Below are positions 1-64,000 of a DNA stretch of 64,000 nt, in pieces. Source of the stretch: Novosphingobium sp. ST904 (GTDB taxonomy: Bacteria; Pseudomonadota; Alphaproteobacteria; Sphingomonadales; Sphingomonadaceae); assembly GCF_001298105.1 (NCBI RefSeq), contig NZ_LGJH01000138.1:1-64000 (forward strand), given 5' to 3'. Made by a program: the position numbers and the translations under genes. The notes beneath the pieces were generated by a model, which was not told the DNA's origin, searched no databases, and saw only the letters and a program-made list of their open reading frames with translations. Numbering within the stretch: the stretch's first letter is position 1; the number at the start of each line of letters is the position of its first letter.

Positions 1-128
1 CGGTGAACTACGTTTGACAAATGCCCATCGCTGCGTCGGGGAAGTCTTGAAATATCGACATATTCCGTCGCCTTCCCTCCTGGCGCTGAGCCATTTTGCC
101 TCAAACCTCGATGGTGCCGTTTATGAGT
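1..128. other. left-edge non-coding stretch
   Basis: Lies downstream of the monooxygenase gene that ends at 129. Short reading frames occur here but none has a ribosome site or recognisable protein. I see no clear terminator hairpin. Confidence 0.4.
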
Positions 129-1495
129 TTATGACCTGGGTCGCAAAATCCACGCCGCGCCCTTCTCAAGGGTGCGGTGCTCGGCGGAATGGCGACTTGG
201 GGCGATTTCCAGTCCGAGATTGCCGCGCAGCGTATCCGCCGAATAGTCGTCCCTGAAAAGCCCGCGCGCGGCGAGGATCGGCACCACTTCGGCGCGGAAG
301 CGCGCCCAGTCGTCGGGATGCTGGACGAAGACATTGAAACCGTCCGCCGCGCCGCTGGCATGCCAGCGCTCGATCTCGTCGGCGATCGTGACCGGCGATC
401 CCGCCAGCCGCAGCCATGCCGATCCCGCGTCCGCCAGCACCTGCCGCAGGGTGCGCCCCTCCCGGCGCGCGGCTTCGAGGTCTTCGTGGAAGCGCCGAAT
501 TCCGGCAGCTTCGCCGCCCGAAGCGATTTCCGGGAACGGTGCGTCCAGATCATAGCCGGAAAAGTCATGACCGGCGAACTGCCTTGAAAGCGACGCCAGC
601 TGCGCGCGCAAGTCTCCTGCCGTCTGGCGCGCCTCGAATTTCCGCCGGGCCGCTTCGTCTGTATCGGCGATCGTCACGCTGAGTGCGGGGATGAACAGCA
701 GGCTTTCCGGGGCCCTGCCATATCGCCGGGCACGAGCCCGCACGTCCGTGGCAAGCTCCAGCGCCTCCGCCTGATTGCGCGCGAAGCTGAACACGATATC
801 GGCGACTTGCGCACTCAGTTCGCGGCCCTGCGGCGATGTTCCCGCCTGAACCAGCGGCGGCTGCCCCTGGCGCGAGCGCTGGATGTTGAGCGGGCCGGAA
901 ACGCTGAAGAACTCTCCGCGATGGTCTAGCCGGTGCTGCCGCGCCGGATCGAGGAACCGCGCGGCCGTCCTGTCCTGCGCGAAGGCGCCTTCTTCGTAGG
1001 ATTGCCATAATCCCTGCACCACCTCCACCGCTTCGGACGCGCGGCGATAGCGGGTTTCGTAGTCGCCATGCCCGGTGCGGCTGAAATTGCCTGCCGTGCC
1101 GGGTCCTGACTGGTCACGATGTTCCACCCGGCCCGCCCCTTGCTGATGAGGTCGAGCGAGGCGAGCCGCCGGGCGATATCGAAGGGCTCGCTGTAGGTGG
1201 TGCTGATGGTCGCCACCAGACCGATCCGCTGCGTCGCCGTGGCGACCGCCGACAGCAGGGTCAGCGGCTCCAGCCGGTTGAGATGATGGTTGGGGAAATC
1301 CGGTGTGATGTACTGGCTGTCGACGATGAACACGAAGTCGAACCGGGCGTCTTCCGCCTCCCGCGCCTGCCGGATGTACCAGTCTATGTCGACGCTGGCA
1401 TCGAGCGGGACCGCCGGATCGCGCCACAGTTCCTTGCCGGATGCATCACCGACCCCGATCAGGACGGCTCCGAACTTGAGCTTATCGCGTGCCAT
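129..1495 (-). CDS. FMN-dependent monooxygenase, NtaA/SnaA/DszA family (frameshifted)
   Basis: Luciferase-like flavin-dependent monooxygenase of the nitrilotriacetate/DszA type, which uses reduced FMN from a separate reductase to oxidise small substrates, often at C-N or C-S bonds. The N-terminus (MARDKLKFGAVLIGVG, then FDFVFIVDSQYITPD and NRLEPLTLLSA) aligns with the intact paralogue at 6543-7901. The frame breaks near 1105, after WNIVTSQDP, and continues as GTAGNF, DYETRYRRA, GPLNIQRSRQGQP to the usual C-terminus. I chose the ATG at 1495 because GAAAGG lies 7 bases upstream and it aligns with the paralogue start. It is the last gene of a seven-gene operon, 11 bases after the ABC ATPase. No flavin reductase is nearby. 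The single frameshift may be a sequence error. The substrate is unknown; an organosulfur compound is inferred from the operator upstream of the operon. Confidence 0.8.
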
Positions 1496-1506
1496 CGTCA
1501 TGCCTT

Positions 1507-3180
1507 TCACAAGCTGTTGGGAGATAGGCGCAGCGCGCCGCCGGTGCCGGGTTCCGCAAGCTTGGGCGCAGCGGCGATCAGGGCGCGGGTATAGGGATGC
1601 GACGGGTGCGAGAGCACCTGCCCGGTCGGTCCGGTCTCCACGATCCTGCCGCGGTGGAGCACTGCCACCCGGTGCGCGATGCCGGCCACCGAGCCGAGGT
1701 CGTGCGAGATGAATATCTGCGCAATGCCGCGCTCCCGTGCGAGCCGTTCGAGCAGTTGCAGGACGTGGACGCGGTTCACGGCATCGAGCGCGCTGACCGG
1801 TTCATCGAGCAGGATCACTTGCGGATCGAGCACGAGCGCCCTCGCGATCACCGCGCGCTGGCGCTGACCGCCTGAAAGGTGGCGCGGCAGGCGGCAGCCC
1901 AGTGCGGGATCGAGTCCGGCAGCCTCCAGCGCCGCATTCACCAATCGCGCCCGCTCGATGCGGTCGATGCCGCCGCGAATGTCCAGCCCCTCGCCCACCG
2001 AACCAGCGATGGTGATATCGGGATCGAGGCTGCGCAGCGGGTCCTGGAACGCATATTGCAGCCGGCTGCTGCGGCGAAACGCCATCAGTTCACGCCCCGC
2101 CAGCCGCTCCAGCGGTTCGCCGCCGAGCACAATCGAACCTTCGGCAGGGCGAACGAGGCCAAGGATCGACCGCAGGAGCGTGGTCTTGCCGGAGCCGGTT
2201 TCCCCGATCAGCCCGAGGATTTCGCCGCGCGCCAGTTCGAGATCGATCCCGTCCAGCACCGTGCCTTGCCCATAGCCTGCCCGAAGCCCGCTGATCCGCA
2301 GGAGCGGCGCGGCCGCTTGCGGCCGTGGCGCGTTCTGCCCGGCTTCCAGCGAGGTGGCATGATGCGTTTCGATCAGGCTGCGGGTATAGGCATGGCGCGG
2401 CCGGTCCAGCACCTCCCGCGTGGCGCCCGCCTCGACGATCTCGCCCTCGCGCATGACGATCACCTGATCGCAGGTCTGCGCCACCACGGCGAGATCGTGG
2501 GAAACCATGACGAGGGTGAGGTCCTGTTCACGGCGCAAGTCTTCGATCAGGCGCAGGACTTCGGCCTGCACCGTAACGTCGAGGGCGGTGGTCGCCTCGT
2601 CGGCGATCAGCAGGCGCGGCCCGGCGCAGACCGCGATGGCGATCAGCACGCGCTGCACCATGCCGCCCGACAGTTCGAAGGGATACTGGCGGAATACCGT
2701 CTCCGGCTCCGCGAACCCCACACGGGCGAGCAGGGCCAGCGCCCGCTCTTTCGCTTCCCGGCGTGAAAGCGGAAGAACCGCACGCATAGCCTCCACGATC
2801 TGGCGGCCCACCGGGATCGACGGGTTGAGGTAGGAGCCCGCATCCTGGAACACCGCGCTCAGCTCGGTCCCGCGAAGGGGTTTCCAGTCGCGGCCGCTCA
2901 ACCGCGAGAGGTCGGTGTCCCGGTAGCGAATGGTGCCGGAGGTGACGGCGGTTCCGGCAGGCAGCACGCCAAGGACGGCCCGGCAGGTGAGCGACTTGCC
3001 GCTGCCGGATTCCCCGACGATGCCAAGCGTGCCGCCGCGCGGAATCTCGAAATCCACGCCCCGCACGAGCATCCGGCCATCGGCCCCGGCGATCGTCAGG
3101 CCGCGTACCGACAACAGCGGCGCGGCTGGCGCGATGGGGGAGCGCGGTCCGAAAGTAACGACGTTGTTCTGCTGGATCAT
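1507..3180 (-). CDS. dipeptide/oligopeptide-type ABC transporter, fused double ATPase
   Basis: Fusion of the two ATPase subunits (DppD-DppF type) of a peptide/nickel-class importer, 557 residues. The first nucleotide-binding domain has Walker A GESGSGKS, signature LSGGMVQR and Walker B LLIADEAT. The second has [17 protein letters not shown] and VILLDEP. It should sit on the cytoplasmic face and energise the two permeases encoded just upstream. The start at 3180 (MIQQNNVV) overlaps the stop of the permease gene as ATGA, which decides the start. Double-ATPase proteins of this kind often accompany importers for non-peptide solutes such as glutathione, opines or sulfur compounds. Here the flanking monooxygenases suggest a substrate that is oxidised after uptake. 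Confidence 0.9.
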   Translation of the reverse strand: MIQQNNVVTFGPRSPIAPAAPLLSVRGLTIAGADGRMLVRGVDFEIPRGGTLGIVGESGSGKSLTCRAVLGVLPAGTAVTSGTIRYRDTDLSRLSGRDWKPLRGTELSAVFQDAGSYLNPSIPVGRQIVEAMRAVLPLSRREAKERALALLARVGFAEPETVFRQYPFELSGGMVQRVLIAIAVCAGPRLLIADEATTALDVTVQAEVLRLIEDLRREQDLTLVMVSHDLAVVAQTCDQVIVMREGEIVEAGATREVLDRPRHAYTRSLIETHHATSLEAGQNAPRPQAAAPLLRISGLRAGYGQGTVLDGIDLELARGEILGLIGETGSGKTTLLRSILGLVRPAEGSIVLGGEPLERLAGRELMAFRRSSRLQYAFQDPLRSLDPDITIAGSVGEGLDIRGGIDRIERARLVNAALEAAGLDPALGCRLPRHLSGGQRQRAVIARALVLDPQVILLDEPVSALDAVNRVHVLQLLERLARERGIAQIFISHDLGSVAGIAHRVAVLHRGRIVETGPTGQVLSHPSHPYTRALIAAAPKLAEPGTGGALRLSPNSL

Positions 3181-3992
3181 GGCCGTATCTCCGGAATGCG
3201 GGGATCGCTGCGACGCATCGCGTCCGCGAGCGCGTTGAGCGACCACACTGTCGCCACGATCAACACGCCCGGCGCGAAGGGGCCGAAGGGCCGGTCGTAA
3301 AGCGTGGTCAGGTCGCTGGCGAGCTCGCCGCCCCAGGTCGGGTCGGGCGGGACCACGCCGATGCCGAGAAAGGTCAGCGAGGCGACGATGGAAAGGCAGG
3401 CGCCCGTCATCGAAGCGGTCGTGACCGCCACCACCGGCAGGACTTTCGCGATGACGTGGCGGCGGATGATCCATGCCGTCGAAGCGCCGCCCAGCCGTGC
3501 CGCCTCGATATAGTCGCTGTTGGCGACCGATAGCGCGGCGGCGCGGCTCACCCGGTAGAAAGCGGGCGCGATCAGCACGCCCACCGCGAACATGGCCTGG
3601 ACGAGGCCGTTGCCGAGCATGGCCGTCATCGCGATCGCGAAGACCAGGAACGGCAACATGATGAGCGCATCCACCAGCCTCAGGCTGATCCATTCCGCCC
3701 GCCTTCCCAGGAAGACGGACAGCACCCCCGGCACCACGCCGAGCAGAAGACCCACACCCACCGAAAGCACGGCGGCCAGTATCGAAACCGTGGAGCCCGC
3801 CAGCAGCCGGCTGAACACGTCGCGCCCCAGCGCATCGGTGCCGAGCCAGTAAGCCGGGCCGGGGCCTTGCAGGATCGCGCTGCCGTCCTGCGCGAGCGGA
3901 TCGTGCGGGGCGATGACGGGGCCAAGCGCCGCGAGAACGACGATCAGCGCAAGGAAAGCCAAGGGCACTGCGGCATTTCGCACAACTGTCAT
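3177..3992 (-). CDS. ABC transporter permease, DppC type
   Basis: Inner-membrane permease of a peptide/nickel-class importer, 271 residues. It starts with a membrane segment (AFLALIVVLAALGPVIAPHDP) and has the DppC hallmark LGTDALGRDVFSRLLAG near residue 50. The coupling region reads EAARLGGAS...IIRRHVIAKVLPVV. It pairs with the DppB-like subunit encoded 4 bases upstream and overlaps the ATPase gene by ATGA. Family membership is clear; the substrate is not. Confidence 0.9.
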   Translation of the reverse strand: MTVVRNAAVPLAFLALIVVLAALGPVIAPHDPLAQDGSAILQGPGPAYWLGTDALGRDVFSRLLAGSTVSILAAVLSVGVGLLLGVVPGVLSVFLGRRAEWISLRLVDALIMLPFLVFAIAMTAMLGNGLVQAMFAVGVLIAPAFYRVSRAAALSVANSDYIEAARLGGASTAWIIRRHVIAKVLPVVAVTTASMTGACLSIVASLTFLGIGVVPPDPTWGGELASDLTTLYDRPFGPFAPGVLIVATVWSLNALADAMRRSDPRIPEIRP

Positions 3993-3996
3993 CCTG

Positions 3997-5013
3997 TCAG
4001 CTCCTGCGGCGCGAGGCGGGCTGGAGGACGCCCAGCAGCACGTTGATCAGAAGGTTGCTGGCGAGAACCAGCACGATGGAAACGACGAGCGTTCCCTGCA
4101 CCACCGGCACATCGCCGCGCAGCGCGGAATCGGCGGCGAGGCGGCCCATGCCGGGCATATTGAAGATCGCCTCGCTCACCACCGCGCCGCCGATCAGCAT
4201 GGGCACGCGCAGCGCCAGTATGGAGAGAGCCGGGCCGGCGCCGTTGCGCAGGACATGGACGAACAGGATGCGCCGGGGCGAAAGCCCGCGAACGACGGCC
4301 CCGGTCACGTAATTGTCCGAGAGTGCGGCGACGAGGCCGGTGCGAAGCTGGCGCGCGAGCTCGGCCACGACATCGACGCTCAGCGCCATGGCCGGGATCG
4401 CGATCGAGCGCAGCCAGCCTGCCACATCCTCCGATGGCGGGACGTAACCGGCCGAGGGCAGCAGTTCGAGCCAGAGGCTGAACAGCAGGATCATCGCAAT
4501 GGCGACGACGAACGGCGGCAGCGAGGCGGCGGTCGAGGCGAAGACCGTCACCATTCGGTCGAGCCAGCCGCCTTGCCGCGCCGCCGAGGCGATCCCCAGC
4601 AGCGTGCCCAAACCCACGCCGATCAGCAGCGCCCCGCCCGCAATCGAGAGGCTGACCGGCAGGCGCTGGAGGATCATCTCGGTAACGGGCACCCCGTTGA
4701 ACCACGAAGTGCCGAGATCGCCGTGAAGCACCCCGCCCATCCAGTCGAGGTACTGGACGGGGACCGGCCTATCCAGGCCGAACTGCGCGCGGATCTGCGC
4801 GATCATTTCGGGCGTGGGACTGTCTCCGGCCAGCCCGGCGGCGGGGTCCAGCCCGCTCGCCACGCCGAGCAGGAAAGTGATGAGCGTCGCCAGAAAGAAC
4901 ACCGGCACCGCGATCAGCAGGGTCGAACCGGTGAAGCCGAGCAAGGCGCGGCCATGGCGCAGGCGCACGGCCCATGCGTGGCCGGGAACGGCTGGGACTG
5001 TGCGCGCGGTCAT
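3997..5013 (-). CDS. ABC transporter permease, DppB type
   Basis: First permease of the importer, 338 residues. It has an N-terminal membrane segment (FFLATLITFLLGVASG), the DppB signature IRAQFGLDRPVPVQYLDWMGGVLHGDLGTS in the periplasmic loop, and a C-terminal EAA-like loop ending MPGMGRLAADSALRGDVPVVQG. The ATG at 5013 overlaps the TGA of the binding-protein gene (ATGA), so the two are translationally coupled. With the DppC-like subunit it forms the translocation pore. Confidence 0.9.
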   Translation of the reverse strand: MTARTVPAVPGHAWAVRLRHGRALLGFTGSTLLIAVPVFFLATLITFLLGVASGLDPAAGLAGDSPTPEMIAQIRAQFGLDRPVPVQYLDWMGGVLHGDLGTSWFNGVPVTEMILQRLPVSLSIAGGALLIGVGLGTLLGIASAARQGGWLDRMVTVFASTAASLPPFVVAIAMILLFSLWLELLPSAGYVPPSEDVAGWLRSIAIPAMALSVDVVAELARQLRTGLVAALSDNYVTGAVVRGLSPRRILFVHVLRNGAGPALSILALRVPMLIGGAVVSEAIFNMPGMGRLAADSALRGDVPVVQGTLVVSIVLVLASNLLINVLLGVLQPASRRRS

Positions 5014-6546
5014 TGCACGGTCACGCCTTCCCAGCGGATCTGCGAGGGCAGGATGTTGAGGTTCTTCACCCCCGCCCGCGCGCCGACGATCCACGGTTCG
5101 CTGTAGAGGTAGTTGCTGGGCGACTGCTCCACCCCGGCGCGGACCGCAGCGTGGAGGCGCGCGGCATAGGCCGGATCGCTTGTCGGCGTGCGCCGCACCG
5201 CATCCAGCGCCTGGAGGAACGCGGGCGCCGCATAAGGCCCGCTGAGGTTCATGATGCCTTCGGGGCCATATGTCGCCAGCAGGTTCTGCACCGGGGATTC
5301 CCGGCCGATGGTGCCATCCAGCGCGAGGGCCGGGCGCTTGGCGATATAGACCTCGCTCTGCCAGGTGGAGGAGCCGGGCGGAACGATGCGCAGCGTCGAT
5401 TTCACACCCACGCGGGCAAGCTGCGCCTGCACGAGTTCGGGCAGGCCGTCGTTCATCACCGGGTTGACGGCGATCTCGATGGCGAGCTTGCCCGGCGGAT
5501 ATCCCGCCTCGCGCAGCAGCGCGCGGGCCTTGTCCGGATCGTAGCCCCAGAGCTTTTCGACACTGGCATCGAAGGCGGCGTTCCCGGCGGGGAACGGCTG
5601 GTGCGAGACCGTCGCAAGCCCGGCTGTAACGGTCCTGATGAACTCGCCGCGGTCGAAGGCATAGCGCAGCGCTTCCACCACCCTGGGATTGTCGAACGGC
5701 GGCCGGTTGCGGTTGATCGAAACGTCGCGGACATTGAGCGAGGGCGCAATGGCGACGGTCAGCCCCCTGCCCTTCGCCTCTTCCACGCGGCGCGGGGGAA
5801 TGCGTCGGCACGTCGATGGAACCGGAAAGCAGCGCGGCGATCACCGTGGCCGGGTCCGGTGCATTGGTCAGTTCGAAGCGGTCGATATGGATGTTCGCGG
5901 CGTCCCAGTAGCCGGGGTTCTTCTCGAAGTAGGCGTGCGATTCCGGCACGAATTCGGTGATGCGGAACGGCCCCGCGCCGACCGGCCAAAGCGCCAGTTT
6001 CGCCTTGTCCTTCGCTGCAGCGGTCGGACTGGCAATCGCGCCGACGCGGCCGGCGAGAATAGTGGGAAGCTGGTAGTCGGGCTCGCGCAAGTGGAAGGTC
6101 ACCGCCAGCGGTCCATCGGCGGAAACGCTTTCGACGCCGCCGAGATCGCGCTTGATGAAGGAATCCTTCTGGGACAGCGCCCGGTCGTAGAAGGCCTTGA
6201 CCGCCGCCGCATCCAGCACGGTATCGTCCGAGAACGTCAGCCCCTTGCGCAGATCGAAGGTCAGCGCCTTGCCATCATCGGAAAAGCGCCACTTCTGCGC
6301 AAGGCCCGGCTGGGCCTCGCCCTGCTTGTCGAGACGGGTGAGCGAGGCATAGGCCAGGCTGATCGTATTGATATCCGCGCCGGTGCGGCTGGTCACCGGG
6401 TCCCACGAGGTGGGCAGCATGAAGGCCCAGCGCAGCTTGCTGTGCCCGGCCTCCTGCTTGCCCGAACCGCCGCACGCGGCGACGAGCAGCCCCGCCGCCA
6501 GCACGGTGAACAGCCGCCGCAAGTATCTCCCCGCCTCCTGCCTCAT
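5010..6546 (-). CDS. ABC transporter periplasmic binding lipoprotein, family 5 (frameshifted)
   Basis: Solute-binding protein of the peptide/nickel class (SBP_bac_5). The N-terminus is a lipoprotein signal ending LLVAAC (lipobox), followed by LRWAFMLPTSWDPVTS, LTFSDDTVLDAAAVKAFYDRAL and VGAGPFRITEFVPESHAYFEKNPGYWD, all typical of the family. The frame shifts near 5795, next to a run of five G, after SIDVPTHSPAP. It continues as VEEAKGRGLTVAIAPSLNVRDVSINRNRPPFDNPRV to the end. The combined length of about 511 residues is normal. It overlaps the monooxygenase gene upstream and the permease gene downstream by 4 bases each, so the operon is tight. It delivers the substrate to the permease pair. 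The break is probably a one-base sequence error. Confidence 0.85.
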
Positions 6547-7901
6547 GCGGTGAGCGCCGGTTCGCGCGGAGCCTGCGCGGATGCACGCACATTGGCGGGC
6601 TTCGGCAGGCCGAGGTGATCGCGCAGGGTGGTGCCTTCGTAGTCGCTGCGAAACACTCCCGCCTCCTGAAGCAGGGGCACGACTTCGCTTACGAAACGAT
6701 CGAACTGGTCGGGATGGCCGAGCATGACGTTGAGCCCGTCGAGCGCGCGTTCCTCGAACCAGCGGATTATCGTGTCCGCCACGGTGCGTGCACTGCCCAC
6801 GAAGGGGCTGCGATGCCCTGCCCGCACCAGTTCCACGGTCTGGCGCAAGGTCAGCCCGCGCTCCACGGCAAGGTCGGTAAGCTTCTTTGCCTGCGTGAAG
6901 AAGCTGCGGTGGGCATGTTCGAGCGCCTGCACCGGGAACGGCGCGTCGAGGTCGTACTGGCGGAAATCGTGCCAGCCGAACGAGCGGCCGAACTCGTTCA
7001 GGGCCTGGTCGAAGCTGTGGTCGGCCAGCTTGTGCGCCTGTTCGATGCCGCGTGCGTCCTCGTCGGTATCGCCGACGAACACGCTGACGCCGGGCAGGAT
7101 GATGACCTCATCCGGATTGCGGCCGGCCGCTTCGGCGCGGCGGGCGATGTCGGCGTAGAAGGACTTGCCGTCCTCGATCGTGGCGGCATGGGTGAAGATC
7201 GCATCGGCGGTCTGCGCGCCGAGGTCGCGGCCCTGGTCGGAATCGCCCGCCTGGAAGATCACCGGCTCACCCTGCGGCGAGCGCTGGATGTTGAGCGGCC
7301 CCGCCACCGAGAAATGCCGGCCCTTGTGGTTCAGCGCATGGAGCTTGTCCTTGTCGAGGAACACGCCGCTCTTGCGGTCGCGCACCAGCGCATCGTCCTC
7401 GTAGGAGCGCCAGAGGCCGTGCACGACATCGAGATATTCGTGCGCCCGGCCGTAGCGGGTCTCGTAGTCGTAATGCTCGTCGAGCCCGAAATTGCCCGCC
7501 GCCCCGGGATCGCCGCTGGTCACGACATTCCAGCCTGCGCGCCCGCCGCTGATGAGATCGAGCGAGGCGAAACGGCGCGCAAGGTTGAACGGCGCGTTGA
7601 ACGATGTGGTCGCCGTGGCGACAAGGCCGATGTGGCTGGTCGCCACCGCGAGCGCGGAAAGCAGGGTCAGCGGTTCGAGCCGGTTCAGGTAATGCGGCGG
7701 CGAATCCGGGGTGATAAACTGGCTGTCGACGATGAAGACGAAGTCGAACTTCGCGCCTTCCGCCTTGCGCACGGCGTCGATGTACCAGCCGATGTTGACG
7801 CTGGCATCCGCCGGGATTTCCGGGTCGAGCCAGCGGTTGTGCTGGCCCGGCCCGCCAACGCCGGTGGGAACGAGGCCGAGCTTGAGGGTGCGCCTGGTCA
7901 T
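6543..7901 (-). CDS. FMN-dependent monooxygenase, NtaA/SnaA/DszA family
   Basis: Intact 452-residue luciferase-like monooxygenase, close in sequence to the frameshifted paralogue at 129-1495 and related to the one at 29473-30806. Typical family segments are [78 protein letters not shown] and GPLNIQRSPQGEPVIFQAGDSDQGRD. Members use FMNH2 and oxygen and act on chelators, sulfones or antibiotics, so the family does not fix the substrate. It lies between the TonB receptor and the importer, as expected for the catabolic enzyme of an uptake operon. Two such enzymes in one operon suggest two successive or parallel oxidations. Confidence 0.9.
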   Translation of the reverse strand: MTRRTLKLGLVPTGVGGPGQHNRWLDPEIPADASVNIGWYIDAVRKAEGAKFDFVFIVDSQFITPDSPPHYLNRLEPLTLLSALAVATSHIGLVATATTSFNAPFNLARRFASLDLISGGRAGWNVVTSGDPGAAGNFGLDEHYDYETRYGRAHEYLDVVHGLWRSYEDDALVRDRKSGVFLDKDKLHALNHKGRHFSVAGPLNIQRSPQGEPVIFQAGDSDQGRDLGAQTADAIFTHAATIEDGKSFYADIARRAEAAGRNPDEVIILPGVSVFVGDTDEDARGIEQAHKLADHSFDQALNEFGRSFGWHDFRQYDLDAPFPVQALEHAHRSFFTQAKKLTDLAVERGLTLRQTVELVRAGHRSPFVGSARTVADTIIRWFEERALDGLNVMLGHPDQFDRFVSEVVPLLQEAGVFRSDYEGTTLRDHLGLPKPANVRASAQAPREPALTA

Positions 7902-7938
7902 GATCTCTGCTCCTTTGCGATGATAGCGGGCGCGCGCA

Positions 7939-10335
7939 TCAGATGCGGCCCTTGAGGGTCACGCCGAAGAGGCGCGGATCGCCCAGCGCGGCGAGAACGA
8001 CGCCGAACTGGCCGTAGACGGTCTTGGTGTTGTAGTAGTCCTCGTCGAAGAGGTTGCGGACCCAGACCGAGACGTCCCAGCGCTCGTCCGGGCTGCGCAC
8101 TCCGGCGTGAAGGCCTACGAGGGTCGAGCGCGGCACCCATGAATAGGGGTCCAGATTGACCGCAGCGTAATAGCCCGAACGGTAGCTGACATCGCCGCCC
8201 AGGTAGACCTTCGCGTTCCCGGCATCGAAGGTATATTCGCCGTTGCCGGTCGCCGCGAGACGCGGGGCGCCCGATGCACGGCGGCCGGAAAGGTCGATCA
8301 CGCCGAGGTAGCTGTTGAGGTACTGCGCCGGGGCATTCTTGTACGAGCGGTATTCCGCATCGTTGTAGGTTCCGGCGAGACCCAGCGAGAGGCCCTCGAA
8401 CGGGCTGAGGCGGGCATCCAGTTCCACGCCGCGCGAACGCACGGTGCCGACATTGGTGATATAGCCGACCGCCGGGGTCACTGCGTTGTTGACGTAGTTC
8501 GCCTGGTAGTTGGCGATATCCGCCCAGAACAGGGAAAGGTTCAGTTCCGCCTTGCCGCCCAGCAGTCGGCTTTTCAGGCCCAGCTCGTAATTGTCCACTT
8601 TCTCCGGTTTCACGAAGATGTCGACGCCCAGCGACTGCCGCACGAGGTTGATGCCCGGCGACTTGAAGCCGCGCGAGTAGGAGGCATAGCCGTGCAGGTC
8701 GCTGTCGAGGTCGTAAGCGGCGATCAGGGTGCCGGACAGGTTGTCGGTATTGTTCGAAGCCTTGTAGGACGAAGTCGGCGCGAGGCTGGCGCGCGTGGCG
8801 GCGATCGTCGCCTGAAGCGCCGGGTCGAAACTGTCGATCGGCGCGAAATCGCCGCGCAAGTCGGCATCGTAGAGCCCGGTCTTGTGCTCGTAAGTGTAGC
8901 GCAGGCCACCGGTCAGGCGAAACACCGGCGAGATATTCCAGGTCGCCTGTCCGTAGGCCGCATAGCTGTAAGTGGCGGGGACGACATGGGCAAAGGCCGT
9001 CAGCCCTTCCAGCGCCGCCGAGGGGATCGCCGAAACCGAGGCCGAAGGCGTATTGCCGGTAAGCAGCCAGGCCGATGCGTCGCGGCCGTAAGTCTGGACC
9101 ACCTTGTCGTCCGCCTCCTGCCAGAAGAAATAGAGGCCTGCGGTGTAGTCGATGGTCTTCTCGCCATTGGAGGCGACGCGGAATTCCTGGCTGAACTGCT
9201 GCTGGTCGGTATCGACCACGCTGTAGGTAATGACATTGGCGCCGATCTGGTCGCCGTCATAATTCGGAATCCATTTCCAGTTGCGATAGGCCGTGATCGA
9301 GGTCAGCGAGACCGGCCCGACGTCCCAGTCCGCACGCGTCTGGAGCCCCCAGCTGGGCATCTCATCATATTGCGAGGAGTCGATATCGGTTTTGCGGGCG
9401 AAGGGATCGACGGCGATCGGCGTATAGCCCACGTCCGCCGCCCTGCGGTAGAAGCCGCGCACCTCGGTGCCGTTGGCCAGCGTCGTCGGCAGCACGCCCG
9501 AGACGATCTGGAAGCCCATGTCGCCCTTCTGCACGCTGTAATCGGCAATGAAGCGCAGCTTGAAGTTATCGGCCGGCCTGTAGAGCAGGTCGAACTTGGC
9601 CGCGTGGTTGTCCTGGTCGTCCCAGTGCTGGCGATAGGTCGTATTGTAGATCAGGCCCTCGCGGCTGGATCGCAGGTAGCTGACGCGGAAGGCGATATCG
9701 TCGCCGATCGTCGAGTTCAGCGAGACATAGCCGCGAAACTGCTCGTGATTGCCGTAAGTCAGTTCGCCGCGCGCTTCCTGATCGAACGCGGGTTCGCGCG
9801 TCTTGACGTCGAGCGCGCCGGCCACCGTGTTCTTGCCGAACAGTGTGCCCTGCGGCCCGCGCAGGAGCTGGATGCTCTCCACGTCCATGAGGTCGGTGAT
9901 GACCGAGCCGGTGCGCGGGCGGTAGACACCATCCACGTAGATGCCGACGCCCTGCTCCAGTCCGTCGTTGGTGCCGCCCGCATTCGTGCCGATACCGCGC
10001 ACGGTGATCGTCTGGTTACGGCCGCTGAAGCCCTGGATATTGAGGCTGGGTAGCTGCTGCAGCACCTGCTTCAGCGTGGTGGCGCCCTGCGCCGAAAGCT
10101 GCTCGCCGGAAATGGCGCTGATGCCGATCGGCACCTTCTGTGCGCTTTCGTTGCGATAGCGCGCGGTGACGGTGATTTCGCTCACTTCCCCGGCGGCGGA
10201 AGCGGATGCATCGGCCTCGGCGTCAGCGGCGAACGCGGGCGAGGCGAAGGTTATCGCAAGGGCCGAGGCCGCACCGGACAAGGCATGCAGGCGTCCGGAA
10301 CGGCGACGGCGGAAAGAACGAACGAACGGCAACAA
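7939..10335 (-). CDS. TonB-dependent outer-membrane receptor
   Basis: Outer-membrane receptor of 798 residues. It has a signal peptide (LSGAASALAITFASPAFA), a TonB-box-like EITVTAR, then the plug domain with VPIGISAISGEQLSAQG, LPSLNIQGFSGRNQTITVRGIG and LLRGPQGTLFGKNTVAGALDVKT. The beta-barrel ends in the expected aromatic/arginine-rich C-terminus (RLFGVTLKGRI). The start is a TTG at 10335 with AGGGGGT about 6 bases upstream. It is the first gene of the monooxygenase/importer operon and probably brings its substrate across the outer membrane. An imperfect palindrome shared with other sulfur genes lies about 50 bases upstream. Confidence 0.92.
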   Translation of the reverse strand: MLPFVRSFRRRRSGRLHALSGAASALAITFASPAFAADAEADASASAAGEVSEITVTARYRNESAQKVPIGISAISGEQLSAQGATTLKQVLQQLPSLNIQGFSGRNQTITVRGIGTNAGGTNDGLEQGVGIYVDGVYRPRTGSVITDLMDVESIQLLRGPQGTLFGKNTVAGALDVKTREPAFDQEARGELTYGNHEQFRGYVSLNSTIGDDIAFRVSYLRSSREGLIYNTTYRQHWDDQDNHAAKFDLLYRPADNFKLRFIADYSVQKGDMGFQIVSGVLPTTLANGTEVRGFYRRAADVGYTPIAVDPFARKTDIDSSQYDEMPSWGLQTRADWDVGPVSLTSITAYRNWKWIPNYDGDQIGANVITYSVVDTDQQQFSQEFRVASNGEKTIDYTAGLYFFWQEADDKVVQTYGRDASAWLLTGNTPSASVSAIPSAALEGLTAFAHVVPATYSYAAYGQATWNISPVFRLTGGLRYTYEHKTGLYDADLRGDFAPIDSFDPALQATIAATRASLAPTSSYKASNNTDNLSGTLIAAYDLDSDLHGYASYSRGFKSPGINLVRQSLGVDIFVKPEKVDNYELGLKSRLLGGKAELNLSLFWADIANYQANYVNNAVTPAVGYITNVGTVRSRGVELDARLSPFEGLSLGLAGTYNDAEYRSYKNAPAQYLNSYLGVIDLSGRRASGAPRLAATGNGEYTFDAGNAKVYLGGDVSYRSGYYAAVNLDPYSWVPRSTLVGLHAGVRSPDERWDVSVWVRNLFDEDYYNTKTVYGQFGVVLAALGDPRLFGVTLKGRI

Positions 10336-10386
10336 AACCCCCTATGCGAGTGCCTCAAGGAGACACCGGGGGTAATCACGCCCATT

Positions 10387-10407
10387 CTCAACCAATTCAA
10401 TAGAGTT
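10387..10407. promoter_or_regulatory. sulfur-regulon palindrome, copy A
   Basis: Reads CTCAACCAATTCAATAGAG plus two further bases. It differs at one position from copy C at 35570 and closely matches the other copies upstream of sulfate and sulfonate genes. It lies about 50 bases upstream of the TonB receptor start at 10335, a normal position for an activator or repressor site. The regulator is probably the LysR protein encoded at 35805 (inference). Confidence 0.7.
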
Positions 10408-10448
10408 ATGGAAGCCGTCCTATGAGTTCTCCTAAACCCTGGGCGGCG

Positions 10449-10468
10449 TTCTCCTGATTCCGGGAGAA
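10449..10468. repeat. inverted repeat in divergent promoter region
   Basis: TTCTCC and GGAGAA arms separated by 8 bases, between the divergent genes starting at 10335 and 10608. It could be a second protein-binding site or a small hairpin. No other copy was noticed in the window. Confidence 0.3.
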
Positions 10469-10607
10469 TTCAGGACCTTGCCCTGAAGCTGCGTTCCATG
10501 CGGGCACGGGCCTGTTTTGACTTCATGGCCGCAGGCGGTAGTTTGATCGCTTGCCGCTCAAGGCAGATCGCTCAGGAGAGCGGACGGCGGTTCGGAGGAG
10601 GATTTTC

Positions 10608-11741
10608 GTGACATTCCCGGTCGCCGTGCCCCGTTCGCCTGCCATCGTCCTGTTGGCCGCATCGGCATTGGCAGGCTCCCCATCGCTTGCAGCCCCGCCC
10701 GGACCTGCCCACGCTGCCGCCAGCGAAGCCTCCGTGGCAGGCCATTACTACCTTTCCGGCGTCATGGAGACGGGTTCGGAACTTCTCCTGCGCGAAGACG
10801 GAACCTTCGAATGGTACATCAGCTACGGCGCGCTTGACCGGTTCGCCAAGGGCCGCTGGTCACGCGAGGGGGCATCGGTGATCCTGAAACCGGATGGCCC
10901 TGACGATGCGAAGCCGCTCTATGCTCCGCTCGGCGCCGAGCCCTGGGATTTGCAGGCCGAACAGGCCCTGCTTCGCCAACAGGCCGAAGAAGCCGCGGAC
11001 GCCGTCGCGGCGCGCTGCCCGTTCCTGGCCGGATGGGCCGATATCGCGGTGACGCCGGTTCCCACCATCGACGAGGCCGCGACCGTCCCGGTCTCGAGGG
11101 AAAGCCTCCGCCGGAAGGCCGCCGAGACCCTCCAGACCGCCCTGCTCACGCGCAACCGCGCCGCAATGCTGGCCCGCCGGGCACTGGACGCCCCCTCGCC
11201 CGAAGCGAACGAAGCAGTCGGCAAGGCCTTCGCCGCATGGTTCGATGCGCGCGCGGCGGCGCAATCCGCCGCCGGGGAAGCCTATCTGCCGGACCCGGAC
11301 CTTGCCGAGCCGGAGCTTCCGGCCCCATGCATCGCGCCGGAAACACCCGATGCCGCCGACATCCCGCGTGAACAGTGGACAGGCGGAATCGCGGTTCGCG
11401 TGCTCGATCCGGTCCGGGAGCAGACCGCGAACCATGTGCGCGTCACCCTGCGCCATGCCGATGGGCAGGAAGAGCAGATCGAGACGGGGTCCGGCGGACT
11501 GGCGATCCGGCCCGGCACGCCGGACAGCCCGGTCGTGGCGGTCGGCCTGTCGGCACCCTATGCGCCGGGGCGGGATGCCAGCTTTCGCATCGAACCGGCC
11601 AGCGACACGGTACTGAGCTTCTCGATCGATGGCGGCCAGTTGGAACAGGCCCCTTTCGAATCCATGCGGCTGCGCATCGTCGGACAAGACCTTGCGCCCG
11701 ATATCTTCGAAGGAAAGGGGCTTTACCGGCGCGCGCGCTGA
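10608..11741 (+). CDS. exported protein of unknown function
   Basis: 377 residues from a GTG at 10608, chosen because GGAGGAGG lies 6 bases upstream. The N-terminus is a signal peptide (AIVLLAASALAGSPSLAAPP). The mature N-terminal part, AGHYYLSGVMETGSELLLREDGTFEWYISYGALDRFAKGRW, looks like a small lipocalin-like or 'response to dose' fold seen in secreted proteins. A central helical stretch rich in Ala, Glu and Arg follows, then a beta-rich C-terminal domain (GGIAVRVLDPV...VRVTLRHADGQE). I do not recognise a characterised family. It is divergent from the TonB receptor operon but has no evident functional link to it. Confidence 0.7.
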   Translation: MTFPVAVPRSPAIVLLAASALAGSPSLAAPPGPAHAAASEASVAGHYYLSGVMETGSELLLREDGTFEWYISYGALDRFAKGRWSREGASVILKPDGPDDAKPLYAPLGAEPWDLQAEQALLRQQAEEAADAVAARCPFLAGWADIAVTPVPTIDEAATVPVSRESLRRKAAETLQTALLTRNRAAMLARRALDAPSPEANEAVGKAFAAWFDARAAAQSAAGEAYLPDPDLAEPELPAPCIAPETPDAADIPREQWTGGIAVRVLDPVREQTANHVRVTLRHADGQEEQIETGSGGLAIRPGTPDSPVVAVGLSAPYAPGRDASFRIEPASDTVLSFSIDGGQLEQAPFESMRLRIVGQDLAPDIFEGKGLYRRAR

Positions 11742-11789
11742 TGCGGCGTTACATGCCGCGCGGAAGCGCCCGCAAGCCCGGCGGCCGGG

Positions 11790-12146
11790 TCAGGGAACGG
11801 CCTTGACCACCGCGCCCTGGATCTCGGGAAAACACTCCCGCGCCAGGTTCTTCCACATCGGCTCCACCGCATCCCGCCAGTCGCCAAAGCCGTAGAGGAT
11901 CAGCGTGCCATCGTGACGCGCCTCGAACGACATCACCACGGCGGGACGGCTCGCGTCGTTCGCGGCCAGTCGGAAATCCACTTTGCGCCCGGTCTCGATC
12001 GCGAGATTTTCGCTCACGCCCAGATCGTCGAACTCCGTCTCCACACATGCCGCCACGTCCGCGATCGGCCGGTCCGAACGCGCGGTGATAAAGGAGGAGG
12101 TGACGGAAGGGATCGCTGCCGAAAGCGAGATTGCGGCCAGAAACAT
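11790..12146 (-). CDS. small exported protein of unknown function
   Basis: 118 residues with a short hydrophobic N-terminus (MFLAAISLSAAIPSVTSS) that may be a signal peptide. The rest, with IADVAACVETEFDDLG and SFEARHDGTLILYGFGDWRDAVEPMWKNLARECF, contains two cysteines that could form a disulfide in the periplasm. It stands alone, convergent with the gene ending at 11741. No family recognised. Confidence 0.55.
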   Translation of the reverse strand: MFLAAISLSAAIPSVTSSFITARSDRPIADVAACVETEFDDLGVSENLAIETGRKVDFRLAANDASRPAVVMSFEARHDGTLILYGFGDWRDAVEPMWKNLARECFPEIQGAVVKAVP

Positions 12147-12592
12147 GGCGCGAACATATCACGATATGACCCGGCGCCCAACGGCCCCGCGATACAAAAA
12201 GACGAATTTGCCCCGGACAGAGCCGCTCCCGATGCCATGCCTGCGCGGACTTGGAGCCGCATCGGTTCTTCCCAGCCCTTTGAAACGGGCCGCAAAAAGG
12301 GGCTCCAAGCGGGGCATATGTCGCTGATTGACAGGCGAAACCCGTCGGCACGATCCGATCGGAACGGGTGCCGGCCGGCAAATCACTCCAATTTGGGGAA
12401 AGTTGAAACTGAATCGGATGATAATGCTTGATACAACATTTTTTCAAGTATTCATTTCAACAAGTTAACTAACAAGCAAAAACGCAGCCCTGAAGGTCGC
12501 CACTGAAAGAATGCTCCGCAAGGTTCCGTTACCCGGATTCAAGCGATACTTTGCGAAAGTATTCTGCAGCGCATAGCAAGAGAGGTGCGAAC
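12147..12592. other. intergenic region upstream of the pilus operon
   Basis: About 446 bases without a convincing gene. The right half (about 12390-12550) is clearly more AT-rich than the surroundings and probably holds the promoter of the SCPU pilus operon. I see no strong operator or RNA structure. Confidence 0.45.
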
Positions 12593-13138
12593 GTGCTCAG
12601 AAAGATTGCTCTTTCCGCGGCCGGACTATCGGCGATAGTCCTTGCTACGAACCCTGCCCGGGCCGACATTACCGGCACTATCGACGCGACGATCACCCTG
12701 GAGGCAGGATGTATCGTCAACGGACAGAACTATGACGACGGCACCGCCAACGTCGCTTTCGGCACGCTCGACTTCGGCACGCAGAACACGCTGTTCACGC
12801 AGGCCGATGCCCAGGTCCTCAACGGCGGCGCGGCTTTCACGGTCCAGTGCAGCAACGGGATCGCGCCCACCTTGTCGTTCAATGCCGGGCAGAACGATGG
12901 ATCGGGCGCCGGGGTGGGCGTCCATGCCATGGCCAATCAGACCGCAGCGGGCCAGTTCGTCACCTACAACCTCTATTCCGACACCAACCGTTCGGTCATC
13001 ATTCCCGTAGACGGCGACATCACCCTGCCCGCCGACGGCACGCAGCAGACCGTCAACGTCTATGGCCGCGCTTTCGGCGAGGCGGGCCTGACCACGGGCA
13101 CATATTCGGACGTCGTCACCGTGGTCCTCGAACTCTAG
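12593..13138 (+). CDS. spore coat U (SCPU) domain pilus subunit
   Basis: Secreted pilin-like subunit of 181 residues. The GTG at 12593 follows AGAGGTG at good spacing and begins a clear signal peptide (LRKIALSAAGLSAIVLATNPARA). The mature part has the SCPU pattern: ITLEAGCIVNGQ near the N-terminus, FGTLDFG, a second cysteine in FTVQCSNG, and a C-terminal strand GTYSDVVTVVLEL that should complement a neighbouring subunit. SCPU proteins are assembled by chaperone-usher machines, as supported by the genes that follow. It is the first gene of the operon and probably the major subunit. Confidence 0.85.
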   Translation: MLRKIALSAAGLSAIVLATNPARADITGTIDATITLEAGCIVNGQNYDDGTANVAFGTLDFGTQNTLFTQADAQVLNGGAAFTVQCSNGIAPTLSFNAGQNDGSGAGVGVHAMANQTAAGQFVTYNLYSDTNRSVIIPVDGDITLPADGTQQTVNVYGRAFGEAGLTTGTYSDVVTVVLEL

Positions 13139-13162
13139 CGGCACGCCGCCCGGACCAGGCTC

Positions 13163-13729
13163 ATGAGAACTGGAATTGACGCGAAGGCGCTCCCGGCGCC
13201 GGCGCTCGCGATCCTTGTCGCCCCGTGCGTCGCGGCAGCCATGCTTCCCGCCGCCGCAAGAGCAGATACGACCGCGCAGTTCGCCGTCACCGCGAACATC
13301 ACGGCAGGCTGTCTTGTGGACGGGCTGGGGAGCAGCGGAAACGCGGGGCTCGTCGGCAGGCTGGACTTCGGCGTGGATTCGACGTTCTCCAGGGCGACCC
13401 GCACGGCAACCTCTACGGCGACCCAGGCGATCCGCCTGCGCTGCACGCCCGGCGTCAATCTGACGATGACGGTAAACGGCGGCAACCACGCCGCATCCGG
13501 CATGCGCAACCTCCAGAGGGGGACCGATGCATCGGCGCGGATTTCCTATGCCTTGTGCCAGGACGCAGGCTGCACCCAGCCCATCGTCATCGGCGGAGCC
13601 CCCGCCGTTCCCGTAACCGGCACTAACAGCGAGGACGTGCGCCTGCCGATCTACGGATCGCTGACGCTTTCGGGAACCCTGCCGCCCGGCACTTACACCG
13701 ACAGCCTGATCGTCACCCTGAGCTGGTGA
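13163..13729 (+). CDS. spore coat U (SCPU) domain pilus subunit
   Basis: Second SCPU subunit, 188 residues, 24 bases after the first. It has a signal peptide ending PAAARA, then AVTANITAGCLVDG, GRLDFGVDSTF, IRLRCTPGVNLTMTVNGG, an extra cysteine pair in ALCQDAGCTQP, and the terminal donor-like strand GTYTDSLIVTLSW. It is probably a minor or adaptor subunit of the same pilus. Confidence 0.85.
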   Translation: MRTGIDAKALPAPALAILVAPCVAAAMLPAAARADTTAQFAVTANITAGCLVDGLGSSGNAGLVGRLDFGVDSTFSRATRTATSTATQAIRLRCTPGVNLTMTVNGGNHAASGMRNLQRGTDASARISYALCQDAGCTQPIVIGGAPAVPVTGTNSEDVRLPIYGSLTLSGTLPPGTYTDSLIVTLSW

Positions 13730-13753
13730 CAGCTCCCAGCCGAGGATAAGCCG

Positions 13754-14522
13754 ATGAAGAGCATGATTCCCCCCGGCAGACTGGCGAGTCTCCTCCTGCT
13801 TGCGCAAGCCGCGTTCCTTGCGGTGGATGGCCTGCCCGCCGCCGCGCAGTCACCCAGCTCGATCCTGATCTGGCCGGTCAACCCGGTCATAGAGGGGCAG
13901 GCCCGGGCCACCGCGCTCTGGCTCGAAAATCCGGGCAAGTCGCCGATTACGCTGCAGGTCCGCATCTATGCCTGGACGCAGCGCGAAAACCAGAACCTCT
14001 ATGCCGAGACGCGCGAGGTCATAGGCTCGCCGCCGATCGTGACCATCGAGCCGGGGGCCCGGCAACTGGTGCGGATCACGCGGCTTGTCGCCCCGCCGCC
14101 GTCGGGAGAGCAGCCCTATCGCATCATCGTCGATGAAGTCCCGGTGAAGGACGGCCCGGGCACCGCCGGCGCATCCGTGACCTTTCGCATGCGCTACTCG
14201 CTTCCGCTGTTTTCCGAGGCGAAGCAGGAAGGCGGCGCGGAAAGGCCGACGCGCCCGCAGCCGCCATCGCCTGGCGCACGGGCACGGACCGGGACGCCGT
14301 TTCCTTGAAATCCGCAACAGCGGCTCCGGCCATGCCAGGCTGAGCGACGTCGCCTTCACGGGCGGGCGGTCAGCGTCGGTGCTGGGTGAAGGCCTGTTCG
14401 GCTATGTCCTGCCCGGCGCGACGATGCGCTGGCCATTGCCATCAGGGGTGGACGGATCGGGCGATCTCGTTGCCGCCGTCAACGGACGGGCGCAGGCCCG
14501 TATCGAGCGGCTGCCGGAATGA
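13754..14522 (+). CDS. periplasmic pilus chaperone, PapD/FimC type (frameshifted)
   Basis: Chaperone that folds SCPU subunits by donating a beta strand and hands them to the usher. A signal peptide (to AAAQ) is followed by SSILIWPVNPVIEGQARATALWLENPG, PPIVTIEPGARQLVRITR and PYRIIVDEVP, the conserved strands of domain 1. The frame breaks near 14240 and again near 14295. Joining the three frames gives AIAWRTG, then GRRFLEIRNSGSGHARLSDV, the normal second domain, ending at 14522. Both breaks are likely to be sequence errors because the protein is otherwise complete (about 255 residues) and the usher gene starts 7 bases later. Confidence 0.8.
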
Positions 14523-14528
14523 CGGCGC

Positions 14529-16930
14529 ATGATCGCCGCCACCCATTCTCCGGCGCGCCTCCCGTGGCTGGCCGCGCTGGCGGCGGCTATCCTGCAAGCT
14601 GCGCCCGCGCAAGCCGCGGATGCGGCCGATGCCCGGTATGATGTCTTTACCGAGCTGCCGCCGCCGCCCCGGCACACCGACCCGGACGCCGAGCAGCAGC
14701 TCGAACTGGAACTCGTCGTCAATGGACTGGCGAGCGGCGTGATCGCCTCGGTGACCCGGCAGGGCGGACGGTTCCAGCTTCGCGCGCAGGATCTGCGGCA
14801 AGCGGGCCTGCTGCTGGACACGGCCGAGGACAGCCTGTTTATCGACAGTCTGGAAGGCGTGAGCGCCGATTACGACGCCCCGCGCCAGCAGTTGCACCTC
14901 ACCGTTTCCCCGGAACGCCTCCCCGCCCAGCATCTGGGCGGCAGCGCGGAGGCATTCGCCCCGGCGCAGCAGGATACCGGCGCACTGCTCAATTACGACC
15001 TCTATGTCAGCGGCGGCGAAAGGGCGGCGTTCCGGGCCTCGCTCTGGCACGAAGCCCGGCTGTTCGGCCCCTTCGGCCTGTTTTCCACCACCGGCGCGCT
15101 GCGCTCGAATGCAGGGCGGGCCTACGTCCGCTTCGATACGATCTGGCGCTGGTCGGACGAACGCAGCATGACGACCATGGAAGCCGGCGACATCATCACC
15201 CGGACCCTGCCCTGGGCGCCCGCGATCCGGCTGGGCGGCGCGCAGGTCTCGCGCGATTTCTCGGTGCGGCCGGATATCGTCACGTACCCGCTGCCCGAAT
15301 TTGCCGGGAGCGCGGCGCTGCCTTCCACGGTGGAACTGGTCGTCAACGGCCAGCGGATCGCGGGGAGCCAGGTTCGCCCCGGTCCTTTCGCGCTCGACAC
15401 GCTGCCGCCGATCAGCGGCTACGGCGAGGCCAATCTCATCGTTACCGACATGCATGGGCGCAGCGTGGCAACGGCGCTGCCGTTCTATGTCAGCAGCATC
15501 CTGCTGCGCCCCGGCCTTGCCGACTATTCCGTGGCGGCAGGGGCCTTTCGCCGCAACTACGGCACCGCGAACTTCGATTATGGCCGCTTGCCGCAAGCGC
15601 CTCCCTGCGCCGGGGGATGACCTCCGGCCTCACGCTTGAGGCACGCGCGGAAGCCACGGGAACGATGCGCCTGCTGGGGGCCGGCGCCGTTTTCCGGCTG
15701 GGCAATCTCGGCATCGTCAGCACCGCCTATGCCCGCAGCTTTCACAAGGGGCGCCAGGGCGGGCAACTGACTCTCGGCTACGAGTATCAGGCCAGGACCT
15801 TCTCCCTCGGCCTGCGCCACAGCCGACAGGACCGCCACTACGCCGATCTCGGAGTGCTGGACAGGAACGGCCGGCAGAACCGTCCGGAATGTCTTTCCGA
15901 ACCTCCTGCCGAAAGCTGCGCGGGCAACCGGGAGCGATCGACCGCCGCCACCGCCAGCATCGCCATCGGCAGCGCCAGCACCCTGGGCATCGGCTACTTC
16001 GACATCCGGCGATCCGGCACCGCCGATGCCCGGCTGGCGAACCTGAGCTGGGCGCTGCCGCTGGTGGGAGAAAGCCGGATCAATGCCTCGATCTCCCGCG
16101 ATTTCGCGGAACGCGGATGGTCGGGCGCGATTACGCTCACCATCCCGCTGGGTGGCGGCAACCTCGGCACCGGCGTCTCGCGGGACAATGCCGGGCGCAG
16201 CGGATTGCGGGCGGACTATTCGCGCGCCGTGCCGTCCGATGGCGGCCTGGGCTGGAGCGCCAGCGCCTTCAGCGAGGGCGGCGGAAGACCCTACCTCAGG
16301 GGCGACGTGCTCTGGCGGGCCCAGCCCGTCCAGCTTCGTGCGGGCGCCTATGGACGGGACGAGGTGACCGGATGGTTCGGCGCCAGCGGCTCGCTGGTCT
16401 TCATGGACGGCTCGCTCTTCGCGGCGAACCGGGTATCCGATGCCTTCGCGGTCGTCAGTACCGACGGCGAGGCGGGCATCCCGGTGCGCTACGAAAACCA
16501 GCTCATCGGCAGGACCGGTTCCGGCGGCAAGCTGCTGGTCCCCTCGGCCAGTGCCTATTACCCCGCGCATTACGACATCGACACCCTGTCGCTGTCGCCC
16601 AACGTGAAAGCCGATACCGTGAGCCGCCGCGTGGCCATCGCCGCCGGCAGCGGCCACGTCATCCGTTTTCCGATCGAGAGGGCGATCGCCGTCCGCGCGA
16701 CGATCGCGGACACGCGGGGCGAGCCGCTGCCCGCCGGAACCCCGATTACGGTCAACCGCAAGGACAGGGCCTATGTCGGCTGGGACGGAATGCTGTTCAT
16801 CGACGACGCCTCCCCCGAGACCGGCCTGGAAGCGATCCTGCCTGACGGCACACGCTGCCATGCGGCGTTTTCCGTGCCTGCGGAAGCTGAAGAGATCATC
16901 GATGCGGGAACGCTGACATGCCGTTCCTGA
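14529..16930 (+). CDS. outer-membrane usher, FimD/PapC type (frameshifted)
   Basis: Outer-membrane assembly platform for the SCPU pilus. It has a signal peptide ending APAQA, an N-terminal periplasmic domain (LELELVVNGLASGVIASV, RLPAQHLGG), the barrel start, a plug-like segment (GSAALPSTVELVVNGQRIAGSQVRPGPFALDTLP), and a C-terminal part with RVAIAAGSGHVIRFP and GTLTCRS. The frame shifts near 15595, where DYGRL should continue as ASASLRRGMTSGLTLEA. About 800 residues in total, normal for SCPU ushers. Its last 13 bases overlap the start of the next gene, showing tight operon structure. Confidence 0.87.
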
Positions 16931-17923
16931 AGCGCCTGCCTTGCGGCATCGCCGCCACGCTGGCCGCCTGGTCGATGATGCCGGGCACCGCCGGAGCTGC
17001 ACGCTTTCGGCAACGAGCACCAACCTCGGCAGCCTGAGTTCCTACACTGTCGCCAATACCGCGCAGGCGGGGAGCGGATCGGCCGGGCTGCAGTGCGACA
17101 TTCTCCTCGCGGCGCTGACCACGCATTATGTCGGCCTTCAGGTGGATGCCTCGACCTTCCGGCTCACCGGTCCGAGCGGACAGACCATCCCCTTCACCGC
17201 CGCGCTGAGCGCGAACGGAGCCGCCCTTGCTATCGGCAGCTTCCAGAACCTGTCCTCGCTCAGCATCGTCAGCCTTTTTGCGGGCACGAACAACTCCATC
17301 CCCCTCTATTTCCGCACGACCGCGACATCCGGCCTCCGGGCGGGACGCTACACCGGCTTCCTCGACTTGCGCTGGTTCTACTCGGTATGCTCGCTCGGGG
17401 CCGCCGTATGCCTCAGCTACTCGTCCAGTCCGGGCTTCGTCCGTCCGGGGCTTGGCGTCGCGCTCAACTGGGGAGCGGGCAGCACGGTTCGCGTCAACGT
17501 GGAACTCACCGTCCTGAACGATTGCATCATTACCGCTCCGGCCGCCAGCTTCGGCTCGGCGCCGCTGGTCGCAGCTTCAACCCCATCACCCGGACCATCC
17601 TGATCCGGTGCAGCGCGGGAGCGAGCTATACGGTGGGCCTCAACGACGGCAACAATGCCGACGGCACCGTCCGCCGGATGCGCAAGATCGACAATTCCAG
17701 CAACTACCTGCGCTACGAGATATACAAGTCGGCCTCCTCCACCGAGCGCTGGGGATCGGTGGACAGCGCCCGGCGCAGCAGTACCACTGCCGACACCAAC
17801 CAGGGCATATACGATTCCGTCACGACCCAGAGCTATACCTACAGGGCCGCAGTTCTGCCCGGCCAGATCACGCCTGCCGCCGGGGACTACAGCGACACGA
17901 TCCGCATAGATGTCGCCTTTTGA
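16918..17923 (+). CDS. SCPU domain protein, probable pilus tip subunit (frameshifted)
   Basis: Last structural gene of the pilus operon. It starts at an ATG inside the usher end (MPFLKRLPCGIAATLAAWSMMPGTAGA, a signal peptide). The frame shifts near 17005 and continues CTLSATSTNLGSLSSYTV, AGLQCDILLAALTT, ending VNVELTVLNDCIITAPAASFGSAP. It shifts again near 17570 to a typical SCPU domain (SFNPITRTILIRCSAGASYTVGLNDGNNADGTVRRM to GDYSDTIRIDVAF). Two domains, the N-terminal one divergent, suggest a tip adhesin, as in other SCPU loci; this is inferred. Length about 335 residues when joined. Confidence 0.75.
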
Positions 17924-18039
17924 ACGGGTTAGGCAGGGCGGGCAAATTCGGCAGGGCGAGCCGCGATTGCGACGAGGGCGGGAACCATCGCGCGCGCTCC
18001 GGCGCTGGTCCTGCGGGAAATCAGGCAAAGGGGACACGC

Positions 18040-18570
18040 ATGAGCGAACATGCGCGCGGCCACTTACCAGTCGCACCGGAAGAAGCGCAGCTCGACACGC
18101 TGGTGGGGCGAGTGGAAAATCTCATCGCGATGCTGGAAAACATCGCGATAGAGCAATGGCGTGCACGGCGCCAACTGCGGCATTCGTCGGAAACCGCCCT
18201 GCCGCCAGCCTCAACCCCGCCCCTTTCTCCGCCGGAAGAGGCCCGCGCCGCGCTTGCCCGGGACCGCATAAGGCAACGCCGCGCGCGCGAGAACTGCTTC
18301 GGCGCCGAATTCTTCTCGGACCCGTGCTGGGACATCATGCTGGATCTTTACGCCGCCCATTACGAAGGCGAACCGGTCTCGATCTCGAGCCTCTGCATCG
18401 CCGCATCGGCTCCTGCGACCACGGCCACGCGCTGGATCGACCGGATGACCGAAAAGGGCCTGCTCACGCGTTCGAAGGACCCGGCCGACGGGCGGCGAAT
18501 CTATATTCACCTCAGCAAGGATACCCGCCTCAAGCTCGATGCCTACTTCGAGGCACTCCAGCAGAATTGA
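18040..18570 (+). CDS. MarR-like winged-helix regulator
   Basis: 176 residues from the ATG at 18040, with AAGGGG upstream. The N-terminal part contains a predicted coiled segment (LDTLVGRVENLIAMLENIAIEQWRARRQ). The C-terminal half is a winged helix: CWDIMLDLYAAHYEGEPVSISSLCIAASAPATTATRWIDRMTEKGLLTRSKDPADGRRIYIHLS, with the MarR wing motif DGRR. Such sphingomonad regulators are often found alone; here it follows the pilus operon by 116 bases and could control it. No ligand-binding domain is evident. Confidence 0.75.
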   Translation: MSEHARGHLPVAPEEAQLDTLVGRVENLIAMLENIAIEQWRARRQLRHSSETALPPASTPPLSPPEEARAALARDRIRQRRARENCFGAEFFSDPCWDIMLDLYAAHYEGEPVSISSLCIAASAPATTATRWIDRMTEKGLLTRSKDPADGRRIYIHLSKDTRLKLDAYFEALQQN

Positions 18571-18609
18571 CGGGCATGGCCGCCTCCCCCCGCCCAACCT
18601 GATGCCGAC

Positions 18610-19092
18610 CTATCCCTTGCAGGCCGCCGCCATCGTGCGCAGTTCCGCCTCACTCAGGCCGCGGTCGCGCAGGGCGCAGGGCCTGCCCGTCTCGTCCGTC
18701 ATCACGGCATAGGGCAGCCCGGCCGCCCGCCCGGCGGAAGCGCGGCGCAGGAGTTCCCAACCCTCTCGCGGCGAGATCGCCAGTTTCTGGCGACCATCGA
18801 AGCGGCGCGTCATTTCCGTGCTGCCCGCGCCCTCGTCCAGCGCGACGATCAGCAGGCGCCGGGGGCGCGCCGCAGCCTCCAGCGCCTCAAACCGGGCAAG
18901 CTCGGCAAGGCAGGGGGCGCACCACGAAGCGACGAACATCAGCACGCTATCGCGAGGCGGTTCGCCCGGCGCCGCAACAAGCGAGGCGGCGGGTACCGAC
19001 CCTGCCGCAAGGGCGGGCGCGGACGCGCCTATAAGGGACAATACTGATGGAAATACGACAATTGATATCAATCGCTTAACTTGCGAAGCCAT
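18610..19092 (-). CDS. thioredoxin-like exported protein
   Basis: 160 residues starting MASQVKRLISIVVFPSVLSLIGASAPALAAG, a signal peptide. A thioredoxin active site WCAPC lies near residue 57 in VLMFVASWCAPCLAELARFE, as in TlpA/ResA-type periplasmic oxidoreductases. The C-terminal part keeps the cis-proline region (AAGLPYAVMTDETGRPCALRDRGLSEAEL). Probably reduces or transfers disulfides in the periplasm; the partner is unknown. It is divergent from the repeat protein at 19138 with only 45 bases between. Confidence 0.75.
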   Translation of the reverse strand: MASQVKRLISIVVFPSVLSLIGASAPALAAGSVPAASLVAAPGEPPRDSVLMFVASWCAPCLAELARFEALEAAARPRRLLIVALDEGAGSTEMTRRFDGRQKLAISPREGWELLRRASAGRAAGLPYAVMTDETGRPCALRDRGLSEAELRTMAAACKG

Positions 19093-19137
19093 ATTGGATA
19101 GCCCACTACGCACCTGAACACTTCTCCGAGGCTCCCT

Positions 19138-21106
19138 ATGTTCGGTATTATTGGCCAATCCCTGCTTTTGGCAACAGCGCAGGCCGCGGCTCCCGCCGCA
19201 GCGGCTCCCGCTTCGGCGCCCGCCACGCTCCAGCAGCAGTTCGATGCCGCCAGCGACGCGGCACAGGATGGCAAATGCAGCGACGCGATTACCGCATTCG
19301 AAGCGCTGGAACACAATCCCGCCGCCATGAAGTCCCCGGTCGTGCGCGGCGCGATCGGCGTGCGCAAGGGCAACTGCCTGGTGAAACTGCACCGGACCGA
19401 CGAGGGCGAAGCCGCGATCCGTTCGGGACTGCCGGCAATGGTCGCCGCAGGGGAAGTCTTTGTCGGCGATGTCGTGAACGCCCACATGGGGCTGGGCACC
19501 GCCGCCCGCGACCGGTTCGACTACGCCCGCGCGGGGGACGAATTCCGTCTGGCGCTGGCGGCGGGCGGGCCGCAGGGGCGCTTCAGGCCGTTGCTGGCGC
19601 TGTCGCAGGTTTCCATTTTCGATCCCGGCCCCGAACCGCTCGCCTATATCGACGAGGCGAGCCGGATCGCTGACGCAACGCCTTCGATCAGCAAGGATTT
19701 CCACGCGCAGCTGCTGACGCTCAAGGCCCGGATACTGCTCAATCGCGGGGAAAAGGCGGAAGGCTACGCCTTGCTCAAGGACGCGCTGAAGCTTCAGGGC
19801 GGGCTGTCGCTCAAGGTTTCGCTCAGCGATGTCGCCACCCGCTCAGACCTCGCGATCGCCGCCATGCTGCTGAACAAGCGGGACGATGCCCGGAACTATC
19901 TTGTCTATACCGGCGCCGGGCGCATGGATCAGGCGCCGTTCTCCCGTGCCGAGAACATGGATGTCCCCCTTTGCGGCTCCACCAGCGGCCTGACCCCGGC
20001 AGACTACGCCGTGGTCGAATTCAGCATCGCCGACGACGGTTCCGCCTTCGGGGTTCAGCCGATCTATTCCACCGGGGGCCGCGAAATTGCGCTGGCGTTC
20101 GCGCGTGCAGCGTCCCGCTGGTCCTGGGCCCCTGCCAAGGTGCAGGAAATCAAGCCGTTCCTGCGCTACGCCATGCGGGTCGAGATGCGCTGCACGGTCG
20201 CCGGAGCCCGCCCCCAGATCAACGAACCGCTGACCTCGCGCTTCATGCAGTGGGCTGCGCCGCTGCTGGCCGGCAGGACCCAGGGCGGAACCGACGGTGC
20301 GGTCGCCGCCCGGGCCAGCGCGCTGCTCGATCAGTCCCGCAAGGAAGGGACAGACCAGTTGACCGTCGCGCTGCTGGGCATGCTGGGCCTCAATCCGGTG
20401 ACGGACACGGCTTCGGCCAACACCTACCTGCAGGAAGGCCTCGGCCTTGCCCTCAGCCGGAACATGCCGGTGGAGACTTCGAACTGGCTGCGCTTCGCCA
20501 TCGCCGCGCAGCGCAATTCCGATAAACCGGCGGCTACGCGCGCCGCGCTAAGGGAACTGCTTCCGGTGGTGACGGCAACCGGCGATGCCCTGGCGATCGA
20601 CACCGTGCGGCTGCAGATCGCTTCGCCCGGCTACCGCCTGAGCGCCCCCGTGGACGCGCCCACCCTGCGCGAAGCGGTGATCGCCGATCCCGCCCTGCCT
20701 CGCGACCATCCGCTCAAGATCAACGCGCTCCTGCAAAGCGCATCATGGGCCGCGCAGAACAGGGACTTCTCGCAGGCCCAGCAGATCTTCCAGCAGACCG
20801 GCCTCAGCACCGAGCAATGCGCCTTCATCGGCGCGCGCCCGCCATTCGCAGGACCGGCGTAAGCTCCACCGACTATCCGATGGAAGCCGCGCGCATGGGC
20901 TTCGAAGGCTGGACCCGCGTGGAGTTCGATGTCGATTCCGCCGGTCGCACCCGCCAGCAGCGGGCGCTGATCTCCTACCCTCCGTTCGTCTTTTCCGATG
21001 CGGCATCGGCCATGGCCAAGGACTTCGTCTACGAAAGCAGCTACCGCCCCGGCGGCGACACGGCCTGCGCGGGCGCGCGCAGAACATCGCCTTCCGGATG
21101 AACTAG
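19138..21106 (+). CDS. repeat protein with TonB-like C-terminal domain (frameshifted)
   Basis: Large exported protein of about 650 residues. A hydrophobic N-terminus (GIIGQSLLLATAQAAAPAAAA) is followed by helical repeat-like sequence suggestive of tetratricopeptide repeats (QQQFDAASDAAQDGKCSDAITAFEAL, FDYARAGDEFRLALAAGG). A first TonB-C-like stretch lies in the middle (DYAVVEFSIADDGSAFGVQPIYSTGG, ALAFARAASRWSWAPA), then more helices. The frame shifts near 20860. Joining gives a second TonB-C-like domain (GFEGWTRVEFDVDSAGRTRQQRALISYPP, FVYESSYRP). A last shift near 21075 gives QNIAFRMN at the end. Role unknown; such domains resemble the TonB C-terminus but lack a proline-rich linker here. Confidence 0.65.
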
Positions 21107-21117
21107 GCGTCGCGGAT

Positions 21118-22101
21118 TCAAGCGTCTTCCAGAATCGAGCGGAAGAGCCCGGGATCGACGTTAGAGCCGGACATGACGATGACCGTGGCTCCCGGCGCGG
21201 GCGGCGCGCGGCCTGAAAGGGCCGCCGCCAGTGCCACGGCGCCGCCCGGTTCGACGACGAGCTTCGTCTTCTCGAACGCGAAGCGCATCGCCTCGCGCAC
21301 TTCCCCGTCGCTCACCGCAAGGCCGCCGGAAAGCAGCGCGCGGTTGATCGGGAAGGTCAATTCGCCCGGGCTCGGCGCCAGCAATGCATCGCAGATCGAG
21401 CGCGCGCCCGAAGGAACGGATTCGCGGTGGCCACTGGCCAGCGATCGGGCCGTATCATCGAACGCCTCGGGCTCCACGCTGTAGATTTCGACCTGCGGAG
21501 CCGAGGCCTTGATTGCCGTGGCGATCCCGGCGACCAGCCCGCCCCCGCCGCAGCAGACGAGCACCCGGCCGATCTCGGCCCTCGCTTCCCCGGCCTGTTC
21601 AAGGATCTCCAGCCCGGCGGTTCCCTGCCCGGCGATCACGAAGGGATCGTCGAACGACGGCACGAGAACCGCGCCCCGCGCGTTCGCCAGAGCCGTGGCG
21701 ATCTCTTCCCGCGACTGGGTGTAGCGGTCGTAGGGAACGATCTGCGCGCCCAGCGCCCGCGTGTTGGCGACCTTGATGGCCGGGGCATCGGCGGGCATGA
21801 CGATCGTTGCCGGGATGCCAAGCAGGCGCGCCGCCGCCGCTACGCCCTGGGCATGGTTGCCGGAAGACCACGCGACGACCCCTGCGGCCCTGCGCTCGGC
21901 AGCGATACGGGACAGCCGGTTGTAGGCTCCGCGAAACTTGAAGGAACCGGTGTGCTGCGCACCTTCGAACTTCACCAGCGCGCGGTGGCCGAGGCGTTCG
22001 TTCAGCGGCGCGAATTCCAGCAGCGGCGTGCGCACCGCCGCGCCGCGAATGCGGTCTGCCGCGTCGATGACGTCTGCGATGGAGATGGCGCGTTCAGGCA
22101 T
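21118..22101 (-). CDS. bhcB: PLP-dependent beta-hydroxyaspartate dehydratase-like (BhcB / threonine dehydratase family)
   Basis: 327-residue fold-type II PLP enzyme. The PLP lysine lies in GSFKFRGAYNRL, the substrate loop in SSGNHAQGVAAAARLLG, and the phosphate-binding glycine loop in CCGGGGLVAGIA. The short length, without a regulatory ACT domain, matches catabolic serine/threonine or hydroxyaspartate dehydratases. In the beta-hydroxyaspartate cycle BhcB converts erythro-beta-hydroxyaspartate to iminosuccinate. The assignment rests on the two neighbours, which are homologues of BhcC and BhcD. The ATG at 22101 overlaps the end of the BhcD-like gene by 8 bases. Alternatives are a threonine/serine dehydratase or EutB of ectoine catabolism; the aldolase neighbour argues against the latter. 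Confidence 0.72.
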   Translation of the reverse strand: MPERAISIADVIDAADRIRGAAVRTPLLEFAPLNERLGHRALVKFEGAQHTGSFKFRGAYNRLSRIAAERRAAGVVAWSSGNHAQGVAAAARLLGIPATIVMPADAPAIKVANTRALGAQIVPYDRYTQSREEIATALANARGAVLVPSFDDPFVIAGQGTAGLEILEQAGEARAEIGRVLVCCGGGGLVAGIATAIKASAPQVEIYSVEPEAFDDTARSLASGHRESVPSGARSICDALLAPSPGELTFPINRALLSGGLAVSDGEVREAMRFAFEKTKLVVEPGGAVALAAALSGRAPPAPGATVIVMSGSNVDPGLFRSILEDA

Positions 22102-23038
22102 GGTGGCTCCCCGGATTCCGGTTTTCGAAAGCAGCCACGAGGTGCCGCGCGATGACAAGGTCCTGCAGCGAGATGCCGGAACTGTCGAAGACGGTTATCT
22201 CTTCCGCCGACCGGCGCCCCGGAGCGCGGCCCGAAAGGACATCGCCGATCGCCGCGATGCGCGCCCGGTCGCCGCGGTAATGCTGGAACTCGCCGATGGT
22301 CACGGCTTGCGCGGGCAGGTCGCAGAACAGGCGCGCCCGCGCGAACAGGGACGGCGGCAGTTCCTGCTTGCCCGCCGCATCGGACCCCATGCTGACGACA
22401 TGGGTGCCCGGCCCGATCCATTCGGCATCGAACAGCGGCGCACGCGCCGGCGTGGCAGTGACCACGATATCGGCCGCTTCGCAGGCCTCGCGCGCGCCGG
22501 AAAGCTCGGCCCGAAGCCCGTGTTCGCCAAGCCGGGCGGCAAATGCGGCCCCCTTGGCATCGTCGCGCGCGACCACGAGGATCTTGCGGATCGGCCGCAC
22601 GCCCGCAAGCGCAAGGCATTCATGCAGTGCCTGATGCCCGGCCCCGAACAGGGCGAGCACCCCGGCATCCTCTCGTGCCAGCGCTTCGGCGGCAACGGCG
22701 TTCACGGCGGCGGTCCGCCAGGCATTGACCTGCCCCGCCTCGATCACCCATTCGACACGGCCAAGGCTCTGGTCGATCAGCAGGATCGTCGAATTATGGC
22801 GCGGCAGCCCGCGCGCGGCGTTGCCCGGCCAGAACGAACCGACCTTGAGCCCCGCCAGATCGCCCGCAACCCCCGCCTTTATCGAAAACCTGTCGGCAGG
22901 CACGGTGCCATGCGCCAGCACGGCGGGGAAAACGATGCCTTGCGGGCTCGCCGCAAGGACCAGAGCCTCCCGCGCCGCCGCCCGCGCCATTTCGGGCGTG
23001 ACCAGCGCGGCGGATTGTTCTTCGGAGATGAACTTCAT
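22094..23038 (-). CDS. bhcD: iminosuccinate reductase-like (BhcD / ornithine cyclodeaminase family)
   Basis: 314-residue member of the ornithine cyclodeaminase/mu-crystallin family. Visible features are FSIKAGVAG, the dinucleotide-binding stretch LALFGAGHQALHECLAL, ADIVVTATPARAPLFDAEWI and HVVSMGSDAAGKQELP. Family members reduce imines with NAD(P)H or cyclise ornithine. In the beta-hydroxyaspartate cycle BhcD reduces iminosuccinate to aspartate. The gene sits between the aldolase-like (10 bases upstream) and dehydratase-like (8-base overlap) genes, so the order here is C-D-B. The start at 23038 (MKFISEEQ) fits the family; longer upstream starts would run into the neighbouring gene. Confidence 0.72.
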   Translation of the reverse strand: MKFISEEQSAALVTPEMARAAAREALVLAASPQGIVFPAVLAHGTVPADRFSIKAGVAGDLAGLKVGSFWPGNAARGLPRHNSTILLIDQSLGRVEWVIEAGQVNAWRTAAVNAVAAEALAREDAGVLALFGAGHQALHECLALAGVRPIRKILVVARDDAKGAAFAARLGEHGLRAELSGAREACEAADIVVTATPARAPLFDAEWIGPGTHVVSMGSDAAGKQELPPSLFARARLFCDLPAQAVTIGEFQHYRGDRARIAAIGDVLSGRAPGRRSAEEITVFDSSGISLQDLVIARHLVAAFENRNPGSHHA

Positions 23039-23048
23039 GCAGACCTCG

Positions 23049-24212
23049 TTACCAGCCGCGAAAACGCGGCCAGGTCCGAAGACCGGCAGCGCCGCGCGGG
23101 ATGACGGTATAGGCGTCGAACTGGGCCGCCGTGGAGCAGGCGTGATTGGGCAATATGCGCAGCCGCGTGCCCACGGGACATTCCGGCAGGACACCGCCGC
23201 TGCCCGGCCTCGGGGCGATGATCCCGTGTTCCTGGTTGGCCTGAATGACGATCAGGTCCGCCAGCGGCGTGCCTTCGGCATCGCAGACCAACCCGTAGCC
23301 CTGATCCACGGCCTGCCCCTGCGTGCCGCGATCGCGTGACAGCGCCATCCATCCGGCGTCCACGATGATCCAGCCCTTGTCCCGCTGATGTCCGATTACG
23401 GTGGTGAGCACCGAAAGCGCGATGTCCTGCACCGAGCAGACGCCGATCCCTGCCATCACCAGATCGAAGAAGACATAGACCCCGGCCCGTACTTCGGTAA
23501 CGCCAGCAAGGTCGCGCGCGAAATGTGCCGTCGGTGTCGAGCCGACGCTGACCACGGGACACGGCAGGCCTGCATGCCTGAGGTTCTCCGCCGCTTCGAC
23601 CGCGGCGGCACGTTCCCGTTCCGCGAAAGCCTCCAGCGCCGGTCCGCCGCTGGCACCGTAGCTTTCGCCTGCATGGGTCATCACGCCGCGCAGCACCGCG
23701 CCCCCGTCCACCAGGATGCGCCCGATCGCCGGGATGCGTTCGTCATCCGGGACCAGGCCGGAGCGGTGCCCGTCGCAGTCGATCTCGAGCAGGACGGGGA
23801 TCGGCGCGTCGGCGCCAGCGGCGACCACTGCGCGCGCCTGCTCCACGGAATCGAGGACCACCGTCAGGTCGCAGCCCGCCGCGCGCAGGGCCTGCACCCT
23901 CTCCAGCCGCTGCGGCGCGATCCCCACCGCGTAGAGGATATCGCCAACCCCCGCCGCGAACAGTTCCGACGCTTCCTTCAGGGTGGAAACGGTGGCCGGA
24001 CCGCAGCCACCGTCAAGCTGGCGCCGGGCAACGTCGATGGACTTGGCGGTCTTCATGTGCGGACGCAGCGTCACGCCAAGCGGAGCCAGATGGCGCCGAA
24101 GGCGGTCGATGTTCTGCTGCATCCTCGTTTCGTCGAGGATCAGGCAAGGCGTCTCGCAATCGGCGAGAATATCGCGGGATCGAAGGGTGTCGGCAGGCAT
24201 CAGCATCTCCAT
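23049..24212 (-). CDS. bhcC: beta-hydroxyaspartate aldolase-like (BhcC / D-threonine aldolase family)
   Basis: 387-residue fold-type III PLP enzyme (alanine-racemase-like N-terminal domain). The PLP lysine is in LRPHMKTAKS, and the metal-binding His and Cys are probably those of LPNHACSTA near the C-terminus, as in D-threonine aldolases. Other family segments are ETPCLILDETRMQQNIDRL, HAGESYG and SVGSTPTA. In the beta-hydroxyaspartate cycle BhcC joins glycine and glyoxylate to form erythro-beta-hydroxyaspartate. First gene of a three-gene operon divergent from a GntR regulator. The ATG at 24212 is used, but the in-frame ATG at 24200 has GGAG at better spacing. A D-threonine or D-3-hydroxyaspartate aldolase remains possible. 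Confidence 0.75.
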   Translation of the reverse strand: MEMLMPADTLRSRDILADCETPCLILDETRMQQNIDRLRRHLAPLGVTLRPHMKTAKSIDVARRQLDGGCGPATVSTLKEASELFAAGVGDILYAVGIAPQRLERVQALRAAGCDLTVVLDSVEQARAVVAAGADAPIPVLLEIDCDGHRSGLVPDDERIPAIGRILVDGGAVLRGVMTHAGESYGASGGPALEAFAERERAAAVEAAENLRHAGLPCPVVSVGSTPTAHFARDLAGVTEVRAGVYVFFDLVMAGIGVCSVQDIALSVLTTVIGHQRDKGWIIVDAGWMALSRDRGTQGQAVDQGYGLVCDAEGTPLADLIVIQANQEHGIIAPRPGSGGVLPECPVGTRLRILPNHACSTAAQFDAYTVIPRGAAGLRTWPRFRGW

Positions 24213-24220
24213 GGCCCAAC

Positions 24221-24232
24221 CTGTATATACAG
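24221..24232. promoter_or_regulatory. HutC/GntR-type operator
   Basis: Perfect 12-bp palindrome CTGTATATACAG, the classical form of sites bound by HutC-subfamily GntR regulators. It lies 9 bases upstream of the aldolase start and 48 bases upstream of the GntR gene, overlapping a GATAAT that could be the -10 box of the regulator gene. It probably lets the regulator repress both directions. Confidence 0.75.
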
Positions 24233-24280
24233 ATAATGACCTGCTGTCTAGGCAGCCGCGCCTGTGCTAAGGCGCGGGGC

Positions 24281-25007
24281 ATGACGACCAGACCCGCCGC
24301 CCCCGGCCTGCGCGAGAGCATCGACCGCCACATCATCGCCCGCATCACTTCGGGCGAATGGAGCGCCGGGGATCGCATCCCTTCGGAAAGCGGGTTCATG
24401 GAAATGTTCGGCGCAGCCGGATGACCGTGCATCACGCCCTGCGCGATCTCACCGCGCGCGGCTTTCTCGTGCGGCACGCGGGCTCCGGCACTTTCGTTGC
24501 CCCGCCGCGACCCTATGTCGCGGAGTACGCCCATCTCGACATCATCGAGGAAATCGCGGCGCGCGGCGCCCGTCACCGCGCGCAAGTGCTGAAGCGGGAG
24601 CTTGCGCCGGCCGGCACCGAGCAGGCCCGCGCGTTCGAACGCGGCGAGGGGGACATGCTGTTCCACGCCGTGATCCTGCATTTCGAGGATGACGTCCCGC
24701 TGGAACTGGAAGATCGCCTGATCGCCCCCGAAGCCCTGCCGGACTGCATGGCCGTGGACCTGGGAAGCCAGACGCTGTTCTCGCGCCTGATGCTGATGCG
24801 CCCTTACCGCGAAGGCAGCGAGGAAGTCCGCGCGGTGCTGCCACGCCCGGGGAACAGCGGCTGATGGCGATCGCGCCGCATGTCCCCTGCCTTGAGATCA
24901 CCCGGCGCACATGGTCGGCCGAAGGCGTGGTGACGGCGGCGAGAATGCTGCGCGGGGGCGACCGGGGCACCATGCACGGCCGCATCCGGTCGATGCCCGC
25001 CGCCTGA
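24281..25007 (+). CDS. GntR-family regulator, HutC subfamily (frameshifted)
   Basis: Repressor-type regulator of about 240 residues when joined. The N-terminal winged helix reads LRESIDRHIIARITSGEWSAGDRIPSES. The frame breaks near 24417 and resumes MTVHHALRDLTARGFLVRHAGSGTFVA. A UTRA effector domain follows (HLDIIEEIAARGARHRAQVLKRE, LFHAVILHFEDDVPLELEDR). A second break near 24850 leads to QRLMAIAPHVPCLEITRRTWSAEGVVTAARMLRGGDR at the C-terminus. Divergent from the Bhc-like operon, with its palindromic site between, so it probably senses an intermediate such as a hydroxyaspartate or glyoxylate-derived compound (inference). The known Paracoccus cluster uses an IclR-type BhcR instead. Confidence 0.8.
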
Positions 25008-25022
25008 CCCCGGCGCCGATCT

Positions 25023-27548
<2,526 letters not shown>

Positions 27549-27588
27549 ATCAGCCCCCGAAGTCAGAAACACGAGAGCTTCGTGCCAT

Positions 27589-27609
27589 CTCAACTAAATT
27601 AGTTGAAAT
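27589..27609. promoter_or_regulatory. sulfur-regulon palindrome, copy B
   Basis: Begins CTCAACTAAATTAGTTG. The inner CAACTAAATTAGTTG is a 15-bp palindrome around one central base. It lies about 41 bases upstream of the receptor start at 27548 and just downstream of the sulfonate-binding-protein gene end. Confidence 0.6.
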
Positions 27610-27644
27610 TGAATTGCCTTATCTGAACCCAAGTTTTTCTTGAT

Positions 27645-28583
27645 TCAGGCATTCAACAGGAATGCGCCGCCGAGCGGACGCGACGACCGTACTTCGCCAA
27701 ACCTGCGAAACGTATCGAGGACGACCTGCTGATCGGATATGACCTTATTATCAATCGGCACCCGCAGGCGGATATTCTTCTCTGCCGTGGCGCGGGCAAT
27801 TTCGGGCGGCAGTCCGGTTTCCTTTGCCAGCACGGCGCCATAGTCGTCGACATGGCCCCTGGCCCACTCGAGCGCCTTGGCCTCGCGCCGGAGGAAATCG
27901 GACAATTGTTCGCGCTTTGCGGCGATGGCGCTTTCCGGCGCCACTTCGAAGCCATAGCCCTGCACGAAATCCCGGCCATCCACGACGATCCTGTCCCCCT
28001 CGGCCTGCGCCGCGGCGATATAGGGCATCCAGGTGGACCAGGCGTCCACCGCGCCGCTCTGCAGCGCCGCGCGGGAATCGCTGGGCGAAAGGAACACGAT
28101 CTTCACGTCCTCGGGCCGGAGCCCGGAAGCGATCATCGAACGGAGCACGAGATAGTGGCCCACGCTGCCGCGCGTCGTGGCAATACGCTTGCCCTGCAGG
28201 CCCTTGCCGTCGCGCACCGGCGATCCCGCGGGCACGAGGATGGAAAGCGCGCCGTCCAGCCGGGCCTGCGTGCGCTGGGCGCCCACGGCCTTGATCGGGC
28301 TGCCAGCCTGATAGGCGAACTGGAACGGCGCATCGCCCACCAGCCCGAGATCGACGGCGCTGCTGCCCAGCGCTTCGAGCAGGTTCTGCGCCGCCGGAAA
28401 TTCCGACCACTCGACCTTGTAGGACGCGCCGTCGAGCGCGCCGGAAGCCAGCATCAGCGACTTGGTGCCGCCCTTCTGGCTACCGACGCGCAGCACCCCG
28501 GCATTTGCGCCCGCGCCCCGGCCGCAAGCGGCCAGGGCGAAGGTCGTGGCAAGTCCTGCAAGCAGGTTGCGTCTGTCCAGCAT
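27645..28583 (-). CDS. ssuA: sulfonate ABC transporter periplasmic binding protein
   Basis: 312-residue binding protein of the SsuA/TauA/NrtA class. The signal (NLLAGLATTFALAACG) contains a lipobox, so it may be a lipoprotein. Mature motifs include LRVGSQKGGTKSLMLASGALDG, NLLEALGSSAVDLGLVGDAPFQFAYQAGSPIKAVGA and LQGKRIATTRGSVGHYLVLRSM. It captures aliphatic sulfonates for the SsuBC transporter. Unusually it is the last gene of its operon, 2 bases after the tauD-like gene, far from ssuB and ssuC. Confidence 0.87.
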   Translation of the reverse strand: MLDRRNLLAGLATTFALAACGRGAGANAGVLRVGSQKGGTKSLMLASGALDGASYKVEWSEFPAAQNLLEALGSSAVDLGLVGDAPFQFAYQAGSPIKAVGAQRTQARLDGALSILVPAGSPVRDGKGLQGKRIATTRGSVGHYLVLRSMIASGLRPEDVKIVFLSPSDSRAALQSGAVDAWSTWMPYIAAAQAEGDRIVVDGRDFVQGYGFEVAPESAIAAKREQLSDFLRREAKALEWARGHVDDYGAVLAKETGLPPEIARATAEKNIRLRVPIDNKVISDQQVVLDTFRRFGEVRSSRPLGGAFLLNA

Positions 28584-28585
28584 CG

Positions 28586-29446
28586 ATCAGAGGTCCGTCC
28601 AGAGCGGTTCGTCGGCGATGAGGATGCGGTGCAGTTCGCGTGGGAAATCGCCGTAGTTGCGCACCGCGAAGTGTACGTTGCGCGGTTGTCCCAGAACGCC
28701 ACCGTCCCCGGCCGCCACGAGAAACGCGCCTGGAGGTCGGGCCGCTTGTACTGGAGCAGCACCTCGTCCAGCAGTTCGCGGCTTTCGGACAGTTCCAGCC
28801 CGAGGATCTGCGGCTGCTGCGAGAAGTTGACCCAGAGGATCTTCTGCCCGGTCTCGCGGTGGGTCCGCACGATCCTGTGCGCAACGATGGGGTAGTCATG
28901 CCCCGAAAGCTCCAGCGCGGGCACGAAGTTGTGCGTGACATGCCTGCCTTCGAGGCGCGCCTTGATCTCCGCCGGCAGCGTTTCATAGGCGAGATGGGCA
29001 TCGACCCAGATCGTGTCCCCGCCCACTTCGGGCAGGTTCACATCGCGCAGCACCGCACCCCAGGTGGGAACGAGCCGCCAGCTCGTGTCGGTGTGATAGG
29101 CCTCGCCCGGACGCAGCTTGTAGCCGAGCTTCCTTTCATATTCCCGGTCCTCCCGCGCGGCGATGGCGTGGACTTCCTTGTTGGCCGCATCGTGGCGCGT
29201 GGTGGGATGGGTATAGAGCGGCCCGAAGTTCGCGGCAAAGGCCGCCTGCTGGGCGTCGTCGATCGACTGGTCGCGAAAGAACAGCACCTTCCACTTGAGC
29301 AGCGCGGCGCGGATCGCGCCGCGCTGCTCGTTGGGGAGGGGCTTCGAAAGGTCCACGCCCTCGACTTCGGCGCCGATGGTCGGCTGGACCGGGCGGATCA
29401 CGAGGCCGGCGTTCGAAACGTCGAAAGTGGAAGCGGTACTGGCCAT
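28586..29446 (-). CDS. tauD: taurine dioxygenase-like Fe(II)/2-oxoglutarate oxygenase (frameshifted)
   Basis: TauD/TfdA family enzyme that uses iron, oxygen and 2-oxoglutarate to release sulfite from taurine or related sulfonates. The first two iron ligands are in EAYHTDTSWRLVP (HxD), and VGGDTIWVDAHLAYETLP is a typical segment. The frame shifts near 28683, after GTVAFWDNR. The continuation NVHFAVRNYGDFPRELHRILIADEPLW contains the expected third iron ligand (His) and 2-oxoglutarate-binding Arg. Joined length about 286 residues, normal. Cytoplasmic. The break is probably a base error. Confidence 0.85.
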
Positions 29447-29472
29447 GGGTTTTCTCCTTTCCGTGCTGTCTG

Positions 29473-30806
29473 TCAGGCCGCCGTACGGCGCAGCCGCGCG
29501 GTGGTGTTGCGATTGACGGGAACGTCCAGCCCCAGCGTTTCGCGAAGGGTGTTGCCGGGGTAGTCCTGCTTGTAGATCCCGCGCGCCTGAAGGATCGGCA
29601 CGACATGGTCGACAAAGACCTCAAGCTGCCCGGGCAGGGATTCGAACAGGTTGAAACCATCCGATCCGCGCTGCTCGAGCCAGAGCTGGAAGCGGTCGGC
29701 GACCTGTTCGGGCGTACCGGTGAAGTGGCTGCGCGGCGTGGCCACGCGCAGGGCGATCTCGCCAAGGGTCAACCCGCGCTCTGCCTCTTTCAGTACCTTC
29801 TCGGACGCGCTCTGGTTGCTGCGGCGCCCCTCTTCGGCGACGTGCTGCGGGAACGGGCCATCGGGATCGTAGAGGCTGAAATTGTGATCGTTGAACGAAC
29901 GGCCAAGCGCCCGCAATGCGTTCTCCAGACTGACGAGACCGGCCAGTTCGCGGTGAAGACGCTCGGCTTCCTCCTCGGTCGAACCCACGATCGGGCGCCC
30001 GCCGGGAAGCACCAGAAGCTGGTCGGGATCGCGCCCGAAACCGCGCGCACGCGCCTTGACGTCGGCATAGAAGGCCTGCCCTCGGCAAGGTCTTCCTGAT
30101 GGGTGAAGATTGCCTCGGCATGGCGCGCGGCGAAGTTGCGGCCGTCTTCAGAGGACCCCGCCTGGAAGATCACCGGCTGCCCCTGCGGCGAGCGCGAGAT
30201 GTTGAGCGGGCCCTTTACCGACAGGAATTCACCCTTGTGGCCCAGTTCATGCAGCTTGCCGGGATCGAGGAACTGCCCGCTGGCCTTGTCGCGGACAAGG
30301 GCGCCGTCCTCCCAGCTATCCCAGAGCCCCTTCACGACATCGAGGTATTCCTCGGCCAGCCGGTAGCGCACGTCATGGTCGAGGTGCTTGTCCCGGCCGA
30401 AGTTGGCCGCGCTGCCTTCCAGCCACGAGGTAACGACGTTCCACCCGGCCCGGCCGCCGCTGATGTGATCGAGCGAGGCGAACTGGCGGGCAAGGTTGTA
30501 GGCTTCGGTATAGCTGACCGTCGCCGTGCCGACGAGGCCGATATGCTCGGTCACGGCGGCTACGGCAGAGAGGATCGTCAGCGGCTCGAAGCGGTTGAGA
30601 TAGTGCGGCGATGAGCGCGCATTGATCGAAACGCTGTCGGCCACGAACAGGTAATCGAACTTGCCGCGCTCGGCGACCTGCGCCTGCCGGGTGTAGAACG
30701 AAAGGCTGGTGCTGGCATCGACCTGGGCGTCCGGGTGGCGCCAGTCGTCCCAGCCGGGGCCGACGCCGTGCAGGATGAAACCGAGTTTTAGTTGGCGTTT
30801 GCTCAT
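29473..30806 (-). CDS. FMN-dependent monooxygenase, NtaA/SnaA/DszA family (frameshifted)
   Basis: Third member of this family in the window, about 444 residues. A strong AGGAGG precedes the ATG at 30806. Segments: [80 protein letters not shown]. The frame breaks near 30080 (after HQEDLAEG) and resumes by 30012 as [25 protein letters not shown], ending [19 protein letters not shown]. It lies between the SsuD and TauD genes. It probably desulfurises an organosulfur compound with FMNH2 supplied from elsewhere, since no reductase is in the operon. Confidence 0.83.
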
Positions 30807-30911
30807 GTCATTCCTCCTTCTGCGTGGGTTCAGGCTATGGGGTGCGGGGGCTGTGAACCAACGCGGATGGCTGATAGGAACGTGAGTTTTTCCAATGCGC
30901 GGGCCGCCGCT

Positions 30912-32001
30912 TCAGCTTGCCAGCGCCACTTTGTCCGTGCCTTCGCGGGCGGCGACTTTGGCGCGGACCAGCGGGATCAGGTCGCGGCCATAATCGATGG
31001 CGTCGGCCAGCGGTTCGAATCCCCGGATCAGGAAGTGATCGATGCCGATGTCGTAATATTCGAGCAGCGCATCGGCGACCTGTTCGGGCGTGCCGACAAG
31101 ACCGGTGCTGTTGCCCGCTGCCCCGGTAAGCGCGCCACGCCCGTCCACAGGCGGGTATCGCGGCGCTGGGTCTGCGCGGTTTCCAGCAGGCGCAGCGATC
31201 CGGCATTGGGCGGACGATGGCCGCTGGTGGGAAGACCTGCCGCCTCGCGGTTGGCGCGGACCTTCTCGGTGATCTCGTCGGCCTTCTTCCACGCCGCTTC
31301 CTCGGTATCGGCAATTACCGGCCGCAGCGAGAGCGAGAATCCGGGATTGCGGCCATGCCGGGCGGCCGCGTGGCGCACGGTGCGAACGGCCTCGCCCACT
31401 TGCTCCAGCGTCTCGCCCCAGAGCGCGTAGACATCGGCATGGCGGCCCGCCACCTCGATCGCCTCGGGCGAGGAGCCGCCGAAGAACACCGGCAGGTTGT
31501 CCGGCTTCACGGCGCTGAAGCCGCCGCGCACTTCGTAGAAACGGCCGGAATGATCGAAGGGCGCGGTTTCCGCCCATTCGAGCTTGAGCACGCCGAGATA
31601 CTCGTCGCTGCGCAAGTAGCGTTCGGCCTTGAGGGTGTGAACGTCACCGTCGCGCGCCATCTCGTCATCGGCGCACCGGTGATGATGTGCACGGCGACGC
31701 GGCCGCCCGAAAGCTGGTCCAGCGTCGCAAGCTGGCGCGCCGCCAGCGTCGGCTGCGTGAAACCGGGGCGGTGCGCGACGAGGAAACCGAGGCGCGTGGT
31801 GATCGCGGCGGCATGGGCGGCAACGATCTGGCTTTCCGGCGAACTGGAGCCGAACGGGATCAGCACCCGGTCGAACCCGCCCGCTTCCTGCGCGCGGGCA
31901 GCGGCATCCACATAGTCGCGGTCAAGCACGCGAGAACGCGATCCGGCGTGGATTTCGGAGGTGTCGTTGAAGCCGATATAGCCGATGAACTTTACGGTCA
32001 T
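30912..32001 (-). CDS. ssuD: alkanesulfonate monooxygenase (frameshifted)
   Basis: Luciferase-like monooxygenase of the SsuD type, about 363 residues when joined, which cleaves alkanesulfonates to aldehyde and sulfite with FMNH2. N-terminus MTVKFIGYIGFND with AGGGAGAA upstream, then FDRVLIPFGSSSPESQIVAAH, ATLDQLSGGRVAVHIITGA. The frame breaks near 31665, resuming MARDGDVHTLKAERYLRSDEYLGVLKLEW and NLPVFFGGSSPEAIEVAGRHADVYALWGE. It breaks again near 31135 to [33 protein letters not shown]. All three parts belong to the same family in the right order, so indel error is likely. The enzyme is cytoplasmic. Confidence 0.83.
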
Positions 32002-32029
32002 GATGCAATTCTCCCTGAAGGGCGCTGGA

Positions 32030-33262
32030 TCAGATGACGAAGAAGCCGTGCGTGCCGTCGCGCTCCAACTGGGCGACGAGGCCATATTCCCAGTCGAGGT
32101 AGGCCTGCATGGCGGCCTCGCGATTGTCGGTGCCCTCGTAAGGACGCTTGTACCGGCCATGCGGTCCGCGCGGCGCGGGAGCGCCGTCCTCGCCCGTCTC
32201 CAGCGGCCCGTCGAAGGCATCCGCCAGAACCGACACGTCCCACCCGAGCTGGGCGAGCCAGGAGGCGGTCATGTCCGCGCGGGAGCCAAGGTCGTCGGCC
32301 AAGACGATGCGGGCACCGCGCACCGGTGCGAAGTGATCGGTTTCCTGCACGAGCTGGCCGCCGGGCGCATTGCGGAAGCCCGCAGGGTGCCCGGCCGCGA
32401 AATCGGCGGGCTGACGCACGTCGAAGCGGTAGAGCGTGCGGTCGTTCTCGGCGAGCAAGGCCCTGAGATCCGCGCTGTCGATCCGGCGCACTCCGGCGCG
32501 ATAGGCGACATCGCGGGCGCGCTCGCGGGCCACGTCGATTTCGCCGTCGGCGCCCTTGTCGACGCTTTCCTGACGCCCTGTCTCCAGCTTCTGCCCGGCG
32601 AGCGTCCAGCCGATCGTGCCGTTGCGCAGCGCGAAAATCCTGTTCGGCAGCCCCGCGTTGATGAGCGACTGGGTGCCGATGATGCTGCGGGTGCGGCCGG
32701 CGCAGTTGACGATGATCGTCGTATCGGGATCGGGCGCGGCGACGGGCGCGCGCAGCACGAGCTCGGCCCCCGGAACGCTACGGCCTCCGGGGATGCTCAT
32801 CGTGGCATATTCGTCGAAGCGGCGGGCGTCGAGAATGGCGATATCCGCCTTTTCCTCGATCAGCGCCAGCACGTCGGGCGCCGGCAGCGAGGGGGTGTGG
32901 CGGCGATGCTCAACCAGTTCGCCGAAAGCCTTGGAGTAGCTGTTCACGTCCTCGAACAGCTCGTACCCTGCAGCCCGCCACCCCGCGAGGCCGCCTTCCA
33001 GCACATCGACATGCGTATAGCCAAGCGCGCGGAACTGGTGCAGCGCCGGTTCGGCCAGCCCCTCGCCGTCATCGTAGACCACGATCTGCGTATCCTTGCG
33101 CGGGATGCGCCAGGGCGCTTCCAGTGCGATGCGCTGAAGCGGGATCTGCGCCGCGAACAGCGGATGGCCGAGCGCGAAAAGCGCTTCCTGCCGCACGTCT
33201 ATCAGCGCGATTTCACGGCGGGCCAGCAGGGCACTTCGAACTTCGGCGGGGTACACGCTCAT
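32030..33262 (-). CDS. multi-domain rhodanese-like sulfurtransferase
   Basis: 410 residues with three rhodanese-like domains: about 5-105, 128-235 and 258-370. Only the middle one has a candidate catalytic cysteine, in IIVNCAGRTRS near residue 187. The first has VVYDDGEG and the third VLADDLGSRAD, Asp replacing Cys, so these are probably structural or regulatory. Hallmarks such as IALIDVR, GGLAGW, ILDARRFDEY and FDVRQPADFAAGH are present. It overlaps the thiol dioxygenase gene by 4 bases. The pairing of thiol dioxygenase and rhodanese also occurs in Pseudomonas, as far as I recall in the PA2602-PA2603 region. Role inferred: handling sulfane sulfur or sulfite made from thiols. Confidence 0.8.
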   Translation of the reverse strand: MSVYPAEVRSALLARREIALIDVRQEALFALGHPLFAAQIPLQRIALEAPWRIPRKDTQIVVYDDGEGLAEPALHQFRALGYTHVDVLEGGLAGWRAAGYELFEDVNSYSKAFGELVEHRRHTPSLPAPDVLALIEEKADIAILDARRFDEYATMSIPGGRSVPGAELVLRAPVAAPDPDTTIIVNCAGRTRSIIGTQSLINAGLPNRIFALRNGTIGWTLAGQKLETGRQESVDKGADGEIDVARERARDVAYRAGVRRIDSADLRALLAENDRTLYRFDVRQPADFAAGHPAGFRNAPGGQLVQETDHFAPVRGARIVLADDLGSRADMTASWLAQLGWDVSVLADAFDGPLETGEDGAPAPRGPHGRYKRPYEGTDNREAAMQAYLDWEYGLVAQLERDGTHGFFVI

Positions 33263-33878
33263 GCCCGGATCACTCCATTCCAGAGGTTGGGCAGGACCTC
33301 GTTCGCATAGCCCGAGATGAAGGGGCGCTCCTCGCCGCTGTCGCGGTAGGTCGCGCGTTCGACTGCGCCGATATTGGCGCCGTAAACATGGATCGAGATC
33401 GAAATGCGGTCCGCGAAGGCATTGGCGACGCGGTGGATATCGCCCACCTGCGGATCGATCGCCTCCACCTCGCCTTCGCGAAGCTGGCCGGTCTCACCCT
33501 TCTGGACGAGCGAGCCGTCGGCCGGCGGCGGAAGTTCTGCATGTTCTCCGCGCCGCGCAGCACGCCCACGAGCCCCCAGACGCGGTGGTCGTGGATCGGC
33601 GTCGCCTGTCCCGGCCCCCATACGAAGGAGACCACGCTGAAGCGCTCCGCACTGTCGCAATGGAGCAGGTATTGCTGGTAACGCTCGGGATGCGGCCGCG
33701 CGAATTCCTCGGGCAGCCAGCCGCCTTGCGAGACGAGACGGCCCAACAGGGCGCCGCCATGTTCCAGGATCGCCGCCTGCCCGGCCCCGCTGTCGATGAT
33801 CGCGGCAAGCCCGGTCACGAAACGGCGTAGCGGCCTGATATCCTGCCCCGGAACGACGAGGGAAACCGGCGCGTTCAT
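33259..33878 (-). CDS. cysteine/3-mercaptopropionate dioxygenase-like cupin (frameshifted)
   Basis: Thiol dioxygenase of the type I cysteine dioxygenase fold, about 205 residues when joined. Iron ligands are visible as PIHDHRVWGLVGVLRGA (two His) and DIHRVAN (third His). The frame shifts near 33535 between NMQNFRRR and PPADGSLVQKGETGQL. Such enzymes oxidise a thiol (cysteine or 3-mercaptopropionate) to a sulfinate; the bacterial group next to rhodaneses often prefers 3-mercaptopropionate, but the sequence alone does not settle this. It overlaps ssuB and the rhodanese gene by 4 bases each. Cytoplasmic. Confidence 0.8.
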
Positions 33879-34734
33879 GCGAGGCCTCCGGCGTGGAGCG
33901 CGATGATTTCGGCGGGTGCAGGACCTTCCGATACCTGTCCGCCCAGCGCGCTCAGCAGGCGGCTGCGCAGCCCCCGCGCGACCTGCCCGCGTTCGCCGCG
34001 TGCGCCTCGATGCGCTCCTGCGCGGCGATGCGCCCCCGATCCAGCAGGACGATGCGATCGGCCAGCGCGATCGCCTCGTCCACGTCATGGGTGACCATCA
34101 TCACCGCCGGCCGGTGCCGGGTCCAGAGCGAGAGCACGAGTTCGTGCATCCGCAGGCGCGTCAGGGCGTCGAGCGCGGCGAAGGGTTCGTCCAGCAACAG
34201 CAGGCTCGGTTCGCGCACCAGCGCGCGGGCCAGCGCCACCCGCTGCGCCTCGCCGCCGGATAGCGTCAGCGGCCATGCGTCCAGCCGGTGCCCGAGACCG
34301 ACTTCGCGCAGCGCGTCCTCTGCTTGCTGCCGCACGTCGCCCTGCCGAAGCCCCAGCGCGACATTGCGCCAGACCTTCTTCCACGGCAGCAGACGGGCAT
34401 CCTGGAACACGACGGCGCGGGAATCCGGGACGATCACGTCCTGGCCCGGCGTCGGGTCGAGCCCGGCAAGCGTGCGCAGCAGCGTGGTCTTTCCGGAACC
34501 CGACCGGCCCAGCAGCGTGACGAACTCGCCCGGCGCGATGTCGAGGTCGAGGCCGGAGATGATCGTGTTGTCGCCGAAGCGGCGCGTGAAATCGCGCAGG
34601 CGGACAACCGGCGCAGGACCAACCGGCGGGGCGGGGAATTGCGGCGGCGCGACGCGGGAATAGCCGTTCGGTCGGGCATCCATGGCACGGTTCTCCGGTG
34701 CAAGTTGCGTGGGGGATCGGTAGGCGGGGGTCAT
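33875..34734 (-). CDS. ssuB: sulfonate ABC transporter ATPase (frameshifted near the C-terminus)
   Basis: ATPase of the SsuB/TauB type: Walker [15 protein letters not shown]-loop [22 protein letters not shown], signature [16 protein letters not shown], Walker [14 protein letters not shown]-loop [11 protein letters not shown]. The frame breaks near 33980, after [10 protein letters not shown]. The continuation [36 protein letters not shown] ends with a TGA that overlaps the next start (ATGA), so the true end is 33875. The start at 34734 overlaps the permease stop as ATGA. It energises sulfonate uptake through SsuC. Confidence 0.87.
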
Positions 34735-35525
34735 TGCGAAACGATGCTCGGGCGCCAGACGAGTGCCCGGCTCTCCACCGCCCGCACCAGCGCATCGGCG
34801 GCGAGGCCCAGCACCGCATAGATCATCAGGCACACGACGATGATGTCGGTCCTCATGAAGTCGCGGGCATTGTTGATGAGATAGCCGAGCCCGGCCGAGG
34901 CGTTGATCTGCTCCGCCACGACCAGCACGAGGATCGCGACCGACAGCGAATAGCGCAGCCCCACCAGCAGGGAAGGCAAGGCTCCGGGCAGGATGACATG
35001 CCAGACCAGTTCGGGGCGGCTGAGCCCGAAGCTGCGCGCGCCTTCCAGCAGGCGCAGGTCTACCCCGCGAATGCCGCTGTAGAGGTTGAGGTAGACGGGA
35101 AAGATCGAGGCGAAGGCGATCAGCGCGATCTTCGGCGTTTCGCCGATGCCGAACCACACGATGAACAGCGGAGTCAGCGCCAGCGTCGGGATCGTGCGCT
35201 TGATCTGCATGAGCGGATCGACCGCCACTTCGCCCTGCCGCGAAAGCCCGGCGACCAGCGCCAGCACCACGCCGATGGTCACGCCGATGGCAAGGCCGAT
35301 GGCGATGCGCAGGAACGAGACCCAGAGATTGGCCGCAAGTTCACCCGAAACCGCCATGCCAAGCAAGGTGGAGAGCACTTTCGAGGGCGCCGCCAGCGTG
35401 CGCTCGGGAATGAGGCCGGAACGCGATCCCGCCTCCCAGGCCAGCAGGAACAGCACCGGCGAAAGCCAGCGCGCGCCTGACAGCGAGCGTTTCAGCGAAA
35501 ATGGAATCCTGCCTGAAATGGCCAT
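34731..35525 (-). CDS. ssuC: sulfonate ABC transporter permease
   Basis: 264-residue inner-membrane permease of the SsuC/TauC class. Membrane segments include WLSPVLFLLAWEAGSRSG, LWVSFLRIAIGLAIGVTIGVVLALVAG and ALTPLFIVWFGIGETPKIALIAFASIFPVYLNLYSGIRG. The EAA loop is LLEGARSFGLSRPELVWHVILPGALPSLLVGLRYSLSVA. First gene of the sulfonate operon; the ATG at 35525 is about 45 bases from operator copy C. Confidence 0.9.
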   Translation of the reverse strand: MAISGRIPFSLKRSLSGARWLSPVLFLLAWEAGSRSGLIPERTLAAPSKVLSTLLGMAVSGELAANLWVSFLRIAIGLAIGVTIGVVLALVAGLSRQGEVAVDPLMQIKRTIPTLALTPLFIVWFGIGETPKIALIAFASIFPVYLNLYSGIRGVDLRLLEGARSFGLSRPELVWHVILPGALPSLLVGLRYSLSVAILVLVVAEQINASAGLGYLINNARDFMRTDIIVVCLMIYAVLGLAADALVRAVESRALVWRPSIVSQ

Positions 35526-35569
35526 TGTCTTTCTCTTCCATGGAGCAGGCCGGGAAGAGACACGGCATT

Positions 35570-35590
35570 CTCAACCAATTCAATTGAGTT
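35570..35590. promoter_or_regulatory. sulfur-regulon palindrome, copy C
   Basis: CTCAACCAATTCAATTGAG plus two bases, the best copy. CTCAA and TTGAG arms enclose a perfect inner CAATTCAATTG. It lies about 45 bases upstream of ssuC, in the divergent region shared with the LysR gene. Confidence 0.75.
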
Positions 35591-35726
35591 TTGTGTGCCC
35601 GCCTATCAGCACCGCTCATAACGCCGGAAAAAGCTGGAGTTTGCATCGCCGGGCCGTGCCGGATTCGGGGCGAACGCCCCGCTGGCCGCACTGATGGAGC
35701 AGACAAGGTTTGCAATCAGCTTCACA

Positions 35727-35747
35727 AACTCTACTAATTTGGTTGAG
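35727..35747. promoter_or_regulatory. sulfur-regulon palindrome, copy D
   Basis: Inverted relative to copy C: AACTCTACTAATTTGGTTG plus AG, whose complement begins CTCAACCAAATTAG. It is 58 bases upstream of the LysR start at 35805, the usual place for an autoregulatory LysR site. Confidence 0.7.
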
Positions 35748-35804
35748 AATATGAAGCAGGTTACCCCCGCCGCAGCAGCCCACCCATTCGAGAGTGATTC
35801 GAAC

Positions 35805-36638
35805 ATGCCCGTCAATCTTCCCACCAACCTCCTGCGCAGTTTCGTGGCGATCGTTGATACCGGCTCCATGCTTCATGCCTCCGAGCGGGTCTTCGTGAGC
35901 CAGTCCGCCCTGAGCCTCCAGATCAAGCGTCTGGAGGAACTACTCCAGCAGCCGCTGTTTCACCGCGAGGGCCGCAGGCTGACGCTCACCCAGTCCGGCG
36001 ACCTGATGCTGGATTACGCGCGCAAGGTGCTCAATCTCCATGACGAGGCCGTAGCCGCCGTCACTGCCGGGCACTTTACCGGGCCGGCACGCATCGGCAT
36101 GGTGCAGGACTTCGCCGAGATGCTGCTGTCCGGCCTGCTGGCCCGTTTCGCGGAGCTTCACCCCGAAGCACAGCTTTATTCGCGCGTCGCGGGCACTGCC
36201 GAACTGCTCGGCCAGCTCGAACGCCGGCAACTGGACATCGTGCTCGGCTTCGCGGCCAACAACGATCCCAGCGCGATCGCCAGCGCGCCGATGGCCTGGT
36301 ACGGAAAGCCCGAACTGGCGTTGCAGGAAACCGTGCAGCTCGCCGTGCTCGAACCGCCGTGCCGCTTTCGCGAAGCGGCGATCCGGGCGCTGGAAGATGC
36401 CGGGCGGCCTTACCGGATCTCGGTCGAGACACCCAATCTCACCGCGCTGCGCGCTGCCGTCGATGCCGGACTGGGCGTGACCTGCCGAACGCACCTGTTC
36501 CTGCGCGAGGCTCCGCTGGAGGATTCGGACCTGCCCGAACTGCCCAACGTCTCGTGCATCCTCCAGACCGCGCCCGGGCTTGACGGGCCGACCAGCCAGC
36601 TCGCCAAATTGGCGCGCGAGGTCGTGGCGGCACTCTGA
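35805..36638 (+). CDS. LysR-family regulator of the sulfur genes
   Basis: 277 residues from the ATG at 35805 (MPVNLPTNLLRSFVAIVDTGSM); longer in-frame starts exist but would cover the operator. The helix-turn-helix is MLHASERVFVSQSALSLQIKRLEELLQQPLFHREG, followed by a periplasmic-binding-like effector domain (GPARIGMVQDFAEMLLSGLLARFAELHPEAQLY, ELLGQLERRQLDIVLGF). Divergent from ssuC with two operator copies between. It is the best candidate for the protein that binds the shared palindrome, by analogy with CysB/Cbl/SsuR-type sulfur regulators, though it is not itself an obvious CysB. Confidence 0.85.
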   Translation: MPVNLPTNLLRSFVAIVDTGSMLHASERVFVSQSALSLQIKRLEELLQQPLFHREGRRLTLTQSGDLMLDYARKVLNLHDEAVAAVTAGHFTGPARIGMVQDFAEMLLSGLLARFAELHPEAQLYSRVAGTAELLGQLERRQLDIVLGFAANNDPSAIASAPMAWYGKPELALQETVQLAVLEPPCRFREAAIRALEDAGRPYRISVETPNLTALRAAVDAGLGVTCRTHLFLREAPLEDSDLPELPNVSCILQTAPGLDGPTSQLAKLAREVVAAL

Positions 36639-36650
36639 AGCCACGGGCGC

Positions 36651-36670
36651 TTATTGGAAACTTTCAATAA
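36651..36670. promoter_or_regulatory. 20-bp palindrome upstream of peroxiredoxin gene
   Basis: TTATTGGAAACTTTCAATAA, with 8 of 10 positions symmetric and perfect outer TTATTG/CAATAA arms. It lies 78 bases upstream of the peroxiredoxin start and just after the LysR gene end. Probably an operator, of unknown regulator; the form suits a LysR-type site. Confidence 0.55.
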
Positions 36671-36747
36671 CGGCGGGGCGCTTCTCGTTATTCCTGCCCC
36701 GCCTCGCCCCCTAGCTTCCCGATGGACACCCATCAGGAGGAAACAGG

Positions 36748-37407
36748 ATGAGCAAGAGCCTCAAGGAGCGATTCGCCGAGCTTCAGGCGGAACGGGACCG
36801 GACGTGGAGCGCCGAGCAACTGGCCCGCAACGCCTTGCAGCGCAGCCTGCTTTCGGAGCGCCACGATCCCGCGAAACTGCCCAGGACGGGCGACGAAATC
36901 ACGCCTTTCACCCTGATAGATCAGGACGGGCGCGAACTGACCCGCGACTCGCTGCTGGCCAATGGTCCCGCCGTGCTGGTGTTCTTCCGCTTCGGCGGGT
37001 GCCCGGCCTGCAACATCGCCCTGCCCTATTACAACGAGACGCTCTGGCCCGAACTTCGCGCGCGGGGCATTCCGCTTGTCGCGGTCAGCGCCCAGATTCC
37101 CGTGGACCGGGCGGTGATCGAACGCCACGGCCTGGGCTTCACCGTCGCCAGCGACCCCGACTACGCACTCGGCCGCAGGCTTGGCGTGACCTTCTTCCCC
37201 GAGGAGCAGCCCGAAGTCGCCCCGGGCGAGAGCTGGATCGGCGCCACTCTGGGAACGCTGAGCTACGAGATCGACCAGCCCGCCGTGCTGGTCCTGGGAC
37301 AGGACGCCAGAGTCCTGTTCTTCGAAGCCAGCCCCGACTGGCTGGACCGTACCGACAGCGCCCCGATCCTTGCCGCCCTTTCCAACGCGCCGGTAACAGC
37401 CGCCTAG
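36748..37407 (+). CDS. peroxiredoxin-like (AhpC/TSA) protein
   Basis: 219 residues. An N-terminal helical stretch (SLKERFAELQAERDRTW) is followed by a thioredoxin-fold redoxin domain with LPRTGDEITPFTLIDQDG, VLVFFRFGGCPACNIALPYYNETLWPELR and VAVSAQIP. The CPAC motif resembles a thioredoxin-like dithiol and departs from the usual peroxiredoxin TxxC centre, so it may act as a reductase rather than a peroxidase. GGAGGAAACAGG precedes the start. Single gene between the LysR gene and a hairpin. Confidence 0.8.
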   Translation: MSKSLKERFAELQAERDRTWSAEQLARNALQRSLLSERHDPAKLPRTGDEITPFTLIDQDGRELTRDSLLANGPAVLVFFRFGGCPACNIALPYYNETLWPELRARGIPLVAVSAQIPVDRAVIERHGLGFTVASDPDYALGRRLGVTFFPEEQPEVAPGESWIGATLGTLSYEIDQPAVLVLGQDARVLFFEASPDWLDRTDSAPILAALSNAPVTAA

Positions 37408-37421
37408 GCTGCCCCTCACGC

Positions 37422-37457
37422 GCGCACGGTACCGGTTTCCCGTCCGGTTCCGTGCGC
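37422..37457 (+). terminator. strong hairpin after the peroxiredoxin gene
   Basis: Fourteen-base arms GCGCACGGTACCGG and CCGGTTCCGTGCGC with one mismatch and an 8-base loop, 15 bases after the stop codon. There is no U-run, so it is a probable, not classical, terminator or mRNA stabiliser. Confidence 0.5.
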
Positions 37458-37707
37458 CGCCGGCCCGGCGCAGTGCCCCGGATCGCAGAGCCGCTTGAGT
37501 CGGCCGCCTGTTTGCGTGACAATAGGTTGCTGCTCCCTTTGAGGGAGTGGACCCTGTGCCGGCGATGAATCATATGTCATTGAAATTCCTGGCACGCCGC
37601 ATCAAGCGCGGGGTCCGGCGCGAATGGGCCGCTTGGCCGGTATGTCCGGTGGAGCAGGCAGGCTTGGCCAAAAGGTATGCTTGCCACCCTGCAACTACAT
37701 ATTTAAT

Positions 37708-37728
37708 GTCAACCAATTCGATTGAGTT
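37708..37728. promoter_or_regulatory. sulfur-regulon palindrome, copy E
   Basis: GTCAACCAATTCGATTGAG plus two bases, two differences from copy C. It lies 34 bases upstream of the sulfate-binding-protein start. Confidence 0.75.
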
Positions 37729-37761
37729 TAGGCGTAGGCCACCTGACGGGAGACACCATAG

Positions 37762-38796
37762 ATGAATGCCGGAACCCTCAATCGCCGCCTGTTTGTTACC
37801 GTCGCCGCGGTGACGGTGCTGGCCGCCTCCCTTGCCGGCTGCTCGGGCGGGAAATCGGGCAATTCGGTCGAGATCACCAATGTCTCCTACGATCCGACCC
37901 GCGAACTCTACCAGGCCGTGAACCCGGCCTTCGCGGCTTACTGGAAGAAGAAGACCGGACAGGACGTGACCTTCCGCATGAGCCATGGCGGATCGGGCAA
38001 GCAGAGCCGCGCGATCATCGACGGCCTCGAAGCCGATGTCGCCACGCTGGCGCTGGCCTACGATATCGACGTGATCGCCGAGAAGGCCAAGCTGCTCCCG
38101 GCCGACTGGCAAAAGGCCCTCCCGGACAACAGTTCGCCTTACACCTCGACCATCGTCTTCCTCGTGCGCAAGGGCAATCCCAAGGGCATTCATGACTGGA
38201 ACGACCTGGTGAAGCCCGGCGTGCAGGTCATCACCCCCAACCCGAAGACCAGCGGCGGCGCCCGCTGGAACTTCCTCGCTGCCTGGGCCTATGGCCGCAA
38301 GGCCGGCGGATCGGACGCTGCCGCCGAAACTTACGTGAAGCGCCTCTTCTCGCAGGTTCCCGTGCTCGACAGCGGCGCGCGCGGCGCGACGACCACTTTC
38401 GTCGAACGCGGCATCGGCGACGTGCTGCTCGCCTGGGAGAACGAAGCCCTGCTGGCCGAGAAGAAGCTGGGCGCCGGAAAGTTCGAGATCGTGGTGCCTT
38501 CCATCTCGATCCTCGCGGAACCGCCGGTCGCCGTGATCGCGGCGAACGCGAAGAAGCATGGCACCGAGGAAGTTTCCAAGGCCTACCTCGAATATCTCTA
38601 CACACCGGAGGCGCAAGTCGCGATCGCGCGCAATTTCTACCGGCCCAGCGATCCCAAGATCGCCGAACAGTTCGCCAACCAGTTCCCCAAGCTGAACCTC
38701 ACCACCATCGACGAGGATTTCGGCGGCTGGGGCAAGGCGCAGAAGACCTTCTTCGCTGACGGCGGCGTGTTCGACCGCATCTACTCCAAGAAGTAA
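37762..38796 (+). CDS. sbp: sulfate/thiosulfate ABC transporter binding protein
   Basis: 344 residues with a signal/lipobox ([11 protein letters not shown]). Sulfate-binding-protein motifs follow: [66 protein letters not shown] and [18 protein letters not shown]. It captures sulfate or thiosulfate in the periplasm. First gene of sbp-cysT-cysW-cysA; whether it is Sbp or CysP in specificity cannot be read from the sequence. Confidence 0.92.
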
Positions 38797-38836
38797 ACCG
38801 CGCTTTCCGGCGCCAGAATCGAGCAGGCCACTGCAG

Positions 38837-39688
38837 ATGCCATCCATGACGACGCGCAAGCCCCGATGGCGTGCGCCCTCCGTTCTGCCGGGCTTCGGGC
38901 TGACCTTCGGGTTCAGCCTGGCCTGGCTGTCCCTGATCGTGCTGATCCCGCTGTCCACCCTGTTCCTCAAGTCTGCCGGCATGGGCTGGCAGGCTTTCGT
39001 GGACGTGGGCTTTTCCGAACGCGCCCTCACCGCCTATCGCCTGAGCTTCGGCACCGCCATCGCCGCCGCGCTGGTCAACGCGGTGTTCGGCCTGCTCGTC
39101 GCCTGGGTTCTCGTGCGCTACGAATTTCCCGGAAAGCGCGTGATTTCCGCGCTGGTTGACCTGCCCTTCGCGCTTCCCACCGCCGTTGCCGGCATCGCCC
39201 TCACCGCGCTTTACGCGCCGAGCGGCTGGGTCGGGCAATATCTCGATCCGCTGGGAATCAAGGTTGCCTTCACGCCGATCGGCATCACCGTGGCGCTGGT
39301 CTTCATCGGCCTGCCCTTCGTGGTGCGCTCGGTCGAACCGGTCCTTGCCGATCTCGGCAAGGACGTGGAGGAAGCCGCCGCAACGCTGGGCGCCAACCGT
39401 GCGCAGACGTTCGCACGGGTCATCTTCCCGGCGATCCTGCCCGCGCTGTTCACCGGCTTCGCGCTGTCCTTCGCACGCGGGGTGGGCGAATACGGCTCGG
39501 TGATCTTCATCTCGGGCAACATGCCCGGCCGCACGGAGATCGCGCCGCTGCTAATCGTCACCCAGCTCGAACAATACAATTACGACGGCGCCACCGCCAT
39601 CGCGATGGTCATGATGCTGGTGTCCTTCGCGGTGCTCTTCACGCTCAACGCCCTCCAGTCCATCCGCCGCAGGAGGCTTGGCGCATGA
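38837..39688 (+). CDS. cysT: sulfate ABC transporter permease CysT/CysU
   Basis: 283-residue inner-membrane permease. Segments include [59 protein letters not shown] and the coupling loop [60 protein letters not shown], classic for CysT. It forms the channel with CysW, whose gene overlaps its stop by ATGA. Confidence 0.93.
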
Positions 39689-40532
39689 CCCGGAAAACGC
39701 GCCGGATCACCCCCGGAACCGAAAGCAGGACCGCGCAGGTACTGCTGATCCTCATCGCGCTCGCCTTTCTGGCGTTCTTCCTGATGCTGCCGCTGGTCGC
39801 GGTTTTCAGCGAAGCCCTGAAGCAGGGGATCGCTCCCTTCCTGGACGCCGTGTCCAACCCCGACGCGCTGTCCGCGATCAAGCTCACGCTGATCATCGCC
39901 GCGATCAGCGTGCCGCTCAACATGGTCTTCGGCCTCGCCGCAAGCTGGGCCATCACCAAGTTCAGCTTCCCCGGCAAGAACCTGCTGCTCACCCTGATCG
40001 ACCTGCCGTTTTCGGTCTCCCCGGTGGTTTCTGGCCTGATCTTCGTGCTTTTGTTCGGAGCGCAGGGCCTGCTGGGACCATGGCTTTCCGCCCACGGCCT
40101 GAAGATCATCTTCGCGGTGCCCGGCATCATCCTGGCCACCGTCTTCATCACTTTCCCCTTCGTCGCCCGCGAACTGATCCCGCTGATGATGGAGCAGGGC
40201 AAGGATGACGAGGAAGCCGCGCTTTCGCTGGACGCCAATGGCTGGCAGACCTTCTGGCACGTCACCCTGCCGAACATCCGCTGGGGCCTGCTCTACGGCG
40301 TACTGCTGTGCAACGCGCGCGCCATGGGCGAATTCGGCGCCGTCTCGGTCGTCTCGGGGCACATCCGGGGCGAGACCAACACCATGCCGCTGCATGTCGA
40401 GATACTCTACAACGAATACGACTTCGTCGGAGCCTTCGCCGTGGCCTCGCTGCTGGCTGCGCTCGCGCTCGTCACGCTGGTCCTCAAGACCGTGCTCGAA
40501 TGGCGCTTCGACCTTCACTCGGGAGCAAGGCA

Positions 40533-40536
<4 letters not shown>
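39685..40536 (+). CDS. cysW: sulfate ABC transporter permease CysW
   Basis: 283-residue partner permease. It has [51 protein letters not shown], the loop [64 protein letters not shown] and a C-terminal membrane segment. These are distinctive for CysW. Overlaps cysT and cysA by 4 bases each. Confidence 0.93.
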
Positions 40537-41497
<961 letters not shown>

Positions 41498-41501
<4 letters not shown>

Positions 41502-41659
41502 CCAGCCCCGCACCCGGCTCCCCCTCGGACAAGCAGCTTGAAGAGAGCATCGCCAGCGTGCGCGATGCCCTGAAGAACCTGCGCTACGGCAATGTCTCGC
41601 TGACCATCCATGACGGCCGCGTCGTCCAGATCGACGTCACGGAGAAGAAGCGCTTCTAG
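41498..41659 (+). CDS. YezD-family (DUF2292) small protein
   Basis: 53 residues: a short variable head, then [20 protein letters not shown] and [18 protein letters not shown]. This matches the small YezD/DUF2292 family, frequently found with sulfur-assimilation genes. It overlaps the cysA stop by ATGA and is the last gene of the sulfate operon. Role unknown; the conserved [12 protein letters not shown] strand suggests a small protein- or ligand-binding fold. The stop forms a CTAG shared with the convergent MerC-like gene. Confidence 0.85.
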
Positions 41660-42093
41660 CGCGACGGGCCGGCTGACTCGCACTCGTTGCAAGGCAGCCG
41701 CTTCTGCCAGTTCCAGCCGTGGCCGAGCACCAGCATCGCGCTGCCGGCCACGGTCAGGCCCGTCTCGCCCAGCGGCAGGCCGGCGGGCCATACCGCAAGA
41801 ACGAGGCAGACGATGCCAGCCCCGCCGACAATGCCCGGCCCGATCGCGCCGTGCCGCCGATAGCCCATCAGGAACGCCGCCAGCGCCGCAGGTGCGACCA
41901 GGCCGAGCACGGCCACATGAAACGCCTCCGACTGGAAGAATGAGCCAAGCAGGCCGGGCAGGAGGAAGAGCAGCAGCGGCAGCGCAAGGCAGTGGACCAT
42001 GCAGAGCGCCGAGGCCGAGATCGCGGTGGATTCCACGAAATCGGCAAGCAGCCTCTGTCTCCGGACCTGCCGGACTCCACACTGCTCGCTCAT
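41656..42093 (-). CDS. MerC-domain membrane protein
   Basis: 145-residue inner-membrane protein with about four membrane segments: ASALCMVHCLALPLLLFLLPGLLG, FHVAVLGLVAPAALAAFLMGY, GIVGGAGIVCLVLAVWPAG and GLTVAGSAMLVLGHGWNW. The first carries Cys and His (CMVHC) like the metal-binding motif of MerC mercury transporters, and a further pair lies at LPCNECES near the end. In bacteria without mer operons these proteins are often found in zinc (Zur) regulons. A Zur-like box lies in the divergent region with the DUF1826 gene. The ATG at 42093 is preferred over the TTG at 42096. Confidence 0.8.
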   Translation of the reverse strand: MSEQCGVRQVRRQRLLADFVESTAISASALCMVHCLALPLLLFLLPGLLGSFFQSEAFHVAVLGLVAPAALAAFLMGYRRHGAIGPGIVGGAGIVCLVLAVWPAGLPLGETGLTVAGSAMLVLGHGWNWQKRLPCNECESAGPSR

Positions 42094-42117
42094 CAACCCG
42101 GCTCCTGCTCAATTAAG

Positions 42118-42138
42118 GTATGTTACAACATCACATTG
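42118..42138. promoter_or_regulatory. Zur-like box 1
   Basis: Contains ATGTTACAACATCACATT. It matches the box upstream of the His-rich TonB receptor (ATGTTATCACATCACATT) at 16 of 18 positions. It is placed between the divergent MerC-like (42093) and DUF1826 (42184) genes. The assignment to Zur rests on the resemblance to ATGTTAT-type Zur sites and on the genes controlled. Confidence 0.6.
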
Positions 42139-42183
42139 CTTGTGCTAGATGGGGCCTCCTTCGCGAATGAAAAGGCCTCTCCC

Positions 42184-42771
42184 GTGGAAAATGATCTCTG
42201 TCCTCCTGAAATCCGTCCGCACGAGGCACTCGCGCGGATAGCCCGGCCGGGTACCGACGTCGCGCTGTGGGAACGGCATCTCGATGCGGCGCTGGAACAG
42301 GAACTGGCAGCCCTGAAACTTGCCGAGCTTGACGACCTGACCTTCGAATGCACCATCCCCGATCTTGCCGCGGGCATTGCGCAGGCCCTGGATGACGCCG
42401 GCTATCCGCACTGTCCGGCGCTGCGCCGCGACATCGCCATGCTCGCACGCTGCCATGTCGAGGTACTGGCTGCGGAGCGGATCCGGTTGCGGCTGGAAGT
42501 GATCGAGACCGACGCCTGCCGGCGGTTCCACGCCGATTTCGTAACGGTCCGCACGATCACGACTTATCTCGGGCGCGGCACGCAGTGGACGCAGGCCCCC
42601 GGTTCGGACTGGCAGCCCGAGATGATCCGCGAACTATCGGCCGGGACGGTGGCAATGTTCAAAGGCCGTCTGCTTCAACCGGAACCATCCATCCTGCATC
42701 GCTCACCGCCCATCGCAGAATCGGGAGAATCCCGTCTGGTGCTGGTTATCGACTCGATGGAAGCGCGCTAG
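42184..42771 (+). CDS. DUF1826 family protein
   Basis: 195 residues from a GTG at 42184 with AAAAGG upstream. Family-like segments are LARIARPGTDVALWERHLDA, YPHCPALRRDIAMLARCHVEVLAAERIRLRLEVIETDACRRFHADFVTVRTITTYLGRGTQW and HRSPPIAESGESRLVLVIDS. The conserved His, Cys and Asp (RFHADF, HRSPP) suggest a metal-binding cupin-like site. DUF1826 genes are, as I recall, commonly found with zinc-responsive COG0523 proteins and DksA2. Function undefined. Confidence 0.8.
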   Translation: MENDLCPPEIRPHEALARIARPGTDVALWERHLDAALEQELAALKLAELDDLTFECTIPDLAAGIAQALDDAGYPHCPALRRDIAMLARCHVEVLAAERIRLRLEVIETDACRRFHADFVTVRTITTYLGRGTQWTQAPGSDWQPEMIRELSAGTVAMFKGRLLQPEPSILHRSPPIAESGESRLVLVIDSMEAR

Positions 42772-42881
42772 GCCGCCTTCACCGTCCGGTTCCCGCAGGC
42801 GCGACGAACGGTGTGTCCCGTGCGATCATCTCGCCGGGACGGGGCTACCTCGAAAGTTCTGAGACGATATAACGTCTCTCC

Positions 42882-43394
42882 ATGAAAATGGTTCCCGTGG
42901 TCGCCGCCGCCATCCTTTCCCTCGCTGCCCAGATGTTCGCCGCGCCGGCGTTCGCGCAGCATCTGCAATGCGTGCCCTATGCCCGCGCGCAGTCGGGGAT
43001 CGGCATTCACGGCAACGCGGCGACATGGTGGGGCCAGGCCGAAGGCACCTACAAGCGCGGTCATCTGCCCAAAGCGGGATCGGTCCTCGTCTTCAAGTCC
43101 ACCTCGGCGATGCCTTACGGCCATGTCGCGACGATCCGCGAAGTGGTGGATGCCCGCCACGTCATGCTCGACCACGCCAACTGGTCCGGCCCCGGCCTGA
43201 TCGAACGCAGCGCCCTTGCCGAAGACGTGTCCGAAGCGGGCGACTGGAGCAACGTGCGCGTCTGGTACGGGCCGAGCCATTCGCTGGGTTCGCGCGAAAA
43301 TCCGACTTACGGCTTCATCTACGGGTCCAGCGCGGCAGACGGCACCGAACTGGCCACCGCGAAGGATGACGACGCCCCCGGCAAGGCCGGCTGA
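42882..43394 (+). CDS. CHAP-domain exported protein
   Basis: 170 residues with a signal peptide (VVAAAILSLAAQMFAAPAFAQ). The mature protein is a CHAP (NlpC/P60-like) amidase domain: the catalytic Cys in LQCVPYARAQSGI, then WWGQAEGTYKRGHLPKAGSVLVFKST and the catalytic His in PYGHVATIREVVDARHVMLDHANW. Such proteins cut peptidoglycan peptides in the periplasm. It lies between two Zur-like sites but has no visible box directly at its start. Confidence 0.85.
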   Translation: MKMVPVVAAAILSLAAQMFAAPAFAQHLQCVPYARAQSGIGIHGNAATWWGQAEGTYKRGHLPKAGSVLVFKSTSAMPYGHVATIREVVDARHVMLDHANWSGPGLIERSALAEDVSEAGDWSNVRVWYGPSHSLGSRENPTYGFIYGSSAADGTELATAKDDDAPGKAG

Positions 43395-43417
43395 GCAGGC
43401 AGCGGATATTTCCCGAT

Positions 43418-43437
43418 TGTAACATATTGATAACAGG
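43418..43437. promoter_or_regulatory. Zur-like box 2 (inverted)
   Basis: TGTAACATATTGATAACAGG; on the other strand TGTTATCAATATGTTACA, similar to the box 20 bases further on. Weak by itself, supported by the pair. Confidence 0.4.
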
Positions 43438-43454
43438 ACAATCCCCCTGTTGAG

Positions 43455-43475
43455 TAATGTTATCACATCACATTA
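43455..43475. promoter_or_regulatory. Zur-like box 3
   Basis: TAATGTTATCACATCACATT plus A, with symmetric TAATGT/ACATTA ends. It lies 38 bases upstream of the His-rich TonB receptor and nearly matches the box at 42118. Confidence 0.65.
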
Positions 43476-43512
43476 GAGAAAGCCTCCTTTCCGATCCCAG
43501 GGGGTTGGTTCC

Positions 43513-45621
43513 TTGTCCGTCCGTATCCTGCACCGATCCGCCGTATCCCTCATCGCGCTGATCCCGGCCGCCGCTTTCGCCGAGGCTCCCGCGCCGGAAT
43601 CGCGCGAAATTCTCGTCACCTCCGCGCCGCTGGAAGAGACCGCGGACGAAACCGCCACGCCGGTCATCACGCTGGTCGGTGACGAACTCGCTCATCGCCG
43701 GCAGGGCACCCTGGGAGAGACCCTCGCCGGCCAGCCCGGCATCCATTTCGACAACTTCGGCGGCGGTGCCAGCCGGCCGGTGATCCGTGGCCAGACCTCG
43801 CCGCGCGTGCAGGTCCTGTCGGACAGCGCCAATGTGCAGGATGCCTCGGGCATTTCGGCCGACCATGCCATCACCGGCGAGCCGCTGCTGCTGCGCGGCA
43901 TCGAAGTCCTGCGCGGCCCGGCCGCCCTGCTTTACGGCGGCGGCGCGATCGGCGGCGCGGTGAACCTGCTCGACACCAAGATCCCCACCGCCATCCCGGC
44001 CAGCGGCATTTCCGGCGCGGGCGAGGCCCGGCTCGGCACCGGGGATGACGAGCGCTCGGTCGTGGGCGGCGTCACCGTGGGTTCGGGCACTCTGGCGCTG
44101 CGGCTTGAGGGCGCGCACCGCGAGGCGGACGACTACCGCGTGCCCGGCGCCTTCGGCGAGCGCCGCGTTGCCGGATCGTGGAACGAAAGCTCCACCTTCA
44201 CCGCCGGTGGATCGTGGGTCGGCCCGGACGGCTATCTCGGCGTCGCCTATACCCGCGTGACCGGGAAGTACGGGCTCCCCGGCCACAGCCACGAATACGA
44301 GGACTGCCACACGCACGGCGCCAGCCTTCACTGCGGGTCTCACGACGATCACGACGACCACGATCATGGCGAGGATAACCACGACCATGAGCACGAGGAG
44401 GAAAGCATCTTCGTGAAGATGCGCAGCGAGCGGTTCGACATTCGCGGCGAATATCGCGACCCCCTGCCCGGCTTCGAACGCGTCCGCTTCCGCATGGCGC
44501 ACACCAACTACCGCAATGACGAGATCGAGCACGACGAGATCGCCACCGCTTATCGCAACAAGGCCTTCGACGTTCGCTTCGAACTGACGCACAAGGCCGT
44601 GGCGGGCTTCCGCGGAGTCTTCGGCGTCCAGCACTCCGACAGCACTTTCAGCGGCATCCACGCCGTGGTCGAGGACGACGTGACCCGTTACACGCCGTTC
44701 GACATCAGCAATACCGCCCTGTTCCTGCACGAAAGCCGCGACTTCGGCCCGGTCCGCATCGAGGCCGCCGTGCGCCAGGAATGGCAGCGCATCCGCCCGC
44801 AAACCTCGCTGGCCGCGTTCATGCCCTCCAGCGCGCACGATCCCTTCTCGGTCTCGGCCTCGGCGCTGTGGAAGGTGGTGGATGGCTACTCGCTGGCGCT
44901 CTCGCTCGCCCGGTCGCAGCGCGCGCCCAACGTGCAGGAACTCTACGCCTTCGGCCCACACTTCGCCTCGAACACTTACGAGATCGGCATGGTGACGGGC
45001 CGTACCTTCAACGGCATGGCATCGACCGAAAACCGTCTGGAAACCGGCAAGTCGATCAACCTGACGTTCCGCAAGACCAGCGGCGCCACCACCTTCACAC
45101 TCGGGGCCTATCACCAGCGCGTGGACAACTACATCTATGGCCAGACGCTAGACCAGTACGAGGAGTTTCGCCTGATCCACTACGTGGCGGCGGATGCGAC
45201 CTTCACCGGCGTGGACGGCGAGTTGCGCCACCAGATCATGCCGGAACTGGGCGTCTCGCTCTTCGGCGATTACGTGCGCGCCAAGCTGAAGGACGATCTG
45301 GGGAACCTTCCCCGTATCCCGCCCGGCCGCCTCGGCACGCGCGTCGATGCGGCAACCGGCCCGTTCACGGCGGAGGCGGAATATTACCGCACCTTCAAGC
45401 AGGACCGCATCGCCGACTTCGAGACCGCGACACCGGGCTACGACATGCTCAACCTGACGCTGTCCTACAAGCTCGACCTCGGCACCGACCGCTGGGCCGA
45501 ACTCTTCGCGCGCGGCACCAACCTGACGAATTCGTTCGCGCTCAACCACGCCTCCTTCGTGAAGGACGCCTCGCCGCTGCGCGGGCGGAACTTCGTGTTC
45601 GGCGTGAGAACGGCCTTCTGA
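43513..45621 (+). CDS. TonB-dependent zinc/nickel receptor with His-rich loop (ZnuD-like)
   Basis: 702 residues from a TTG at 43513 with AGGGGG upstream. A signal peptide (SVRILHRSAVSLIALIPAAAFAEA) and TonB-box region (REILVTSAP) lead into the plug: RRQGTLGETLAGQPGIHFDNFGGGASRPVIRGQTSPRVQVLSDSANVQDASG and LRGIEVLRGPAALLYGGGAIGGAVNLLDTKIP. Residues about 258-298 form an extracellular loop with 12 His plus many Asp/Glu and two Cys, beginning HSHEYEDCHTHG and including HDDHDDHDHGEDNHDHEHE. This is the hallmark of ZnuD-type zinc receptors. The barrel ends RGRNFVFGVRTAF. Zur-like boxes upstream support zinc control. Confidence 0.9.
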   Translation: MSVRILHRSAVSLIALIPAAAFAEAPAPESREILVTSAPLEETADETATPVITLVGDELAHRRQGTLGETLAGQPGIHFDNFGGGASRPVIRGQTSPRVQVLSDSANVQDASGISADHAITGEPLLLRGIEVLRGPAALLYGGGAIGGAVNLLDTKIPTAIPASGISGAGEARLGTGDDERSVVGGVTVGSGTLALRLEGAHREADDYRVPGAFGERRVAGSWNESSTFTAGGSWVGPDGYLGVAYTRVTGKYGLPGHSHEYEDCHTHGASLHCGSHDDHDDHDHGEDNHDHEHEEESIFVKMRSERFDIRGEYRDPLPGFERVRFRMAHTNYRNDEIEHDEIATAYRNKAFDVRFELTHKAVAGFRGVFGVQHSDSTFSGIHAVVEDDVTRYTPFDISNTALFLHESRDFGPVRIEAAVRQEWQRIRPQTSLAAFMPSSAHDPFSVSASALWKVVDGYSLALSLARSQRAPNVQELYAFGPHFASNTYEIGMVTGRTFNGMASTENRLETGKSINLTFRKTSGATTFTLGAYHQRVDNYIYGQTLDQYEEFRLIHYVAADATFTGVDGELRHQIMPELGVSLFGDYVRAKLKDDLGNLPRIPPGRLGTRVDAATGPFTAEAEYYRTFKQDRIADFETATPGYDMLNLTLSYKLDLGTDRWAELFARGTNLTNSFALNHASFVKDASPLRGRNFVFGVRTAF

Positions 45622-46944
45622 TCAGTCGGCAGTATCGTCCTGAACGGTCCACTCGCGCAGGTCGGGTTCACTCCCGATCAGCGCGAGCCCGTGCGCGATC
45701 GAGGTGAGTTCCTCGCCGCTGTCGATGCGGCTTTCGCCGAAGCGGGCCTCGAACATGCGGCGCACCGCCGGGATCAGCGAGGAGCCGCCCGTCAGGAACA
45801 CGTGGTCGATCTGGTCGGCCGCCATGCCCGCCCGCTGGAGCGCAAGATCGACGGTCTCGGCGATGCGCTGGAGGTCTGGGGCGATCCACTCCTCGAACTC
45901 CGCACGGGTCACGTCGGCCTCGATCGAGAGTTCCGGGCTTTCGAAATGGAAGTGCGCGCGATCGTCGCCCGACAGGCTGCGCTTCAGCTTGCCCACCGCA
46001 TCGTAGAGCGGATAGCCCAGTTCGTTCTCCACCACCGCGATCATGCGCCCGATCGCCGCGCCATCGGTGGCGCTGCGCTTGAGCCGCGCCAGTTCCTCCA
46101 GCGTGCGCCGGTTGCGCATCAGCGCAAGGCGGGACCAGTCGCCGAAATCGACGAAGTGTCCGTCCGGGATCTGCAGCACCTTGTCGAACGAGCGATAGGT
46201 GCCGCCCTTGCCCAGCATCGGCAGCACGAGACGGTCCATGATGCGGTAGTCGAACCTGTCCCCGGCGATGCCGACACCCGCCGACCCGAGCGGCGTGCAG
46301 CGCTTGGCCGTTCCCGGCGCCTCCACCCGCACGATCGAGAAGTCGCTGGTGCCGCCGCCGAAGTCCGCCACCAGCAACGTGGCCGGATCGGACAGGCGCG
46401 AGGCAAAGCTGTAGGCCGCGCCCAGCGGTTCGTAGACATAGTGGATCTCGCTGCCGAGCATCGAGAACATCGCGTCATAGCGTGTCCGCGCCAGCGCCGC
46501 GTCGGGCCGCGCGCCGACATAGCGCACCGGTCGGCCGACGATGACCCGGCCGGGCAGGTTCCTTGCCGCCTCGCCGCCATGCGCGATGAGATGTTCCAGG
46601 AACACGCGGCCCAGTTCCTCGAAGCGCAGGCGCTTCTCGAACAGGTTGGCGCTGTCGAAGCCGGGATTGGCGGCAACCGACTTGAACGATTGCAGGAACC
46701 TGCTGCCTTGCGGAAAATCCAGGAATTCGGCGATGGCCCATGGCCCCGCCTCATGCGCCAGGCCGCCCCGCACATCGTCGTCCTGCCAGAAGCACAGCGC
46801 CGAGCGGAACACCGAGCCGGTGCCGTCGGGCGCGGCGAAATCGACCAGTCCGGCACCGCCTTCTCCATCGGAAAGGGCCATGACCGAATTGGTCGTGCCG
46901 AAGTCGATGCCGACAGTACGCGCGGCGGTCATGCCATCGGACAT
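45622..46944 (-). CDS. yegD: Hsp70-family chaperone, YegD-like
   Basis: 440-residue actin-like ATPase protein with the Hsp70 nucleotide-binding domain: phosphate 1 GIDFGTTNSVMAL, phosphate 2 LLVADFGGGTSDFSIVRVE, adenosine motif HVFLTGGSSLIPAVRRMF. It lacks the full substrate-binding domain of DnaK, as in YegD. Function of the family is poorly defined; assumed ATP-dependent folding help. Its stop is back to back with the TonB receptor stop. Confidence 0.87.
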   Translation of the reverse strand: MSDGMTAARTVGIDFGTTNSVMALSDGEGGAGLVDFAAPDGTGSVFRSALCFWQDDDVRGGLAHEAGPWAIAEFLDFPQGSRFLQSFKSVAANPGFDSANLFEKRLRFEELGRVFLEHLIAHGGEAARNLPGRVIVGRPVRYVGARPDAALARTRYDAMFSMLGSEIHYVYEPLGAAYSFASRLSDPATLLVADFGGGTSDFSIVRVEAPGTAKRCTPLGSAGVGIAGDRFDYRIMDRLVLPMLGKGGTYRSFDKVLQIPDGHFVDFGDWSRLALMRNRRTLEELARLKRSATDGAAIGRMIAVVENELGYPLYDAVGKLKRSLSGDDRAHFHFESPELSIEADVTRAEFEEWIAPDLQRIAETVDLALQRAGMAADQIDHVFLTGGSSLIPAVRRMFEARFGESRIDSGEELTSIAHGLALIGSEPDLREWTVQDDTAD

Positions 46945-47085
46945 GGTGCTGATTCCTTGATCGGGGGACGGCCGAGGCCTTTGGCAGGCAAGGCCGCTTC
47001 ACGCAACCTTGCTGTCCGGCCGCCTCCCCGATGGCGAAGCTGTTCGGTCAGCTCCGCCCGTCAGCTTGCGCGCGGGAGCGCGAAC

Positions 47086-47709
47086 TCAACTGGTCTTTTC
47101 GAAAGCGGCGGTGATGCGGACCTGCACGTCGTCGCTGACAGCGGGCACATACTTCGAGACGCCGAATTCCGAGCGCTTGAGCGTGCCGGTCGCGCTGAAG
47201 CCGATCGTGTAGGCCTTGTTCATCGGGTTCACGCCGGCGCCGCCGAACGTCGCGTCGAGGACCATGGGCTTCGTGACGCCATGCAGGGTGACAGTGCCGG
47301 AAATGCGCGCGGTGCGCGGGCCGGTCTGCTCGACCTTGCGGGACACGAACCGGATCGTTGGATACGTCGCCGCGTCGAACCAGTCGGCGCTGCGCAGTTC
47401 CTCGTCGAGCGTGTCATTGGTGGTCGCGATGCGGGCGACCGGCAGAGACACGTCGAGCGTGGTGGCCGCGAGCGCCTTGGGATCGAGCGAGAGCGAACCG
47501 GTGGCGCCGGGGATCGTGCCGAAGAAATCGTTGAAACCGAAGTGGTTCACCGCGAACTGGGCAAGGGTGTGATTGCTCTCGACCTTGTAGGTTCCGGCCT
47601 GGACGGCTTCGGGCGCAGCCGATGCCTGCGCCGTGACGAGAGAGGGCGCCACGGCGAGCGCGGGCGCGGCAGCGGCCAGCAGAAGGGCGGTGAACGAGAC
47701 GGTCTTCAT
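47086..47709 (-). CDS. YceI-family periplasmic protein
   Basis: 207 residues with a signal peptide (FTALLLAAAAPALAVA). The lipocalin-like YceI domain is clear: GTYKVESNHTLAQFAVNHFGFNDFFGTIPGATGSLSLDP, LRSADWFDAATYPTIRFVSRKVEQ, TGTLKRSEFGVSKYVPAVSDDVQVRI. The family binds long isoprenoid chains in the periplasm; the exact role here is unknown. Start at 47709 chosen by GGAG upstream and the signal peptide. It stands between the Hsp70 and TerC genes. Confidence 0.9.
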   Translation of the reverse strand: MKTVSFTALLLAAAAPALAVAPSLVTAQASAAPEAVQAGTYKVESNHTLAQFAVNHFGFNDFFGTIPGATGSLSLDPKALAATTLDVSLPVARIATTNDTLDEELRSADWFDAATYPTIRFVSRKVEQTGPRTARISGTVTLHGVTKPMVLDATFGGAGVNPMNKAYTIGFSATGTLKRSEFGVSKYVPAVSDDVQVRITAAFEKTS

Positions 47710-47886
47710 GGGAGCTCCAATGGATGGGCGCGGCGGGAATGGCCCCGGCCGATCTTGGCCGTGGCTATGCCGCCGCTCCCCCATCGGGATAATCCCTCGA
47801 TTTGGGTAATATCTTTCAACCCGGAGTTGAAAATGCCCCGGATCGAAGCGAAACGCCGGGCGCCGATGGCAGGCGCGCGTGCCGTG

Positions 47887-48534
47887 TCAGAACAGCACGA
47901 GCAGGCCGCGCGAGGGGTCTACGAGGCCCTCCCAGATCATCTTGCCCGCGACATAGAGGATCACGAGCAGGCCGACATAGGCGATCCAGCGATAGCGTTC
48001 GATCACGCGGGCCAGCAGGTTCGCGGCAAGGCCCATCAGGGCGACCGAGAGGATCAGGCCGATCGCCAGAATGCCGGGATGGTCGCGCGCGGCGCCGGCC
48101 ACGGCCAGCACGTTGTCGAGGCTCATGCTGATGTCGGCTACGGCCACCGCCCAGGCGGCGGCGGCAAAGCTGCGCGGCGCGGCCTTGGCGACGGGATCAT
48201 CCTCGCCGCCGACATCCTCGCGCAGTTCGCGCCACATCTTCCATGCCACCCACACCAGCAGCAACCCGCCCGCGAAGACGAGGCCGACAAGCTGCATGAG
48301 CTGCGTCACCACGAGCGCGAAGCCGATGCGCAGGACCAGCGCGGCCAGCACGCCGATCAGGATGACCTTGCGGCGCATCGCGGCGGGAAGTCCGGCCGCC
48401 AGTGCGCCGACGACGATCGCATTGTCTGCCGCCAGCATCACGTCGATCAGCACGACCTGCCCGAAGGCGGCGAGCGCGGCGGGCGAGCCGAGGTTGGAGA
48501 AATCGGCAACGATGTGCTGCCACAAGTCGGTCAT
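47887..48534 (-). CDS. TerC-family membrane protein (YjbE type)
   Basis: 215-residue inner-membrane protein with about seven segments. The two acidic TerC motifs are VVLIDVMLAADNAIVVGALA and AVADISMSLDNVLAVAGAARD; the C-terminus is YVAGKMIWEGLVDP. TerC proteins are linked to metal (often manganese) export. Last gene of a six-gene operon with citrate uptake genes, which makes metal-citrate handling plausible but unproven. Confidence 0.87.
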   Translation of the reverse strand: MTDLWQHIVADFSNLGSPAALAAFGQVVLIDVMLAADNAIVVGALAAGLPAAMRRKVILIGVLAALVLRIGFALVVTQLMQLVGLVFAGGLLLVWVAWKMWRELREDVGGEDDPVAKAAPRSFAAAAWAVAVADISMSLDNVLAVAGAARDHPGILAIGLILSVALMGLAANLLARVIERYRWIAYVGLLVILYVAGKMIWEGLVDPSRGLLVLF

Positions 48535-48540
48535 GTGGTG

Positions 48541-49631
48541 TTATCCCTGTTGGTCTTGGGTATTCCTCCAGGCGCCGCGCGCGGCGGCGAGGAGGAAGTC
48601 CGGATAGCTCCAGCCGCAAGCGGCGGCAGCCATTGTGGAGAGGCTGTCTTCGTCCTCGCGGCCGCCGGCCGGAGCCGGTAAGGTTGGGCTTGGCGTTGAC
48701 GTCGAAAAGGAAATAAGTGCCATCGCCGTCGGCGCGGCAGTCGATCCGCATGGTCGCGCGGATTTCGAGAAGCGCGGCGGCCTGTTCGCAGGCGGCGATA
48801 GCCGCGGCGATGGCAGGATCCGCGCATTCCCCCAGGGTCAACGCCGCACTGTTGCGGCTGACCGGAACATCGCCGTTATAGGGGGCGACATCGTCGAACT
48901 GGTCGAAGCGCCGCACCGGCGGCAGGGCGAAAGGCGCGGTCTCGCCCGGACGGCAGGCGGCAGGCATCACGGTGATGGTGATCTCCTGACCCGGCAGGAA
49001 CTGCTCCAGCATGATCGACGCGCCGAACCGGCGGCTTTGCGCCAGATCGCGGACCTGCGCGGCCAATTGCGCGCGGGTGCGGGCCACGCCCACGCCCTGG
49101 CTGCCGCGCCCCCGCAGAGGCTTCACCACGATCGGCACCCGGTCAGCGAAGGGAGCAAGCTGGGCGTCCAGATCGCCGTCGCCATCGATCAGCCACGAAC
49201 GGGCGACCGGCAGACCTGCCGCCAGCAGCCGCGCATTGGTGGCCGCCTTGTCGTCTATCGCCTGCATCGCCTTGGGATCGGGGCCGACGATCCAGGCCTT
49301 GCGGCTTGCATCCTCGACGGGATGTCCTGCGAAGACCACGGTATTGGCCCAGAGCAATGTCGCGCCCGCATCCAGAGCAGCGGCCGATGCCCGCCTCGGG
49401 TATCGGGCCAGACCCAATCTAAGACCCGCGCGGGATCGGGATCGGCCACCGGCATCGCCAGCGTGCAGCCGGCCGCCAGCAGGGCCACGCCGATATCCGC
49501 GCCGCTGTCGGAATAGCCGCCGGGCTTGGCCTCCTTGCGCGCGCCGCCGATCACCGGCGGTTCGAGCGCTGATAGAGGATGGCGATGGTCTGTTCGCCCG
49601 GTGTCTGTTCGCCAACGTCAGGCGCGGTCAT
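48541..49631 (-). CDS. ATP-grasp enzyme, D-Ala-D-Ala ligase-like (frameshifted three times)
   Basis: ATP-grasp protein of about 360 residues when joined. The start at 49631 overlaps the AbrB gene end by 14 bases. The first part reads MTAPDVGEQTPGEQTIAILYQRS; the frame changes near 49570 to PPVIGGARKEAKPGGYSDSGADIGVALLAAG, near 49390 to ALDAGATLLWANTVVFAGHPVEDASRK, and near 48665 to EDEDSLSTMAAAACGWSYPDFLLAA. Core ATP-grasp motifs are VPIVVKPLRGRGSQGVGVARTRAQL, MLEQFLPGQEITITVMP and FLFDVNAKPNLTG (metal ligands). Probably forms an amide or peptide bond with ATP; substrate unknown. Either many base errors or a real pseudogene. Confidence 0.7.
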
Positions 49632-50673
49632 TGGTGGCTCCCATGATGCGGAAGGACAGCGGCGCGCCGACAATGACCAGCACCACCCGCACAAGGTGGT
49701 GCACGATCACGAAGCCCGCCTCCAGCGAGAGGCTCAACGCGACCATGCTCATTTCCGCCACCCCGCCGGGCGAATAGGCCAGCGCGACAAGCGCCGGATT
49801 GAGCCCCGTAGCCCAGCCGATCGCAAAGGCCCAGACGAAGGTTATCACCAGCAGGATCGCCGTCGATCCCGCCGCCAGCAGCAGCGTCCGCGCGAGCGTT
49901 CGCAAGTCGAGCCCGACAAAGCGGCAGCCGATGGTGGCGCCAAGCCCCACCTGGGCGGCGGCGATGGCCCATGCCGGAATATGGAAATCGGAAAGGCCGG
50001 TCAGGTGAACCAGCGCGCTGACGAACAGCGGCCCCATCAGGTGCCACGCGGGCAGGCGCAAGGCGCGGCCGATCACGCTGCCGGCGATCACGCAGCCGAG
50101 CCCCCAGAGCAGCAGCGGCCAGCCGGTCGCCTCGGTAACCAGCGGCGCGGCAAGCGGCGGGGCGTGGACGTCCGCCTCGAACGCACGGATCAGGAAAGGC
50201 AGGATGAACACGACGAGGAAGATGCGCGCGCCGTGGATCAGGCCGATCATCCGCTCGTCCGCGCCGCGCTCGGAGCCCATCAGCACCATTTCGGCAATGC
50301 CGCCGGGCATTCCGGCGAAGTAGGCGGTCGGCGGGTCGAAGCGGGCGACACGGCGAAAGTAGATCACGCAGAGAAACGCCGCGCTGGCAAGGAACAGCGG
50401 CAGCAGCGCGATGGGCACGATCCATTCGGACGCCTGTTTCATGAGGCCGGGATGGAAGGCGCTGCCGAGCACGACGCCGATCACCGCCGACATCGGGCGG
50501 CGGGTGGCGGAGGAGGCGGCGATGGGCAGACCGGCGATGCTCCCCGCCGCGCAGGCGGTCATCGCGCCCAGCACCCAGGGCAGCGGCGCGCCGATCGACC
50601 AGAACACAGCGCCCCCCGCCGCGCCAAGGGCAAGCGCGGCAAGGAAGCGCAGGATCATCGCTGCCTTCGTCAT
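49618..50673 (-). CDS. AbrB-type membrane protein (PF05145)
   Basis: 351-residue inner-membrane protein with about ten segments and the internal duplication of the AbrB family: PLPWVLGAMTACAAGSIAG...ATRRPMSAVIGVVLGSAFHPG in the first half, RLPAWHLMGPLFVSALVHLTG...AAAQVGLGATIGCRF in the second, with AYFAGMPGGIAEMVLMG and ALAYSPGGVAEMSMVALSL repeated. Often annotated as putative ammonia monooxygenase or 'AbrB regulator', but it is more likely a transporter. It sits in the citrate operon, so a related organic acid is possible. Confidence 0.85.
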   Translation of the reverse strand: MTKAAMILRFLAALALGAAGGAVFWSIGAPLPWVLGAMTACAAGSIAGLPIAASSATRRPMSAVIGVVLGSAFHPGLMKQASEWIVPIALLPLFLASAAFLCVIYFRRVARFDPPTAYFAGMPGGIAEMVLMGSERGADERMIGLIHGARIFLVVFILPFLIRAFEADVHAPPLAAPLVTEATGWPLLLWGLGCVIAGSVIGRALRLPAWHLMGPLFVSALVHLTGLSDFHIPAWAIAAAQVGLGATIGCRFVGLDLRTLARTLLLAAGSTAILLVITFVWAFAIGWATGLNPALVALAYSPGGVAEMSMVALSLSLEAGFVIVHHLVRVVLVIVGAPLSFRIMGATNDRA

Positions 50674-50727
50674 TGCGAGCCCCGCAGGGGCGCGGCAATC
50701 CGGAGCGGGGATGGGCGCAACACCGAA

Positions 50728-52029
50728 TTATCCCACGAACGGGAAGGCCAGCACCATCATCCCCACCAAGGTCATCACCAGGCAGCACAGCGCCGCCGGG
50801 ACCAGCGTGAAGCGCTGGTGATCGGCAAGGTCCACGCCCGCAAGGCTCACCAGCAGGTAGGTCGAGGGTACCAAGGGGCTGAGCAGGTGAACCGGCTGGC
50901 CCATCAACGAGGCACGGGCGATGGCCATCGGCTCCACGCCGTAATGTGCGCCTGCCTCGGCAAGGATCGGCAGCATCCCGAAGTAGAAGGCATCGTTGGA
51001 GATGAAGAACGTGCCCGGCAGGCTGATGAGCGCGGTGATCGGCGCCATGTAGGGGCCGAGGAACGGCGGGATGAAGTTCACCACCTCGCGGCTCATCGCC
51101 TCGACCATGCCGGTGCCCGACAGAATGCCGGTGAAGATGCCCGCCGCGAAGATCAGCGAGACCACGGCCAGCACATTGCCCGCATGGGCGGCGATGCGCT
51201 CCTTCTGCTCCTTAACATGCGGGTAGTTGGCGATCATCGAGATCGCGAAGGCCAGCATCATCAGGATCGGCAAGGGCAGCACGCCCCAGACCAGCAGCAC
51301 CAGCAGCGCGGCGACCAGCGCGGCGTTGAACCAGATCATCTTGGGACGGCGCGCTTCGGGCCACTGCGAGACGGCGAAGTCGGCCAGCTCCTTGGGTGTC
51401 GCGGCTTCGACGCGGCCGATGCGGCGGCGTTCCTTGCGGCCGAAGTGGATCGCCAGCACCACCAGGAAAGCAAGGCCCGCGATCATGCCCGGAATCAGCG
51501 GCACGAACAGCGTCGAAGGATCGAGCTTGAGCGCGCTGGCGGCGCGGGCGGTCGGCCCGCCCCAGGGGGTGAGGTTCATCACCCCGCTCGTCACCATCAG
51601 CAGGCAGACGAGATAGAGCCGGTTCATGTCGTAGCGCTTGTAGAGCGGCAGCATGGCGGCCATCGTGATGATGTAAGTCGTCGATCCGTCGCCATCGAGG
51701 CTGACGAGCGCGCAGAGCACCACCGAACCGATCAGGATCAGCATCGGATCGCCGTGGACCAGCCGGATCAGGCGGCCCACCAGCGGATCGAACAGCCCGG
51801 TGTCGGTCATCGTGCTGAAGAACAGGATCGCGAAGAGCAGCATGACGCCGGTGGGCGCCAGCTTTGTCAGGCCCTCGATCATCATGTCGCCAAGCCCGGC
51901 ATGGAAACCGGCGAGCAGGGCGAACAGCGTGGGCACGACGACCAGCGCGACCAGCGGGGTCATCCGCTTGGTCATGATGAGCGTCATGAAAGTGGCCACC
52001 ATCAGGAAGCCGATAAGGGCGAGACTCAT
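50728..52029 (-). CDS. CitMHS-family citrate-metal:proton symporter
   Basis: 433-residue inner-membrane symporter of the CitMHS family, which imports citrate complexed with Mg2+ or Ca2+. Typical stretches are LIGFLMVATFMTLIMTKRMTPLVALVVVPTLFAL, VSLDGDGSTTYIITMAAMLPLYKR, GVMNLTPWGGPTARAASAL and SLPGTFFISNDAFYFGMLPI. About twelve membrane segments. It forms a unit with the porin and binding protein upstream and the TctDE-like sensor genes on the other side. Confidence 0.92.
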   Translation of the reverse strand: MSLALIGFLMVATFMTLIMTKRMTPLVALVVVPTLFALLAGFHAGLGDMMIEGLTKLAPTGVMLLFAILFFSTMTDTGLFDPLVGRLIRLVHGDPMLILIGSVVLCALVSLDGDGSTTYIITMAAMLPLYKRYDMNRLYLVCLLMVTSGVMNLTPWGGPTARAASALKLDPSTLFVPLIPGMIAGLAFLVVLAIHFGRKERRRIGRVEAATPKELADFAVSQWPEARRPKMIWFNAALVAALLVLLVWGVLPLPILMMLAFAISMIANYPHVKEQKERIAAHAGNVLAVVSLIFAAGIFTGILSGTGMVEAMSREVVNFIPPFLGPYMAPITALISLPGTFFISNDAFYFGMLPILAEAGAHYGVEPMAIARASLMGQPVHLLSPLVPSTYLLVSLAGVDLADHQRFTLVPAALCCLVMTLVGMMVLAFPFVG

Positions 52030-52068
52030 GATTGTCCCCGAATGTCTGTCATGGATGGATGGGACGGA

Positions 52069-53570
52069 TCAGAACGTGACGCCGACGCGGGCGGTCAAAG
52101 TCTGTCCATCGTCTTTCCCGGTATAGGCACCGGCGGTATTCTGCGTGTTCCAGTGGATGGCGTTGACCTGGAAACGGGTGAAGCTGTTGAGATACCAGTT
52201 CACGCCCAGCGTCGCCGCCCAGCCCTGTGCAGGGGTGACGATATCGTCGAATTCGAGGTTCTCGTAGCGCGCGGTCAGCTCGATCGCGCCGGGGCCGCCT
52301 TCGAAGACCGGGCGCAGCACCTTGGGCTGGCCGAAGCTGCCAAGGCGCGGATTATAGGGAGGCAGGTCTCCGGTGAGGAACCAGCCGCCCGAGACGCTCC
52401 ACGCGCGGGTCACGAAATCGGGGCGGCCGTTGTCGAGCCGGGCATGGCGCTCGCCCGCCTCGCCCATGATCCACAGCGGGCCGGAATAGCCGCCCAGCTC
52501 CACGCCGTAGCCGGTGGTGCCGGTGCCGCCGGTCAGCGTGCCGGTGGAAAGCCGCAGGCCGCCGTTGAAACGCCCGCCGATCACGGTGTTGCGCGTCAGG
52601 GTGTTCTTGCCGGGGTGGAGCATCTCGTCGAAGCCCCAGATCCCGAGGTGCAGCACCTGGCGGTCGGACTTCACCGGGTTCCAGTGCGCGCGGGCGAGCA
52701 CGGTGCGGTTGTCGGACGTGCTCTGGTCGCGTCGATACGGTCTCCGGTGACGGTCAGCGAGGCGTGGCCGGTCTTCCAGAACAGGCGCGGCATGATGCCG
52801 AGGCCGTAGAAGGCGCGCTGCGGGATGATCGCGGTGGCAACCACCGAGCGTTCGGTGAACGGCGTCGAATCCGAGCCGGTCGAGCCTTCGAAGCTGCGGT
52901 CGTTGAACAAGTGGCCGACGCGCACGTCGTAATCCATGCCCGGCGCGATGCGGTTGCGCCAGCCCATGAAGGCGGTGACGACGTCCACTTCGTTTTCCGA
53001 GAAATCGGTCTCGAACTGATAGAAGAAGTGCGTGCCCACGGTACCTTCAAGGCCCATGCGCAGCGCGCGCATGCCCGTGGTGGTGAGGTTGCGCCCCGCA
53101 TATTTCGAGCCGGTGGACGTGCTGACATCGGTGATGATGCGCCCGCGCGGCTTGAAGCTGAACATGCCGTCTGCCGAGTGGAATACCGGCAGGCCCGCGC
53201 CCCATTCGGTGCTCACGCCCGAGGCCGAGACGGCGGCGGCGCGCACGCGCTCGATATCGCGTTCGGCCGGGCCGGGAGGAAGGAGCTGCGGCGCATAAGG
53301 CTGCGTCACCGCCACTTGGGGCGCGGCTTCTGGAGCGGCGACAGGCGATTGCGGTGCTGCGGCCACGACCGGGGCACCCGCTACCGGGGCACCCGAACCC
53401 TGAACCGGCGAACCGGCTTCCAGCTTCTCCACGCGTTGGCGCAGGGAGGCGATTTCGGCGGCCTGCGCCCGCACGAGTTCGGCAAGGTCTTCCCTGCTGG
53501 GTTCCTGGGCCAGCGCCGGGGTCGCCGCGATCAGGGCGGCGAGGGCTGTGCCCGCTGCAATGACTTTCAT
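52069..53570 (-). CDS. OprO/OprP-like porin (frameshifted)
   Basis: Outer-membrane porin of about 500 residues. A signal peptide (AGTALAALIAATPALAQ) is followed by a coiled coil (REDLAELVRAQAAEIASLRQRVEKLEAG), an Ala/Pro-rich linker and the barrel (FSFKPRGRIITDVSTSTG, NEVDVVTAFMGWRN, FNDRSFEGSTGSDSTPFTERSV). The frame breaks near 52730, after VTGDRIDA, and continues DQSTSDNRTVLARAHWNPVKSD to the terminal strand ...TARVGVTF. The family includes phosphate- and anion-selective porins; here an organic anion such as citrate is the likely load. It overlaps the binding-protein gene by ATGA. Confidence 0.85.
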
Positions 53571-54672
53571 CTGGTCTTTTGTCCGGAGGCGAGGATCGCG
53601 TTCCAGTCGCGCAGGAAGCGCTCACGGGTCAGGCGATCGAGGTTGACGAGAAGCTGCGGGCCGACGCGCACGGGGCGGGCCTGACCGGCAGGAAGGCGGT
53701 GCGAAGCGGGAACGTCCGTACGCACGGGCCAGAGGCTGTGCCGGGCAAGCTGGGCCTGACCGGCGCGGGAAAGAAGGAAATCGAGGAACAGCCGCGCGGC
53801 GGCCGGATGGCGCGCTCGCGCGAGATGAAGGCGATGCGCGAGGTGACGATGGTATAGTCGCGCGGGAAGACCACGCCGATGTTCGGATCGCGCCGCGCCC
53901 GTTCGAGCGCGTAGGAGCCGATCACGTTGTAGGCCATCGCCAGTTTGCCCGAGGCAACGCCCTGGAGCATTTCCTCGGTATGCGTCATGAGCACCGGGCG
54001 CGTCGCCGCCATCGCTTCCACGAGGCTGCGGGTATCGCGGGTGATCTGGAAATCCTGCGAAAGGTAGAGATACCCGACGTTCGAACGCGCCGGGTCGAAA
54101 GTGGCGATCTTGCCCATGAAGGCCGTGCGGCGCTTGCGAAGAAGCTGCTCCAGCTGCTGGTGGCTTTGCGGCACGAGCGCGGCCGGCACGAGCTTCTTGT
54201 TGTAGACCACGCCGATCGGCTCGGCGGTGACGCCGAATCCCATGTTCTTCCACACCGCGGCAGCGGGCAGCGCCGGCTTCTCCGGGCTGGCATATTGCTG
54301 CGCGTACCCGTCGTTGATGAGCTTGACCTGCTGGTCCATCGCCGAGGACCAGACGATGTCCGCCGAATATTGCTTCGCCCGCGTTTCGGCGGTGTAGCGG
54401 CGATAGAGTTCGGCCGAACCGAGATCGGCATAGAGCACCTGGATGCCCGGATAGAGCCGCCGGAACGCGGCAACGACCGGGACCATCTCCGCCTTGTCGG
54501 CATTGGCGTAGATTCGCACGGTGCCTTCGGCCTGGGCATCGGCGATGACGCTGTCGTAGGAACGCGGATAGCCGGCCGGGCGCTCGGCCGGGCGCCGGGC
54601 CTCGGCAGGCGCGGTCATCGCGGGAAACGCGACCATCGCTGCAAGTGCCAGAACCGTGATGAAGCTGCGCAT
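53567..54672 (-). CDS. periplasmic binding protein, family 1 (frameshifted)
   Basis: Extracellular solute-binding protein of about 368 residues when joined, similar in type to iron/phosphoglycerate binding proteins (AfuA/PgtC). The signal peptide is SFITVLALAAMVAFPAMTAPAEA; mature motifs include EGTVRIYANADKAEMVPVVAAFRRLYPGIQVLYADLGSAELYRRY, ADIVWSSAMDQQVKLINDG and VTAEPIGVVYNKKLV. The frame breaks near 53800 (RIAFISRERA), resuming AARLFLDFLLSRAGQAQL to LDRLTRERFLRDWNAILASGQKTR. AGGATACAGGA precedes the ATG at 54672. No ABC permease follows, so it may serve signalling to the divergent sensor kinase, as PgtC does (inference). Confidence 0.82.
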
Positions 54673-54783
54673 TCCTGTATCCTCTCGCTTTCCGGGTCTC
54701 ATGTCGGATAAGCTGATGGACATGCCCTACGATCCGAAGCTGTCATCCACCTTTCACGAAAAATTGTCCGCCGGGCCGCTCCC

Positions 54784-55449
54784 ATGCGCATCCTGATCGT
54801 CGAGGATGACGCCCAGCTCGCACGCGGGGTGGTCTCGCTGCTGCGGGCGGCGGGCCATGCGATCGACCATGTCGCCAGCGGCGAGGACGCGCTCTCGGTG
54901 GCGGCGACCGAGCCCTACTCGCTGGTCATCCTTGACGTCGGCCTGCCCGATATCGATGGATTCGAGGTGCTCGCCCGGCTGCGCGCACGGGGCGATCAGG
55001 TGCAGGTGCTGATGCTCACCGCCCGCGACGGGCTGGACGACCGGGTGCGCGGGCTGGATCTCGGCGCGGACGATTACTTGCGCAAGCCTTTCGACGTGGA
55101 GGAACTCGAAGCCCGCGTTCGCGCGCTTGGCCGCAGGCGCGGCGGCGATGCGGCGCCGGAAGTGCGGATCGGGGCGATGACGATCAACCGTTCTACCGGG
55201 CGCGTGGAAGTGGGAGAGCGGCTGGTCGAATTGCGCCGCCGCGAATGGGCGGTGCTGGATGCACTGGCAGCACGCGCCGGGCAGATCGTCTCCCGCGAGA
55301 CCTTGCAGGCCGAAGTGTTCGGCTTCGACGATCCGGTCGGTTCCAATGCGCTCGAAGTGAACGTCACGCGGCTGCGCAGCAAGCTTGCGCCTTACGGTCC
55401 GGCCATCCGCACCGTGCGCGGCGTGGGCTACATGCTCGACCGTTCGTGA
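54784..55449 (+). CDS. tctD: OmpR-family response regulator, TctD-like
   Basis: 221 residues. Receiver domain: ILIVEDDAQLARG acidic pocket, phospho-acceptor Asp in VILDVGLPDIDGFE, KPFDVEELEARVRAL switch lysine. A winged-helix DNA-binding domain follows (LRRREWAVLDALAARAGQIVSRETL, SNALEVNVTRLRSKLA...IRTVRGVGYMLD). It is divergent from the porin/citrate operon and coupled to the kinase gene by GTGA overlap. Likely activates citrate uptake genes, as TctD does for tricarboxylate transport. Confidence 0.88.
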   Translation: MRILIVEDDAQLARGVVSLLRAAGHAIDHVASGEDALSVAATEPYSLVILDVGLPDIDGFEVLARLRARGDQVQVLMLTARDGLDDRVRGLDLGADDYLRKPFDVEELEARVRALGRRRGGDAAPEVRIGAMTINRSTGRVEVGERLVELRRREWAVLDALAARAGQIVSRETLQAEVFGFDDPVGSNALEVNVTRLRSKLAPYGPAIRTVRGVGYMLDRS

Positions 55450-56831
55450 CAGCGCCTGCCGCCCAGCCGCGCGCGGTATCGCTTCGCCTTCGCCTTGGCA
55501 TCGCCATGCTGGGGCCGCTGATGATCGTGGCGCTGGTGCTCGGCCTTGTCGGCTCGGCGATGATTTCCGATGTCGTGCGCCGCACCAACGACCGGGTGCT
55601 GGGCGGCGCGCTCGGCGCCATTGCCGAAACGGTGCAGGTGGAGCGCGGCGAAGTCACGCTGGACCTGCCGCCCGCCGCATTCGGGATGCTTGAGAATTCG
55701 GAGCGCGACAATGTCTACTACCGCATTGCCGTGGGGAACCGCCTGCTCACCGGCTACGCCGACCTGCCCGCGCCCGACCTTGCATCCCTGCCGGTGGACG
55801 AGGCCCGTTTCCGCAATGCCGACTATCGCGGCCAGCCCATCCGCATCGGCGAGATCAAGCGCGCGCTGCCCCGGATCGATGCGCCCGTGGTCGTTCAGGT
55901 GGCCGAGACGCTGGACAATCGCAACGCCCTGCGCAAGCGGCTGATGACCGCGCTGCTGTTCGGCGAATGCGCGCTGGTCGGGATCGCGCTGGCCCTGATT
56001 CGCCCGGCGCTGGGCTGGAGCCTGCGCCCGCTGGCCGAATTGCGCACCGTGATCGAGGCGCGCGACACCCGCGCCGCGCCGGACCTTTCCCCCCTTCAGA
56101 CCGGGCCGCTGCCCGCCGAACTTCGGCCGCTTGCGCGTTCTTTCGACCGCCTGCTCGCCCGGCTTGACGATGCCACCAGCGCCATGCGCCGCTTCACCGC
56201 CGATGCATCGCACCAGATGCGCACGCCGCTTTCCGTGCTCAAGGTCCAGGTTGCGCTGGCCCGGCGCGGCTCACGCGAAGCGCTTCAGGAAATCGACGAG
56301 GCGAGCGACCGGCTGGAGCGTCTGCTCACCCAGCTCCTCGCCCTTGCCCGCGCGGACGAGGCGGGCACCCTGCCGCCGCTGGAACGGGTGGATCTGGTGG
56401 AAGTGAGCCAGCGGGTGATCTCCCGCCGCATCCGGCAGGCCATCGAGGCCGAAGTGGAACTTCGTCTGGACGGCGGCGAGGACACGCCTTTCACGGCGCT
56501 GGGCCACCGCGCCCTGGTCTACGAGATGCTCTCCAACCTCGTGGACAACGCCATCCGCTACAACCGGCGGGGCGGCACGGTCACGCTCGGGCTCGAACAG
56601 GGGCTCGGCAAAGTCCGGCTGATCGTCACCGATACCGGCCCCGGCATTCCTGCCGAACTGCGCGAACAGGCCATGTCGCGCTTCGCCCGCCTCCACGGCG
56701 AGCAGGGACCGACCGGCAGCGGGCTGGGGCTGGCGATCGTCAAGGCGGCGGCGGAAAGACTGGGCGCCGGTCTGGAACTGGCCGACGCCGCGCCGGGCCT
56801 GCGCGTCACCATGACTTTCCCGGCAGCCTGA
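55446..56831 (+). CDS. tctE: sensor histidine kinase, TctE-like
   Basis: 461 residues from a GTG at 55446 overlapping the regulator stop. A first membrane helix (LGIAMLGPLMIVALVLGLVGSAMI), a periplasmic sensor region of about 130 residues (YYRIAVGNRLLTGYADLPAPD, matching the TctE-type sensor), then a second helix (LFGECALVGIALALIRPALG), HAMP-like linker, H-box FTADASHQMRTPLSVLKVQ, N-box NLVDNAIRYNRRGG, G-boxes VTDTGPGIP and GSGLGLAIVKAAAERLG. Inner membrane, probably senses tricarboxylates. Confidence 0.88.
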   Translation: MTAPAAQPRAVSLRLRLGIAMLGPLMIVALVLGLVGSAMISDVVRRTNDRVLGGALGAIAETVQVERGEVTLDLPPAAFGMLENSERDNVYYRIAVGNRLLTGYADLPAPDLASLPVDEARFRNADYRGQPIRIGEIKRALPRIDAPVVVQVAETLDNRNALRKRLMTALLFGECALVGIALALIRPALGWSLRPLAELRTVIEARDTRAAPDLSPLQTGPLPAELRPLARSFDRLLARLDDATSAMRRFTADASHQMRTPLSVLKVQVALARRGSREALQEIDEASDRLERLLTQLLALARADEAGTLPPLERVDLVEVSQRVISRRIRQAIEAEVELRLDGGEDTPFTALGHRALVYEMLSNLVDNAIRYNRRGGTVTLGLEQGLGKVRLIVTDTGPGIPAELREQAMSRFARLHGEQGPTGSGLGLAIVKAAAERLGAGLELADAAPGLRVTMTFPAA

Positions 56832-56840
56832 CCCGCCCGT

Positions 56841-57407
56841 TCAGCCGGCACCCTCCTGCGGCGACAGGGCCGCCTCGCTCAGGAAAGCGTCCTCATCCGT
56901 GTCGGGCTCCCGCCCCAGTGCCGCGTTGCGCCCCGGAAACCGGCCAAACCGCGCGATCTCGGCGGCATGGCTGCGCGCAAAGGCAAGATTGCGGTCGGCA
57001 AAGTCGCGCAGCGCCGTGAAGCGCTCGATGCTCCGGGCCTGTATCGCCGGATCCTCGGAATGCATCAGCGGCATGTAGAAGAACTGGCGCTGCCCGGGCG
57101 AGAGACGCTCGTCCATGCCCGCCGCGATTCCGTCCAATGCAAGGGACAGGGCCTTGTCGTCGCTTGCAAAAGCCTGCGCAGTACCGCGATGGATATGGCG
57201 GGAGAACTGGTCGAGCACGAGAATGAGCGCAAGGCGGCCGCGCGCATCGTCGGCCCATCTGTCAAGCGCGCCGCCGGACGCATCCCGGTGCAAGGCTCCA
57301 AACCGCGCGCGCACCACCGAATCGAGTCTCTCGCCGCCGACGAACCAGTCCTGCGGTGTCAGTTGGCGAAACCAGAAATCCAGCACTTCGTCCTGCAACC
57401 TGCCCAT
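56841..57407 (-). CDS. DUF924 family protein
   Basis: 188 residues from the ATG at 57407 (AAAGGAAG upstream). All family marks are present: EVLDFWFRQLTPQDWFVGGERLDSVVRARFGALHRDA, ALILVLDQFSRHIHRGTAQAFASDDKAL, FFYMPLMHSEDPAIQARSIERF and FGRFPGRNAALGREPDTDE. Alpha-helical, TPR-like cytoplasmic protein of unknown function. Convergent with the kinase gene, 9 bases apart. Confidence 0.88.
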   Translation of the reverse strand: MGRLQDEVLDFWFRQLTPQDWFVGGERLDSVVRARFGALHRDASGGALDRWADDARGRLALILVLDQFSRHIHRGTAQAFASDDKALSLALDGIAAGMDERLSPGQRQFFYMPLMHSEDPAIQARSIERFTALRDFADRNLAFARSHAAEIARFGRFPGRNAALGREPDTDEDAFLSEAALSPQEGAG

Positions 57408-57884
57408 CGTGATACTTCCTTTCACGCTGGAAACGCACGATCAGCGGCCGGGCTGCCATGGAAGAAGCCCGCGAGACGGGAAGTGGCCGGGAAAAACCGA
57501 TGCCGGAAAGGCCAACAGCAAGCATATGCAGAAACAGGATAAAGATCCCGCCTGCATAAAACCTCAATCGATTGCAGCTTTCAACCGAACAGAAGCAGGG
57601 CCATCACGAACAGGGCAAGAGCCGTAAGGCTCATGCCGCAGAGCAATCCGAACGGACAACTCTGTATCGCAGGGTCGTACCTTTCCATACAACCTTCTCC
57701 GTCTTTTATGTTTTCTCCAGATTACGCCGATCCCTGTGCCCCGGCAAGTCGCCATGACGATATCGCGCCGGTCATCTTCGCGCATTTCCGGCCATGTTCC
57801 GCCGCTGAAACCGGCGGCAGGGAAAAAAGGAGGCTGCATCAATAGTCTCGACCGACCGCGAACTCGGCGCTATTTCCCGCCGCG
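57408..57884. other. intergenic region upstream of the efflux operon
   Basis: 477 bases without a convincing gene or a recognised regulator gene. The centre (about 57500-57720) is more AT-rich and probably contains the efflux-operon promoter. I see no clear operator. Confidence 0.45.
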
Positions 57885-59063
57885 ATGGCTGAAGACACCT
57901 CCCCACAGGGCCCGCAGGACACCGAAAACCGCAACGCGGCCGATGCCGGGGGCGATGCCCCCCGACGCGGGATCAATCCGCGCACCCGGGCCATCCTGAT
58001 CGGGGTGGCGATCGCCGCACTGCTGGCGGCGGGGCTCTGGTACTGGCGCCACAAGACGTACGGCCAGTACTTCGAGGAAACCGACGACGCGCAGATCCGC
58101 GCCGACGCTGTGGCGATCGCGCCCAAGGTCGGCGGCTATGTCGCCGCGGTGCTCGTGGGCGATAACCAGGACGTGACGCAGGGCCAGCAGCTCGTCCGTA
58201 TCGATCCGCGGGACTACGACGCCAAGGTGGCGCAGGCCCGCGCGCAGATCGCCGAGGCCGCAGCCGGAGCGGAGAACGCCCGCGCCTCCATCGCCGAGCA
58301 GCAGGCCGCGATCGCGCAGGCCGAGGCCCAGCTTGTCGCCGCGAAGACCAAGGCTGCGCACGATGCCGCCGAAGTCGCCCGCTATGCACCGCTTGCCGCC
58401 AGCGGCGCGGAAACCCGCGAACAGCTTGCCCAGCTCCGCCTCACCGCCGCCCAGTCCGCGCAGCAGGTGCGCGAACAGGCCGCCGGGCTGGAGATGCAGA
58501 AGCGCCGCGTCGCCGGAATGGAGGCACAGATCCGTCAGGCCGAGGCGCAGGGCCAGGGCGCCCGCGCCCAGTTCGAAGCGGCCGGGGTGGACCTCTCCTC
58601 CACGCACCTCTCCTCGCCGATCGCGGGCCGCGTGGGCGACCGCACCGTGCGGGTGGGCCAGTACGTGCAGGCAGGCACCCGGCTGATGTCGGTGGTCCCG
58701 CTCGACAAGCTCTACGTCGTCGCCAACTTCAAGGAGACGCAGCTTGCGCTGATGCGTCCGGGCCAGCCCGCCCGGATTTCGGTCGATGCCCTCAGCGGGG
58801 TCGAGGTCGTCGGCCGCGTCTCCAGCGTATCGCCGGGCACCGGCGCGCAGTTCTCGATCCTCCCCCCGGAAAACGCCACCGGCAACTTCACCAAGATCGT
58901 CCAGCGCGTTCCCGTGCGGCTGGAGATCGAAGCCCCCGCCTCGGCACGCAAGGTGCTGCTGCCCGGCCTGTCCGTTTCGGTGACGGTCGATACCCGCAGC
59001 GCAAAGGACGAACTCGGCCGCATCGAGAAGGACCAGGAGCGGCTCGAAGCGAAGGGCCGCTGA
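57885..59063 (+). CDS. emrA: EmrA-like membrane-fusion protein of a tripartite efflux pump
   Basis: 392 residues. A cytoplasmic head, one membrane anchor (RAILIGVAIAALLAAGLWYWRH), then a HlyD/EmrA periplasmic part: QYFEETDDAQIRADAVAIAPKVGGYVAAVLVGDNQDVTQGQQLVRID, a long coiled hairpin of Ala/Glu/Gln, and HLSSPIAGRVGDRTVRVGQYVQAGTRLMSVVPLDKLYVVANFKETQL. It bridges the EmrB pump and outer-membrane channel. The EmrB gene follows by one base. Confidence 0.92.
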   Translation: MAEDTSPQGPQDTENRNAADAGGDAPRRGINPRTRAILIGVAIAALLAAGLWYWRHKTYGQYFEETDDAQIRADAVAIAPKVGGYVAAVLVGDNQDVTQGQQLVRIDPRDYDAKVAQARAQIAEAAAGAENARASIAEQQAAIAQAEAQLVAAKTKAAHDAAEVARYAPLAASGAETREQLAQLRLTAAQSAQQVREQAAGLEMQKRRVAGMEAQIRQAEAQGQGARAQFEAAGVDLSSTHLSSPIAGRVGDRTVRVGQYVQAGTRLMSVVPLDKLYVVANFKETQLALMRPGQPARISVDALSGVEVVGRVSSVSPGTGAQFSILPPENATGNFTKIVQRVPVRLEIEAPASARKVLLPGLSVSVTVDTRSAKDELGRIEKDQERLEAKGR

Positions 59064-59064
59064 A

Positions 59065-60636
59065 GTGGCGAGCACCGCCCTGCCCTCCGGTAAAGGCACC
59101 GCTCCCGCCAGACCGGCCAACGCCGACCTGGGCGCCTGGCTGGCAGTGGCGGCAGGCACGCTGGGCGCGCTCATGGCGACGCTCGACATCTCGATCGTCA
59201 ATTCCGCCCTCCCCACGATCCAGGGCGAGATCGGCGCCACCGGCACCGAAGGCGCCTGGGTGGCGACGGCCTATCTGGTGGCAGAGATCATCATCATCCC
59301 GCTTTCGGCCTGGCTTGAACGCGTGCTCGGCCTGCGCACGTTCCTGCTGATCGCGGTTACGCTGTTCACCGGATTCTCCATCGTCTGCGGGTTCGCCAAC
59401 TCGCTGGTGATGATGATCGTCGGCCGGGTGGGACAGGGCTTCACCGGCGGCGCGATGATCCCCACCGCCCAGACCATCATCGCCCAGCGCCTGCCGCGCC
59501 ACCAGCAGTCCATCGGCACGGCCGCCTTCGGCGTCGTCGCGATCCTGGGGCCGCTGATCGGCCCGCTGGTCGGCGGCTGGCTCGCGGAGAACCTGAGCTG
59601 GCACTACGCCTTCTTCCTCAACGTGCCGATTTCCTTCATCCTCATCACCCTGCTGCTGGTGGGCCTGAAGCACCAGCCTTCCCGGCTGAACCTGCTGCGA
59701 GAGGCGGACTGGATCGGCATCGCCGGGCTGGCGCTGGGCATGGGCGGGCTGACGGTGTTCCTGGAGGAAGGATCGCGGGAGGAATGGTTCGCCTCGCCGC
59801 TGATCCAGAAGATGGCCTTCATCAGCGCGATCGGCTTCATCCTCCTGCTCTACGGCCAGTTCACCGCGCGCCGGCCGGTCATCAAGCTGGCACTCCTGCT
59901 TGACCGGCAGTTCGGATCGGTGGCGATCATGGGCATGGCGCTGGGCGTGGTGCTTTACGGCACTTCCTACGCCATCCCGCAGTTCCTCGCCTCCATCGCG
60001 GACTATAACGCGCTGCAATCGGGCAAGGTCGTGCTGCTCTCCGGCATTCCCTCCATCCTGCTGATGCCCTTCGTGCCCTTCCTGCTGAAGCGCGTGGACA
60101 TCCGCATCGCGGTGGCTTTCGGCATGGGCATCATGGGCCTTTCCGCATTCATGGAGACCAGCCTGACGCTCGGCTCCACCGGCGGAGACTTTACCGAATC
60201 CCAGCTCATGCGGGGGGTCGGCCAGATCATGGGCATGCTCTTCCTCAGCCAGGCCGTGGTGCAGTCGGTCCCGCCGGAGGACGCGGGCGATGCCTCCGGC
60301 CTGTTCAACTCCATGCGCAACCTCGGCGGCAGCTTCGCGCTCGCCGGGATCTCGATCCTCCAGCAGAACCGCCTCTGGCTGCACTCCCGCCGGATCGAGG
60401 AAACGCTCAACGCCAATTCCCCCGCCGTGCAGGACTATGTGAACGGCCTCGGCCAGATGATCGGCAGCCCGCAAGCCGGCATCCGCATGCTGGGACAGCA
60501 GATTCAGGGACAAGCCCTCGTCATGACCTACAACGACATCTTCTTCGCCATGAGCATCGTGACGCTCGCGGTATTGCCGCTGGTGCTGTTCCTGCGCCCG
60601 CTGCCGCGCAACGCCGCGCTGGGGGCCATGCACTGA
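59065..60636 (+). CDS. emrB: EmrB/DHA2-family multidrug efflux permease
   Basis: 523-residue, 14-helix major facilitator of the DHA2 group. Characteristic parts: AALMATLDISIVNSALPTIQGEIGATGTEGAWVATAYL, LFLLIAVTLFTGFSIVCG-like helix region at about residues 90-110, and motif C LGPLIGPLVGGWLAENLSWHYAFFLNVP. The start is a GTG at 59065. Drug:proton antiporter working with EmrA and the NodT-like channel; exports hydrophobic toxicants. The stop overlaps the next ATG by one base. Confidence 0.92.
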   Translation: MASTALPSGKGTAPARPANADLGAWLAVAAGTLGALMATLDISIVNSALPTIQGEIGATGTEGAWVATAYLVAEIIIIPLSAWLERVLGLRTFLLIAVTLFTGFSIVCGFANSLVMMIVGRVGQGFTGGAMIPTAQTIIAQRLPRHQQSIGTAAFGVVAILGPLIGPLVGGWLAENLSWHYAFFLNVPISFILITLLLVGLKHQPSRLNLLREADWIGIAGLALGMGGLTVFLEEGSREEWFASPLIQKMAFISAIGFILLLYGQFTARRPVIKLALLLDRQFGSVAIMGMALGVVLYGTSYAIPQFLASIADYNALQSGKVVLLSGIPSILLMPFVPFLLKRVDIRIAVAFGMGIMGLSAFMETSLTLGSTGGDFTESQLMRGVGQIMGMLFLSQAVVQSVPPEDAGDASGLFNSMRNLGGSFALAGISILQQNRLWLHSRRIEETLNANSPAVQDYVNGLGQMIGSPQAGIRMLGQQIQGQALVMTYNDIFFAMSIVTLAVLPLVLFLRPLPRNAALGAMH

Positions 60637-62093
60637 TGCGCGCAGCACCCCTGCTCCTCGCGGTCTCGCTCTCGGTCCTGGCCGGTGCCTGCACCATGGG
60701 CCCCGATTATGACGGCCCCCCGGCAGTCGCCAGCGCCGCCGCCGCGCGCGGCGGTTTCGTGCGCGCCGACGATCCTTCGCTGGCCGCGGGCCCCGGCCTC
60801 GCCCGCTGGTGGGAAAGCCTTGGCGACCCGGCGCTGACCGGCCTCGTCGACGATGCCCTGAGCAACAGCCCCAGCATCGAGGCCGCACAGGCCCGCATCC
60901 GGGAAGCCCGCGCCAAGCTGGAGCAGGGCCGCGCCGGGCTCTATCCCTCGGTCGCCGCCAATGCGATGTACGTCCACGCCACCCTGCCCGGTTCCGGGAT
61001 CGGCGGCAGTTCGTCTTCCGACGGAGCGGACGGCGAGAGTTCGGGCTCATCCGCACTCAACTTCTACAATGTCGGCGCCAATGTCTCGTGGGAGCCCGAC
61101 CTGTTCGGCGGCAAGCGCCGCGGCGTCGAGGCAGCCCGCGCGACGCTCGACCAGCGCTACGCCGACCTTGCCGATGCGCAAGTCTCGCTGAGCGCGCAAG
61201 TCGCCCAGTCCTACGTCAACTTGCGCGATGTGCAGGAACGCGCCCGGCTCAACGCCCGGTCGAGCGAACTCCAGCGCCGCGCCGTGGAACTCACCCGTCA
61301 GCGCTACGCGGCCGGCACCGCATCCAGGCTTCAGGTCGAGCGGCTGCAGAACCAGCTTTCCGCCACCGATGCGCAGAACGTGCCGCTCACCGCGCAGATC
61401 GCGATCTACAAGGACGCGCTTGCCGTGCTGACCGGCCGGGCGCCGGGCGAACTGGACGGCGCACTGGCGGCCGGGGCCCCGGTGCCGTTGCCGCCCGCCT
61501 CGGTTCCGATCGGCGATCCCGCCGCCCTGATCGCCCACCGCCCCGACGTGCGTTCCGCCGAACGGGCGCTGGCGGCCGGCACCGCCCAGATCGGCGTCAA
61601 GAAGGCGCAGACGCTGCCGGGCCTCAAGTTCTCCGGCATCCTCGGCCTTGGCGGCACCGAACCGGGCGACGTGTTCGACCCCGGCAATTTCGCCGCCCTG
61701 CTGATGCCGCAGCTGAGCTGGCCCGTGCTGGACTTCGGCAAGAGCGGCAGCGCCGTGCGGGAAGCGGAAGCCCAGCGCGACGGCGCGCAGGCGCAGTATC
61801 GCCAGGCCGTGCTAGAAGCCTTGCAGGATGCCGAGGACAGCCTTGCTCGTTTCGGGGCGACACGGCGCCAGCTTGCCCAGCTCACGATGGCCCAGCGCAG
61901 CGCGGCAACCGCCGCCGATCTCAATCGCCAGCGCTTCCGCGCCGGAACCAGCAGCCTGATCGACCAGCTCGACATCGAACGGCAGGAACTGAGCGCGGCA
62001 ACCTCCACCGCGCAGGCATGCGCGCAACTGACCATCGACTATATCGCGGTGCAGAAGGCGCTCGGCCTCGGCTGGAGCGACGAAAGGCGCTGA
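60636..62093 (+). CDS. NodT-family outer-membrane efflux lipoprotein
   Basis: 485 residues with a lipoprotein signal (LAVSLSVLAGACTMGPDYDGPP, Cys at the lipobox). TolC-fold repeats follow: WWESLGDPALTGLVDDALSNSPSIEAAQARIREARAKLEQGRAGLYPSV and VSWEPDLFGGKRRGVEAARATLDQRYADLADAQVSLSAQVAQSYVNLRD, and again in the second half. Outer-membrane duct of the EmrAB pump, completing a three-gene efflux operon. Confidence 0.92.
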   Translation: MRAAPLLLAVSLSVLAGACTMGPDYDGPPAVASAAAARGGFVRADDPSLAAGPGLARWWESLGDPALTGLVDDALSNSPSIEAAQARIREARAKLEQGRAGLYPSVAANAMYVHATLPGSGIGGSSSSDGADGESSGSSALNFYNVGANVSWEPDLFGGKRRGVEAARATLDQRYADLADAQVSLSAQVAQSYVNLRDVQERARLNARSSELQRRAVELTRQRYAAGTASRLQVERLQNQLSATDAQNVPLTAQIAIYKDALAVLTGRAPGELDGALAAGAPVPLPPASVPIGDPAALIAHRPDVRSAERALAAGTAQIGVKKAQTLPGLKFSGILGLGGTEPGDVFDPGNFAALLMPQLSWPVLDFGKSGSAVREAEAQRDGAQAQYRQAVLEALQDAEDSLARFGATRRQLAQLTMAQRSAATAADLNRQRFRAGTSSLIDQLDIERQELSAATSTAQACAQLTIDYIAVQKALGLGWSDERR

Positions 62094-62140
62094 TCCTGCG
62101 GTCTGCACCGACCCGCAGAATGGCGGTTGTGCCCACCGAT

Positions 62141-62154
62141 TGTTAGCGCTATCT
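62141..62154. promoter_or_regulatory. LacI-type operator upstream of GH43 gene
   Basis: TGTTAGCGCTATCT, close to the TGTTAGCGCTAACA-like sites bound by LacI-family regulators of xylan/arabinan genes. Half of it (TGTTAGCGCTA) is exact. It lies 37 bases upstream of the GH43 start at 62191. No LacI gene is in the window. Confidence 0.5.
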
Positions 62155-62190
62155 TTCCCGGATAAGGTTCATACCGACCGGGAGATTGAT

Positions 62191-63303
62191 GTGTCGAGGC
62201 GAATTTACGCAGCCCTTGCGGCAACCGCTTTCTGCGGCCTGATGGCAGCCTGCAACGGCACCGGCGGCGCCCCCGAAGCCACGGCTTCCGCCGACGCCAC
62301 CGAAGCGGACGCCGCTTCGGGCAAGAAGTACCTTTCGCAGCCGCTCGTCAGCGAAATCTACACCGCCGACCCTTCCGCCCACGTGTGGAACGACAAGTTC
62401 TACATCTATCCCAGCCATGACATCGACGGCCCCACGCCCGAGGACGACCTTGGCAGCCATTTCGAAATGCGCGACTATCACGTGCTGTCGATGGACAACG
62501 TGGGCGGCAAGGTCACCATCGGCCCCGTCGCGCTGGACGTGAAGCAGGTACCCTGGGCCGACAAGCAGATGTGGGCGCCCGATGCCGCCTTCAAGAATGG
62601 CACTTACTACCTCTACTTCCCGGCCAAGGACAAGCAGGGCGCCTTCCGCATCGGCGTGGCCACTTCCACGGACCCGATGGGCCCGTTCAAGCCGCAGCCC
62701 CTGCCGATCAAGGGCAGCTATTCGATCGACCCCGCGGTCTTCACGGACACGGACGGCCAGAGCTACATGTACTTCGGCGGCATCTGGGGCGGGCAGCTTC
62801 AGCGCAACCAGGGCGGCAAGTACGATCCCGATGGCTCGAAGACCGATCTCCAGGCGGACGACAAGCCCGCCCTGCTCCCGCGCGTGGCGCGCATGAGCGG
62901 CGATATGCTGGAGTTCGCCGAAGCCCCGCGCGAAGTGAAGATCGTGGACGAGAAGGGCAAGCTCCTGCTCGGCGGCGACCATGACCGGCGCTTCTTCGAA
63001 GCCGCGTGGATGCACAAGTACAAGGGCAAGTACTACTTCAGCTACTCGACCGGCGACACCCATTACCTTGCCTATGGCATCGGCGATTCCCCTTACGGTC
63101 CCTTCACTTACAAGGGCCGCATCCTGGAGCCGGTGGAAGGCTGGACCACGCACCACTCGATCGTCGAGAAGGACGGCAAGTGGTGGCTGTTCTACGCCGA
63201 CAGCCAGCTTTCCGGCCAGACGCGCCTGCGCAACGTGAAGGTGACCGAACTGCACTACAACGAAGACGGCACGATCAGGACGATCGATCCGTTCGTTCGC
63301 TAA
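62191..63303 (+). CDS. glycoside hydrolase family 43 lipoprotein
   Basis: 370 residues from a GTG at 62191 with GGGAG upstream; it begins SRRIYAALAATAFCGLMAACNG, a lipoprotein signal. The five-bladed propeller active site is visible: catalytic base Asp in SEIYTADPSAHVWNDKFYIYPSHD, supporting Asp in SYSIDPAVFTDTDG, and the acid Glu in GGDHDRRFFEAAWMHKYKGKYYFSYSTGDTH. Members act on arabinose or xylose side chains or galactans. Periplasmic or surface enzyme of plant-polysaccharide breakdown. Confidence 0.9.
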   Translation: MSRRIYAALAATAFCGLMAACNGTGGAPEATASADATEADAASGKKYLSQPLVSEIYTADPSAHVWNDKFYIYPSHDIDGPTPEDDLGSHFEMRDYHVLSMDNVGGKVTIGPVALDVKQVPWADKQMWAPDAAFKNGTYYLYFPAKDKQGAFRIGVATSTDPMGPFKPQPLPIKGSYSIDPAVFTDTDGQSYMYFGGIWGGQLQRNQGGKYDPDGSKTDLQADDKPALLPRVARMSGDMLEFAEAPREVKIVDEKGKLLLGGDHDRRFFEAAWMHKYKGKYYFSYSTGDTHYLAYGIGDSPYGPFTYKGRILEPVEGWTTHHSIVEKDGKWWLFYADSQLSGQTRLRNVKVTELHYNEDGTIRTIDPFVR

Positions 63304-63326
63304 GGCCGGGTTCGGTGGGGACGGCC

Positions 63327-64000
63327 GTGAAGCCTGCGCGCCTGCTGGTGGCGGCGTTGCTGGCCGCCGTCCCCCTTGTCGCACAGGCGGCACCCCCGGC
63401 GCCGCAGATCGCGCTGACGTTCGACGACCTGCCGCTGCATACGCCCTACCCTTCGGGCGAAACGCCGGTCTCGGTCGTCGATGCGATCGTGGCGGCGCTG
63501 AAGCAGGCCCGCGCGCCTGCATTCGGCTTCGTGAATGCGGGCAAGGGCGCGCCGGGCGAGCTTGATGCCGTACTGGCCCGCTGGCGCGCGGCGGGCCTGC
63601 CTTTCGGCAATCACGGCTACGCTCACAGCAATCTCGACAAGGTCGGCGCGGCACAGTTCGTGGCCGAGATCGACCGCAACGAAGCCGTTCTGGCGCCGCT
63701 CGGCATGAAACGCTGGCTGCGCTATCCATATCTCGCCGAAGGCCAGGCCCCCGCCGAGCGAGACGCCGTGCGTCAGGCACTGGCGCAGCGGCACTATCGC
63801 ATCGCCGGCGTCAGCCTCTCCTTTGATGACTGGGCGTGGAACGCGCCTTACGCCCGCTGCATCGCGCAGGGGAACGCAGCAGCGGTCGCCGATATCGAAA
63901 CCCGCTATCTCGCCGCCGCCCGCCGCGATGCGCAAGCGGCGCGGGCTGCCTCAAAAAGCCGGTTCGGGCGCGACGTGCCTTATGTCCTGCTGCTTCACGT
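63327..64000 (+). CDS. polysaccharide deacetylase (partial, cut by right edge)
   Basis: Begins with a GTG at 63327 and signal peptide (ARLLVAALLAAVPLVAQA), then the NodB-fold start ALTFDDLPLHTPYP (metal-binding Asp), FGNHGYAHSNLDKV (two His), and RYPYLAEG (catalytic region). At least 224 residues are present and the frame is open to the window end. It probably removes acetyl groups from an exported polysaccharide or peptidoglycan; the first gene-like neighbour is the GH43 lipoprotein, 23 bases upstream. Confidence 0.85.
   Translation, partial: MKPARLLVAALLAAVPLVAQAAPPAPQIALTFDDLPLHTPYPSGETPVSVVDAIVAALKQARAPAFGFVNAGKGAPGELDAVLARWRAAGLPFGNHGYAHSNLDKVGAAQFVAEIDRNEAVLAPLGMKRWLRYPYLAEGQAPAERDAVRQALAQRHYRIAGVSLSFDDWAWNAPYARCIAQGNAAAVADIETRYLAAARRDAQAARAASKSRFGRDVPYVLLLH

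Follow-up and report, generated by a model that had tools for sequence, protein, structure and literature searches.

A stretch of 64,000 nucleotides from Novosphingobium sp. ST904 (positions 1 to 64,000 of contig NZ_LGJH01000138.1, here called the window) contains three adjacent minus-strand genes, which probably constitute a compact operon for the dehydroxylation of hydroxyaspartate. The evidence comes from profile, residue, tree, and neighbourhood comparisons, from which we infer the substrate, product, stereochemistry, and regulation of the trio. A preliminary description of the locus had suggested either a shortened beta-hydroxyaspartate cycle (BHAC), leading from glycine and glyoxylate to aspartate, or a catabolic pathway for hydroxyaspartate or other hydroxy amino acids. 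The latter is the best-supported reading on the basis of the metal site and the grouping of gene 1, whereas the former does not agree with a dehydratase-type enzyme in place of the aldolase, nor with the fact that no protein groups with its Bhc counterpart.

Organization of the locus and its regulator

The ORF reading of the window yielded three complete and intact ORFs, all on the minus strand (21118-24212; Table 1), which are packed as a single operon with a divergent HutC-like GntR gene adjoining. Genes 1 and 2 are separated by a gap of 10 bp and genes 2 and 3 have 8 bp in common, whereby the ATG of gene 3 lies inside gene 2. Thus, of the earlier statement that the genes are adjacent and overlapping, the adjacency stands, but the overlap applies to genes 2 and 3 and not to genes 1 and 2. 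The gene order given there (C-D-B, after the corresponding bhc genes) agrees with the ORF positions, and the three enzyme families named agree with the Pfam matches. The trio is also present in Novosphingobium sp. RL4, with 98-99% protein identity to the window proteins. Since it is kept in RL4 and genes homologous to 1 and 2 adjoin each other in many distant genomes, the arrangement appears to be more than chance.

Table 1. Positions of the predicted features of the locus within the window.
Feature	Position	Strand	Remarks
Gene 1, D-threo-3-hydroxyaspartate dehydratase-like PLP/metal enzyme, fold type III	24212-23049	-	387 aa; Ala_racemase_N and D-ser_dehydrat
Gene 2, predicted imine reductase, OCD/mu-crystallin family, near but outside BhcD	23038-22094	-	314 aa from ATG
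Gene 3, predicted PALP (fold type II) beta-hydroxy-amino-acid dehydratase	22101-21118	-	327 aa from ATG
GntR/HutC-like regulator, divergent	24281-25007	+	Pfam UTRA; NCBIfam HutC below cut-off; RL4 comparison
Palindrome GTATATAC, candidate GntR operator	24223-24230	.	68-bp divergent intergenic stretch

The reading frame of the regulator is broken near 24413 and 24840 in the window assembly, whereas Novosphingobium sp. RL4 has a single open frame of 242 codons. The comparison of both sequences revealed 11 internal single-base gaps, all on the window side, and one gap of 9 bases in the RL4 sequence. A pseudogene was therefore rejected, since 11 of 11 single-base gaps on the window side fit an assembly error better than decay. 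The palindrome GTATATAC fits GTMTAKAC, which we take to be the consensus of HutC-type operators. This motif occurs twice in the 64 kb, compared to a mean of 0.41 in shuffled sequences, whereby 5 of 100 shuffles reach two matches. As the motif was tested after the sequence had been seen, it weakly suggests that GTATATAC might serve as operator of the GntR regulator. The HutC-like GntR repressor next door would probably control the trio. The best NCBIfam match of the regulator, obtained with the longest open piece only, is HutC (124 bits, cut-off 220), and Pfam assigns it to GntR/UTRA, which bears out the earlier assignment to GntR/HutC rather than to the IclR type, to which BhcR belongs according to PMC11323563.

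Relationship of the three enzymes to known families

Gene 1 matches the D-threo-3-hydroxyaspartate dehydratase (D-THA-DH) of Delftia sp. HT23 (PDB 3wqc) with 428.6 bits over residues 12-387 of 387, but BhcC with only 83.6 bits in the PDB sequence comparison (6qkb) and with 113 bits in the NCBIfam model (cut-off 690). It carries the two features of the DSD1/D-THA-DH family, namely Lys54, which is fixed across its alignment and presumably is the PLP lysine, and a His+Cys metal pair (His357/Cys359). The latter is present in 51 of 51 rows of gene 1's kind, window included, whereas the BhcC/aldolase-type rows have His+Asp (39 of 39). According to PMC4401734, His+Cys marks dehydratases and His+Asp aldolases. 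In the tree, gene 1 falls into the same larger clade as the Delftia enzyme, away from BhcC. Of the 50 polar or aromatic residues conserved to 95% or more in the 31 rows of the gene 1 clade, it has 48 in common with the Delftia enzyme. Judged by its sequence, gene 1 is thus a relative of D-THA-DH with a dehydratase-type metal site. PMC8071972 gives D-threo- and L-erythro-hydroxyaspartate as substrates of the Delftia enzyme, and the D-erythro isomer as substrate of a Pseudomonas dehydratase with 35% identity to mouse serine racemase. One or more hydroxyaspartate isomers would accordingly be the substrate of gene 1. An identity of gene 1 with the aldolase BhcC is ruled out by the His+Cys metal site, the D-THA-DH grouping, and the low BhcC scores. 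Because of this metal site and grouping, the trio would lack any C-C bond-forming enzyme.

For gene 2, the best NCBIfam model is BhcD (221 bits, cut-off 500), and the match to PDB 6rqa reaches 160 bits. The protein lies in a clade of its own, near but outside BhcD and separate from EutC, in a tree for which 79 of 99 rows were kept and two of the three BhcC-linked BhcD rows were thinned out. By sequence, the iminosuccinate reductase BhcD is its nearest characterised relative. The residue comparison points both ways as to whether gene 2 is an iminosuccinate reductase. Gene 2 and BhcD have Lys54, Lys65, His81, Ser83, Arg108, Gln252, and His253 in common; His81 together with Ser83 is found in all 81 rows of the BhcD superfamily, in none of 9 EutC rows, and not in the alanine dehydrogenase row. 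On the other hand, Arg62 of BhcD, which corresponds to position 41 of gene 2 and is Arg in 31/31 BhcD rows and 14/14 further superfamily rows, is absent from all 36 rows of the gene 2 clade, where mostly Leu (15) or Ile (9) takes its position. Asn105, Glu140, Ser286, and Ser287 are fixed residues particular to this clade (36/36). Since Arg62 is missing from the clade, its imine may be other than iminosuccinate.

The best NCBIfam match of gene 3 is the threo-3-hydroxy-L-aspartate ammonia-lyase (NF005454), with 330 bits below the cut-off of 452; the BhcB model gives 216 bits (cut-off 550). In the tree, which comprises 46 rows (among them a third of the BhcB rows, 7 EutB rows, and 13 of the 29 stand-alone homologues), gene 3 is placed outside the BhcB, EutB, and ammonia-lyase clades and in a common alphaproteobacterial clade that is threonine/serine dehydratase-like; it may group with threonine-type dehydratases. 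The trees for the three genes were computed by a quick method, with SH-aLRT as the only support; eight hits were left out because of short cover or an inner stop. At 29 sampled loci of other gene 3 clade members, no homologue of gene 1 or gene 2 was found within the 1.5-kb flanks. Because of this lack of linkage and the missed ammonia-lyase cut-off, gene 3 may be an ordinary threonine/serine dehydratase, as far as its sequence allows to say.

An identity with the hydroxyectoine enzymes EutB and EutC, a grouping with which had been named beforehand as evidence against the earlier interpretation, was rejected as well. Both form separate clades, the scores are below the cut-offs (gene 2 to EutC, 162/472 bits; gene 3 to EutB, 214/413 bits with TIGR02991 and 229/413 bits with NF005680), and no EutC match at E <= 1e-60 was found in the window genome.

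With regard to the BHAC, the best match to BhcA (NF045640) in the window genome assembly reached 140 bits (cut-off 650). The profile found no protein over the cut-off in any of 41 genomes and 14 control genomes, hence this search had no positive control. The earlier remark that BhcA is absent from the window is confirmed and extends, at this cut-off, to the rest of the assembly. Besides gene 1 the assembly contains no second PF14031 protein and no BhcC, and malate synthase G is present in the genome. That the trio makes aspartate from glycine and glyoxylate by a shortened BHAC is therefore highly improbable, although the Pfam families match the three named earlier and in Methylobacterium sp. 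J-077 a reductase from the clade of gene 2 is separated by 138 bp from a gene of the BhcC type (620 bits against a cut-off of 690). The metal site and clade of gene 1, the Bhc scores far under the cut-offs (113/690, 221/500, and 216/550), and the genome content argue against it; the three proteins all group apart from BhcC, BhcD, and BhcB, and neither BhcA, BhcC, BhcB, BhcD nor an adjacent IclR-type BhcR was identified. On the strength of the profile scores, the tree positions, the metal site, and the gene content of the genome, we thus rejected the BHAC reading and conclude from these sequence data that the trio is not a shortened BHAC.

Gene neighbourhoods in other genomes

Among 38 loci of the reductase clade (three phyla), 32 hold a gene 1 homologue in the fetched stretch, in 25 cases within 150 bp and on the same strand, whereby this linkage is one-sided as the loci were fetched via the reductase. 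Elsewhere, gene 1 homologues often occur without the reductase: none was found within 1.5 kb of five gene 1 homologues (60-63%) from relatives of the genus. Six gene 1 regions on plasmids include one with a reductase fragment and two with RidA instead; of 44 plasmid records, 15 were examined. Trios with a PALP gene were found in Pectobacterium (two), Samsonia, Serratia, and Streptomyces sp. BK340, and in the three of those trios that were tested (L038, L056, and L060) the PALP protein is over the ammonia-lyase cut-off, as it is in the Streptomyces sp. NBC_01240 trio. As the clade of gene 3 differs from that of these PALP proteins, gene 3 would have been recruited separately. It is nevertheless improbable that three catabolic genes of separate pathways, or a working pair of genes 1 and 2 plus an unrelated third gene, merely adjoin each other. 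The 8-bp overlap and the 10-bp gap speak against this, as do the adjacency of genes 1 and 2 across many distant lineages and a PALP gene of the gene 3 clade that lies beside a related reductase in Exilibacterium.

The gene order is symporter-RidA-OCD-LysR-DSD1 on the E. coli IncN plasmid pN3, symporter-PAS-RidA-OCD-DSD1-hydroxyaspartate ammonia-lyase in Streptomyces sp. NBC_01240, and symporter-RidA-OCD in Erwinia pyri. Both the dicarboxylate symporter and RidA, which deaminates enamines/imines, are in keeping with hydroxyaspartate as substrate class. Neither a transporter nor RidA was found in the window operon, and a general rule was rejected, since both were found in 1 of 50 genome loci, searched with the Erwinia genes as queries, and in 3 of 14 regions on plasmids. 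GNAT, FAD oxidoreductase, aldehyde dehydrogenase, and ABC transporter genes accompany the pair in Novosphingobium sp. ES2-1 and Bosea sp. F3-2, and parts of this set also occur in Aminobacter and Mesorhizobium; this context points to a different or larger substrate. Together with the missing Arg62 and the own fixed residues of the reductase clade and the position of gene 3 nearest to threonine/serine dehydratase-like proteins, it would suit a general beta-hydroxy-amino-acid dehydration module, in which a 2-imino acid other than iminosuccinate is reduced to the matching amino acid, starting for example from D-serine, D-threonine, 3-substituted D-serines, or a hydroxylated peptide residue. We consider such a module rather unlikely, as the agreement of gene 1 with the Delftia enzyme at nearly all fixed positions, the curated hydroxyaspartate ammonia-lyases in other trios, and RidA with the dicarboxylate symporter in three plasmid clusters argue against it.

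Proposed pathway and comparison with known systems

For a hydroxyaspartate dehydroxylation operon, we propose that gene 1 (fold III) and the PALP enzyme of gene 3 (fold II) act as stereochemically complementary dehydratases on 3-hydroxyaspartate isomers. Both would remove water by alpha,beta-elimination and yield the same enamine/imine, namely aminofumarate or aminomaleate in equilibrium with iminosuccinate. This imine would then be reduced to aspartate by the OCD-family enzyme at the expense of NAD(P)H, so that the amino group is saved, whereas imine escaping reduction would be hydrolyzed to oxaloacetate and ammonia. Hydroxyaspartate is found in siderophores and peptides as well as in free pools. 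It is conceivable, although still doubtful, that the trio represents a widespread, partly plasmid-borne stereochemical funnel, in which dehydratases of unrelated fold (III and II) convert all four 3-hydroxyaspartate stereoisomers to one achiral imine, which a new OCD subfamily turns into aspartate. If so, this would be a nitrogen-saving hydroxyaspartate salvage from alphaproteobacteria to Streptomyces, from which the BHAC would have branched off by acquiring an aldolase. The trio may also show the origin of the BHAC's lower half. The individual parts are already known, but among the papers listed in our open-access searches we found no description of their assembly, of a dedicated nitrogen-saving bacterial hydroxyaspartate salvage route, or (in titles and abstract beginnings) of the D-THA dehydratase-OCD pair. 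The pairing offers a testable role for many proteins named only "DSD1 family", "alanine racemase", or "ornithine cyclodeaminase family". Pfam families alone are insufficient to call such trios BHAC, and His+Cys versus His+Asp is a simple sequence test to distinguish dehydratases from BhcC and D-threonine aldolases.

Among the known systems, the Delftia sp. HT23 enzyme (429 bits) has the His+Cys pair and the larger clade in common with gene 1, which in the window is coupled to an imine-reductase gene. The threo-3-hydroxy-L-aspartate ammonia-lyases are the best curated match of gene 3, and NF005454 members lie beside gene 1 and gene 2 homologues in the Pectobacterium, Serratia, and Streptomyces trios, but gene 3 differs from them by its score and clade. 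Hydroxyectoine EutB/EutC likewise combine a PALP dehydratase with an adjacent OCD-family reductase, although both proteins belong to separate clades and score more weakly. The bhcABCD cluster of Paracoccus denitrificans contains the same three Pfam families, its BhcD is nearest to the reductase among characterised enzymes, and the chemistry from hydroxyaspartate via the imine to aspartate is likely common to both. However, the trio differs from the BHAC in that BhcA, an aldolase, and an IclR-type regulator are missing, gene 1 resembles a dehydratase, and all three proteins are placed outside the Bhc clades.

Layout of the trio and state of its regulator

The three genes are arranged with a gap of 10 bp between genes 1 and 2 and an overlap of 8 bp between genes 2 and 3.

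Features of the trio and its surroundings in the window
Feature	Position	Strand	Remarks
Gene 1, fold-III PLP enzyme (DSD1 type)	24212-23049	minus	intact
Gene 2, OCD/mu-crystallin enzyme	23038-22094	minus	intact
Gene 3, PALP enzyme	22101-21118	minus	intact
GntR/UTRA gene	24281-25007	plus (opposite trio)	starts 68 bp upstream of gene 1; frame broken twice
TonB receptor, NMT1-type binding protein, TauD dioxygenase, luciferase-like monooxygenase	25023-30806	minus	

The trio is intact in the relative Novosphingobium sp. RL4 (protein identity 98-99%), where a 1.82-Mb plasmid record aligns with the window over 16.9 kb at 98.5% DNA identity. The alignment contains 11 internal single-base gaps, every one on the window side (14095-31034); a single gap of 9 bases falls in RL4. 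Since the gaps are on the window side and the GntR/UTRA gene is a single open frame of 242 codons in RL4, its frame breaks are most likely assembly errors, and the one-sided gaps point to systematic base-loss errors in the ST904 assembly. Several genes in this region are broken by them, including the regulator and the TauD-like and luciferase-like genes. The latter two, together with the TonB and NMT1-type genes, probably form an organosulfur-use operon, which adjoins the trio yet is separate from it.

Assignment of the three enzymes

The closest solved relative of gene 1 is the Delftia D-threo-3-hydroxyaspartate dehydratase (D-THA-DH; 3wqc, 428.6 bits), followed, D-THA-DH variants set aside, by 3llx (353 bits) and chicken D-serine dehydratase (190 bits); the BhcC structure 6qkb gives 83.6 bits. 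According to passages of PMC4401734, the metal ligands are His and Asp in D-threonine aldolase, and His and Cys in serine dehydratase and 3LLX. Gene 1 carries His357 and Cys359. The His+Cys pair is found in 51/51 rows of its kind and His+Asp in all 39 rows best matching BhcC, some of which are more distant aldolase-like proteins; in the alignments, both positions are altered relative to 3wqc in two deposited variants of the Delftia enzyme, 3wqg and 4pb3. In a 59-row quick tree (no bootstrap; long branches converge on the outgroup), gene 1 falls into a set of nine OCD-linked enzymes (SH-aLRT 99), separate from BhcC. Against the NCBIfam BhcC model it scores 113 bits (cut-off 690). Gene 1 is predicted to be a dehydratase and not BhcC, whose family the preliminary description had named.

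For gene 2, the best model is BhcD (221 bits, cut-off 500) and the best structure the iminosuccinate reductase 6rqa (160 bits), followed by alanine dehydrogenase (133 bits). A 79-row tree places it in a 35-row set (support 100) nested in a 39-row set (98), outside the 13 BhcD rows (99). Lys54, Lys65, His81, Ser83, Arg108, Gln252 and His253 are common to gene 2 and BhcD, whereby His81 and Ser83 occur in 36/36 clade rows, 31/31 BhcD rows, 14/14 further rows and 0/9 EutC rows. However, Arg62 of BhcD, which is Arg in 31/31 BhcD and 14/14 further rows, is present in none of the 36 clade rows, and its absence raises the main doubt over iminosuccinate as substrate. The BhcD model picks up all 34 scanned clade members at E <= 1e-40, its best E-value (1.5e-88) being the lowest of all models listed, and by inference none attains the 500-bit cut-off. 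We assign gene 2, on its sequence, to an imine-reductase subfamily of its own, separate from BhcD.

Gene 3 scores best with the threo-3-hydroxy-L-aspartate ammonia-lyase model (330 bits, cut-off 452), ahead of BhcB (216 of 550) and EutB (214 and 229 of 413). Among 398 sampled genomes of the phylum, 98, including the one that gene 3 comes from, carry a homologue at E <= 1e-75. The 1.5-kb flanks of the best homologues contained no gene-1 or gene-2 homologue at any of 29 loci, and a BhcC/aldolase-like neighbour at two. In a 46-row tree, gene 3 belongs to a 15-row clade (support 99) with 13 such stand-alone-locus proteins and Exilibacterium L095, apart from BhcB and the ammonia-lyases of other trios. 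It is accordingly a predicted PALP dehydratase, and the family resemblance of genes 2 and 3 to BhcD and BhcB, correctly noted beforehand, does not make them these enzymes. A grouping with EutB/EutC was rejected by the trees, gene 2 being far from EutC and gene 3 apart from EutB.

Linkage of genes 1 and 2 in other genomes

Loci were fetched by the reductase in a contig scan with an OCD alignment. Of 555 related loci the best 80 were retained, and these include 38 of the 39-row clade (L034-L070, L094). Among these, a gene-1 homologue lies in the fetched stretch at 32, and on the same strand within 150 bp at 25. The other six comprise L040, where a BhcC-type gene lies 138 bp away, L043, with a hydroxyaspartate ammonia-lyase at 2.4 kb (470 bits, cut-off 452), and four with none of these three genes in the fetched stretch. 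L040 (Methylobacterium sp. J-077, 5467-8930; BhcC-type aldolase 620 of 690 bits), near a threonine-synthase-like PALP, is possibly an alternative set resembling the beta-hydroxyaspartate cycle (BHAC). At one Ramlibacter (L071) and one Polaromonas locus (L073), the dehydratase-reductase pair and a gene resembling BhcC (44-47% identity) share a stretch of ~5 kb.

Trios including a PALP gene occur, among the same best 80, in Pectobacterium (two), Samsonia, Serratia and Streptomyces. The ammonia-lyase cut-off is reached by five of ten PALP proteins scored (L038 595, L056 538, L060 467, L193 456, L192 578 bits); the others stay below (L095 357, L127 353, L128 327, L135 333, L197 296).

Gene-1 homologues are present in 9/14 plasmid regions besides RL4 (L188-L201, the L196 and L197 reductases being most distant), and RidA plus a dicarboxylate symporter in three (L188, L190, L193). 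On the conjugative E. coli IncN plasmid pN3 (L188, 2904-7077) the order is symporter (short, beside IS26)-RidA-OCD-LysR-DSD1; here the module travels on mobile DNA. A larger alphaproteobacterial cluster (L198-L201, L036, L046, L049-L051, L054) combines genes 1 and 2 with GNAT and/or aldehyde dehydrogenase, several members adding FAD oxidoreductase and ABC transporter genes.

The linkage is one-sided, the loci having been fetched by the reductase. No reductase lies within 1.5 kb of gene-1 homologues (60-63%) at five of five loci in genus relatives (L003-L007), and six gene-1 plasmid regions (L202-L207) hold a reductase fragment in one and RidA in two. In many genomes, therefore, gene 1 also works in the absence of gene 2, which would be expected of an enzyme whose imine product can hydrolyse unaided.

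Proposed hydroxyaspartate dehydroxylation and the BHAC

The absence of BhcA, the BHAC transaminase, had been stated for the window and extends to the ST904 genome, where no protein exceeds the model cut-off (assembly 96% complete, 165 contigs, gap possible). As this genome also encodes a single PF14031 protein, the BHAC cannot be assembled from it, such a gap aside. Malate synthase G is present (1025 bits, cut-off 989), giving glyoxylate an ordinary outlet.

By established PLP elimination chemistry, every hydroxyaspartate isomer would yield one and the same achiral enamine/imine. PALP-type dehydratases presumably accept the L-threo isomer, as we take from the name of model NF005454. Two dehydratases (genes 1 and 3) would thus funnel the isomers into one enamine/imine, which the imine reductase (gene 2) would save as aspartate and which RidA in the sister clusters would hydrolyse. 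Delftia D-THA-DH acts on the D-threo and L-erythro isomers and the PALP-type dehydratase of Pseudomonas sp. N99 on D-erythro (passages of PMC8071972). Hydroxyaspartate dehydroxylation by two dehydratases and one reductase is the best reading and somewhat favoured as a whole; it corresponds to the catabolic option of the preliminary description. The full funnel for four isomers with aspartate as product is rather doubtful. Searches, confined to the open-access literature, turned up neither this gene combination nor a fold-III dehydratase standing in for BhcB; each of the parts is a member of a known family.
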